A stretch of 42,169 nucleotides of DNA. It comes from Hymenobacter oligotrophus. Lineage in GTDB: Bacteria; Bacteroidota; Bacteroidia; Cytophagales; Hymenobacteraceae. Below are positions 1-42,169 of this stretch, in pieces; position 1 is the stretch's first letter; each line of letters starts with the position of its first letter. A program made the translations under genes and the position numbers. Location of the stretch: NCBI RefSeq assembly GCF_003574965.1, contig NZ_CP032318.1, forward strand, positions 1 to 42,169, written 5' to 3'. The notes beneath the pieces are model-generated. The model worked only from the letters and a program-made list of their open reading frames with translations. It was not told the origin of the DNA and made no database searches.

Positions 1-75
1 ACCGTAGACGTACGCCTCGCTTTCGTAGCGGGCATCCCAGAACTCAGCGGCGGCGGGCAGGGTGGTAGCGCTCAT
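1..75 (-). CDS. SAM-dependent methyltransferase, N-terminal fragment
   Basis: Only the first 25 codons lie in the window; the gene runs off the left edge. The ATG is at 75-73. The visible residues include FWDARYESEAYVYG, which resembles the N-terminal signature (W-x-x-R-Y...Y-x-Y-G) of small class I SAM methyltransferases of the TehB/thiopurine type. It is the last visible gene of the minus-strand sulfur cluster, 26 nt after the YeeE gene, so it is probably cotranscribed. A role in methylating thiols or metalloids would fit the context but is inference. The catalytic part cannot be seen. Confidence 0.6.
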   Translation of the reverse strand, partial: MSATTLPAAAEFWDARYESEAYVYG

Positions 76-101
76 GGCAGTTAGGGTGGGGCGGCTTCTG
101 G

Positions 102-662
102 TTAAAACATCATCGGGTAAAACACCCAGGTCATCAGCAGGCCGCCCACAAAGAAGCCGATGACGGCCACCAGCGACACCCACTGCAGGTTGGAGAGGCC
201 CGAAATGGCGTGGCCGGAGGTGCAGCCGCCGGCGTAGCGGGTACCGAAGCCGACGAGGAAGCCGCCGAGCACCAGAAATACCCAGCCTTTCCAGTTCGAG
301 AGGTTCTCGAGGGCAAACAGCTCCTTGGGGAGCAGCCCCGAGAAGTCGGTCAAGTGCAGCTGGGCTTTCAGGTCGCGCACCGTTTCCGGGGAAATGGCAA
401 TGGTGTCGGCGTGGCCCAGCACTTGGTAGCCGATAAAGCCGCCCAGGCCGATGCCCAGCACGAAAAACAGGTTCCAGAGCTCGGCGCGCCAGTTATAGGT
501 CAGAAAGGGAATGCCAGCGGGCACGCAGGCGGCGCACACGTGGCGCAGCGAAGAGCTGATGCCCAGGGCCTTGTTGCCGATGAGCAGCAGGGCGGGCACG
601 GTCAGGCCGATGAGCGGGCCGGCGATGTACCAGGGCCAGGGTTGGCGAAGTAACTCAAGCAT
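102..662 (-). CDS. YeeE/YedE family sulfur-compound transporter
   Basis: A 186-residue hydrophobic protein with about five membrane segments. Near residues 140-155 it has [16 protein letters not shown], the Cys-containing loop typical of YeeE/YedE (TsuA-like) inner-membrane proteins. Bacterial TsuA imports thiosulfate, and related half-size proteins are found with rhodaneses and persulfide dioxygenases. Its length fits the half-size form usual in Bacteroidota, where a second half-size partner often follows; no partner is seen here, because the next gene is the methyltransferase. The gene lies 94 nt after the exported rhodanese gene on the same strand, which suggests movement of thiosulfate or persulfide sulfur across the inner membrane. 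Substrate and direction are not shown by the sequence. Confidence 0.85.
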
Positions 663-687
663 GAATTTAGAAAGTCAAGGAGAATAG

Positions 688-725
688 GGCTCCGGCCCGC
701 CCGCAGCAACTGCCGGCCGGAGTCC
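688..725 (-). repeat. intercistronic inverted repeat
   Basis: The arms CTCCGGCC (690-697) and GGCCGGAG (715-722) form an 8-bp stem in the 94-nt gap between the rhodanese and YeeE genes. No T-run follows on the minus strand. It may stabilise mRNA ends or partly terminate transcription. Confidence 0.45.
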
Positions 726-756
726 TTGCTAAAACAGAATGGGAAATGGGAGCGGG

Positions 757-1131
757 CTAGCGCACCAGCTTTTCGGGCCAGTCCATCACGCCCCCGAGCA
801 GGTTGGACACGTGCTCGAAACCACTCTTGGTGAGCTGGCCGGCGGCGTTGGCCGAGCGGGCGCCGCTACGGCAGTACACGTAGGTCGGCTTGGTTTTGTC
901 CAGCGCGGCCACGCGCTGGGCGAAGTCGGGCGCGGTGACGTCGATATTCACGGCTCCGGGCAGGTGGCCACCGGCAAACTCGTCGGGGCGGCGTACGTCG
1001 AGCAGCACCGCGCCGGGCTGGCGCAGGGCCGCCGAGAATTGAGCAGGGGTGAGGTTTTTATAAGCGGGCGAAGCGCCTTGAAAGAGACCAAACATGGCAA
1101 AGAAGGAAAGCAGCAGGGTGAGCGAAGACAT
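757..1131 (-). CDS. small exported rhodanese-like sulfurtransferase
   Basis: A 124-residue single rhodanese domain. Residues 1-20 are hydrophobic and look like a signal peptide or membrane anchor, so the domain probably sits in the periplasm. The active-site loop is YCRSGARS with catalytic Cys87, and the structural motif LLDVRRPDEF (43-52) is present. Rhodaneses transfer sulfane sulfur from persulfides or thiosulfate to thiol acceptors. It lies between the CstB-like dioxygenase and the YeeE transporter, which suggests it hands persulfide sulfur between compartments. The ATG at 1131 gives the signal-like N-terminus and no better start is seen. Confidence 0.88.
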   Translation of the reverse strand: MSSLTLLLSFFAMFGLFQGASPAYKNLTPAQFSAALRQPGAVLLDVRRPDEFAGGHLPGAVNIDVTAPDFAQRVAALDKTKPTYVYCRSGARSANAAGQLTKSGFEHVSNLLGGVMDWPEKLVR

Positions 1132-1150
1132 AGAAAAAGTCCGTGGGGCA

Positions 1151-1184
1151 ACCGGGGAGCCATCATTTCGGGTGGCTCCCCGGT
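1151..1184 (-). repeat. intercistronic 12-bp hairpin
   Basis: A perfect 12-bp inverted repeat (1151-1162 and 1173-1184) with a 10-nt loop sits between the dioxygenase stop and the rhodanese start. No T-run follows directly on the minus strand, so it is more likely an mRNA processing or stability element, or a weak terminator, than a full stop. Confidence 0.55.
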
Positions 1185-1197
1185 CGGCCGTTGGGAA

Positions 1198-2553
1198 TTA
1201 GTGCTGAGCGGAGGCGGACTGAAAGGACTTGACGGCCTCGCTCAGGTCGAGCACCTCGGTGCCGGGCAGGGCATCGGCCACGATGCTGGAGCCGGCCGCC
1301 GAGCGGTAGCCGCCGGCGCAGTGCACCACCACGGGCTTGCCGGTGGGAATTTCCTGGGCCCGCTCCCGCAGCTCGGGCAGCGGAATGTTGAGCGAACCGG
1401 CAAACAGGGGCTCGTCACGGTGCTCCGTCGCGTTGCGGATGTCCACGATGGTGTACTGCTCGGGGTGCTGGCGGAACTGCTCCACATCCATCTTCGGCAT
1501 GGTAGCGTCGGTCGCCGGGGTGCCGACCAGCGCCCCCTTGATGAGGGCCTCGTAGCCAATCTTGGCCGTTTTCCGGATCAGGTCCTCCAGGGTCGCCTCG
1601 TCGGCCGCCACCAGGTAGAACGATTCTTCCGGCCCCACGATGGAGCCCAGCCAGGTTTCGAACTTGCCGCCTTGCTGGATATTAATGGCGCCGTCGACGT
1701 GGCCCTGCTTGAACTCGGCTTCCGGGCGGGTATCCACTACCAGCACGCCGGCCTCCAGAGTCGTGCCGGCAGCCAAGCGCTTCACTTGCTGCACGCTCGG
1801 CTGGTAATCGGGCGCACCGGCTTTGTTCAGGGCCACGTCGTAGCCGAAGTATTTGGGGATGAAGGGCTGGTCTGCGAGCAGCTCCTTCACGAACTCCTCT
1901 TCAGTGAGGGCCCGCAGCATGGGGTTGCCGAATTTCTCGTCGGCGATGGTGCTGCTGTTGGCCCCGCTCAGGGCCTTGCCGCAGAGCGAGCCCGCGCCGT
2001 GGGCGGGGTACACCAGCACCGTCCCGTCGAGCGGCATCAGCTTGTCGCGCAGAGAGTGGTACATCTGTTTGGCCAGCTCCTCGCGCTTGGCCGTCATGTT
2101 GCCGGCTTTTTCGCGCAGGTCGGGGCGGCCTACATCGCCGATGAAGAGGGTATCGCCGGTAAATACCGCTTCATCTTTGCCTTCGCGGCTGACCACGATG
2201 CTTATAGAATCCGGGGAGTGACCGGGCGTGTTCAGGGCGCGGAAGGTGAGCTTGCCCACGGTAAAGGCGTCGCCTTCGTCAAAGGCCTCAAAATTATAAT
2301 CGGCTCCGAGCAGCTTGCTCACGCGGATGGTTGCGCCGGTTTGCTGGGCAATTTCCAGGTGCGAGGAGACAAAGTCGGCGTGGGGGTGGGTTTCGATGAC
2401 GCTGACGATTTTCGCGTCATGGGCCTTGGCGTAGTCGTAGTAGGGCTGCGGGTCGCGGGCGGGGTCGATAAGGACGATTTCGCGAGCGCACTCGCTCAGA
2501 ATGGCGTAGGAGAAATGGGCCAAGCCCTTGTCTTCAAACTGTTCGATTTTCAT
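1198..2553 (-). CDS. CstB-like persulfide dioxygenase-rhodanese fusion
   Basis: A 451-residue three-part protein. Residues 1-240 are a metallo-beta-lactamase fold with H56, H58 and D60 in THPHADFVSSH (the HADF variant common in the persulfide dioxygenase-rhodanese group), H112 in TPGHSPDS, D134 in TGDTLF and H185 in YPAHGAGS. A rhodanese-like domain follows at about 255-345 without a catalytic Cys. A second rhodanese domain at about 355-451 has Cys412 in HCAGGYRS. This order matches Staphylococcus CstB, which oxidises persulfides and releases thiosulfate using its C-terminal rhodanese. It lies 83 nt after the TauE/SafE gene, in the same order of function as a cst-type operon. Confidence 0.92.
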   Translation of the reverse strand: MKIEQFEDKGLAHFSYAILSECAREIVLIDPARDPQPYYDYAKAHDAKIVSVIETHPHADFVSSHLEIAQQTGATIRVSKLLGADYNFEAFDEGDAFTVGKLTFRALNTPGHSPDSISIVVSREGKDEAVFTGDTLFIGDVGRPDLREKAGNMTAKREELAKQMYHSLRDKLMPLDGTVLVYPAHGAGSLCGKALSGANSSTIADEKFGNPMLRALTEEEFVKELLADQPFIPKYFGYDVALNKAGAPDYQPSVQQVKRLAAGTTLEAGVLVVDTRPEAEFKQGHVDGAINIQQGGKFETWLGSIVGPEESFYLVAADEATLEDLIRKTAKIGYEALIKGALVGTPATDATMPKMDVEQFRQHPEQYTIVDIRNATEHRDEPLFAGSLNIPLPELRERAQEIPTGKPVVVHCAGGYRSAAGSSIVADALPGTEVLDLSEAVKSFQSASAQH

Positions 2554-2636
2554 GGTTGGAAGCGGTTAGCAGGTGAGTGGAGGGGGGAAATGCGCTGAAG
2601 CAGAAAACGGGAAGTAGCTAGGTAAGGGCCAACTGG

Positions 2637-3452
2637 TTAGTGCGAGAAAACCAGTTCGCGCAGCAGGATGAATGTGCCCATGGCCAGGGTAAACCAACCG
2701 AAGGCCGGCTTGAGCTTAGCCCCCGGAATGAAACGGGCCAGGTAGGTACCGAGCACGATGCCCATTAAGGCAAAGGCCAGGAAGCCGAGCAGGAACGTCC
2801 AGGCAATGGGGGTGCCCGCGCTCAGGTCGCCGGTAAAGCCGATGAGCGAGTTCAGGGCGATGATGGCCAGGGAAGTACCCACGGCCAGCTTCATGGGCAG
2901 GCGGGCACCCAGCACCAGGGCTGGGATGATGAGAAAGCCGCCGCCGGCGCCCACAAAGCCCGTCAGCGTACCCACGACCAGGCCGATGCCTAGAATCAGC
3001 GGGTAATTGAATGCGTGCTTATGGTGCAGCTCTTCGTCCAGCACCTCCTCGGCCTGCTTGCTGCGAATCATCGACGTAGCAGCCACGACCATCAGCACCG
3101 CAAAGGCCACCAGTACCAGCAGGTCCTTGGTAAATACGAGGCTGCCGAGGGTAAAGAGCTCGTGGGGGATGGCGGGCATGAGCAGCTTGCGCACGGCAAA
3201 TACCGCCAGCAGCGAGGGAATCAGAAAGACCACGGCCGTTTTCAGCGACACCAGTCCTTTACGGAAATAGCCCGAAGCGCCCACCACCGAGGTAGAGCCC
3301 ACCACGAACAGGGAGTAGGCCGTGCTCAGCACCGGGCTCACGCCCATCAGGTACACCAGCACCGGCACGGTGAGGATGGAACCGCCCCCGCCCATGATGC
3401 CCAGGGAGAGGCCGATGAAAATTGCCGCGAAGTAGCCAACGATGTGCAACAT
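2637..3452 (-). CDS. TauE/SafE (TSUP) family sulfite/sulfoacetate-type exporter
   Basis: A 271-residue protein with eight or nine predicted membrane segments and two related halves, each opening with a Gly-rich motif ([17 protein letters not shown] near residues 19-35 and [18 protein letters not shown] near 165-182). These repeats define the TSUP family, which exports sulfite or related sulfur anions. A cytoplasmic loop lies between the halves (about 128-145). It is the first gene of the minus-strand sulfur cluster after the ArsR gene, with an ArsR-like operator just upstream (3479-3494), so it is probably the first controlled gene. It likely removes sulfite formed by the dioxygenase; the exact substrate is inferred. 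Confidence 0.9.
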
Positions 3453-3478
3453 GGATGAACGGGTGAACGTATGTAGTT

Positions 3479-3494
3479 ATGAAAAGTTGTTCAT
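3479..3494. promoter_or_regulatory. ArsR-type operator upstream of the TauE cluster
   Basis: A perfect ATGAA-N6-TTCAT inverted repeat, matching the TGAA-N6-TTCA core of SmtB/ArsR-family operators. It lies 27 nt upstream of the TauE/SafE start and downstream of the terminator that ends the ArsR gene, so it is placed to repress the sulfur operon separately. Confidence 0.6.
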
Positions 3495-3504
3495 GTATTC
3501 GGGC

Positions 3505-3545
3505 AAAAAAAAGGCCGGCTCCTTTACAGGAACGTGCAGCCGGCC
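3505..3545 (-). terminator. intrinsic terminator after the ArsR gene
   Basis: The arms GGCCGGCT (3513-3520) and AGCCGGCC (3538-3545) form an 8-bp stem. On the minus strand it is followed by an unbroken run of eight T. The stem overlaps the last codons of the repressor, so transcription of that gene should end before the TauE promoter. Confidence 0.8.
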
Positions 3546-3841
3546 AGGCACTGAATCACGTCGACCACTTCGCGCATCTTCAGTGAGTAGAAGATGTTTT
3601 TGCCGTCGCGGTGGCTGCTCAGGATGCCCTTTAGCTTCATGCCCGTCAAATGGTGAGAGAGCAGACTCTGCTCGACGTTCAGCTTCTCGCTAATGTCCGT
3701 CACCGACAGGCTCTCCTGGTTAGCCAGCAGCTGCACGATGGCAATGCGGGTGGGATGGGCCGTGGTCTTGAGGATGAAGGCCACCTTCTCCATCTTCTCG
3801 GTGGTCAGGTTCAGATCGGCGGAGGTGGGGGTCGGTGTCAT
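3524..3841 (-). CDS. ArsR-family winged-helix repressor
   Basis: With the ATG at 3841 the product is 105 residues. An upstream ATG at 3931 in the same frame would add 30 residues but would place the operator inside the gene, so the shorter form is preferred. The fold is an ArsR winged helix: LKTTAHPTRIAIVQLL (residues 24-39), recognition helix in VEQSLLSHHLTGM, and wing at RDGKNIFYSL. There is no Cys in the first helices. A C-terminal CLAGC pair (Cys97 and Cys101) is the only likely sensor, so it differs from BigR/SqrR, whose two Cys are far apart. It probably responds to persulfide or a thiophilic metal. The gene is monocistronic, with its own operator and terminator. Confidence 0.88.
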   Translation of the reverse strand: MTPTPTSADLNLTTEKMEKVAFILKTTAHPTRIAIVQLLANQESLSVTDISEKLNVEQSLLSHHLTGMKLKGILSSHRDGKNIFYSLKMREVVDVIQCLAGCTFL

Positions 3842-3857
3842 AAGGTGCTGCAAATGT

Positions 3858-3873
3858 ATGATCATTTGTTCAT
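3858..3873. promoter_or_regulatory. ArsR autoregulatory operator
   Basis: ATGAT-N6-TTCAT, one mismatch from the perfect repeat at 3479-3494, lies 17 nt upstream of the preferred ArsR start. It overlaps a second inverted repeat CAAATG-N6-CATTTG (3851-3868). The 12-mer TTGTTCATSTAT is shared by both sites (3487-3498 and 3866-3877), as expected for one regulator binding at both. Confidence 0.55.
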
Positions 3874-4100
3874 CTATACAAACTTGCTCCTCCTTTTGGT
3901 TCCAAAATATTTCACTTACTCGTGCAAGCACCTATAGCCTTGGACCTTAAAGCCTCGCAATAGCTGCCCTGTACGAGCACTTAGAACTAGCTACAGTAGG
4001 GAAGAAAAATAGGTGGCTGAGTCAGCAAACTAATGTGCTTTTTCCTCCTATAAACTATGTCCGCCCGCGGTGGGAGGATGTAAAATAAAACCATAAATGC

Positions 4101-4769
4101 ATGAGTAGCAAAACTGTAAATCCTCTCTCCCTACTGCCAAAAGGTCGTCGCTTCAACGCTAATCAAGCAATGAAACGGAAAATTGCGTCGTCATTCGCCG
4201 CAGACTCCAATGACTTCCTCTGGCGCGTTGGCCTCCTGAAGGACAATCGCCCGCATGATACTACCTCGTTCTTTGCCAAACTGTACGTGGACCTGCTCAT
4301 GAGTGCAGAGTGTGCGCTGAAATCGTTGATTGTAAGCTTATCACCGGCCAGCGAGACGCCCGAAGATGCCTACCTGAAAATCCGTCGTATTGGCCACAAA
4401 CTGGACAAGCTCTACGAAGAAGTGGAACGCCGCGCGTCCCGCCGCCTTAAGCTGCTCACGCCAAAGCAGCGTGCATTGCTCATGGAGGCCAACACCATCG
4501 GCGTTGGCTACCGTTACGACATCACCACCTTCTTTTTTTTGAGCCGAGAGTCCCGACTGGACCGTGCCTTTCAGCAGGGGCCAGTCAGTGGTATCCTCAA
4601 CTACGAGTTTATCACCGCTTTTTATACCATGCTCCATGATTTGCGGGATTTGGCTGGTACGGCAGAAAGAAAGCGTTTTGGACAGCTTTCCCCGCTAACC
4701 ATTAAACAGTTGGGCAAAGTCAATAAGCGGGAAGATGACTTCTTTGCTGCGGTTGGCGGGCGCCTGTAA
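4101..4769 (+). CDS. hypothetical alpha-helical protein, HEPN-like
   Basis: A 222-residue protein I do not recognise with certainty. It appears wholly helical. The segment with SAECALKSLIVSLS (about 67-80), followed by IRRIGHKLDKLYEEV (about 92-106), is like HEPN domains, where one helix carries a conserved polar residue and another a motif ending in His. The RNase motif R-x4-6-H is present only loosely (R93 or R94 and H97 are too close). The gene is isolated, in a less GC-rich stretch than its neighbours, with an A-rich leader (4081-4098) typical of Bacteroidota translation starts. It may be a degenerate HEPN protein or a cargo gene; the function is not known. Confidence 0.6.
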   Translation: MSSKTVNPLSLLPKGRRFNANQAMKRKIASSFAADSNDFLWRVGLLKDNRPHDTTSFFAKLYVDLLMSAECALKSLIVSLSPASETPEDAYLKIRRIGHKLDKLYEEVERRASRRLKLLTPKQRALLMEANTIGVGYRYDITTFFFLSRESRLDRAFQQGPVSGILNYEFITAFYTMLHDLRDLAGTAERKRFGQLSPLTIKQLGKVNKREDDFFAAVGGRL

Positions 4770-4911
4770 GCCGGCTCGGCGTAAGGCTCGTCAACCGGCT
4801 AGCGGCATGATTTGTGCAGCCTCTGCTGCAACCGTGCCGCTAGCCGGTGTGCCTTTTGACCCGGTAGCGTTCCGGCAAAAGTGTGCACCTTTGCACTTGC
4901 TACCATTATCT

Positions 4912-5283
4912 ATGCACCGTTTGCTGACCCATTTGCTATTGCTGCTCTATGCGGGTATTTACCTGCATTGCCAGCCGCTGCCTGCCCGGGCCCCAGCAAC
5001 GACCATTGGGTTGGGAAGTCCGCAGGAGCAGTCCCGAACCGGTCTGTGCAAAAAGAAGCTGCAGACCGTGCAGGCTGACCCCCAGGCCGACCACGCGCAG
5101 ATAGCCCAAGCCAAGCTGCTGCCGCTGGATCTGGCGCTGAACAGTGACTTCGCGGCCCTATACTTCGGGCTGCTGTTTCCGGCCGACGAGCCGACCCTGA
5201 ATCCCGCCCGTGGCCCGAACGCCGGCCCCGAGCAATCCTTTGCCAACCACCCCAACAAGGCTCCGCCCGTTCGCTTTTCTTAG
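4912..5283 (+). CDS. small exported protein before the RND operon
   Basis: A 123-residue protein starting at the ATG at 4912. The first 25 residues (MHRLLTHLLLLLYAGIYLHC) form a strong hydrophobic signal. The frame is open further upstream to 4735, but that extension has no hydrophobic start and overlaps the preceding gene. A CACCTTTG element (4886-4893), close to the Bacteroidota -7 box, lies 19 nt before this ATG. The mature part is low in complexity and rich in Ala, Pro and Asn, with no domain recognised. It is closed by a strong terminator and so is a separate unit from the efflux operon. Confidence 0.5.
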   Translation: MHRLLTHLLLLLYAGIYLHCQPLPARAPATTIGLGSPQEQSRTGLCKKKLQTVQADPQADHAQIAQAKLLPLDLALNSDFAALYFGLLFPADEPTLNPARGPNAGPEQSFANHPNKAPPVRFS

Positions 5284-5310
5284 GAAAACGCGTCGTGGAG
5301 CCGGGTGTGT

Positions 5311-5356
5311 ACCCGGTTAATTGCCCCCGTTTGTGGGGGCGATAACCGGTTTTTTT
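5311..5356 (+). terminator. intrinsic terminator
   Basis: A long stem: CCGG-TTA-xxx-GCCCCC on the left and GGGGGC-xxx-TAACCGG on the right, with a short loop near 5328-5333, followed by T7 (5350-5356). It ends the small exported gene and isolates the RND operon downstream. Between it and 5516 no gene was seen. Confidence 0.85.
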
Positions 5357-5515
5357 ATGCCCCGACCAGCCCGCCGCCTCATGCGGCTGCCTTGGCTGAC
5401 CTGATTATCGGGTCATCCCGCCTTTTCCTGAGAGCCCCAGCAAATCTGCCTGTAAGCTGGCCGGCTACGCCCCTACGCGCCCGGCCCGGATTTCTGTCCT
5501 GACTTCTCTCAGCTC

Positions 5516-6940
5516 ATGTTTTTCCCTTTTGTACCTCCTGTCCGGCGGCTGCCGGCAGGTAGTGGCTGGCTGCTCGTCGCCCTGCTGCTGGCGGGCCCAG
5601 TCAGCCAGGCACAACAGCGCCCGGTTCGTCCGGCCACCGGCCGGCCGCTTTCCCTGAAAGAAGCCCTGGAATTGGCCCGCACCCAGGCCCCCCACCTACA
5701 GGCCAAAGCCTACCAGGTGCAGGCCGCCGAGGCTGAAATTACCCAGACCAAGACCCAGCGCCTGCCCTCGGTGCGACTGAGCGGGCAGGTGAGCTACGGC
5801 TCCACCAATGCCGTGGCCGGCACCATGCTGCCCGTGGGCACCATCATTCCCAGCAGCGGCTCGCTGAGCGGGGTCAACTCCTACAACGCCGTGTTCGGCA
5901 GCATGGGTACGGCCCTGGCGGAGTGGAGCCCGGTCACGTTTGGGCAGTACCCCGCCCAGCGGGCCCGCGCCGAGGCTGCCCGTAGCTTCGCCCAGGCCGA
6001 CGCCGACAACGAGCTGTTCACCCAGCAGCTGCGCGTGGCGCAGACCTACCTCGACTTGCTGGCCACCCAGAGTCTGCGCCGGGTGCGCGAGCAGGACGTG
6101 CAGCGGGTAGCCGTGCTCCACAAAACCATCACCCGGCTGACCCTGCATGGCCTGCGCCCCGGCGTGGACAGCACCCTAGCCCGCGCTACCGCCGCCCAGT
6201 CCCAGTTGGCGCTCTTAACCGTCCGGGAGCAGGAAGCCGACCGGCAGGCCCGCCTTTCCACGCTGCTGGGTCAGCCCGGCGCCATCAGGCAGCCCGATAC
6301 GCTTTACAATCAACTGCTACCGCCCGCGCTAGCGCCACCGGCTGCCACCCACCCCACGCTGGGGCTGCAGCAGCGGGCCATCGACCTGGGCCAGGCCCGC
6401 GAGACGGTTATCCGGCGCCAGTACCGGCCTCGGCTTTCCCTGCTGGGTGCTACCTGGGGCCGGGGCTCCGGCCTGGGCTACAACGGCCAGACCGACTACG
6501 GCCTGGGCGGGGCCGCGCCCACGCGCTTCAACTACGCCGTGGGGGTGGGTGTGGTGTTCGATTTGCTGGACTGGCCCCGCGTGCAGGCCCAGGCCAAAGC
6601 GGAAAACCTGCGCACCCAAGGGCTGCAGGCCGAGTACCGCCAGCAGCAGCTGGAGCTCAGCAACCAGGCCACCCTGGCTCAAGAACGCCTGCAATTGGCC
6701 GCCGAGCGCGCCCGGCAGGCCCCGCTGCAGCTCGCGGCCGCCCGTCAGGCCTACCGCCAGAAGCTGGCCCTCTACAACTCGGGGCTGGCCACCGTGGTCG
6801 ACGTGACGCAGGCCCTGTACGGGCTGCAGCAGGCCGAGCAGGACCAGGTGCTCACGGCCAACGCCGCCTGGCAGGCCGTGCTGCTGCAAACCGCCGCCGC
6901 CGGCGACTTTTCCTTCTTTTTCAATCACGTAACGCCCTAG
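5516..6940 (+). CDS. TolC-family outer-membrane efflux factor
   Basis: A 474-residue protein with a Sec signal (residues 1-33, cleavage likely after VSQAQ). The rest carries the repeated coiled-coil and beta-barrel pattern of TolC/NodT factors: LSLKEALELARTQAPHLQAKAY near the start, and a C-terminal repeat with YRQKLALYNSGLATVVDVTQAL, where the Y-x-x-G-x-x-x-x-x-D/E-V motif is typical of these proteins. It forms the outer-membrane channel for the pump encoded 4 nt downstream. With the pump and adaptor it makes a complete tripartite system encoded as outer-membrane factor, pump, adaptor. The substrate is not shown. Confidence 0.9.
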   Translation: MFFPFVPPVRRLPAGSGWLLVALLLAGPVSQAQQRPVRPATGRPLSLKEALELARTQAPHLQAKAYQVQAAEAEITQTKTQRLPSVRLSGQVSYGSTNAVAGTMLPVGTIIPSSGSLSGVNSYNAVFGSMGTALAEWSPVTFGQYPAQRARAEAARSFAQADADNELFTQQLRVAQTYLDLLATQSLRRVREQDVQRVAVLHKTITRLTLHGLRPGVDSTLARATAAQSQLALLTVREQEADRQARLSTLLGQPGAIRQPDTLYNQLLPPALAPPAATHPTLGLQQRAIDLGQARETVIRRQYRPRLSLLGATWGRGSGLGYNGQTDYGLGGAAPTRFNYAVGVGVVFDLLDWPRVQAQAKAENLRTQGLQAEYRQQQLELSNQATLAQERLQLAAERARQAPLQLAAARQAYRQKLALYNSGLATVVDVTQALYGLQQAEQDQVLTANAAWQAVLLQTAAAGDFSFFFNHVTP

Positions 6941-6944
6941 CCGC

Positions 6945-9900
6945 ATGTACGAACTTATCCGGTCGGCCCTGCAGCGGCCCCTCACCGTGGTGGTGGCCAT
7001 GCTGGCCATCCTCTTTTTCGCCTTCGCCGCCGTGCGCGACATTGCCGTGGACATCTTCCCGAGCATGGACGTGCCGGCCATCTACGTGGCCGAGCCCTAC
7101 GGCGGCCTCTCGCCCGAGCAGCTCGACGGTTTCATGGCCAACCAGTTTCAGAACAACTTCCTGTTCGTGTCCGGGGTCAAGAAGATTGAAACCAAGAGCA
7201 TCCAGGGGCTGACCCTGATCAAGCTCTCCTTCTACCCCGGCACCGACATGGCCCAGGCCGCGGCCGAGGTGGCCACCCAGGTGTCGCGGGCCACGGCCTT
7301 TATGCCGCTGGGCACGCTGCCCCCGCAGGTGGTGCGCTTCGATGCCAGCTCCCTGCCCGTGGGCCAGCTGGTGCTGGAAAGCGAGAAAAGCTCGCTCACC
7401 CAGCTGCAGGATCTGGCCGCCAGCCGCATCCGGCCCATGTTCACCACTATTCCCGGCGTCACGTCCACGGCCCCGTTTGGCGGCAACATCCGCACCATCG
7501 TGGTGAAGGCCGACCCCGCGAAGCTGCGCGGCTACCAGCTCACGCCCGACGACGTGGTGAAGGCCATCGTGGCCAGCAACCAGCCCTCGGCGGCCGGCAA
7601 CGTGAAGATGGGCGACGTGGCCTACATGGCCCCGGTGAACTCGCTGATTGAAAACCCCGCCGACTTTCTGGATGTGCCCCTGCGCACCGGCGCCGGGCCG
7701 GGCGTGTACCTGCGCGACGTGGCCACGGTGGAAGACGCGGCCGACGTAACCACGGGCTACGCCGTCATCAACGGCAAGCGGGCCATTTATATGCCCGTCA
7801 TCAAAAAGGCCGACGCCTCCACCCTGAAAGTAGTGCAGCAGGTCAAGGACAAGCTGCCCACCCTGCGGGCCCTGCTGCCCGAGGACGTGAAGCTCAGCTA
7901 CGCCTTCGACCAAAGCACCTATGTGGCCAACTCGCTCAAAAGCCTGGTCACGGAGGGCATCCTGGGTGCGGTGCTTACCGGGCTGATGGTGCTGCTGTTT
8001 TTGCGGGACTGGCGCAGCGTGGTGATTGTGGTGACGACCATTCCGCTCTCGGTTTTGTCGGCGGTGATTCTGCTCAAGCTCTTCGGGCAGACGCTCAATA
8101 TCATGACCCTGTCGGGGCTGGCGCTGGCCATCGGGGTGCTGGTGGACGAGGCCACGGTGACCATTGAGAACATTCACCAGCACCTGGAGCGGGGCAAGCC
8201 CAAGGCCCAGGCTATCTGGGACGCGGCCCGCGAAATTGCCCTGCCCAAGCTGCTGATTCTGCTCTGCATCCTGGCCGTCTTCGCGCCCGCGCTGATCATG
8301 GAAGGGGTACCGCGGGCCATGTTCCTGCCCCTGTCGCTGGCCGTGGGCTTCGCCATGGTGGCCTCCTTCCTGCTCTCGCAGACGCTGGTGCCGGTTATGG
8401 CCAACTGGTTGATGCGCGACCATGCGCTAGGGACTGGCCACGGTCACGACGAGCCGGCCGAAAAACCTAGCTTCTTTGCGCGCTTCCAGGCCGGCTATCA
8501 GCGCCTGCTTGTGCGGGCCCAGGGCCGGCAGCGGGGCGTGGTGCTGGGCTACCTGACCTTGTCGGTACTGGTGGTCGTGGCCGGATTTGCCTTCATCGGC
8601 ACCGACATCTTCCCGCAGGCCAACAGTGGGCAGTTTCAGCTGCGCCTGCGCGAGAAAGTGGGCACCCGCCTGGAGAAGACCGAGCAGACCGTGGCGGCCG
8701 TGCAAGCCCTCATCAACCAGGAAGTAGGCCCCGAGAACGTCGAAATCTCCTCCACCTTCGTGGGCACCCAGCCGGCCAGCTTCGCGGTTAACTCCGTGTT
8801 TGTCTTCACCACCGGCCCCCACGAGGCCCTGATGCAGGTGGCCCTGAAAGAGGGCGTGCACGTGAACCTGAGCCAGCTCAAGGAGCGCCTACGCAAGCGC
8901 ATCCACGCCGCGCAGCCAGGGTTGCAGTTGAGCTTCGAGCCGATTGAGTTAGTGGAAAAGGTGATGAGCGACGGGGCACCCACGCCCATTCAGGTAAACG
9001 TGGGGGGTAAAAACCTGAAGGAAGCCGCCGGGCACGCCCGCAAGGTGCTGGCCGCGCTCCGGCAGATTCCCTACCTGCGCGACGTGCAGATTGCCCAGCC
9101 CCTGCAGTACCCGGCTTTGCGCATCGAGGTGGACCGGGAGCGGGCCGCCCAGTTTGGCCTCACCAGCCAGGAAATTACCCAGTCGGTGGTGGCGGCCACC
9201 TCGTCCTCGCGCTTCACCAGCAAAAACCTCTGGCTCGACCCCAAGTCCGGTTTGGGCTACCAGGTGCAGGTGCAGCTGACCGAGGACCAGCTCACCCAGC
9301 TCCAGGATTTGGAGGCCCTGCCCGTCAAGGCCGGCCAAGCCCGCCCCACCATTGGCGAAGTCGCCACCGTGTCAGCCCGGATGATGGCCGGGCAGATTGA
9401 CCGCCAGGGCCCGTACCGCCTGGTGAGCATCACGGCCAACGTGCAGGACCGCGATCTGGGCACCGCCGCGCAGGCCGTGCGTCAGGCCCTGCAACAAGTC
9501 GGGGAGCCCCCGCGCGGGGTGGTGGCCAACCTGGTCGGCCAGCCCCAACTGCTGGCCGATACCATGAGTAGCCTGCAGACCGGGCTGGGCATGGCCATCG
9601 TGGTGATTTTCCTGCTGCTGGCGGCCAATTTCCAGTCGTTCCGCCTCTCGCTGGTGGTGCTCTCGGTGGTGCCGGCCGTGGTCGGCGGTTCCCTGCTGAT
9701 GCTGCTGGCCGCCGGTGCCACGCTCAACCTGCAGTCCTACATGGGCATGATCATGTCGGTGGGCGTGTCGGTGGCTAATGCCATCCTGCTCATCACCAGC
9801 GCCGAGCACCAGCGCCACGAGCACCGCGACGTGCCCCTGGCCGCCCGCCTGTCCGCCGACACCCGCGTCCGGCCCATCCTGATGACCAGCATTGCCATGC

Positions 9901-10103
9901 TGGCCGGCATGCTGCCCATGGCTTCAGGCCTGGGCGAGGGCGGCGACCAGATTGCCCCGCTGGGCCAGGCCGTCATCGGCGGGCTCATCGCCTCCACGCT
10001 GGCCTCCTTGCTGGTGCTGCCCCACGTGTTCGGCTGGGCCATGCGCCGCGTGGGCTACGATTCCGGCTCCCTGCTGCCCGCCCGCACCCGGCAGGCCGCT
10101 TAA
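6945..10103 (+). CDS. HAE1-like RND efflux pump
   Basis: A 1052-residue inner-membrane pump with 12 membrane segments and two large periplasmic loops, the usual RND length. The proton-relay segment in TM4 reads LALAIGVLVDEATVTIENI (about residues 390-408). The pattern is that of the HAE1 drug-pump branch rather than the metal branch (DFG..VDGA), but the second acidic residue is Glu where AcrB has Asp. TM10-12 contain MGMIMSVGVSVANAILLI. It starts 4 nt after the outer-membrane factor. Several HAE1-like pumps in Bacteroidota handle drugs or small organics, so a role in metal export here would rest only on location. Confidence 0.92.
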   Translation: MYELIRSALQRPLTVVVAMLAILFFAFAAVRDIAVDIFPSMDVPAIYVAEPYGGLSPEQLDGFMANQFQNNFLFVSGVKKIETKSIQGLTLIKLSFYPGTDMAQAAAEVATQVSRATAFMPLGTLPPQVVRFDASSLPVGQLVLESEKSSLTQLQDLAASRIRPMFTTIPGVTSTAPFGGNIRTIVVKADPAKLRGYQLTPDDVVKAIVASNQPSAAGNVKMGDVAYMAPVNSLIENPADFLDVPLRTGAGPGVYLRDVATVEDAADVTTGYAVINGKRAIYMPVIKKADASTLKVVQQVKDKLPTLRALLPEDVKLSYAFDQSTYVANSLKSLVTEGILGAVLTGLMVLLFLRDWRSVVIVVTTIPLSVLSAVILLKLFGQTLNIMTLSGLALAIGVLVDEATVTIENIHQHLERGKPKAQAIWDAAREIALPKLLILLCILAVFAPALIMEGVPRAMFLPLSLAVGFAMVASFLLSQTLVPVMANWLMRDHALGTGHGHDEPAEKPSFFARFQAGYQRLLVRAQGRQRGVVLGYLTLSVLVVVAGFAFIGTDIFPQANSGQFQLRLREKVGTRLEKTEQTVAAVQALINQEVGPENVEISSTFVGTQPASFAVNSVFVFTTGPHEALMQVALKEGVHVNLSQLKERLRKRIHAAQPGLQLSFEPIELVEKVMSDGAPTPIQVNVGGKNLKEAAGHARKVLAALRQIPYLRDVQIAQPLQYPALRIEVDRERAAQFGLTSQEITQSVVAATSSSRFTSKNLWLDPKSGLGYQVQVQLTEDQLTQLQDLEALPVKAGQARPTIGEVATVSARMMAGQIDRQGPYRLVSITANVQDRDLGTAAQAVRQALQQVGEPPRGVVANLVGQPQLLADTMSSLQTGLGMAIVVIFLLLAANFQSFRLSLVVLSVVPAVVGGSLLMLLAAGATLNLQSYMGMIMSVGVSVANAILLITSAEHQRHEHRDVPLAARLSADTRVRPILMTSIAMLAGMLPMASGLGEGGDQIAPLGQAVIGGLIASTLASLLVLPHVFGWAMRRVGYDSGSLLPARTRQAA

Positions 10104-10126
10104 CCTTCTCTCTTTTTCGACTACCT

Positions 10127-11296
10127 ATGAATGCCTTCCTGAACATACGTATCCGCTCACCCCGGAATTTTTCTCTGCTGGCGACGGGCCTGCTGCTGAG
10201 CGGCGCGCTGGGCAGCTGCTCGTCCGGCGCTTCGGAGCCCGCGGCCGAGAAGCCTATGCCGGCCGCGCCGGCCACCGTAACCACCTTTCGGCTGACCGAT
10301 GCGCCGGCCGTGCGCCGGCTGCGGCTGCCCGCCGAGCTCAAGCCCTTCGAGCAGGTAGACCTGTTTCCCCGCGTGGGCGCTTTCGTGAAGCAAGTGCTGG
10401 TGGACCGCGGTGCCCGCGTGACCAAGGGCCAGACGCTGGCCATACTCGAAGCCCCGGAGCTGGCCGCCCAGCTGGCTCGCGCCCGCTCGCGCTGGCAGGC
10501 GGCCCAGGCCAAACTCTCGGGCACCCGGGCCAGCTACGAGCGGCTGCTGCGCACCAGCCAGGAGCCGGGCACCATTTCGCCCAATGACCTGGAGCGGGCC
10601 CGCGCCGAGATGCAGGCCGACCAAGCCAACGTGCAGGCCGCGTATTCCGAGCTGCAGGTCAGCCGGGAGCTGAGCAACTACCTGGTGGTGCGTGCCCCGT
10701 TCAGCGGCACCATCACGGCCCGCAACGTATCGGCCGGGGCCCTGGTGGGTCCGGGCGGGGGCCAGCCGGCCGCGCCCTTGTTCTCGCTGGAAAACAGCCG
10801 CACCCTGCGCCTGGAAGTGGCCGTGCCCGAAGCCGCGGCCGGCCAGTGGCTCCAGCCCGGGGCTAAGGTGCCGTTTACAGTCCCGGCTTTTCCCGGCCAG
10901 ACTTTCACCGGCGTGTTCCGCCGCAACGCCAGTCGCCTGAGCCAAACGGTGCGCTCGGAACTGGTGGAAATGGACGTGGCCAACCCCGACGGCCGCCTGA
11001 AAGCGGGCATGTACGCCCAGGTGCTGGTGGCCCTGCCCACCGACGCGAAAGCCCTTGCCGTGCCGACCTCGGCGGTGTTTGCCAGCCCGGACGTGCCCAA
11101 GCAGGCGCAGGTGGTGCGGGTGCAGCAGGGCCGCGCCCAATGGGTGCCCGTGCGCAAGGGCCAGCTCCTGAGCCGGGATACGGTGGTCGTGTTCGGCCCG
11201 CTGTCACCCGGCGATGAGCTGGTGCGCGAAGCGGCAGAGCAAGTACCGGACGGGCAACCCGTCACGGTCGCGAAGGCGAAACCCACCGGTGTCTGA
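10127..11296 (+). CDS. RND periplasmic adaptor lipoprotein (MFP)
   Basis: A 389-residue membrane-fusion protein. The N-terminus ends in a lipobox, LSGALGSCSS, with lipidated Cys31. The domain order is a barrel-sandwich half (QVDLFPRVGAFVKQVLVDRGARV), an alpha-helical hairpin (about 106-175), the second lipoyl half (YLVVRAPFSGTITARNVSAGALV), a beta-barrel domain and a C-terminal membrane-proximal domain. It links the inner-membrane pump encoded 23 nt upstream to the outer-membrane factor. An ArsR-like operator begins just after its stop, so the thioredoxin gene downstream may be transcribed separately. Confidence 0.9.
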   Translation: MNAFLNIRIRSPRNFSLLATGLLLSGALGSCSSGASEPAAEKPMPAAPATVTTFRLTDAPAVRRLRLPAELKPFEQVDLFPRVGAFVKQVLVDRGARVTKGQTLAILEAPELAAQLARARSRWQAAQAKLSGTRASYERLLRTSQEPGTISPNDLERARAEMQADQANVQAAYSELQVSRELSNYLVVRAPFSGTITARNVSAGALVGPGGGQPAAPLFSLENSRTLRLEVAVPEAAAGQWLQPGAKVPFTVPAFPGQTFTGVFRRNASRLSQTVRSELVEMDVANPDGRLKAGMYAQVLVALPTDAKALAVPTSAVFASPDVPKQAQVVRVQQGRAQWVPVRKGQLLSRDTVVVFGPLSPGDELVREAAEQVPDGQPVTVAKAKPTGV

Positions 11297-11299
11297 TAT

Positions 11300-11315
11300 A
11301 TGAACGTTTTTTCAT
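11300..11315. promoter_or_regulatory. ArsR-type operator upstream of the TlpA gene
   Basis: A perfect ATGAA-N6-TTCAT repeat in the 52-nt gap between the adaptor stop (11296) and the thioredoxin ATG (11349). It has the same half-sites as the repeat before the TauE cluster. The surroundings are T-rich, unlike the coding sequence. Confidence 0.55.
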
Positions 11316-11348
11316 TTGTTTGTTGTTGCCCGTTTAAATCCGTTGACC

Positions 11349-11951
11349 ATGAATCGTAAAACCCTTTCCCAGTGGCTCCCGCTGGCAGTATTTGCCCTCG
11401 TTCTGTTCACTCCCCTGCGTACGCCGGTGCTGGGCTTTTTGCAGCGCGGCTTGTTGGCCACCGGCCTGTGGAAGGCGGATGCGCCGGCTCAGCCGGCCAG
11501 CTCCGCCGAGCCGACGCCCATCGTGGCCACGGGCGGCGCGGCCTACCCGCACAACTTACCCCTCGTCACGCTGGATGGCAAGCATGCCAACCTGAGCGAC
11601 CTAAAGGGCAAGGTGGTGTTTGTGAACCTGTGGGCCAGCTGGTGCCCACCCTGCGTGGCCGAGATGCCCGGCATTCACGCCCTTTACCAGAAGATGGACC
11701 CCAAGAAGGTAGCCTTCGTGATGTTGTCCCTGGATGAAAACCCGGCCAAGGCCCAGGCCATGCTCAAGCGCCAGGGCTACACCTTCCCGGTATACTTTCC
11801 CGCCGGTCCGCTGGCCCCGCCGTTTGATTCCAATTCCATTCCTTCCACGGTCATTCTGGCGCCGGATGGGCAGGTGGCCGCCCGCCACGACGGCATGGCC
11901 GAGTACGATACCCCGGAATTCAAAGCAGCCCTGGAAAAGCTGGCGCGGTAA
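11349..11951 (+). CDS. TlpA-like membrane-anchored thioredoxin
   Basis: A 200-residue protein from the ATG at 11349; an earlier in-frame start at 11316 falls next to the operator and adds nothing recognisable. Residues 10-37 form a membrane anchor. The periplasmic thioredoxin domain (about 66-200) has the active site WASWCPPC with Cys99 and Cys102, and a cis-Pro in IPSTVI. TlpA-type proteins reduce disulfides or persulfides outside the cytoplasm. A role in keeping exported rhodanese or copper-exposed thiols reduced would suit the neighbours but is inferred. The operator upstream suggests control by the same ArsR protein as the sulfur cluster. Confidence 0.88.
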   Translation: MNRKTLSQWLPLAVFALVLFTPLRTPVLGFLQRGLLATGLWKADAPAQPASSAEPTPIVATGGAAYPHNLPLVTLDGKHANLSDLKGKVVFVNLWASWCPPCVAEMPGIHALYQKMDPKKVAFVMLSLDENPAKAQAMLKRQGYTFPVYFPAGPLAPPFDSNSIPSTVILAPDGQVAARHDGMAEYDTPEFKAALEKLAR

Positions 11952-11975
11952 GTCGCGGCCGCCGTTTAGTGACGT

Positions 11976-12007
11976 AAAAGCCCTGACTTGGTAGAGTCAG
12001 GGCTTTT
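11976..12007. terminator. bidirectional intrinsic terminator
   Basis: A perfect 12-bp stem (AAAAGCCCTGAC at 11976-11987 with its complement ending at 12007) with an 8-nt loop. The T-rich right arm and further T-run (12012-12017) end the plus-strand operon, and the A-rich left arm lets it work for the convergent strand. No gene was seen in 12008-12184. Confidence 0.85.
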
Positions 12008-12184
12008 GTGGTTTTTTAGCAACTGGCACCAATAGAAAGTACTGGGGGCCTCTCCGATGACCACCAGATCCGCTGATCGGGTTGCCGGATTCAGGAGCAG
12101 GGTTTCACTTCCGGTAAAGGCGCCCGCGCGTTGTAGTGGGTGAAGTAGGCGGAATATGGTTTTGCTTGGAAGGGTTGCTGGGGC

Positions 12185-12877
12185 TTAGGCAGGCGTGACG
12201 TTGAATAAGTATCCAACCAGCGCCGTAAGCCCCATGGCCAACACGCCCCAGGACGTGACGCGCACGGCGGCTTTCAGCACGCTGGAGCCGCCCACGTAAG
12301 CGGCCAGCCCGCCCAGCGCGGCCAGAAACACCAGCGAGGTGATAGACACCGTCCAGGTCAGCTGTTGCACCGGCGACACCAGGATAACCAGCAGCGGCAA
12401 GGCTGCGCCTACCGTGAACGTGCCAGCCGAGGCCAGCGCGGCCTGCACGGGGTTGGCGGCGGCCGTTTCGGTGATGCCTAACTCGTCGCGGGCGTGGGTG
12501 CCGAGGGCGTCATGGGCCATGAGCTGCTTGGCCACTTCATCCGCCAACGACTGGGTTAGACCCCGCTCCACGTAGATGGCGGCCAACTCGCGGTGCTCGG
12601 CCGCGGGGTCGGCGGCCAACTCGGCCTTTTCCCGCGCCATATCGGCCTGCTCGGTATCGGCTTGGGAGCTAACGGACACGTACTCACCCGTAGCCATCGA
12701 CATAGCACCTGCTACCAGCCCGGCCACTCCCGCTACCAGCACGGCCTCGCGCGAGGCATTAGCGGCGGCCACGCCCACGACCAAGCTGGCCGTGGAGATG
12801 ATGCCGTCGTTGGCTCCGAGCACGGCGGCGCGGAGCCAGCCGATGCGGTGGGTGCGGTGGTTTTCATCGTGGCGCAT
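12185..12877 (-). CDS. VIT1/CCC1-family Fe/Mn transporter
   Basis: A 230-residue protein with five membrane segments. It opens with the family signature RAAVLGANDGIISTASLVVG (about 15-34), followed by AGAMSMATGEYVSVSSQADTE, where the Met and Glu residues form the metal entry in VIT proteins. A cytoplasmic helical metal-binding part (residues 75-135, rich in Glu and Asp) follows, as in CCC1/VIT1. Such proteins move Fe(II) or Mn(II) out of the cytoplasm. It is the last gene of the minus-strand metal island, 140 nt after the ZIP-like gene. Confidence 0.92.
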   Translation of the reverse strand: MRHDENHRTHRIGWLRAAVLGANDGIISTASLVVGVAAANASREAVLVAGVAGLVAGAMSMATGEYVSVSSQADTEQADMAREKAELAADPAAEHRELAAIYVERGLTQSLADEVAKQLMAHDALGTHARDELGITETAAANPVQAALASAGTFTVGAALPLLVILVSPVQQLTWTVSITSLVFLAALGGLAAYVGGSSVLKAAVRVTSWGVLAMGLTALVGYLFNVTPA

Positions 12878-13017
12878 GGAATAGGGTGTTAGGGAAATAA
12901 ATAAGGTGGAGCACTGGCCTGCGGGGTATACGGTTGAGGTCTGGTAGCGGCTGTACCCCGGAACAGGCTCCGTGCGTTAAGGCATTTATTGCTGCCCTAC
13001 GGCATTGGCTTGTACCC

Positions 13018-13794
13018 TTACACCAGCATGCCCAGCAGCAAAAACAGCAGGAAACCAACGAAGAAGGCGGAGGTCAGCCAAGGGGATTCCGGCTCCTCGT
13101 GTGCTTCGAGCAACAACTCTTCGGTAACCAGGAAAAGCAACGCCGCCAAACCGAACGACAATACAATTTCCAGCAGATTGCCCGACGCACCGCTGAGCAG
13201 CGTCGTGCCGAGGCCGGCGCCGGCCAGCAGCAGCAGCGACGTGCCCGCTACTATCCCCACTGTTTGAGCCTTGCCGTGTCCGTCCTCGCGCAGCTGAACC
13301 GCCGTGGCCAGCCCCAACGACAGCAGCTCGATGGTCAGCGCTACGGCCAGGAGCGTACCTTCTTTGGCGCCGGCCGCAAAGCCGATGCCCAGCAACAGGC
13401 CGTCGATGAAAATATCGATACCTACTCCAACCAATAGCCCCCACGGAAGGCGGCTTGGGGCGGCTGGCGTCGATGCGGCAGTAGTCGGTTCAGGCGTGGA
13501 CGGGGCGTTGGCGTCTTCTAGCTTGCGAGTAAGCTGCCGCAGCCCGAACATGGTGGCTACCCCTAACCCGAAACCCAGCCCCACTTCCAGCGGCGCATGT
13601 TGGCGCACGATGTCGGGTAGCAGCTCCACCGCTACCACCGAAAACACTACCCCGGCCGCGAAGTGCAAAATGGCGCTACGCAGAGCCGGGCCGGGTGCCC
13701 GCCACACGGCTAGTGTCGCCCCTGCTACCATTACCAGCACAGGGAGTAAGGAAAACAACAGGATAGTCGACGAGTGAGCGGCGGCGTGGGGCAT
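13018..13794 (-). CDS. ZIP-like divalent metal transporter
   Basis: A 258-residue protein with about eight membrane segments and a low-complexity Pro/Ala/Thr loop at 97-113. TM2 has HFAAGVVFSVVAVELLPD, as in ZIP proteins. TM4 has GIDIFIDGLLLG in place of the HNFPEG motif, so the binuclear metal site is changed from His to Asp. TM5 carries the Glu-rich ALTIELLSLG. ZIP proteins usually import Zn, Fe or Mn, whereas this variant group is often found among export genes, so direction is uncertain. It starts just after the ATPase terminator and may have its own promoter. Confidence 0.78.
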   Translation of the reverse strand: MPHAAAHSSTILLFSLLPVLVMVAGATLAVWRAPGPALRSAILHFAAGVVFSVVAVELLPDIVRQHAPLEVGLGFGLGVATMFGLRQLTRKLEDANAPSTPEPTTAASTPAAPSRLPWGLLVGVGIDIFIDGLLLGIGFAAGAKEGTLLAVALTIELLSLGLATAVQLREDGHGKAQTVGIVAGTSLLLLAGAGLGTTLLSGASGNLLEIVLSFGLAALLFLVTEELLLEAHEEPESPWLTSAFFVGFLLFLLLGMLV

Positions 13795-13821
13795 TGGGCG
13801 ACGGGCGTAAGAATATCAAAC

Positions 13822-13850
13822 AGCGCCCTTCCACGGTTCGGAAGGGCGCT
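13822..13850 (-). terminator. terminator after the P-type ATPase
   Basis: A perfect 11-bp inverted repeat (AGCGCCCTTCC at 13822-13832 with 13840-13850) and a 7-nt loop, 11 nt downstream of the ATPase stop on the minus strand. Only TTTG follows, so termination may be partial and allow read-through into the ZIP-like gene. Confidence 0.65.
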
Positions 13851-13860
13851 TGGGACAGAG

Positions 13861-15986
13861 TTAGAACTTCATTCGCTGGATGCGCACGGCGTTGAGAATA
13901 GCCAGCAGGGCGACGCCCACGTCGGCAAATACGGCTTCCCACATGGTGGCCAGGCCGCCGGCACCCAGGGCCAGCACAATGCCCTTCACCACAAAGGCCA
14001 GCCAGATGTTCTGCCACACTACCGTGTGGGTGGCGCGGGCAATGCGGCGGGCCGTGGCAATCTTGCTGGGATGGTCAGTTTGAATCACTACGTCGGCAGT
14101 TTCAATGGTAGCGTCGGAGCCTAGGCCGCCCATGGCAATGCCCACGTCGGCCAGCGCCACCACGGGCGCGTCGTTCACCCCGTCGCCCACGAAGGCCAGC
14201 CTGCGCCCGTCATTAAGGTACTGCTGCACGTAGCGGGCTTTGTCTTCGGGCAGCAAACCGCCGTGGGCCTCGTCGATGCCGAGCTCAGTGGCCATGCGCT
14301 GGGTGATGCTGTCCTTATCGCCGGAGAGCATGACCAGCTTGGTGATGCCGTCGGCCCGCAGCTCCTGCACCGTTTGCTTGGCGTCGGCCTTGGGCGCGTC
14401 AGCCACGGTCAGGTAGCCGGCATACTGGCCCTCGACGGCCGCCACCACGATGCTGTCCACAATCTGGTCCACTTCCGGCGGGTATGGCACGCTGAACTTG
14501 GTGAGCAGCTTGGTATTGCCCGCCAGCACGTCCCGGCCGTCCACCCGGCCGCGCAGCCCGTGCCCGGCAATTTCTTCCACGTTTTCCACGGGCACGCCCG
14601 CGGTAGCCGCGCCCACGTGTTGCACCACGGCCTTGGCAATGGGGTGGGTGGACTTGGTTTCCAGCGCGCCCACCAGCCGCAGCAGCTGGGCCGGGTCGGT
14701 GCCCGGGGCCGGCTGCACCTGCTGCACGGCAAACACGCCTTGGGTGAGCGTGCCGGTTTTGTCCATGACCACCGTATCGATTTCGCGCAGCACGTCCAGG
14801 AAGTTGGAGCCCTTGAAGAGGATGCCCGCTTTGGAGGCGGCGCCGATGCCACCGAAGTAGCCCAGCGGAATGCTGATGACCAGCGCGCAGGGGCAGGAAA
14901 TCACCAGGAACACCAACGCCCGGTAGAGCCAGGTGCGAAACACGTAGTCGTCGACCACGAAGAAGGGCACCAGCACCAGCAGCACGGCCAGCCCCACCAC
15001 GATGGGCGTGTACACCTTAGCAAACTTGGTGATGAACTGCTGGGTCTTGGCCTTGCGGCCCACCGCGTCCTGCACCATGGCCAGAATCTTGGCCAGCTTG
15101 GTGTCCTGGTAGGTGGCCGTCACCAGCACCTGGGCCAGCGAGGCCTCGTTAATCATGCCCGCCAGCACCACCTCGCCCGTTTGCTTGGTCTGGGGGGCCG
15201 ACTCCCCGGTCAGCGCGGCCGTGTTGAAGGCCGCCGGGCCCTGCACCAGCGTGCCGTCCAGGGCCACTTTCTCGCCGGGCTTCACCTCGATGGTGTCGCC
15301 CAGCTGCACCTGCTTGGGGTCGAGCACCAGCGACTGCCCAGCGCGCAGAACGGTGACTTCGGTGGCCTGAATCTCCAGCAGGGCCCGGATGCTGCGCTTG
15401 GCGCGGTTCACGGCCGCGTCCTGAAACAGCTCGCCCACGGTGTAGAACAGCATCACGGCCACGCCCTCGGGGTACTCGCCGATGGCAAAGGCCCCAGGGT
15501 GGCGATGCTCATGAGCAGAAACTCGTTGAACACATTGCCCGAGGGAATGCTCTGCACCGCCGCGCGCATCACCTTCCACCCCACCAGCAGGAAGGCCACC
15601 CCGTACCAGGCCAGGCGCACGTAGCCGGTGAAAAAGCCCACCTGGTAATAGTCCAGGGCAATGCCGGCGAGCAGCAGGGCCAGGCTGACGCCGGGCCAGA
15701 GGTAGGGGTTGCTGCCGGCCGGGCCGTGGTCGTGGTCATCCCCGTCGCCGTGGGAATGCCCCGCGTGCTCGTCGGCGGGCCGCCCGGCCAGGTCGACCAC
15801 CCGCTTGCCAGCCGGGTGGTCGTGGTCGTGGTCGCGGTGGTCGTGGCCGGGCACGTCGTGGCCTTCGGGCGCGGCGGCGGCGTCGGGCGTGAGCTGCTCG
15901 CGGGTGAGGGCACCCACGTTTTCGGGCTGCACCTGCTTGGCGGTGTTCAGCTCCTCGTTCAGGTTATCAGATGAAGGGTCAGGCAT
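13861..15986 (-). pseudogene. P1B-type Zn/Cd/Pb-translocating ATPase, split by a 1-nt frameshift
   Basis: Two overlapping frames encode one ATPase. The first (15986 to about 15495) gives a His/Asp-rich metal-binding N-terminus (HDHRDHDHDH and HAGHSHGDGDDHDHG), the first membrane segments and NEFLLMSIATLG. The second continues with AFAIGEYPEGVAVML, the TGES actuator motif, ISCPCALV with the CPC metal site, DKTGTLT with the phosphorylated Asp, the HP motif in KSTHPIAKAV and GDGVNDAPV. The shift falls in a CCCC run at 15492-15495: one added base would restore a 708-residue protein. The order of motifs is that of the ZntA/CadA (P1B-2) group. As read, the gene would be dead; a sequencing error in the homopolymer is an equal explanation. 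Confidence 0.85.
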
Positions 15987-16034
15987 GGAAGTCAGGGGAA
16001 TAAGCGAAGAAAAAGGGGGGCTGGGCGCGGCGGG

Positions 16035-16649
16035 CTACCAGTCCACGAAAAAGTTGGCCACACCCACGAGCACCAGCACGGCCCCCGTCAGGCGCCGCTC
16101 GTGGTGGGCCAGCCCGTTCAGGGGCAGGCGGCCCAAGCCCCGGTGCGCCAGCGCTACCAGCGCGCACATGGCCGACACCGTGGCCAGCAGGTACAGGCCC
16201 ATGAGCAGGGCCAGGGCCGCTGGCCCGTGGGTGCCGGCGGCCAGGAAGAAGGTTTGGATTTCCAGACAAGGCGCCAGAAACATGGTGGCGGCCAGCCCCA
16301 GGACTACTTTCCGCGCGGACCGGCGCGGGCGAACGGGCGCGGGGTCCGGGTGGGTATGGCCCGGGCCCGAGAAGGCGTAAAGCAGTCCGATGCCGATGAG
16401 CAGCACCGGTGCTATCCAGGCCGCCACCTGGGCAAAGCGGCCCGACAGGTGCCAGCCCAGCAGGCCCAGCGCCAGGCCAATGCCCACGGTGCTCAGCACG
16501 TGCGCGAGCCCGGCCACGGCCGTCACGCCCACGGCCCGCCGCACCGGCCACTTTTCCGCCCGTGCCACGGCCAGCACCGGTGCCCAGTGGTTGGGAATCG
16601 TGGCGTGCAGTAGGCTGAGTAGCAGGGCACCAGTAAGCAGTTCAAGCAT
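16035..16649 (-). CDS. UreH/NicO-like six-TM membrane protein
   Basis: A 204-residue membrane protein. TM1 contains LLHATIPNHWAPVLA (about 12-26), a His-x-x-x-Pro-x-His pattern like that of NicO/UreH-type nickel-cobalt or sulfur-related transporters. A His-containing loop (GHTHPDP, near 96-102) lies between the halves, and a Cys in TM4 is in MFLAPCLEIQTFF. It lies between the adaptor of the CzcA pump and the ATPase, with gaps of 29 and 48 nt, so it is probably part of one metal-resistance operon. Metal efflux or delivery is inferred; the family match is by pattern only. Confidence 0.6.
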   Translation of the reverse strand: MLELLTGALLLSLLHATIPNHWAPVLAVARAEKWPVRRAVGVTAVAGLAHVLSTVGIGLALGLLGWHLSGRFAQVAAWIAPVLLIGIGLLYAFSGPGHTHPDPAPVRPRRSARKVVLGLAATMFLAPCLEIQTFFLAAGTHGPAALALLMGLYLLATVSAMCALVALAHRGLGRLPLNGLAHHERRLTGAVLVLVGVANFFVDW

Positions 16650-16678
16650 GAGGCAGTGGACTGAGGGAGAAAGGCAGG

Positions 16679-17866
16679 CTATTCTTCTTCCTCCGCGTTT
16701 TTGAGTTTGGCTAGCAGCGAGTACGCCCCCTCGGTGACGAAGGTGGTCGTAGCGGGCACGGTTTCCGGCAGGGTGACTTCCGTAAAGTCGTCCTCGCTAC
16801 GGCCCGGCTTTACGGGCACCATGCGGTAACGGCCGGGCTGTTCCACAGCGAAGGCATATTGTTGGCCCTCAAAGCGCACCAGCGCCGCGTTGGGCAGCGT
16901 GGGCGCGTTGGTGCGGCCGGTTTCAATCAGGGCGCGCACGTAGAGGCCCGGCAGCAGGGCCGGGTCGTTTTCCTTATCCAGGTGGCCGTGCACGCGCACG
17001 GTGCGGTCGGCGCCGATGGCCTTGCCGACCAGGTACACGTGCGCCGTGCGGGTGTGGGGCTTGCCGGTGGAGTCGCTGGCCAGGGTGAAGCGAATCAGCT
17101 GCCCTTTCTGCACCCGGGCCACGTCCCGCTCGAACACGGTCAGCTCCACGTGCAGGTGCTCGGGGTCTACGATTTCAAACAGGGGCTCGGTGGCCGTCAC
17201 GCTCTGGCCCACCGTGACGTTGACGGCCCGCACAAAGCCGGCCCGCGGGGCGCGCAGGGCGGCCGTGGTCACGATGCCGCCACCCACGGGCAGGCCGGCG
17301 ATGCGCAGGCGGGCGGCCTGGGCGCTGGTTTGCACCTGCAGGGCTTCCACTTCGGCCTGGGCCCGCTGGTAGTTTTTCAGCGGGGCCACTTCCTGCTGGT
17401 AAAGCTCTTTCTGTCGGGCCAGCTCGGCCTGGGCGAACTTGAGCCGGCTGCGCGTTTCCAGGTAGGCCTGCTGCAGGGTTACGAATTCGGGGTTGCGGAT
17501 GACGGCCAGCACCTCGCCTTTGCGTACGCGGCTGCCCTGCAGCAGCTCGGTGCTTTGCACGTAGCCGCCCAAAGGAGCAGTGATAGACAGGGAGCTTTCC
17601 GGAGGCACGTCCAGCGTGCCGTTCACGGCCAGGCCCGCGCCCATGGGGCGGTCGGCTATCCGGCCGGTTTTGATTCCGCCGGCCTGTTGCTCGGCCGGGG
17701 ACAGCGTGACGACGTCGGAGGCGGCTTCGGTGGATTCTGTTCCGCCATCCTTACCGGCTGGGGCGGTTTCCGTTGTATTGGTTTCAGCTTCGGTGGGCTT
17801 GTCCTTGCCGCAGCTGGCCATTAGGGTCAGGCTTAGCAGCAACGAGAGAGATGCAATCTTATTCAT
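16679..17866 (-). CDS. CzcB/CusB-like periplasmic adaptor lipoprotein
   Basis: A 395-residue membrane-fusion protein with a lipobox (LTLMASCGKD, Cys19). It has an acidic Thr/Glu-rich linker (24-50), then a barrel-sandwich fold (LSITAPLGGYVQSTELLQGSRV), a helical hairpin (about 125-185), a second lipoyl half (ALRAPRAGFVRAVNVTVGQSV) and a beta-barrel domain. The C-terminus ends in EEEE. There is no N-terminal CusB Met cluster or CzcB-type His-rich segment. It begins 24 nt after the CzcA-type pump gene and should join the pump to the outer-membrane part that is fused to it. Confidence 0.9.
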   Translation of the reverse strand: MNKIASLSLLLSLTLMASCGKDKPTEAETNTTETAPAGKDGGTESTEAASDVVTLSPAEQQAGGIKTGRIADRPMGAGLAVNGTLDVPPESSLSITAPLGGYVQSTELLQGSRVRKGEVLAVIRNPEFVTLQQAYLETRSRLKFAQAELARQKELYQQEVAPLKNYQRAQAEVEALQVQTSAQAARLRIAGLPVGGGIVTTAALRAPRAGFVRAVNVTVGQSVTATEPLFEIVDPEHLHVELTVFERDVARVQKGQLIRFTLASDSTGKPHTRTAHVYLVGKAIGADRTVRVHGHLDKENDPALLPGLYVRALIETGRTNAPTLPNAALVRFEGQQYAFAVEQPGRYRMVPVKPGRSEDDFTEVTLPETVPATTTFVTEGAYSLLAKLKNAEEEE

Positions 17867-17890
17867 GCGGTTGATAGCAAGTGAAGGAGT

Positions 17891-22300
<4,410 letters not shown>

Positions 22301-22485
22301 CCGGGAGGGGGGATTAGGTCTAACGCTTCGGTTACGACCTGCTGGCCCGCGGCCCCGGGCCCGGATGGGGCGGGAGCAGCGGCACTACTCGCTGGGATGC
22401 TGCTACCAACAGCATAGGCCAGCAGCCCGGACGCACAGCGGCGCCGCGGGCTACCCAAAGGGGAGTCAGCAGGAGAAAGGAAGGG

Positions 22486-22815
22486 TTAGGCCTGGGGCGG
22501 CTGCCATACGGCCCCGGAACCGCGCGTGGGGGCGGCCACCACCAGGTGGGCGTGGCGCTGGGTAGTGGCCCATTCCGGCAATGGGGCAGTGGCCAGGGCA
22601 GGCGTGGGCACCAACGGCATCACGGCGCCGCCACAGCAGTGGCACTGGCAGAAGGGGGAACACCAGTCGCCCAGCGCGTCGGCGCCGCAATCCGAGTGCG
22701 AGGCCGCGGCGACGGTGGTTTGCGTCGGGTCTTTGCACACCGAAGCCTCGTCCGAGCAGCTCATGCCGGAGAGGAGGGCAAAGTAGAAGGCAAAAAACAG
22801 AGCCAGCAGACGCAT
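22486..22815 (-). CDS. DUF6660-like small Cys-rich exported protein
   Basis: A 109-residue protein from the ATG at 22815; a TTG start 9 nt upstream is possible but less likely. It has a signal sequence (MRLLALFFAFYFALLSGMSC) ending near a Cys, so it may be a lipoprotein. Next is a Cys-bearing part (CSDEASVCKD), then a compact Cys cluster CSPFCQCHCCG (near 54-64). This arrangement is like Bacteroidota DUF6660 proteins encoded beside metal RND pumps. The Cys/His cluster suggests binding of a soft metal in the periplasm. It lies 185 nt before the CzcA-type gene in the same direction. Confidence 0.7.
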   Translation of the reverse strand: MRLLALFFAFYFALLSGMSCSDEASVCKDPTQTTVAAASHSDCGADALGDWCSPFCQCHCCGGAVMPLVPTPALATAPLPEWATTQRHAHLVVAAPTRGSGAVWQPPQA

Positions 22816-22910
22816 CGAGGGCAAAGGTAATCGAAATCCGGAAGGCCGGTGGGGCTTCTACCGGCAACGGGCGGGAAAGGTTCCGACGGGGCAGCGCATA
22901 CCGGCCGTCG

Positions 22911-23786
22911 TTACCGTCGGAAGCTCACGCCTAGGAAGTAGGTGGTTTCCGTGTCGGCCGTCAACGGGTAGTTGATGCCCAAATCCAGCTGCAGGTTGTC
23001 GCTCACCCGCCAGATGGGTCCCCCGTTCACCGTCAGTGACCGGCCTTGCTCGCGGGTGTCCCAGCTACCCGCCAGTTCCACGAAGCCGCCCAGGGTTTTG
23101 TACAGGTCGTGCCCCACGGTGACCGTCGGGGCCAGTTCCACGCAGTTGTAGCCGCTGTCTTCGTCGCGAATCAAAGTAGTCTGCAACTGGCTACCCAGCG
23201 ACCAGTCCCGGGGAAGCTGCAGGGCGAAGGGGACCACCACGCCGCCTTCCCAGGCGCGGTTGCCGCAGCTGCGGCCGGTGGGCAGCTTGATAAACGGCAT
23301 GACGGCCAATGCGGAGCGTCCCCCGTCGTTGCCCCACAAATTGCGCTTGAGGCGCAGGGTCAGGTCGCCAAATCCAGCCCGATAAGTGGAAGGCTCAGCC
23401 CGGTTGGTGGGCCGTTCGGTCTGTCGGGTGTAGGATTCCACTACGAGCTGCACATCCAGCCGGGACGTCAGGCCCAGCTTCACGTTGGCGTGGTTAAGGG
23501 CCAGCTCTTCCTGCGAGGTGTTGACCCCGAACCGTCGGGTGCCGAAGCGCACCACGTCGGTTTCCACTTGCAGGTGGCCTGCGTCAAGCGAATAGGCACT
23601 CTCGGTCACGTCGGGCCGGTCGGTGCTCATGGGCCGCAACCGCATTTTCGGAACGGGCCGAAACAAGGAATAAGCAGGGGAGTCCAGCTGCGACGGAGCC
23701 GCTTCAACTGGCAGCTGCTGACCTGTGAGGGGTAGTGCCATGCACAGTAAGAGGGCGCAAGACCACCAAGCGTAGGGGTTGGGCAT
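22911..23786 (-). CDS. outer-membrane beta-barrel protein (MetA-pathway transporter type)
   Basis: A 291-residue protein with a signal sequence (residues 1-22). Its strongest signs are STDRPDVTESAYSLDAGHLQVE (residues 54-75), the conserved opening of the MetA/phenol-degradation outer-membrane family, alternating beta-strand segments, and a C-terminal strand ending FLGVSFRR. These proteins form outer-membrane barrels, and some lie in metal or organic-compound clusters. It heads the metal island, with a DtxR-like box upstream. Its substrate is not known. Confidence 0.8.
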   Translation of the reverse strand: MPNPYAWWSCALLLCMALPLTGQQLPVEAAPSQLDSPAYSLFRPVPKMRLRPMSTDRPDVTESAYSLDAGHLQVETDVVRFGTRRFGVNTSQEELALNHANVKLGLTSRLDVQLVVESYTRQTERPTNRAEPSTYRAGFGDLTLRLKRNLWGNDGGRSALAVMPFIKLPTGRSCGNRAWEGGVVVPFALQLPRDWSLGSQLQTTLIRDEDSGYNCVELAPTVTVGHDLYKTLGGFVELAGSWDTREQGRSLTVNGGPIWRVSDNLQLDLGINYPLTADTETTYFLGVSFRR

Positions 23787-23817
23787 TAGTCAATCTTTAG
23801 GGTGTGTGAAAAATATT

Positions 23818-23833
23818 TTTAGACTTCCCTAAA
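23818..23833. promoter_or_regulatory. possible DtxR/MntR-type operator
   Basis: TTTAG-N6-CTAAA, a perfect inverted repeat 31 nt upstream of the outer-membrane gene, next to a 12-nt palindrome AAAAATATTTTT (23809-23820). It resembles the TTTAGG...CCTAAA sites of DtxR/MntR repressors. The rest of 23834-23970 holds no gene. Confidence 0.35.
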
Positions 23834-23970
23834 TAACGCTTTTGCTATGATTTAGTTTTTTGCGCTTGCCAGGATGACTTGCGGCGTCTGTGTGGCCCAA
23901 ATGCAGGTAAGCGCCTGTTGTTAAGGAGCAAGGGAACAAGAGGGGAAAACCAATTGCGGTGCCAATTATG

Positions 23971-24006
23971 TGCTAAAAAAGCTTAATTAATTAAGCTAAA
24001 AAAGCA
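23971..24006. repeat. palindrome flanked by two GCTAAAAAAGC boxes
   Basis: An 18-bp perfect palindrome, AGCTTAATTAATTAAGCT (23980-23997), lies between two GCTAAAAAAGC boxes (23972-23982 and 23995-24005). The same box recurs at 28052-28062. Its position before the first gene of the plasmid core suggests an operator. Confidence 0.6.
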
Positions 24007-24070
24007 ACAATAATGGGCTGATTTGCGTTTAAATATATATGAGCAACGCACCCCAAACAGCTTGATAATC

Positions 24071-24334
24071 ATGGTGTCAACGCCCCTTACCCCTGCTTGT
24101 ACGCTCCTGGTGTCTTCGGCCCGCCGGAACCTGCGCGAAGTGCTCAACCATCCCGCGTTTAGTCCGGAGCGCCGCCGGAAGGCTGAGCCGCTGCTCAGCG
24201 CCTGCACCGATGCGGCCCAGCTGCTGCGCTGGAAGCTGCTGGCCCTGCAGGAAAGCGAGGCCTGGGAGGATGCCCAGCTGGCCCGCGAGATCCAGGAGCT
24301 AGGCCCGGCCGCCCATCCCGATTACCTCTACTAA
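24071..24334 (+). CDS. hypothetical small plasmid protein
   Basis: An 87-residue protein from the ATG at 24071; a start at 24023 in the same frame would run into the A/T-rich regulatory part and is less likely. The sequence is mostly helical and charged (FSPERRRKAEPLLSACTDAA and EDAQLAREIQELG), with no domain recognised. It lies 32 nt before the ArdC-like gene and is probably cotranscribed. A role as a small partner or regulator is possible, but nothing in the sequence shows it. Confidence 0.6.
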   Translation: MVSTPLTPACTLLVSSARRNLREVLNHPAFSPERRRKAEPLLSACTDAAQLLRWKLLALQESEAWEDAQLAREIQELGPAAHPDYLY

Positions 24335-24366
24335 CGCTTTTCTCACCACTTACCCGCCTTTGGTTT

Positions 24367-25275
24367 ATGAAAAATGCCCCCGCTGCCGCCCCCCGCGCCG
24401 ATGTGTATGACATCATCACCAACCGGATTATTCTGGCCCTGAAAAGCGGCGTAGCCCCGTGGAAACAGTCGTGGAACGCGGCCCACGGCGCGCCCCGCAA
24501 CTACCGCAGCAAGCACGTGTATCAGGGCATCAACGCCCTTCTGCTGGCCATGCTCCAGCACGAGCATCCCTATTACCTGACGTACAACCAGGCCAAGGAG
24601 CTGGGCGGGCAGGTGCGCAAGGGCGAGAAGGGCATGCCCGTGGTGTTCTTCAAGGTATCGAAGAAAGAGGATGCCCAGGGCAAGGAAAAGAAGGTGGCCA
24701 TTCTGCAGTATTCCACCGTGTTCAACATCGCCCAGATTGATGGCGTGGACTGGAAGCTGCCCGAGCCGGTGCAGCGCGAGCATACCCCCCAGCAGGCTGC
24801 CGAGCAGATTGTGGCCAGCTACGCCGGTGGCCCCCGCATCTGCTACGCCGGCAATGAGCCCCACTACCGCACCAGCACCGACACCGTGACCGTACCCGAG
24901 CCGGCGAACTTTCACACGCCCGAGGACTTTTATACCACTCTCTTTCACGAGCTGGCCCATTCCACCGGCCACGCCAAGCGCCTCGACCGCTCCACGCTCA
25001 CGGAAAAGGCCGCTTTTGGCAGCGAAACCTACGCCAAGGAAGAACTGGTAGCCGAGTTGGGTGCCACCTTCCTGAGTAATGCTGCCGGCCTGAATCTGGC
25101 CGTGACCGAGCCCAGCACCGCCGCCTACCTGGCCAACTGGCTGCAGGCCCTGCGCAACGATAAGCGCCTGATTATTTCCGCCGCCAGCCAGGCCCAAAAG
25201 GCCGCCAACCATATCCTGGGCATTGTGCCCAGCTACGAAGCCGACAGCGCCGAAGCCCTGCCCGAAGCGGCGTAG
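24367..25275 (+). CDS. ArdC-like antirestriction protein with zincin domain
   Basis: A 302-residue protein. The N-terminal part (about 10-130) is the ArdC/DUF1738 single-strand DNA-binding domain: ITNRIILALKSGVAPWKQSW, RNYRSKHVYQGINALLL and KGEKGMPVVFFK. The C-terminal part is a zincin-like metallopeptidase with HELAHSTGH (His194, Glu195, His198) and a likely third ligand in EELVAELGA (near Glu226). ArdC proteins protect incoming plasmid DNA from restriction during conjugation. It is close to the origin, as expected for a leading-region gene, although no relaxase or oriT was recognised in the window. Confidence 0.92.
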   Translation: MKNAPAAAPRADVYDIITNRIILALKSGVAPWKQSWNAAHGAPRNYRSKHVYQGINALLLAMLQHEHPYYLTYNQAKELGGQVRKGEKGMPVVFFKVSKKEDAQGKEKKVAILQYSTVFNIAQIDGVDWKLPEPVQREHTPQQAAEQIVASYAGGPRICYAGNEPHYRTSTDTVTVPEPANFHTPEDFYTTLFHELAHSTGHAKRLDRSTLTEKAAFGSETYAKEELVAELGATFLSNAAGLNLAVTEPSTAAYLANWLQALRNDKRLIISAASQAQKAANHILGIVPSYEADSAEALPEAA

Positions 25276-25284
25276 TGGGGGAGA

Positions 25285-25316
25285 GGGTACCGGCTGGTAA
25301 CTGTCAGCCGGTACCC
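25285..25316 (+). repeat. 12-bp hairpin after the ArdC gene
   Basis: A perfect 12-bp inverted repeat (25285-25296 and 25305-25316) with an 8-nt loop begins 9 nt after the ArdC stop. It has no T-run, so it may protect the mRNA end or weakly terminate. Confidence 0.6.
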
Positions 25317-25404
25317 CGGCGCGCCAACAAAAGGAAAACACCCGGCCCCGAAGCCAGTGGCCCCCGGCGCCTCCGTTTCATCAGTCACGACTTACTGCCT
25401 TATC

Positions 25405-25812
25405 ATGTCAAGTTCTTCCGCTTCCGCCGCCCGTCAGCCTACCCTTAGCCCCACTGCTTGGGCAGGGGAGCCGCAAGCCTGCCCGGCGTGGGTGGGGTTT
25501 CCCAGCCTGGCGGGCTTCCCGGCCGGGCTGCAGTGGTCCGGCCGCGGCGCGGTGCCGGCCATCGGTGACCGTGTGCACATCTACTTAAACGGCTTCGGCC
25601 CGGCCGAGGTGAAAGCCTACTTTCACGCCGAGGGCTTTCTGGGCGTGGTGTGCGCCCCCGAGGTATTGCCGGCTTGGTTTCAGCGGCAGTGCCCCGGCGT
25701 CACGCTGGGCCACTGCTTTGGCCGGGAGCTGGAGCCCTACCAGCCTATGCCGGCGCCGGTCGTTGGCAGCCCGGATGACTGGATACCGGATTATCCGCCG
25801 CAGGACGAGTAG
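25405..25812 (+). CDS. hypothetical plasmid protein
   Basis: A 135-residue protein from the ATG at 25405; a longer in-frame reading from 25357 lies closer to the hairpin and has no further feature. After a Ser/Ala/Pro-rich start, the body holds GDRVHIYLNGFGPAEVKAYFHAEGFLGVVCAPE, consistent with a small beta-rich fold such as an SH3-like barrel. The C-terminus is acidic and Pro-rich. No family was recognised. It follows ArdC and is convergent with the replication gene. Confidence 0.6.
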   Translation: MSSSSASAARQPTLSPTAWAGEPQACPAWVGFPSLAGFPAGLQWSGRGAVPAIGDRVHIYLNGFGPAEVKAYFHAEGFLGVVCAPEVLPAWFQRQCPGVTLGHCFGRELEPYQPMPAPVVGSPDDWIPDYPPQDE

Positions 25813-25820
25813 GCTGGGAT

Positions 25821-25846
25821 TAGGTGCCGCCCGAGGGCGGCGCCTA
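25821..25846. terminator. hairpin between convergent genes
   Basis: TAGGtGCCGCCC and its complement (25821-25832 and 25835-25846) form a GC-rich stem between the hypothetical gene and rep. A T-rich stretch (25870-25886) follows on the plus strand. It probably ends the plus-strand transcript. Confidence 0.45.
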
Positions 25847-25920
25847 CCTTACGCTTCGTACCCCGGCTCTTACTTTTTCCCTTTTGTAGCTATTGCGGCG
25901 AGACAAGGCCCCGCGCCGGC

Positions 25921-26862
25921 TTATCGCAGGCCCACCATCTTGAGAAACAGCCCGCCCGGATTCTTGTCGGCCTTCACTTTGCCGGTTTTGTGCTTGTAGC
26001 AGAAGGAGAATAGGGCATTAAGCTTCTTGGCATCCCCCAGAATCTGGCTGACCAGCTTGGGATCCCGGATTTCCAGCTCCTCCAGGTTCAGCAGGGCCCG
26101 GCGCTGCTTTTCTTCCTCGGCCCCGTCCTCGAAGGGAATCGGCAGCTGCTGGGGCACTTGGCCGTTGACGAAGAAGCGGATGCTGTGGAAGGAGCGGCCC
26201 TTTTTGATCAGCTCGTAGTTGATGCGCAGGTCGGTGTGCTCGTTGATTTGGGTGGTGGCCACGTCGAGCACGTACTTCTGCAAGGCCGAAATCTTCTCGT
26301 ACTGCTCCGGCTCATGGCCCTTGGGGTCCTTGAGCGAGAGCATGATTTTGAACTCGTCCAGGGTGAAGGTTTTGGTTTCGCCAATGTCCTTCCACTGCGA
26401 GGCAATCTGGTAGATGCGCTTGGCGTACTTGCTCGACAAGCTGAACACCGACTGCAGGCGGTAGGAGGTGAAATTGTTTTTCAGGTCAATCAGGTAGCGC
26501 CGCATGCGCTCCGAGATTTCCAGCTCAATGATGCCTTCCCCCTTCACGTACAGCGCCGAGGCCAGTAGGCCCACCTGCAACACGTGCTTGTTGTCCTCAA
26601 TCACATATTCGCGGCTGCGCAGATTAGAGGTAGCTTCTAACAGCCGCTGGTAGTTCCAGGAGCGCCCCGTCATCTGCTCCAGCTCCTTCACCCGGATGCG
26701 GTAGATGGTGCCCGGCTTATCCTCCTTGCGCAGCACCGAGAGCAGGGAAAAGACAATGTCCATCTCGACGGCGCTCATCTCGTAGCGCGCGGTGGTAATG
26801 GCATTGTGCTGCCGGATTTCTACCCCCGTGGAGGGAGTGCTGGCGGTAACGGGGGTACTCAT
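25921..26862 (-). CDS. repB: Rep_3 (RepB/RepE-type) replication initiator
   Basis: A 313-residue initiator with two winged-helix domains. Typical parts are IRQHNAITTARYEMSAVEMDIVFSLLS (residues 16-42), GRSWNYQRLLEATSNLRSREYVI in the first domain, ISERMRRYLIDLKNNFTSYRL, LSSKYAKRIYQIASQWKD and FKIMLSLKD in the second. Rep_3 proteins bind iterons as monomers to open the origin and repress their own promoter as dimers. The gene is on the minus strand and is read away from the iteron region, whose first copy lies about 65 nt upstream. Its promoter contains a perfect TATCTTTG box (26898-26891). The C-terminal part is charged and may be flexible. Confidence 0.93.
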   Translation of the reverse strand: MSTPVTASTPSTGVEIRQHNAITTARYEMSAVEMDIVFSLLSVLRKEDKPGTIYRIRVKELEQMTGRSWNYQRLLEATSNLRSREYVIEDNKHVLQVGLLASALYVKGEGIIELEISERMRRYLIDLKNNFTSYRLQSVFSLSSKYAKRIYQIASQWKDIGETKTFTLDEFKIMLSLKDPKGHEPEQYEKISALQKYVLDVATTQINEHTDLRINYELIKKGRSFHSIRFFVNGQVPQQLPIPFEDGAEEEKQRRALLNLEELEIRDPKLVSQILGDAKKLNALFSFCYKHKTGKVKADKNPGGLFLKMVGLR

Positions 26863-26890
26863 GCTAGTGGGAATAGGTAGAGCGTATGAC

Positions 26891-26898
26891 CAAAGATA
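26891..26898 (-). promoter_or_regulatory. rep promoter -7 box
   Basis: TATCTTTG on the minus strand, a perfect Bacteroidota -7 element (TAnnTTTG), 29 nt upstream of the rep ATG. No good TTG element was seen at the usual distance. The most rep-proximal iteron is only about 30 nt further upstream, so Rep bound there could block transcription. Confidence 0.6.
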
Positions 26899-26928
26899 AG
26901 AGAGTTACAGATATTAAGGTAAGCCTTC

Positions 26929-27074
26929 CTTCAAGCTCTATCCTTTCGCTTACAAAAGCTATCCCTTGCACTTACCATCCCTATCCTTTGGCTTACCGTC
27001 CCTATCCTTTGGCTTACTATTCCTATCCCTTCCACTTACAAAATCTATCCTTTTACTTACCATCCCTATCCTTT
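26929..27074 (+). repeat. iteron array A: seven direct repeats
   Basis: Seven copies of a 19-bp unit with consensus CTTACNNNNNCTATCCTTT, starting at 26929 (degenerate), 26949, 26971, 26992, 27013, 27035 and 27056. The spacing is 20 to 22 bp, about two helical turns, so bound Rep monomers would lie on one face of the DNA. The most conserved part is CTATCCTTT. Confidence 0.93.
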
Positions 27075-27459
27075 TGATGGTACAAGGCTCGGCTAATCAA
27101 TAACTTATGGCCCCTGCAAATAGAGTAAATACTTGACAAATAAAAAAAACCCACAAATTTGTTGATGACGTCCGAAGAAAAGGCTTTTAGAAGGTACAAA
27201 ACGCTGAAACGGGGCAAAAAAGCAACAAAAAAGAAAGTCCAAATTGGCATATAAAGGCTTGCACTATTTCAAGAAAATTTGTGCTTTTATTTACTTTATA
27301 TGCCTTTTAGCGGCCACACACCAGCTTACAAGACTACAACTCCCTTTCCACTTAAACTGCATTTATTCCTAAAAACCTTTTGCATTGAATGAGGCATTGC
27401 CAAGTTCGCAAGTTACTGCTCTCGCTGCTGATAAATCACCAAAAGCCGCTCCGGACCCG

Positions 27460-27560
27460 AAAGGATAGAAATGATAAGCGGGCATGACCGATGTGGCCGA
27501 AAGGATAGAAATGGTAAGTCAGTGGGTGCAGACCGATAGCTAAAGGATAGAAATGGTAAG
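27460..27560 (-). repeat. iteron array B: three inverted copies
   Basis: AAAGGATAGAAATGRTAAG at 27460-27478, 27500-27518 and 27542-27560, the reverse complement of the array A unit. The spacing is 40 and 42 bp, twice that of array A, so every second site seems to be missing. Confidence 0.9.
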
Positions 27561-27632
27561 CATTTCCAGTGCCTGAAGGCTGATTTCAGCTTTTGAGAGG
27601 GCAGCCTACGACGTCTGCTCCTTCAGAGTTGA

Positions 27633-27651
27633 CTTACAAAACCTATCCTTT
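27633..27651 (+). repeat. isolated iteron C1
   Basis: One copy of the array A unit (CTTAC, 5 nt, CTATCCTTT) in the forward orientation, 72 nt after array B. Confidence 0.8.
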
Positions 27652-27805
27652 CCCCTTTTGGCCATGTCATCCTGGCTTGGGTTCCTGATCCGTAGCTCGT
27701 AAGCGGGACAACGCCAAGCGATTATCCCTTATAGCTTGCCCAGCGAGTAATGGCTAAAAAGATTTTGCCCCTGCTCAGCAGCCTGCAGATAAAGCTATTC
27801 GATGA

Positions 27806-27824
27806 CTTACCATTTCTATCCTTT
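27806..27824 (+). repeat. isolated iteron C2
   Basis: CTTACCATTTCTATCCTTT, forward orientation. It is the exact reverse complement of the best array B copies and may mark the far end of the origin or a handcuffing site. Confidence 0.85.
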
Positions 27825-28026
27825 TCACTAACCGACAACTAACCAGCTGCTACTTCCACTGGTGCCAGTCGTGCCCGTAAGGCAAGTTCACTCGGTGCTA
27901 AGCAACTGCCTTCGGTGGCCATTGTAGCAAGCTGGCTGAGCCATACTCAAGGGCGAAGCCACTGGAAAAACCACTTTTAATAAGCGAATAACGAAGGGGA
28001 AAAATCGGGATGCTGTCACTTTTAAG

Positions 28027-28063
28027 GCGCTGAAAAAGCGCTAATAAATATGCTAAAAAAGCA
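28027..28063. promoter_or_regulatory. operator-like repeats before the small-gene cluster
   Basis: GCGCT-GAAAA-AGCGC (28027-28041) and TGCT-AAAAA-AGCA (28051-28063) are two inverted repeats of like shape. The second matches the boxes at 23972 and 23995. TTTGATAATCAT follows at 28085-28096, like TTGATAATCAT before the gene at 24071. Confidence 0.5.
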
Positions 28064-28127
28064 ACTTTATTGATTGTGATACTGTTTGATAATCATACGC
28101 CACCCCGTGCATAAATACCTGTTAGCC

Positions 28128-28484
28128 ATGGACAAATCTGCTCCCAATAGCCCCGAAATCGTGGAGGAAGCCTACATCATCCTGTTGCAGCTGGGAGGGC
28201 GACGATTCCTGGCCATGACCGGGGCCGACCGACTGCTGGCTGCCGGTCGCACGGCCACCAATCCCAACCCCTGGCTGCGCATGAACCTGCGCCGCAATGA
28301 GGCCGGCGTGAATAGGCTCAAGATTACCCTCATGCCCAACGACACTTACACGGTCGAGTTCTACCACCAGCAGCTCGTCGACTGCGAGGCTGTTATCACC
28401 CGCAAGCAAACCTTCGACCTCGTGTACGGCGAAGACCTGCCGGGTCTGTTCACGTCGGTCACTGGCTACGCTACCCACCTGTAA
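28128..28484 (+). CDS. hypothetical small plasmid protein
   Basis: A 118-residue protein from the ATG at 28128; a TTG start at 28086 falls inside the regulatory box and is rejected. The order of strands and helices (EAYIILLQLGGRRFLAMTGADRLLA, LRMNLRRNEAGVNRLKITLMPNDTYTVEFYHQ and FDLVYGEDLPGLFTSVTGYAT) suggests a compact alpha/beta protein. I have no family name for it. It is the first gene of a series of small plus-strand genes and shares its promoter-region motif with the ArdC unit. Confidence 0.65.
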   Translation: MDKSAPNSPEIVEEAYIILLQLGGRRFLAMTGADRLLAAGRTATNPNPWLRMNLRRNEAGVNRLKITLMPNDTYTVEFYHQQLVDCEAVITRKQTFDLVYGEDLPGLFTSVTGYATHL

Positions 28485-28495
28485 CGGCCGACCCA

Positions 28496-28786
28496 ATGAA
28501 AGCCACTCAAGCCCCAACCATCTGCCACCCGGACTGGAACCGGTTTCGCAGCCGGGTAATTGCCGCCGTGACCGACGTGGAAGCCCAGATGCAACAACTG
28601 GGCAAGAGCCTGAACTACGAGGGCCTGGCCTGCGAGGTAGCCCCGCGGCTCGGGCTGGAGATTGACACGCCGGACGATTTTGACGTGCTCGAAAAGCTGG
28701 TGCGGGCCATCCGGCCCATTGCCCAGGAAGCCTTGCGCTGCACCCGCGAGGACCAGGGCGGGCAGTTTGCCTTGGTATTGTTGTAG
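28496..28786 (+). CDS. hypothetical small plasmid protein
   Basis: A 96-residue protein 11 nt downstream of the previous gene, so the two are translated from one transcript. The sequence is helical with an acidic middle (LGLEIDTPDDFDVLEKLVRAI) and a hydrophobic C-terminus. No domain was recognised. Confidence 0.6.
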   Translation: MKATQAPTICHPDWNRFRSRVIAAVTDVEAQMQQLGKSLNYEGLACEVAPRLGLEIDTPDDFDVLEKLVRAIRPIAQEALRCTREDQGGQFALVLL

Positions 28787-28852
28787 AGGGGCCAGCCATA
28801 GTTGGCAGGTGAAATAATATGCCGCTGCCGAATTGGTCATCAATTGCGTTGG

Positions 28853-28890
28853 GCCGTAATAATGCCAATTTAGCAACGTTTTTTTACGGC
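28853..28890. promoter_or_regulatory. inverted repeat before the HTH-like gene
   Basis: GCCGTAA (28853-28859) and TTACGGC (28884-28890) flank an A/T-rich core directly before the ATG at 28891. A second short repeat AATTG-N5-CAATT is at 28831-28845. They may be operators or a translation-blocking stem. Confidence 0.4.
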
Positions 28891-29223
28891 ATGAAAACTC
28901 CGAAGTCATCCCCGCCCAGCGTGCACGTGCAGCCGTTGGAGCGCGAGCAGCTGCCCGTCGCCCCCGTTGCCTGTAGCTCACTGGCCGAGCTGATTCACTC
29001 ATTGGGTACCCGCAAAGAGGTAGCCGAGGCCTGGAAAGTAGTACCACGCACCCTGGCCCTGCGGATGCAGAAACCCGAAACCGCCACCCTGGAGGAGCTG
29101 CAGCGCTTGGCCGTGCTCGCCCGTCTTGACCTGCCCACCGTGTTCGAGCTGGCGTACTATCAGATGCAGCACCCGGTGGCCGTGCCGGCGCCGCAGCTGG
29201 GGCGCCCCAAGCAGCAGCATTAG
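28891..29223 (+). CDS. small HTH-like DNA-binding protein
   Basis: A 110-residue protein from the ATG at 28891; the frame is open upstream to 28819 but that reading crosses the inverted repeat. After a Pro-rich N-terminus, residues 45-90 (LAELIHSLGTRKEVAEAWKVVPRTLALRMQ and LEELQRLAVLARLD) look like an XRE-type helix-turn-helix with the usual pattern of a conserved Leu/Ala core. The C-terminus is short and basic. It is probably a repressor of the plasmid genes and perhaps of its own promoter. Confidence 0.55.
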   Translation: MKTPKSSPPSVHVQPLEREQLPVAPVACSSLAELIHSLGTRKEVAEAWKVVPRTLALRMQKPETATLEELQRLAVLARLDLPTVFELAYYQMQHPVAVPAPQLGRPKQQH

Positions 29224-29468
29224 GGCGCGGGCTGACCTATGAAGGCACTTGTGGCGGGAATGCGCGGAACCGTTCGCGTAGTCGTGGTGCATTTCGCGGC
29301 TAACTTTTTACCATTCGTCCTTTTTTCGCCCCGGGCCTACGCGCAGCCGGTAGCTTCGCAGTGTCCACCTGGTTGCCAAGGCACCAGAAATTGTAGACCA
29401 TCGGTCGAATTTGGGTGCTGCACGAGCCGCCGCAGCGCCTACCCCGACCCGCTTAATCCTGAACCCGC

Positions 29469-29825
29469 ATGGAAGCAGAATGCCCGGTAGTAGTTCCGTT
29501 GCCTTTCCCCGACTTACAGCTGACCGTGTCCTACGCCGAGGCGCTTTGCTACGCACAGGGGCGCTTGAAAATGCTGGGCAGCGGGGGCCTGAAGCCCTTT
29601 TGCGCGGCGCATCAGCTCACGTACCCCAACATCATCAACCTGAAAAACGGCAAGCTCAAACGCGAGGAGCCGCGTCTGCTCCAGCGGCTGCTGGGCTGCC
29701 TGGCAGTACCCACCGAGCTGTTGCAGTATCCGCTGGATAGTAAAACGCCGTGCTTTCTGCTGCCGGATGCTGGGGCCCTGACCACGTTCCGCGACCAGCT
29801 CCAATTTCTGACAAAAGCCGAATAA
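29469..29825 (+). CDS. small HTH-like protein
   Basis: A 118-residue protein. Residues 22-75 (SYAEALCYAQGRLKMLGSGG, KPFCAAHQLTYPNIINLKNGK and EEPRLLQRLLGCL) have the pattern of a Cro/XRE-type helix-turn-helix, where TYPNIINLKNGK is the recognition helix and turn. A Bacteroidota-like leader lies just upstream. The region 29224-29468 holds no gene I would support. It may regulate the toxin-antitoxin pair next to it. Confidence 0.5.
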   Translation: MEAECPVVVPLPFPDLQLTVSYAEALCYAQGRLKMLGSGGLKPFCAAHQLTYPNIINLKNGKLKREEPRLLQRLLGCLAVPTELLQYPLDSKTPCFLLPDAGALTTFRDQLQFLTKAE

Positions 29826-29897
29826 CCTTTTATTGGGAGCCTTTCAGCCAGTAAAAACGTTGCTTACAGTGTACTCACGCGCTTAATCAATTCCCTT

Positions 29898-30200
29898 ATG
29901 CAAGAGCCCATCACTTATTCTGAGCGGGAGAAAACCCCGGCCCAGCGGCAGGAACTCATCGACAATGCCCGGGCCTGGAGTGTGGCGCAGGGAGCCGTGC
30001 CTAGTGCCCGCGCGGAAGCGCTGTATGCCCGCTACGTGGCGGGGGAGATGACCCTGCAAGGCGTCACCGAGGAACTGCGGCGCCAGGATGCCCCCCGCGT
30101 AGCAGCGGCGGCCGCTCAGGCCGCATTCGGAACGAATGACACTGGGATTACTACCCCGCGTCGCGCGGAAATGCAGCCGGAGCAGGACTTTCTGACCTAA
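29898..30200 (+). CDS. VbhA-like antitoxin of a Fic module
   Basis: A 100-residue protein. Residues 14-62 (AQRQELIDNARAWSVAQGAVPSARAEALYARYVAGEMTLQGV) match the layout of VbhA-type antitoxins, which block Fic adenylyltransferases in class I systems by placing a Ser/Thr-x3-Glu-Gly/Asn motif in the Fic active site. Here the corresponding residues are Trp27 and Gln31-Gly32, so the inhibitory Glu is missing if the alignment is right. It is followed by a Fic gene 72 nt downstream, as expected for this family, but with a terminator between. Confidence 0.7.
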   Translation: MQEPITYSEREKTPAQRQELIDNARAWSVAQGAVPSARAEALYARYVAGEMTLQGVTEELRRQDAPRVAAAAAQAAFGTNDTGITTPRRAEMQPEQDFLT

Positions 30201-30219
30201 TGCCCGCCATGAACATCGA

Positions 30220-30256
30220 AACCCGTCCGGGCTGAACCCGGACGGGTTATTTTTTT
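30220..30256 (+). terminator. terminator/attenuator between antitoxin and Fic toxin
   Basis: A perfect 12-bp stem (30220-30231 and 30237-30248) with a 5-nt loop and T7 (30250-30256). A possible 8-codon leader frame (ATG at 30209, TGA at 30233) ends within the loop, so a ribosome there would cover the left arm. Confidence 0.8.
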
Positions 30257-30272
30257 ACTAAACCAGCAGCTT

Positions 30273-31358
30273 GTGGCAATTCAGGACGGATTCTTCAACG
30301 CCCGCGACCAGGTTATCTACAATCGACTAGGCATCACCAATGCCGAGCAGTTGCGCCAAGTAGAAGCTGACTACTCGATCCCGATAATGGCCCAGTTGCT
30401 GGCGGGCACGTTGGAGATACCCGGCCAGTTCAACGCCGCGCACCTGAAGCAGATCCACCGAACCCTGTTTCAGGACGTATATGATTGGGCCGGCCAAACC
30501 CGGGCCCATGGACCCGAAGGTCCTTTTCAGGGTCAAAAACCGGCCTTCGTGCTCAATCCGCAGGGCGACATGATGCGGTATGCGCCCTACGCGCAGCTCG
30601 ACCAGCGGCTGGATGCTATTGGTGCCCAGCTTCAGCAGGAAAATACGCTGCGGGGCCTGAGCCCGGCACAGTTCGCTGAACGGGCAGCATACTACTTCGA
30701 CCAGTACAATCATGCGCATGCCTTCCGAGAAGGTAATGGGCGCACCATTCAGGGGGTACTAGCCGTACTGGGCCGGCAGGCCGGGTACCAGGTTGAATTG
30801 AAGCCGGCTGCGGCTGCTCAGCTCAACAACGCGCGCGACCTGGCTATTATCCGGCCCCACGGGCCCGGGCAGCCCGTGAAAAATCTGGAACCGTTGACCT
30901 TACTGTTACGCTCAGGTATTACTCCACTGCCCGGACCGGAAGCCGTCCACTGGCGCGACCCCAGCCAGGCGCGGCCGCTGACCGAACCCACGCCTGCTAT
31001 GCAGCGCATGGAAGCTCAGCGGGTACTGCAGGCTAGTGCCTACGTCATCGGGGCGGCCTTACGCGACATTGACCGGGGCGATACCACCCGGGGTAATCAA
31101 CTGTTGCAGCAAATGACGCTGGTGCTGCACGATCCTGCCCGGGCTGGGGAGCAGAGTGCAAGCCTGCAGCAGGCCGCCTTGGAGGTGTCCAAGCACCCGA
31201 TGTTACGGCAGGAAGCACCACTCATGCAACAGGCCGTGGCCCTGGCCCACAGCGTGCAGCAGCTGGTGCAGCTGGACTCACTTGCACGGAAAAAGACGCA
31301 AAACCAATCCCCTAGCGATACGGTAGCAGCTCCTAAACGCCGGGGGCCAAGATTGTAG
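30273..31358 (+). CDS. VbhT-like Fic domain toxin
   Basis: A 361-residue protein with a Fic domain in residues 10-175. The N-terminal part matches VbhT-like proteins (YNRLGITNAEQL, LKQIHRTLFQDVYDWAGQTR). The active-site loop is HAFREGNGRTIQ (His149 to Gln160), so it has the catalytic His and the GNGR phosphate loop but lacks the final Arg of HxFx(D/E)GNGRxxR. Such toxins transfer AMP to targets such as topoisomerases. The C-terminal helical part (180-361) is of unknown role. There is no ATG: the start is a GTG at 30273, 17 nt after the T-run, which together with the terminator suggests low expression. Confidence 0.88.
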   Translation: MAIQDGFFNARDQVIYNRLGITNAEQLRQVEADYSIPIMAQLLAGTLEIPGQFNAAHLKQIHRTLFQDVYDWAGQTRAHGPEGPFQGQKPAFVLNPQGDMMRYAPYAQLDQRLDAIGAQLQQENTLRGLSPAQFAERAAYYFDQYNHAHAFREGNGRTIQGVLAVLGRQAGYQVELKPAAAAQLNNARDLAIIRPHGPGQPVKNLEPLTLLLRSGITPLPGPEAVHWRDPSQARPLTEPTPAMQRMEAQRVLQASAYVIGAALRDIDRGDTTRGNQLLQQMTLVLHDPARAGEQSASLQQAALEVSKHPMLRQEAPLMQQAVALAHSVQQLVQLDSLARKKTQNQSPSDTVAAPKRRGPRL

Positions 31359-31361
31359 TAG

Positions 31362-32711
31362 TTAGTTAAGATTCATGCGTTGCTGCACCTCCCCAATGGC
31401 CGCGATGTAACGGGTGAACAGGTCGAGTGCACCCCGACGGGAGGTAGTTATCACCTCATACACGCCAGTGCCGGAACGGAAGACATACTCGGAATAGGCA
31501 CATTTAGGAATCTGGCGGTTGTTGTTGAAACGCCGGTCAGGAGAACCGCTTTTGTTCACGTAGCGCCACGTATGGCCAACAATTGTCGCATCCGAAGGAA
31601 CGCTGCCATCTTCAATGAACGTAGAGTCCCGCGAGATAAGGTGAAGATTTTTATAGAAGACGGCCGCGAACTGGTTGTTGCGACGAATGACCAAGCGTTC
31701 AGGAAAAAAGTATAGTTCAGTGTTGCGCAGCCCCAGATACGGAATGGGAACATTGGTTTGCAAATGACGGGTGGGCTTCCGGTTCAAGGATACGCCCCCA
31801 AGACCGATGCGCGAAATGGCATTACTGGCCCCGGCATTGCGCCGTCGGTCGTTGATACGTTCGGAGTGTAGGTACTGCCAGACCCTGTGCGAGTTGGAAA
31901 TCTGACCAAAGGCTTTCAGAAAGTCGGCGTGTACCTGGGCTAAATCGTCGTTGAACTCATAGTTGATTTCCAGTGTCAGACGCCTTTTGTCAATCCGCGC
32001 CAGGTATATGTAAGCGGCTAACACAGCCGCCAGGCAAAAGGCCAGACCAGTCCAGAATAAGCCAGGCTGCTCGTCTAAGCGCAGGTATTGTTTGACTTCC
32101 GGAACGCGTGCAATACGGGCGAATTTCTTGGAAACGTACTGCCCAGTCGACACCCCATACCAGTGGTTCATGGTACTGTCAGTAAGGGGGAGCATGCTAC
32201 CGTAAATCGCCGAGCCGACTACGGGAGCTTCCGGGTCGGGCTGCTGCCGAATCTTGATGCCACTGGAAGCGGTGATTTCCACCTTCGGGATGATGGTTTC
32301 CTCCGTGCGCGTGACTTGGCCGAAGTAGCTGAATAAGCCAACGCCTAATAGCAGGGCTAAGGCCAGCGTACCCCACTTGGCAAATGAAATCTTGGCGGCT
32401 TTCTCGGTTAGCTCGTTGATGAAGTCCTGCGAGTCAACGTCGCTGAGCTGGGTTATCTCATCGGAGGTAATGGTATGCAGGTGCCCCTGAGCCGTAGGCA
32501 GCGGCGCGGGTGGATAGGACGGGCTGTGAGGGGTAGTGTGCTGTAGGTATTTGCGGTACTGAATGCCACCAGCCCCCAACGAAACGTAAGTTCCTCGCTG
32601 ATTAACACCAATCCTGGCGCCTTTCACGCCAGCAGAGTAGCCAATGCCCCGGGTAGATAAATTGACCCGCATAGGGCCGAAGCTAATGGATTTGCGAAAC
32701 GAGAATCCCAT
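31362..32711 (-). CDS. DUF4236 membrane protein with SH3-like domain
   Basis: A 449-residue protein. Residues 1-55 are a DUF4236 domain (FRKSISFGPMRVNLSTRGIGYSAGVKGARIGVNQRGTYVS), a short beta-rich module found on many prokaryotic membrane proteins. A linker is followed by TM1 (WGTLALALLLGVGLFSYF, about 112-129), an extracytoplasmic SH3-like segment (SGIKIRQQPDPEAPVVG to WYGVSTGQYVSKKF), TM2 (FWTGLAFCLAAVLAAYIYLA, about 219-238) and a C-terminal alpha/beta part with strands (YLGLRNTELYFFPERLVIRR). The gene is divergent from the phospholipase-D-like gene and 3 nt from the end of Fic. It may be a sensor or anchor. Confidence 0.75.
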   Translation of the reverse strand: MGFSFRKSISFGPMRVNLSTRGIGYSAGVKGARIGVNQRGTYVSLGAGGIQYRKYLQHTTPHSPSYPPAPLPTAQGHLHTITSDEITQLSDVDSQDFINELTEKAAKISFAKWGTLALALLLGVGLFSYFGQVTRTEETIIPKVEITASSGIKIRQQPDPEAPVVGSAIYGSMLPLTDSTMNHWYGVSTGQYVSKKFARIARVPEVKQYLRLDEQPGLFWTGLAFCLAAVLAAYIYLARIDKRRLTLEINYEFNDDLAQVHADFLKAFGQISNSHRVWQYLHSERINDRRRNAGASNAISRIGLGGVSLNRKPTRHLQTNVPIPYLGLRNTELYFFPERLVIRRNNQFAAVFYKNLHLISRDSTFIEDGSVPSDATIVGHTWRYVNKSGSPDRRFNNNRQIPKCAYSEYVFRSGTGVYEVITTSRRGALDLFTRYIAAIGEVQQRMNLN

Positions 32712-32881
32712 GGATAATGGATAAAAAGTCTATTCGCAATATACACGGGTCAAGGAATGTCCCAACTCACTTCTTGCGAGGAAATTAGGAATGCAGCCAC
32801 AGTCGATTTATCTCATGGTAGTCCGTGTGGCACGTGAGCTATCAAACTCTAAATTGCGCGTTGATTGCCTGCATTCGTTAC

Positions 32882-33730
32882 ATGAAGATTCTCCAGCCCC
32901 ACCAAATCAGCAGTGAAGTATTAGAGGTGATTCACTCCGCCCAGCAGTACTTAATCCTAGTGTCGCCCTACGTAAAACTAACCCAGTGGCAGCAGCTGGC
33001 CGCAGCCCTAACGGCAGCCAAAGGGCGGGGAGTACGGATTGACTTTTTCGTGCGTAACGACCCCGATAATGCGGGCAGTTGGGAGCAGGTGGAGGCGCTG
33101 GGGCTGAAAGCGCGGCTAGTAAGCAACCTGCACGCAAAGTTCTACTTCAGTGAAACCAGCGGAGTTATTTCCTCCATGAACTTACTGGCCAGCTCAAACA
33201 GCAACTCCATCGAAATTGGCTGCAAACTGGAAACGCAGACGGAGTTGGACGAACTCAAAAGCTTTGTGAAGCGCTTCGTGGTGCCGCACGAAATGACCGA
33301 GCGGCCAACGGAAGCCGACCTATACCTGACCAAGGAGCGGTTCAGCGTGGCTTTGGAACACTACATTGCCGACCAGACCCGGCGGGACGCGCGGGTGACC
33401 TTCCAGAAGGACGAATTCGAAATCCGCGCGGTGTCGAACACGTTCTTCTTGTACGTGGACAAGGCTACGAATCGACTTTTCCTAAGTGCCATTGTCTCGG
33501 AAGCTGAGGCCAGCGTGTTTGAGGCGCGGCGCTCAATGTTCTTCACGTCTCCAGCTTTCCGATATGAGTTGGACAGAGGCGATCGAGGACACTATAGTAT
33601 GGTGGAAGGCGCTTATCAGCCCCGGTTGTCAACAGCATACCTAGATAACCTACGACTGCCTGAAAAGAAGCAATTGATAGCGGAGGTAATGACCTTTATA
33701 AAGAGCGTCCGAGCTTTTAAGGACGCTTGA
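32882..33730 (+). CDS. single-HKD phospholipase-D-like protein
   Basis: A 282-residue protein from the ATG at 32882; a GTG start at 32825 is possible. Residues 10-115 form one PLD/nuclease domain with LHAKFYFSETSGVISSMN: His84, Lys86, Ser/Asn98-100 and Glu111, a HxKx4D-like motif with Glu or Ser in place of Asp. Only one HKD is present, so a dimer would be needed to complete the site, as in Nuc- and BfiI-type enzymes. The C-terminal half (150-282) is unrecognised. PLD proteins in defence gene islands often act as nucleases. It is divergent from the DUF4236 gene by 170 nt and convergent with the caspase module. Confidence 0.8.
   Translation: MKILQPHQISSEVLEVIHSAQQYLILVSPYVKLTQWQQLAAALTAAKGRGVRIDFFVRNDPDNAGSWEQVEALGLKARLVSNLHAKFYFSETSGVISSMNLLASSNSNSIEIGCKLETQTELDELKSFVKRFVVPHEMTERPTEADLYLTKERFSVALEHYIADQTRRDARVTFQKDEFEIRAVSNTFFLYVDKATNRLFLSAIVSEAEASVFEARRSMFFTSPAFRYELDRGDRGHYSMVEGAYQPRLSTAYLDNLRLPEKKQLIAEVMTFIKSVRAFKDA
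33704..33727. terminator. hairpin at the end of the PLD gene
   Basis: AGCGTCC (33704-33710) and GGACGCT (33721-33727), with a 10-nt loop, overlap the last codons of the PLD gene. It separates that gene from the convergent minus-strand genes; no T-run was seen. Confidence 0.4.
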
Positions 33731-33786
33731 CAACGATGTAGTTGTACTTCTCTACAGGATATTGGGCCTTGGTGCGTTCCTGCGAG

Positions 33787-34356
33787 TTAGGCAAGCCTTG
33801 GTTGTCTTAGTACCCATACGCTGTGCGTGTCAGCTAATGTCGTCTTCCCCTGCAGTGCCATACTGGTCATAGCAAGCAAGTAGCCAAGCCGGTTATGCCC
33901 TTCTATCAACTGGTGTGGCGCCATCAGTTCCTTTTCAGGAGGTAATGCGCCCAGCGATGCGACGTCCAATACTATTGGTGGGGTGCGCCAGGTACCACGT
34001 TCTTTCCAATGCAACACATCTCGCTGAGTGCAGCAAAACTCGTCGAATTCCCGACACCGTTCCCGCGTTTGAACGCAATCTCGGTAATCTTCCACTACGT
34101 AAAGATTCACCAAATCCTGCGTAGGCCATCGCTCTAAACTGAATTGCAAGGTGTCATAGTCCAGCCAAGCGTAGTTGCGACGGGTAACGTACTCGCCTTG
34201 CAACCCGTGGATCCATTGTTGGAGTACCTCTCTGGGGACGTTGGGCACTAAGGGGTGAACGCGTTGGTAGTACGCCTCAAAATCCCATATGGTATGCTCT
34301 GTTGGCAAAGCAGCCATTCGTTTCCACGATAGGGAGAAATCTTTAGGCTCTCGCAT
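33787..34356 (-). CDS. hypothetical protein with a ParB/Srx-like motif
   Basis: A 189-residue protein. In the C-terminal third it has PPIVLDVASLGALPPEKELMAPHQLIEGHNRLGYLLAM, where LIEGHNRLGYL resembles the core of ParB/sulfiredoxin-like domains (Gly-x-x-Arg loop). That fold can bind or hydrolyse nucleotides and cut DNA. The N-terminal two-thirds (WDFEAYYQRVHP, YAWLDYDTLQFSLERW) are not recognised and have many aromatic residues. It is the third minus-strand gene of the caspase-helicase set, 70 nt after the exonuclease gene. The motif is suggestive only. Confidence 0.5.
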   Translation of the reverse strand: MREPKDFSLSWKRMAALPTEHTIWDFEAYYQRVHPLVPNVPREVLQQWIHGLQGEYVTRRNYAWLDYDTLQFSLERWPTQDLVNLYVVEDYRDCVQTRERCREFDEFCCTQRDVLHWKERGTWRTPPIVLDVASLGALPPEKELMAPHQLIEGHNRLGYLLAMTSMALQGKTTLADTHSVWVLRQPRLA

Positions 34357-34426
34357 TAGACCTTTTCGTGGATCAGATTTTGGCAGCGGCCGACCGTTAG
34401 CTCTGGGCTACATGAATTGAAGTGGT

Positions 34427-35341
34427 CTATAGATTACGCAGAAAGTCTAGTTCCGACAGAATTTCCAACGGAGCCCCCTTTGCGATGAGCTTCACCGCTT
34501 TCTCTTGCTTACTGCTCATGCCGTCATCCCCGACCACACGGTAGTCCTGCTGGCCTACCACCAGGAAGGAAGTATCTTTAGTGACGCCGTTACTATTAAT
34601 CCCGCCGATGTCAGCAATGAGCTGCTGCGCGCTAGCACGCTGCATGGACGAGAGCGTGCCGGTGAATACCACGCTGCGGCCATAAAACAGGTTATCCGGT
34701 TTATGCTTAGCAGGGTCCCCCTTAATCAGGCTGGGGTCTTTAGAAGGATAGATACGCCGCGTTATGCAGGGGTGGTAACCGTCGGGATGCAGCTGGCCAA
34801 TGGTAGTTAGCAGCTTCTCCGCAAAGTCGTCCCGAGATGTTACACCGGCATGGGCAAAGGTTTTCAATGCTAGTTGCGCGCAAGCATGAGCATCACTAGC
34901 CGCGCGGTGATGTTGCAAGGGGATGCCGTGGAATTTACACAGCGTACGCAAGTCATAGGCGGGTAAGCCAGACCATACCTTCTTCGAAAAAATATAGCTA
35001 CAGACGTACTGCAGCGACGGAAAAGGCAATTCGTAGGCTTCCATCGTTCGGCGCAGCACGCTGAAGTCAAAGCCTGCGTTGTGAGCCACTAACAACTGAC
35101 CTTCCAACAGTGGCTGCAATTCGGGCCAGAGTTCGGCCCAAGTAGGCTGGTCGGCTACATCGGCAGGTTGAATGCCGTGGATGGAGATGTTAAACGAATC
35201 AAAATAGGGATACGAAGGAGGTTTTACCAACCAAGACCTAGTACTGGTTACCTGGCCGTCTTCCACGAAAGCTAAGCCTACTTCGCACGCACTGTCGCGG
35301 TCAGCCGTCGCGGTTTCAAAATCAATAGCAATAAACTTCAT
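34427..35341 (-). CDS. DEDDh 3'-5' exonuclease with BRCT domain
   Basis: A 304-residue protein. Residues 1-165 are a DnaQ-like exonuclease: Asp7 and Glu9 in FIAIDFETA, Asp92 in AHNAGFDF, and His145 and Asp150 in HHRAASDAH. All five metal-binding or catalytic residues are present, so it should be active. Residues 218-304 are a BRCT domain (YGRSVVFTGTLSSMQRASAQQL, TKDTSFLVVG, EKAVKLIAKGAPLEILSE). Similar exonuclease-BRCT proteins are widespread and trim DNA or RNA ends. Its gene lies 116 nt after the caspase-helicase and 70 nt before the ParB-like gene, so it may belong to the same system or be a neighbour. Confidence 0.92.
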   Translation of the reverse strand: MKFIAIDFETATADRDSACEVGLAFVEDGQVTSTRSWLVKPPSYPYFDSFNISIHGIQPADVADQPTWAELWPELQPLLEGQLLVAHNAGFDFSVLRRTMEAYELPFPSLQYVCSYIFSKKVWSGLPAYDLRTLCKFHGIPLQHHRAASDAHACAQLALKTFAHAGVTSRDDFAEKLLTTIGQLHPDGYHPCITRRIYPSKDPSLIKGDPAKHKPDNLFYGRSVVFTGTLSSMQRASAQQLIADIGGINSNGVTKDTSFLVVGQQDYRVVGDDGMSSKQEKAVKLIAKGAPLEILSELDFLRNL

Positions 35342-35457
35342 AAGCAGTCTGAGATAGCCAGAAAATAGTGGCAGAAGCGAAGCAAATTCAAGGTGAATAT
35401 GCAGTTTTAACCTCTGTTTTTACAAATAAAACGGGCACATTTTCATTAGCCACATGG

Positions 35458-38400
35458 CTAGGATGCCGGTGCTGCTTTGGCCAAGCTGGCGAGTTGCTGC
35501 TTTTCCCAGGATGTCCCTATCACTTGGCTTCTTTCTGGGCCAAATAACTTATTGGCAATGGGTTCAACAGCAGCCCACGCCTGCGATGGATCCACGATAT
35601 TGTGGTGTGCAAGCAAGAGTATTTCCCCGCGATTCAAAGCAGCCACCTTCAGCAAAGGAAGCGCCGAGGCTGGCAAGCCAACTTCTAGGCGTGTGGTTAA
35701 CAGATTCAGAGCATCGTCTTCCAGCAGCACCATGGGGTGAAGGGCTTGCACAATGGGCACAACCGAGCGAAAATGGTAGCGCGTTGCATCCACAATGCGA
35801 CGCACATCTCCGTAGCTAACCGGCACGAAGGGGGAGTTAGTATACGCTTGCTCCAGGTCTTCCAAAGAATCGCCCTGCAGCCATGCCTCTACTAGCAAGG
35901 CTCGCTTCGCCCGTCGTAAATAGGCCACTTGGTCTGGCAGAGAGATTTGGTACAACTGCACCAAGTCGTTGCCAATTTTGTGGGCTGCATGATAGGGCCA
36001 CGTCTTCTCTTTATTTCCGTTTTTGAATAGCGGCGTGTAGGTGTCATCAAGTTCCGGCAGCGCTTGCGTAAGAGCCAACAGCCGTTCCAGCGAAACGGTA
36101 GCTGGGTTCAGCTTTTGCAGCAAGTGCAATAGGCGCAAGATAGAGTCAAACGAGAGCGAAGAATTGGCACAGGCAAATCCAACGAGAGTTAGCTGTAGCA
36201 TAGAGCCTTCTTGCTCCACAATACTGGCCCTAATCAGCGAAATGATGATGTTTTCAACCTGTGCATCCATCTGGGGACGCCAGTCGGGGTTGTTGCGGCC
36301 CGCAATGTATCCCCCGTAAGTGTTGGCCAGCAGCGTGGCTACTTCCCGGCGGCCAACTCGCGAAATCTGAGCCAGCAGACGCAGTACCCATGTGGACAGA
36401 TTGCCGTTGGAAAATGAAGAACGCAATGCTTCTGGCTGCCCAAGAACGTAGTGCTGAAACAGTTGCCTCCGCTCCATGGGAGTGTTAGCCACGATGAACG
36501 ATTGTCCACGTTCGTTATAGCCCAGCCGGCCAGCGCGGCCTACCATGTTTTTGTATTCAGCAATGGTGAAAGGCTTCTGGTCTTCCCCAAGGAATTCTGT
36601 TTCCCCTAGAATTACTGCCGAGGCCGGCGTATTGATGCCAGCTGCGACAGTGGTAGTAGCCCCTAGCACCCGCACAGGACCCTGCTGGTCACGAAAAGCG
36701 CGTTCGACCACTTCCCGCTCTTCCCGAGATAGGTTACTGTTGTGAAAAGCAGTACCTCCCCGTAGGCAGTCGCGCAGCCTAGTAGAAGTAGAGGAGCGGT
36801 CTTGAGCAGGCAATGCCGCTATCACCGCATCCGCACTAGGTAAACCCAAGTCCTTGGCCAGGTAGCCCGCAACGCCTTCAGCTTTGCCACGAATGTTGCG
36901 GAATACAATAAGTTTAGCCGTCGGCTGCTGCGCAAGCAAAGCCTGTGCTAGGGGCACTATCACGTCCTGCGTGCTGGCTTTATCGCGGCGTATCTGCACG
37001 GCATGAGCAGACAGTAGCTGCCGTTTCTGCTGGAGCCCGGTGTCCGGATCTACGTACTCAAAAACGCCCGAGCGGTCAATAACACCTTCCTCTAAGGGAA
37101 CGGGCCGCCGGGTGGTAATCATTGCTTGGCAGCGCAGCCAATGCTCAAAGCCATTAGTGTTGCCGATAACGGCCGACAAGGCCACAAGCTGCGGGGTGAT
37201 ACCACGTTCGCGAGCAGACAGAATGTAGGTCAGCAACAGTTCAACGCTGATACCTCGGCTGGGGTCAGTGATAAACTGCGCTTCGTCCACTACTACCACT
37301 CCAATGCGGTTCAACGCGCCCTGGTTTTTAACCACCAGGTTTAGAAACATCTCATAGGTAAGCAGAGCAATGTCATACTTACCCCGCACAAAGGCATTGG
37401 TAGCGTCTTGGTAGTCTCCAGTGCACCGAACCACTCTTAGGCCCAACCGCGTGCCATAAAAGTCAGAAAACTGTTCATACTTCTCATTGGCCAACGCCTT
37501 ATAAGGTACCAAAAAAACAGCACGCTGGGTACTCACAGCAGCCTTGACAGCAGCCAGTTCTCCGATAAAGGTCTTGCCGCTGCTGGTGGGGGCTACAACT
37601 AGTAATGATTCACCGTCTAGTATCCGATAATCGTTGACCGCGCCCAGTTGCAGCTCGTTAAGCCCTTGGGAAAACTGTTGGTCCCAGAGTTGAACAACCT
37701 CTTCGGGTAAGCCGAAGCCCATTAAGTCCTGAATGTTTTCCGAAACCTTCAGTCCGGTTTGTTCAGGAAAGGCTTGGTAGTAATGTCGTCCGGCTTGTAG
37801 CGGGGGAATGGTAAAGCCCCCGTCTATATCTCCCACCCATTTGGGGGTTTGAGTCAGGCCCAGTCGTTGCGCCTCGGCACGTACCCGTCCGGCAACTTCA
37901 GCCATCAGACCTCCTACCTCTACTGGACCAGTAGCAGCACGTAGCGCCGCAGTCAAGGCCGAAGTCAATAGACCATGGCCCGCAGCCTCCCAAGCTTCTT
38001 CATCAACATTAGCTGCGGCTAAGAGCATACGCCCACGGCCGGAAAAAGCCGATTCCAAAGAAAATCCACCGCCGCGTGGCTGCAGACCATCTTCTATCAC
38101 CTTGGCCGGCGCCCCACCACTGAAACAGCAGTCGAGGACTAACAAAATATGGCGAGCCTTACTTTGGCGAAACCGTGTGGCCAGATCTGCCATAGATACC
38201 GTTGTCCCCGCCAAGTCCTCTATGTTGGTATCATGGGCTACTAAACGGTGATTATGAGTGCCGTGGCCAGAAAAAGTTAGTAGTACCACATCATCATCCG
38301 TCGCGGCATCCAGCGTCTGAGTAAGCAACTCATCAATACGGGACCGAGTAGCCTCCTCATCTACAAGCAACATTGGGGTGGCGTCAGGAAGTGTGTCTTG

Positions 38401-38511
38401 CCAAAGTGACCACAAAGCTGTGGCATCCCTACGGGCGCAGCTCAGGTCGGAAATGTCCGGGTCAGAATGGCGGTTGATGCCAATAAATCCGGAAAGAAAT
38501 CGAGCGGCCAT
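35458..38511 (-). CDS. caspase-like protease fused to Ski2/Hel308-like helicase
   Basis: A 1017-residue fusion. Residues 1-235 are a caspase-like protease: LLTFSGHGTHNH with catalytic His83, and LLVLDCCFSGG with Asp127 and Cys129. Residues 285-720 are a superfamily-2 helicase of the Ski2/Hel308 branch: APTSSGKT (307-314), VVVDEAQF (DEAQ 409-412), LSAVIG (445-450) for motif III, TTTVAAGINTP and EYKNMVGRAGRLGY (652-665). The remainder (720-1017) has winged-helix and helical parts. The His/Cys pair and both ATPase motifs are intact. The likely action is ATP-driven sensing of nucleic acid coupled to release of protease activity; this is inferred from the architecture. It is in a less GC-rich stretch than the plasmid core. 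Confidence 0.93.
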   Translation of the reverse strand: MAARFLSGFIGINRHSDPDISDLSCARRDATALWSLWQDTLPDATPMLLVDEEATRSRIDELLTQTLDAATDDDVVLLTFSGHGTHNHRLVAHDTNIEDLAGTTVSMADLATRFRQSKARHILLVLDCCFSGGAPAKVIEDGLQPRGGGFSLESAFSGRGRMLLAAANVDEEAWEAAGHGLLTSALTAALRAATGPVEVGGLMAEVAGRVRAEAQRLGLTQTPKWVGDIDGGFTIPPLQAGRHYYQAFPEQTGLKVSENIQDLMGFGLPEEVVQLWDQQFSQGLNELQLGAVNDYRILDGESLLVVAPTSSGKTFIGELAAVKAAVSTQRAVFLVPYKALANEKYEQFSDFYGTRLGLRVVRCTGDYQDATNAFVRGKYDIALLTYEMFLNLVVKNQGALNRIGVVVVDEAQFITDPSRGISVELLLTYILSARERGITPQLVALSAVIGNTNGFEHWLRCQAMITTRRPVPLEEGVIDRSGVFEYVDPDTGLQQKRQLLSAHAVQIRRDKASTQDVIVPLAQALLAQQPTAKLIVFRNIRGKAEGVAGYLAKDLGLPSADAVIAALPAQDRSSTSTRLRDCLRGGTAFHNSNLSREEREVVERAFRDQQGPVRVLGATTTVAAGINTPASAVILGETEFLGEDQKPFTIAEYKNMVGRAGRLGYNERGQSFIVANTPMERRQLFQHYVLGQPEALRSSFSNGNLSTWVLRLLAQISRVGRREVATLLANTYGGYIAGRNNPDWRPQMDAQVENIIISLIRASIVEQEGSMLQLTLVGFACANSSLSFDSILRLLHLLQKLNPATVSLERLLALTQALPELDDTYTPLFKNGNKEKTWPYHAAHKIGNDLVQLYQISLPDQVAYLRRAKRALLVEAWLQGDSLEDLEQAYTNSPFVPVSYGDVRRIVDATRYHFRSVVPIVQALHPMVLLEDDALNLLTTRLEVGLPASALPLLKVAALNRGEILLLAHHNIVDPSQAWAAVEPIANKLFGPERSQVIGTSWEKQQLASLAKAAPAS

Positions 38512-38825
38512 GAGCTATTGTAGTTGAGGTTTATTTAATGGTTTATCGCCATAGAAGGCTATGACAACGGCAAGGATGGAATTCCTCTCACCTTGAAATG
38601 GAGATTAGTGTACTTTACGATAAGCCTGTACCCATCTCTATACTCTACTAAAGAAGATGAGAGAGTTCGCTTTTTAAAGGTCCCTTTCCTTTCATGCTCC
38701 TTCATACTACTGCATAAAGACTGAGGTGAGGTCTCGCAACTGCTGCATCATGCTGTCCAAGTTGTCGTGCCGCTTGTCACTTTCTCTGACTGGCCTTCTT
38801 ATAGCAGCGGGGGGATAAAATTACT
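38512..38825. other. gene-free stretch between caspase-helicase and Tn3
   Basis: A 314-nt A/T-richer stretch with no gene supported in either direction. It should hold the promoter of the caspase-helicase gene (on the minus strand, near 38515-38560), although no perfect TAnnTTTG was seen. At its right end GGGGGGATAAAATT (38809-38822) is a candidate for the left tip of the Tn3 inverted repeat. Confidence 0.6.
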
Positions 38826-38846
38826 CTAAGCCGTTTCCAGTGGTTT
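38809..38846. mobile_element. candidate left terminal inverted repeat of the Tn3 element
   Basis: A G-run (38809-38814) begins a stretch that leads into the tnpA stop (38826-38828). Tn3-family ends usually start with GGGG and are close to 38 bp, next to tnpA. The other end is outside the window, so the match cannot be tested here. Confidence 0.3.
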
Positions 38847-41789
38847 TCGCAGGCTGCGCAGCCCGTTGGGCTGTACTTCTACCTGGCGAGGAAAGGTGTA
38901 CTTGCCCAACCGGTTGATGTGCTCATAACGGGCGGGCGAGAGCCGGGCCAAGTCTTCGTCGCGCACCTCCACGCCCTCCGCCCGTAGCGTCTGCACCACC
39001 TGCTGCAGATAGACCGTGTTCCAGAGCACCACCAGGTTGGTGACCAGGTTCAGGGCGCTGACGACCTCCTGCTGGGCTTCTTCCTGCTTGCGGCGGATGA
39101 GCCCGTCGCCCCCGAACCAGAGGAACACCCGCATCGCGTGCAGCTGCTCGCCCTTGTTGAGCTGCACGTGAATCTTGCGCCGCAAGGGCTGATGGAGCAG
39201 GTAACGCAGGATGAAATTGGTTTTGATGAGCCGCCCGTACTGCTGCAGCACGTAGGTCAGGTTGTGCTGGCGCGGGTAGGCCTGCAGCTTGCTAATGAAG
39301 AGCGAAGCCGTCACGTAGCCCAGCTTGAACGAGCCGGCCACCCGCAGCAGGTCGTCCAGGCGGGCCTCGATGTAGCCGGGCTGCACGTGGCCGGTGAAGT
39401 GCAGGCCCGGGTAGCTCAGCTCCCGGCCCCGGATGCGGCAGAGCTTCTGGTCGCCGATGTCGCGCAGACGCGGCGAGTATTGCAAGCCCAGCAGGTCAAA
39501 GAGCCCGAAAATCAGGTCCGTGTAGCCGTGTGTGTCGGTGGCATGCTCGAGGATGACCACGTCGGTTTCGTTGCCCAACACTTCATCCAGCACGTAGGTC
39601 GCGTCGCGCTCGGTGGCCGGGATGACTTTGCTGCCGTACTGGGCGTAGTGGTCGGCCGTGTGGGTATAAAACGTAACGCCGCGGCCGTAGCCGAAGTAGC
39701 GCGGCAAGGCTTTGGCGTTGCGCACGGCTCCGCTGACGGGGAAGCGCTGCCCGTCCGAGGAGGACAGGCCGCCCCCGCCCCAGTGCCGGGCCAGCCACTG
39801 GCGGTGCTGCTGGTTGACCACGCGGGTGGTGGCCGCCCGCAGCGGCTGCTCGTGCAAAAACTGGTGGGTAGCCCACCAGACCGTTTGGTAGTCCAGCCCC
39901 GTGCTGCGGGCCATGTCGGACAACGGGATGTTGCAGGCGGCCGCCAACAGGGCGGCGTACACCGGCTCCGGGTCGTCAACAGTCCCAGCCGATGCCTCGC
40001 GCAGCAGCTCCGAGAAACCGGTCCAGCCGTCCACCTCGACCAGAATGTCGGTCAGTTCGACCACCGGCATGCGGGCGCGAATGTGTTCGTCCAGCACCCG
40101 GAGCGAGTCCGGCAATTCCTCAGCCTCCAGCGCCGTCACCACCAATTCGCCCGCTTCCAGGCGTACCTCGCCGCCTTCGGCCAGCAGGGCCGTCACCTGC
40201 GGCAGCAGCGCTTCGAGTTCGGCCAGGCGGGCGTGCAGGCGCTGACGCGGGTCCTCCGGTAACCCCAGCTGGCGCAGCACCTCCCCGCGCAGGCCGGGCC
40301 ACTGGGCGGCCGGAATCAGGTAGCTCTCCAGGTCGGCGTATTTGCGCGAGCCGGGCACGAACACGTCGCCCGAGCGCAGCCGCTCGCGCAGGGTGGCCAG
40401 CACGCACAGTTCGTACGGCAACCGTTCCGGCACCTGCTGCGGGTGCACAAACCCGTGCCAGGAAGGCGTGATGAAGTCGGTTGGTGCATCGGCCGGCAGC
40501 TTGCGCCGCGCGCCGGTCTGCAACTCCACCACCAGGGTCAGGGCCTCGGCGAACCGGTCGCCGGCAAAGGCGCTGGCAAACGAGACCTGCCGCAGCAGGT
40601 TGGCCGAGAACTGCTTCAGGTGCGCGTAGCGCCGCAGCAAAAACGCCAGGGGCGAATCGAGGCGGGTGTCGCTCAGGGCATAGTAGGCCTGCAGGGCCTG
40701 CTCGACCTGCTCCCGCGGAATAGTCTCAAACACGGCTTCTCGCACCAGCCCGGCCGGGATCTGCTCGTCGACGACCGTGCGCGCCACCTGGGCGAAGACG
40801 CGCAGGGCCGTTTCGCGGGCCTGGCGAATGGCCTGCAGGTGCGCCTCGTGCTCGCGTTGGGCCTTGCGCTGAGCCCCGGCCCAGTAGTCGCTGAACATGG
40901 TCAGCACCGCGTCGAGCACGTCGCGGTAGGATTCCAGCACGAAGGCGACCAGCAGCGGGTAGCGCTTGGCCGGCGCGTAGCGGCCGATGGCCTGGCTGGT
41001 GCGGTGGCGCGCCCGGTGGGCCAGGCGCTTGCGCCGGTTGGCGTTCAGCCCGCCCGTGTCCCAGTCGGCCAGGCCCAGCTGGTGCAGGAAGTCCAGCTTG
41101 GCCAGGGCCTGGTTGATGGCCGCAGGCGTGTTGGCCGTCGCCGGCTGGCACAGCCAGCGGTGCGGCGTGACGCGCAACGCCGGGTCCACCGCCAGCAGCG
41201 CGTCGAGCCGCGCTTCCACCGCCGGCGTGAGCAGCGGGCCCAGGCGCTGGTACGTCGCCGCGTCGGTTTGCAGCAGGGCCTGGCTCACCAGCAGTTCCAG
41301 CACCGAGATGGCGGGCCGCAGCAACCGGTCCTGGTGCAGCTTCTGACAGGCGGCCTGCAAGAGCAGGCGCGGCTGGTCGTGCTCCAGGGCCCGTTCCAGC
41401 AGCCACGCTTCCAGGCCGGGGCTGTCCAGGGGCTGCCACTTGCGGTAGCTCAGGTGCCGCAGCACCAGCTGCAGGTGCTCGCTGCGGGTGGCGGCGCGCT
41501 CCCCATAGGCGGCTAAGGCTTCGGGGGCGATGCCCAGCTGCTGGCCGACAAAGGCGGCCACTGGCGCTGGCACTTGCTCGAACCAGTCCTCGGGCAGATA
41601 GCCCATCAGGCGCACCAGGCCCAGCTGCACGGCGCAGCCCAGGCGGTTGCCGTCGCGGCGCTGGCGCTGGATCAATTCCCGGTCAGCCGCCGTCAGGTGA
41701 AAGTGCTGGCGCAGGTCCGATTCGCTGAGCGTAGCCGGCACCTGCTGGTAGCTCTGCCGTTCGGGCGCGGTGAGGAAAGGCAAAATCAT
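38826..41789 (-). CDS. tnpA: Tn3-family transposase
   Basis: A 987-residue transposase, the usual Tn3 length. The N-terminal part is the DUF4158-like DNA-binding region (TAADRELIQRQRRDGNRLGCAVQLGLVRLMGY). The C-terminal half has the DDE triad: Asp679 in SSDGQRFP, Asp752 in DTHGYTDL and Glu903 or Glu904 in RRKQEEAQQE, followed by SALNLVTNLVVLWNTVY, a Tn3 signature. It copies the element by replicative transposition, leaving a cointegrate for the resolvase. The gene is intact and is divergent from the resolvase gene, as in Tn3. Confidence 0.95.
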   Translation of the reverse strand: MILPFLTAPERQSYQQVPATLSESDLRQHFHLTAADRELIQRQRRDGNRLGCAVQLGLVRLMGYLPEDWFEQVPAPVAAFVGQQLGIAPEALAAYGERAATRSEHLQLVLRHLSYRKWQPLDSPGLEAWLLERALEHDQPRLLLQAACQKLHQDRLLRPAISVLELLVSQALLQTDAATYQRLGPLLTPAVEARLDALLAVDPALRVTPHRWLCQPATANTPAAINQALAKLDFLHQLGLADWDTGGLNANRRKRLAHRARHRTSQAIGRYAPAKRYPLLVAFVLESYRDVLDAVLTMFSDYWAGAQRKAQREHEAHLQAIRQARETALRVFAQVARTVVDEQIPAGLVREAVFETIPREQVEQALQAYYALSDTRLDSPLAFLLRRYAHLKQFSANLLRQVSFASAFAGDRFAEALTLVVELQTGARRKLPADAPTDFITPSWHGFVHPQQVPERLPYELCVLATLRERLRSGDVFVPGSRKYADLESYLIPAAQWPGLRGEVLRQLGLPEDPRQRLHARLAELEALLPQVTALLAEGGEVRLEAGELVVTALEAEELPDSLRVLDEHIRARMPVVELTDILVEVDGWTGFSELLREASAGTVDDPEPVYAALLAAACNIPLSDMARSTGLDYQTVWWATHQFLHEQPLRAATTRVVNQQHRQWLARHWGGGGLSSSDGQRFPVSGAVRNAKALPRYFGYGRGVTFYTHTADHYAQYGSKVIPATERDATYVLDEVLGNETDVVILEHATDTHGYTDLIFGLFDLLGLQYSPRLRDIGDQKLCRIRGRELSYPGLHFTGHVQPGYIEARLDDLLRVAGSFKLGYVTASLFISKLQAYPRQHNLTYVLQQYGRLIKTNFILRYLLHQPLRRKIHVQLNKGEQLHAMRVFLWFGGDGLIRRKQEEAQQEVVSALNLVTNLVVLWNTVYLQQVVQTLRAEGVEVRDEDLARLSPARYEHINRLGKYTFPRQVEVQPNGLRSLRKPLETA

Positions 41790-41802
41790 GCGCTGGGGCG
41801 TG

Positions 41803-41937
41803 GGTCAAAAAGCCATGGCTTTCCGAACCCGGCGTCCCCGAGCCCCGCCTCCAGGACAAGTGGTCGAAAAGACGGGGCCAGAAAGTCGGGCCAAAAATAA
41901 ACGGCGGGTTATCTTTGTGAACCCGGCTTTTTGACCC
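41803..41937. promoter_or_regulatory. candidate res region between tnpA and tnpR
   Basis: A perfect 13-bp inverted repeat, GGGTCAAAAAGCC (41803-41815, give or take 1 nt) and GGCTTTTTGACCC (41925-41937), brackets the divergent promoter region. Tn3-type res sites lie here and bind the resolvase. The crossover core could not be picked out by eye. Confidence 0.5.
41910..41917 (+). promoter_or_regulatory. tnpR promoter -7 box
   Basis: TATCTTTG, a perfect Bacteroidota -7 box, 22 nt before the resolvase ATG. The right arm of the 13-bp repeat begins 8 nt downstream, so bound resolvase could repress its own gene. Confidence 0.6.
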
Positions 41938-41939
41938 GC

Positions 41940-42169
41940 ATGAACAAAACCTTCGGCTACGCCCGCGTTTCCACCCTCGACCAGAACCTGGACACCCAAC
42001 TCGACATCCTCACCAAGGCCGGGTGCGACCGCATCTTCCAGGACAAAATCACGGGCATGAGCCTGCAACGACCCGCGCTCGACGAGCTGCTGGGCTTGCT
42101 GCGCGAAGGCGACACGGTGCTGGTGGCGCGCTTCTTCCGCCTGGGCCGCAGCCGCGACCACGTCATTCA
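41940..42169 (+). CDS. tnpR: serine resolvase, N-terminal fragment
   Basis: The first 76 codons of a resolvase/invertase-family serine recombinase; the gene runs off the right edge. GYARVSTLDQNLDTQLD contains catalytic Ser11 and the usual Arg9. ITGMSLQRPALDELLG and VARFFRLGRSRDHV are typical of the catalytic domain. It resolves the cointegrate formed by the Tn3 transposase at a res site between the two genes. The DNA-binding end and the right end of the transposon are not in the window. Confidence 0.92.
   Translation, partial: MNKTFGYARVSTLDQNLDTQLDILTKAGCDRIFQDKITGMSLQRPALDELLGLLREGDTVLVARFFRLGRSRDHVI

Follow-up and report, generated by a model that had tools for sequence, protein, structure and literature searches.

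The stretch of DNA analysed here, referred to as the window, comprises 42,169 nt of a Hymenobacter oligotrophus plasmid (NZ_CP032318.1, assembly GCF_003574965.1, positions 1-42,169, forward strand). It carries a gene for a protein joining a caspase domain to a helicase (P0001), followed by genes for an exonuclease-BRCT protein and a small protein, P0003; all three lie on the minus strand, as the earlier note had it, with intergenic gaps of 116 and 70 bases. The features are as follows:

33787..34356, minus strand: P0003, a 189-residue protein with an EGHNR motif and no family match
34427..35341, minus strand: DEDDh exonuclease-BRCT protein (Pfam RNase_T and BRCT matches)
35458..38511, minus strand: P0001, caspase-Hel308-type fusion protein of 1017 residues (open reading frame, domain matches and full-length homologues)
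35602..37728, minus strand: Hel308-type helicase, about residues 262-970 (PDB profile match, structure model, Foldseek)
37276..37287, minus strand: motif II, DEAQ, residues 409-412 (fourth residue Q in 53 and H in 4 of 57 aligned fusions)
37570..37593, minus strand: Walker A, APTSSGKT, residues 307-314 (Lys313 kept in 57/57)
37792..38511, minus strand: caspase domain, about residues 1-240 (Pfam Peptidase_C14, structure model)
38125..38127, minus strand: codon of dyad Cys129 (kept in 56/57)
38263..38265, minus strand: codon of dyad His83 (kept in 57/57)
38826..41789, minus strand: Tn3-family transposase gene adjoining the fusion gene (NCBIfam transpos_Tn3, above cut-off)

The GC content is 53% at 31001-38800, against 63% at 1-31000 and 68% at 38826-42169. 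The three genes, said by the earlier note to be lower in GC than the rest, do lie below most of the window; the low block, however, starts at about 31 kb, ahead of them, and further low stretches occur at 3-5 kb and 26-28 kb. The window also carries a Rep3 initiator. Beside tnpA a presumed inverted-repeat end is present in a single copy in the window, and the genome shows no convincing second one, so carriage of the fusion gene as Tn3 cargo is unsupported and cannot be asserted.

The N-terminal domain of P0001 is a clan CD caspase-type domain of the metacaspase/orthocaspase group, as indicated by a Pfam Peptidase_C14 match above its cut-off (1e-7), a His/Cys dyad and a fold match. His83 and Cys129 are found at the residues given for them in the earlier note, both in conserved columns. 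The model of residues 1-250 has a pLDDT of 89.9, and its Foldseek matches are MALT1 (best), GSU0716, metacaspases and caspases. Asp29 and Asp127, which we take to be the metacaspase S1 positions, are kept in 56/57 (one gap) and 57/57 aligned fusions; profile alignment places Asp29 and His83 at equivalent positions in Trypanosoma MCA2, and all four residues (Asp29, His83, Asp127 and Cys129) at equivalent positions in Arabidopsis MC4. The best NCBIfam caspase match is to the EACC1-associated bacterial caspases (NF047832, 2.9e-23), at 82.5 bits against a cut-off of 140, from which P0001 differs in being fused to a helicase.

This helicase had been described as an intact, Ski2-like SF2 enzyme. Its SF2 class and intact motifs stand, while its type is closer to Hel308 than to Ski2, by its matches to PRK02362 (NCBIfam, 3.6e-83, though under the cut-off) and 2zj2 (PDB profile, 4.9e-105) and by Foldseek. 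Pfam DEAD (7.6e-23) and Helicase_C (1.1e-7) are matched, and positions 263-999 align to 2va8. In Foldseek, the full structure model (built on the 50-row alignment A3, which includes the HamB-like row L096:13892-17047) matches Hel308 with TM scores of 0.56-0.60 by query and 0.80-0.87 by target and an rmsd of 3.8-5.3. SF2 motifs and a whole-length Hel308 fold are thus both present. Since the score against the Hel308 equivalog NF040935 is 231.8 bits against a 1200-bit cut-off, we call the helicase Hel308-type and do not file it as Hel308. Its whole length aligns with archaeal Hel308/Hjm and the helicase domain of human Pol theta; unlike P0001, these have no caspase, and while motif II of Hel308 is DExH, that of the P0001 family is mostly DExQ.

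Conservation of the fusion was assessed on alignment A2, which omits close copies and loci split or cut by contig ends (e.g. L075, L078, L083, L093 and L104) and holds 58 rows, or 57 without the HamB-like neighbour L096:13892-17047. All 57 fusions keep the dyad His, the Walker A Lys, the motif II Asp-Glu and the motif VI Arg, and 56 keep the dyad Cys; the loss of the catalytic His/Cys across the family, which the earlier note had named beforehand as evidence against its proposal, is not seen. Distances in the caspase and helicase parts agree (Mantel r 0.92, reached in 0/999 permutations), so the two halves have been inherited together. A quick tree places the 57 fusions on one side of a branch from nine other helicases, with a support of 100 and a long-branch warning among the latter. 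Full-length recurrence in many phyla makes the fusion more than a chance joining; it is a genuine, conserved unit in which the dyad and the helicase motifs are intact. A swap of the effector is not borne out by the plasmid helicases L193 and L194 (26.9-28.4% identity), in which no further Pfam domain was found.

The family is rare, and its labelled rows cover 16 phyla; among its members are fusions of Oxalicibacterium faecigallinarum (L044) and Curvibacter sp. (L087). Within the Hymenobacteraceae the fusion was found in 13/200 genomes, its own included, five of the 13 being partial matches only. With two candidates scored per genome, it was found in 2/395 genomes of its own phylum, again including its own, and in 1/398 genomes of the phylum of the Methylobacterium locus L039, that one being the seed itself. 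Eleven plasmid records carry the fusion at a coverage of at least 80%; several copies lie on contigs longer than 500 kb (e.g. L044, L047, L054, L061 and L077), so the fusion is not tied to plasmids. Among 50,697 phage records, 17 match the fusion in part and none reaches 80% coverage, and of 14 viral-contig loci a single one (L106) matches nearly full length, over residues 5-957; a phage-borne gene is rejected on these counts.

In a PADLOC search, one set of 120 proteins from the neighbourhood of the fusion matched 138 models and another of 123 matched 231, whereas the 122 control proteins matched 19. The figures count models, so that a system represented by several models weighs more heavily, and the control was not matched for mobile DNA. 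Of 249 selected neighbour proteins, 243 were used, coming from 69 of the 91 loci and drawn without the window, plasmid loci, Hymenobacter loci and close copies; the six left out comprised five members of the QatA and QatB clusters and a further protein. The control covered 122 of 149 open reading frames from 15 of 17 stretches (one with a single open reading frame), 17 of the 20 stretches requested being in existence. Individual models refer to the 25 highest-ranked in each of the two neighbour sets (138 and 231 models); models for mad3, MkoA and MkoC were also matched by the control. Enrichment of the fusion in defence neighbourhoods, whose absence the earlier note would have counted against its proposal, is borne out by these counts. 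Recurrent neighbours were counted over all 91 loci, with near-copies (L032/L038, L019/L059, L021/L067/L082) unthinned. The largest cluster, a serine recombinase where checked, occurs in 9/91 loci; a QatA-type gene lies downstream in 8/91 and an AbiEi-like gene upstream in 7/91 (model match confirmed in a single member of each), a cluster of ParA-type ATPases is near 7/91, and a small open reading frame, DUF2158 where checked, lies directly upstream in 6/91. With no cluster above 9/91, a conserved hidden partner is rejected, and the fusion is without a general partner gene among these loci.

Because the joined gene is scattered over many phyla and often lies near phage-defence genes, it probably senses abnormal DNA and shuts down the infected cell. 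As read from its sequence and predicted structure, P0001 is a caspase with an intact dyad and conserved aspartates joined to a complete Hel308-type helicase, and its best reading, favoured with moderate confidence, is as a single-gene, DNA-sensing, caspase-executed abortive-defence protein. By analogy with Hel308 and Hachiman HamB, the helicase would engage unusual DNA, such as damaged DNA or the single strands and forks formed when a phage or plasmid replicates. ATP-driven movement on this DNA, or the loading of several molecules, may then release or pair the caspase domains, which would cut cell proteins after Arg or Lys, and growth would stop or the cell die ahead of the invader's spread. 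Such a scheme would require neither a dedicated substrate gene nor a partner next door. Several observations weigh against abortive defence. No conserved substrate gene is found beside the fusion in the 91 loci, and the nearest open reading frame is on the same strand in 55/87 loci upstream and 51/90 downstream. In homologue L054 a Ser replaces the dyad Cys. In the window the fusion gene is flanked by the Tn3 transposase gene and two genes without a clear defence role, the nearest defence-type candidates being a weak PLD match and a Fic protein.

Alternatively, the caspase may regulate the helicase and kill nothing, P0001 being a mobile DNA-repair or replication-restart helicase whose protease trims itself or a repair factor. 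The closeness of the helicase to Hel308, a repair helicase, and the copies on plasmids would fit; yet archaeal Hel308 functions without a caspase, the distribution is patchy with partial copies, and the neighbours are rich in defence models (repair genes being uncounted), so that we regard this as unlikely. The same machinery might instead answer to another trigger, guarding the plasmid or element on which it resides against competing plasmids and conjugative DNA entering the cell, and not against phage. The eleven plasmid records, the window's Rep3 initiator and Tn3 transposase, and the ParA-type cluster are in keeping with this, whereas the copies on large contigs are not, and it appears distinctly unlikely. 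It is very improbable that P0001 is a plasmid-addiction or toxin-type gene in which the helicase domain restrains the protease until the plasmid is lost: a single autonomous gene on plasmids, at some loci with the small upstream open reading frame, would suit such a role, but the low neighbour counts leave no antitoxin candidate, and several copies are on large contigs.

The identity of the exonuclease-BRCT protein agrees with its Pfam matches (RNase_T 1.3e-20, BRCT 1.1e-8). The ParB/Srx-like assignment of P0003, by contrast, had rested on a motif and finds no ParB or Srx profile match in Pfam or PDB sequences, and a ParB-like identity is not confirmed. P0003 itself has no match in Pfam at E 5, where one of eight homologues gave a chance-level match (0.18) and HMMER filters drop most weak matches, nor in PDB sequences at E 10. 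Its EGHNR motif recurs as EGHxR in 8/8 aligned homologues, one of them EGHQR, and a search of viral contigs by peptide patterns found no relatives. The earlier note would have counted it against its proposal if fusions never co-occurred with the exonuclease or ParB-like gene, and this is nearly so: the exonuclease-BRCT gene lies beside the fusion in 3/91 loci and P0003 in 4/91, all in Hymenobacteraceae, with a further exonuclease beside a fragment of the fusion at L192, outside the 91. Relatives of both proteins occur in genomes without a fusion match. The three-gene set represents a local grouping shared by related plasmids. The exonuclease step that had been proposed for the mechanism loses support. 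That the three proteins act as one system is scarcely credible. Their genes do stand side by side, all in one orientation, in the window as well as at L017 and L027 of two Hymenobacter relatives, but this is outweighed by these counts, by the exonuclease-P0003 pair adjoining another gene in genome G167 (where a broken fusion remnant is on a different contig) and by P0003 occurring separately from the fusion in G123, and also in G092, which has no fusion match.

The proposed sensing by P0001 has a parallel in Hachiman, described in the available text of two papers as coupling a Ski2-like/Hel308-like SF2 sensor helicase to an effector in HamAB and HamMAB, the helicase being able to gate the effector (PMC12278908) and the protease-fused HamMAB form coupling DNA sensing to a protease (PMC12278908, PMC12799240). 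As described there, however, Hachiman consists of two or three genes and its effector is either HamA, a nuclease, or a trypsin-like protease together with a pro-nuclease, whereas P0001 holds caspase and helicase in one chain. Foldseek aligns P0001 to HamB (8vxa) with TM scores of 0.52 by query and 0.47 by target and an rmsd of 14.4, and the best HamB model scores 107.5 bits over part of P0001, against 280.2 for a Hel308-group model. With Hel308 the better fit by score and structure, and no match to HamA (DUF1837) among the window neighbours scanned, Hachiman membership is ruled out. The top PADLOC model for P0001, the candidate PDC-M23B (1.6e-32, 110.5 bits), scores slightly above the best HamB model; as it carries no description and its best stretch covers residues 569-700 only, no system is named from it. 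Canu (CanABC) likewise has a MALT1-resembling caspase domain in anti-phage defence (PMC12799240), MALT1 being also the best Foldseek match of P0001. In the text available, Canu has a separate pro-nuclease and a caspase with an Ig-like fold, while the caspase of P0001 is fused to a helicase and has no nuclease as a general neighbour; no Canu-type MBL-fold pro-nuclease was found downstream of the caspase gene among the window neighbours scanned.

Caspase-helicase proteins were already counted in a 2012 survey, which gave helicase activity for 12/671 bacterial metacaspases (PMC3501461). A 2021 survey of cyanobacterial orthocaspases gives DEAD in three and Helicase_C in three (PMC8283722), and a 2020 review lists DEXDc among prokaryotic metacaspases and orthocaspases (PMC7475262). 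Similar to P0001 by description and possibly of its family, these proteins appear as architectures, and the available text of the surveys found does not treat their helicase type, neighbourhood or defence role. Hel308 itself is described, in the text available, as absent from bacteria (PMC12278908). P0001 may, more tentatively, represent a widespread one-gene immune protein of bacteria, and possibly also of archaea, in which the caspase is switched directly by a Hel308/HELQ-type helicase of genome integrity. The sensing of DNA damage or of forks would then be wired within one chain to execution by the caspase, in a minimal counterpart to the apoptosis that DNA damage triggers. If so, bacteria would possess a one-protein link from the sensing of abnormal DNA to caspase execution, built on a helicase family employed by animals at sites of DNA damage, and this protein would offer a direct test of whether helicase motion on DNA can gate a protease. 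A minimal, transferable module would then join the helicase-sensor systems, and Hel308 would gain a bacterial relative serving as an immune sensor.

The window is the entire contig of 42,169 bases, one of four in the genome, and its Rep3 initiator and gene content make it look like a plasmid. The features that bear on the analysis are as follows.

13861-22300, minus strand: efflux genes (P-type ATPase, HlyD/CusB-type protein, RND pump fused to an outer-membrane efflux part)
25921-26862: Rep3 initiator
30273-31358, plus strand: Fic protein
32825-33730, plus strand: PLD-type protein with weak likeness to DrmC/MkoB, adjoining the minus-strand block
35458-38511, minus strand: P0001, the caspase-helicase fusion, 1017 residues

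The efflux genes, which share the contig with a TauE gene, would be metal-efflux cargo. A Tn3 transposase gene lies 314 bases upstream of the fusion gene; downstream of the fusion gene, on the same strand, follow a DEDDh exonuclease-BRCT gene and the gene for the 189-residue protein P0003, the intervening gaps being 116 and 70 bases. A simple consensus scan found no promoter-like sites on the minus strand of 33600-38900. The Fic protein, which is farther from the fusion than the PLD-type gene, carries the motif HAFREGNGR, whose start differs from the usual HPF, and matches the PADLOC candidate PDC-S04 (7.5e-42), with a VbhT-like match below cut-off. A 449-residue protein (31362-32711, minus strand) has an N-terminal DUF4236 and a GC content of 54%, low like that of the neighbouring three-gene block.

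The caspase domain spans residues 1-240 of P0001 and scores above the Pfam cut-off for Peptidase_C14. In a Foldseek search with the predicted structure of residues 1-250 (pLDDT 89.9), MALT1 ranked best (E 5.4e-12), ahead of GSU0716, metacaspases and caspases. Profile searches recovered the metacaspases MCA2 and MC4; Asp29 and His83 align to equivalent residues in both, and Asp127 and Cys129 are also aligned in MC4. In MCA2 both aspartates form part of an acidic S1 pocket that accepts Arg/Lys. Cleavage after positively charged residues has been described for orthocaspases (PMC6426788). A low-confidence stretch of the model within residues 132-148, immediately after Cys129, may represent either an activation loop or an artefact of poor alignment.

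A complete Hel308-type helicase occupies residues ~262-970, with PDB profile matches to 2zj2 (4.9e-105) and to 2va8 across profile positions 263-999. The full model (pLDDT 89.7, pTM 0.88) gave Foldseek TM scores, by target, of 0.80-0.87 for Hel308 and 0.68-0.80 for Pol theta. Because its score falls far under the Hel308 equivalog cut-offs, we name the helicase Hel308-type rather than Hel308. The top PADLOC model for P0001 is an unnamed candidate, PDC-M23B, followed by HamB.

The earlier note had proposed a fusion with intact sites in both parts, and this is borne out across 57 fusions. His83 and Asp127 are present in every row, as are Lys313, Asp409, Glu410, Arg659 and Arg662 of the helicase; Cys129 is retained in 56/57, the sole exception being a Verrucomicrobial homologue (L054) in which the dyad Cys is replaced by Ser. 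The last residue of motif II is Q in 53 rows and H in four. The two parts are co-inherited: caspase and helicase distances correlate with r 0.916, a value reached in 0/999 permutations. A quick tree of the helicase part places the 57 fusions on one side of a branch from nine other helicases (support 100), with the non-fusion helicases on long branches, whose joins can be false. The whole-fusion tree has two deep groups of 43 and 14 rows; the 47 rows with phylum labels cover 16 phyla and require 20 label changes against a possible minimum of 15. Some joins, for example that of Nomurabacteria with Niastella, point to transfer. Because bins can hold foreign contigs, phyla represented by single MAGs should be taken as provisional, as should the sole archaeal case (L085), which is truncated at the start of its contig.

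The fusion has at least 445 relatives in genome contigs, of which the best 80 were kept, and is sparsely distributed. It was matched in 13/200 Hymenobacteraceae genomes, eight at full length (own included) and five partially, three of these with in-frame stops. With two candidates scored per genome, it was found in 2/395 genomes of its own phylum, own counted, and in 1/398 of the phylum of a Methylobacterium locus, that one being the seed genome. In 29 genomes picked for holding the fusion, the top helicase match sits in an open frame of at least 1003 residues; four have a second helicase match, one at 42% (frame cut by a contig end) and three at 30-31% (frames of 891-920 residues). Plasmid records held the fusion at ≥80% coverage in 11 of 72,556 cases, and phage records at 80% coverage in 0 of 50,697.

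The proposed three-gene set of fusion, exonuclease-BRCT and ParB-like protein (P0003) does not stand. We called ORFs mechanically at 91 loci (L-numbers) and clustered the neighbours, naming each cluster from one checked or annotated member; among these no general partner gene emerged. The exonuclease-BRCT cluster occurs at three loci and P0003 at four, behind serine recombinase (nine), QatA-type (eight), AbiEi-like (seven), ParA-type (seven) and DUF2158 small protein (six) clusters. The nearest ORF is on the fusion's strand at just 55/87 loci upstream and 51/90 downstream, so an overall operon signal is absent. Close exonuclease homologues (≥88%) occur in four other genomes of the 200; three adjoin the fusion or a fragment of it, and that of G167 adjoins another gene. 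Four genomes without a fusion match (G001, G017, G100, G112) carry relatives at 61-63%. P0003 is present in 7/200 genomes, own included; one genome (G123) has a copy after a fusion without the exonuclease and a second apart from it, and another (G092) lacks the fusion and carries a relative at 39%. Replication initiator genes lie near the pair elsewhere (in L187 one related to the window's Rep3 gene, in L017 one annotated as encoding a replication initiation protein), so the two genes seem to belong to a plasmid region, with cargo inserted beside it.

The fusion's surroundings are rich in defence genes. Two batches of nearest neighbours of at least 130 residues (120 and 123 proteins) matched 138 and 231 PADLOC models, against 19 for a control set of 122 proteins drawn from these genomes; the figures count models rather than proteins, are inflated by many-model systems, and use a control unmatched for mobile DNA. 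This 7-12-fold gap is hard to explain away. Among the 25 models listed for each batch of neighbours are Qat, Lamassu, Thoeris ThsA, class II pAgo, Dsr1, type III restriction and PtuA; control proteins also matched mad3, MkoA, MkoC, BrxF and Pycsar-type models. Of nine annotated plasmid regions around the fusion, L017 has ABC-three-component genes, L018 a further caspase, L019 a multiubiquitin/ThiF set, L021 a Piwi protein, L022 SAVED, and L023 and L024 TIR and caspase proteins; no named genes of such kinds appear in L020 or L025. A QatA-type gene lies directly downstream of the fusion in L051, L053, L069, L079, L083, L086 and L093, and three genes farther downstream in L097; L051, L069 and L079 also have an AbiEi-like gene upstream. 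These surroundings, with model matches checked on L069, constitute a recurrent composite island. In L096 (13099-17047), a 263-residue gene, with no Pfam or PADLOC match within the limits used, and then a HamB-like helicase stand directly behind the fusion. A small ORF precedes the fusion by 3-6 bases in six loci, L019, L059, L062, L065, L086 and L094 (L019 and L059 being near-copies); it is DUF2158 where checked (L019) and could be a local regulator.

The nearest experimental precedent for the proposed mechanism is Hachiman, in which a Ski2/Hel308-like helicase senses DNA and frees an effector, and which has a protease form, HamMAB (PMC12278908, PMC12799240). Helicase domains on prokaryotic caspase homologues have been noted before: a 2012 survey counted them in 12/671 (PMC3501461), a review of 2020 lists them (PMC7475262), and a 2021 survey of cyanobacterial orthocaspases gives DEAD in three and Helicase_C in three (PMC8283722). 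Within the portions of the open-licence literature searched, we found no caspase-helicase fusion treated as a defence system, which is not proof of absence. The helicase part may sense DNA and gate the caspase, which would cut after Arg/Lys, with arrest or death of the cell as the outcome. The core idea of the earlier note remains the best reading: the fusion is a real, conserved single-gene defence candidate, and probably an important one.
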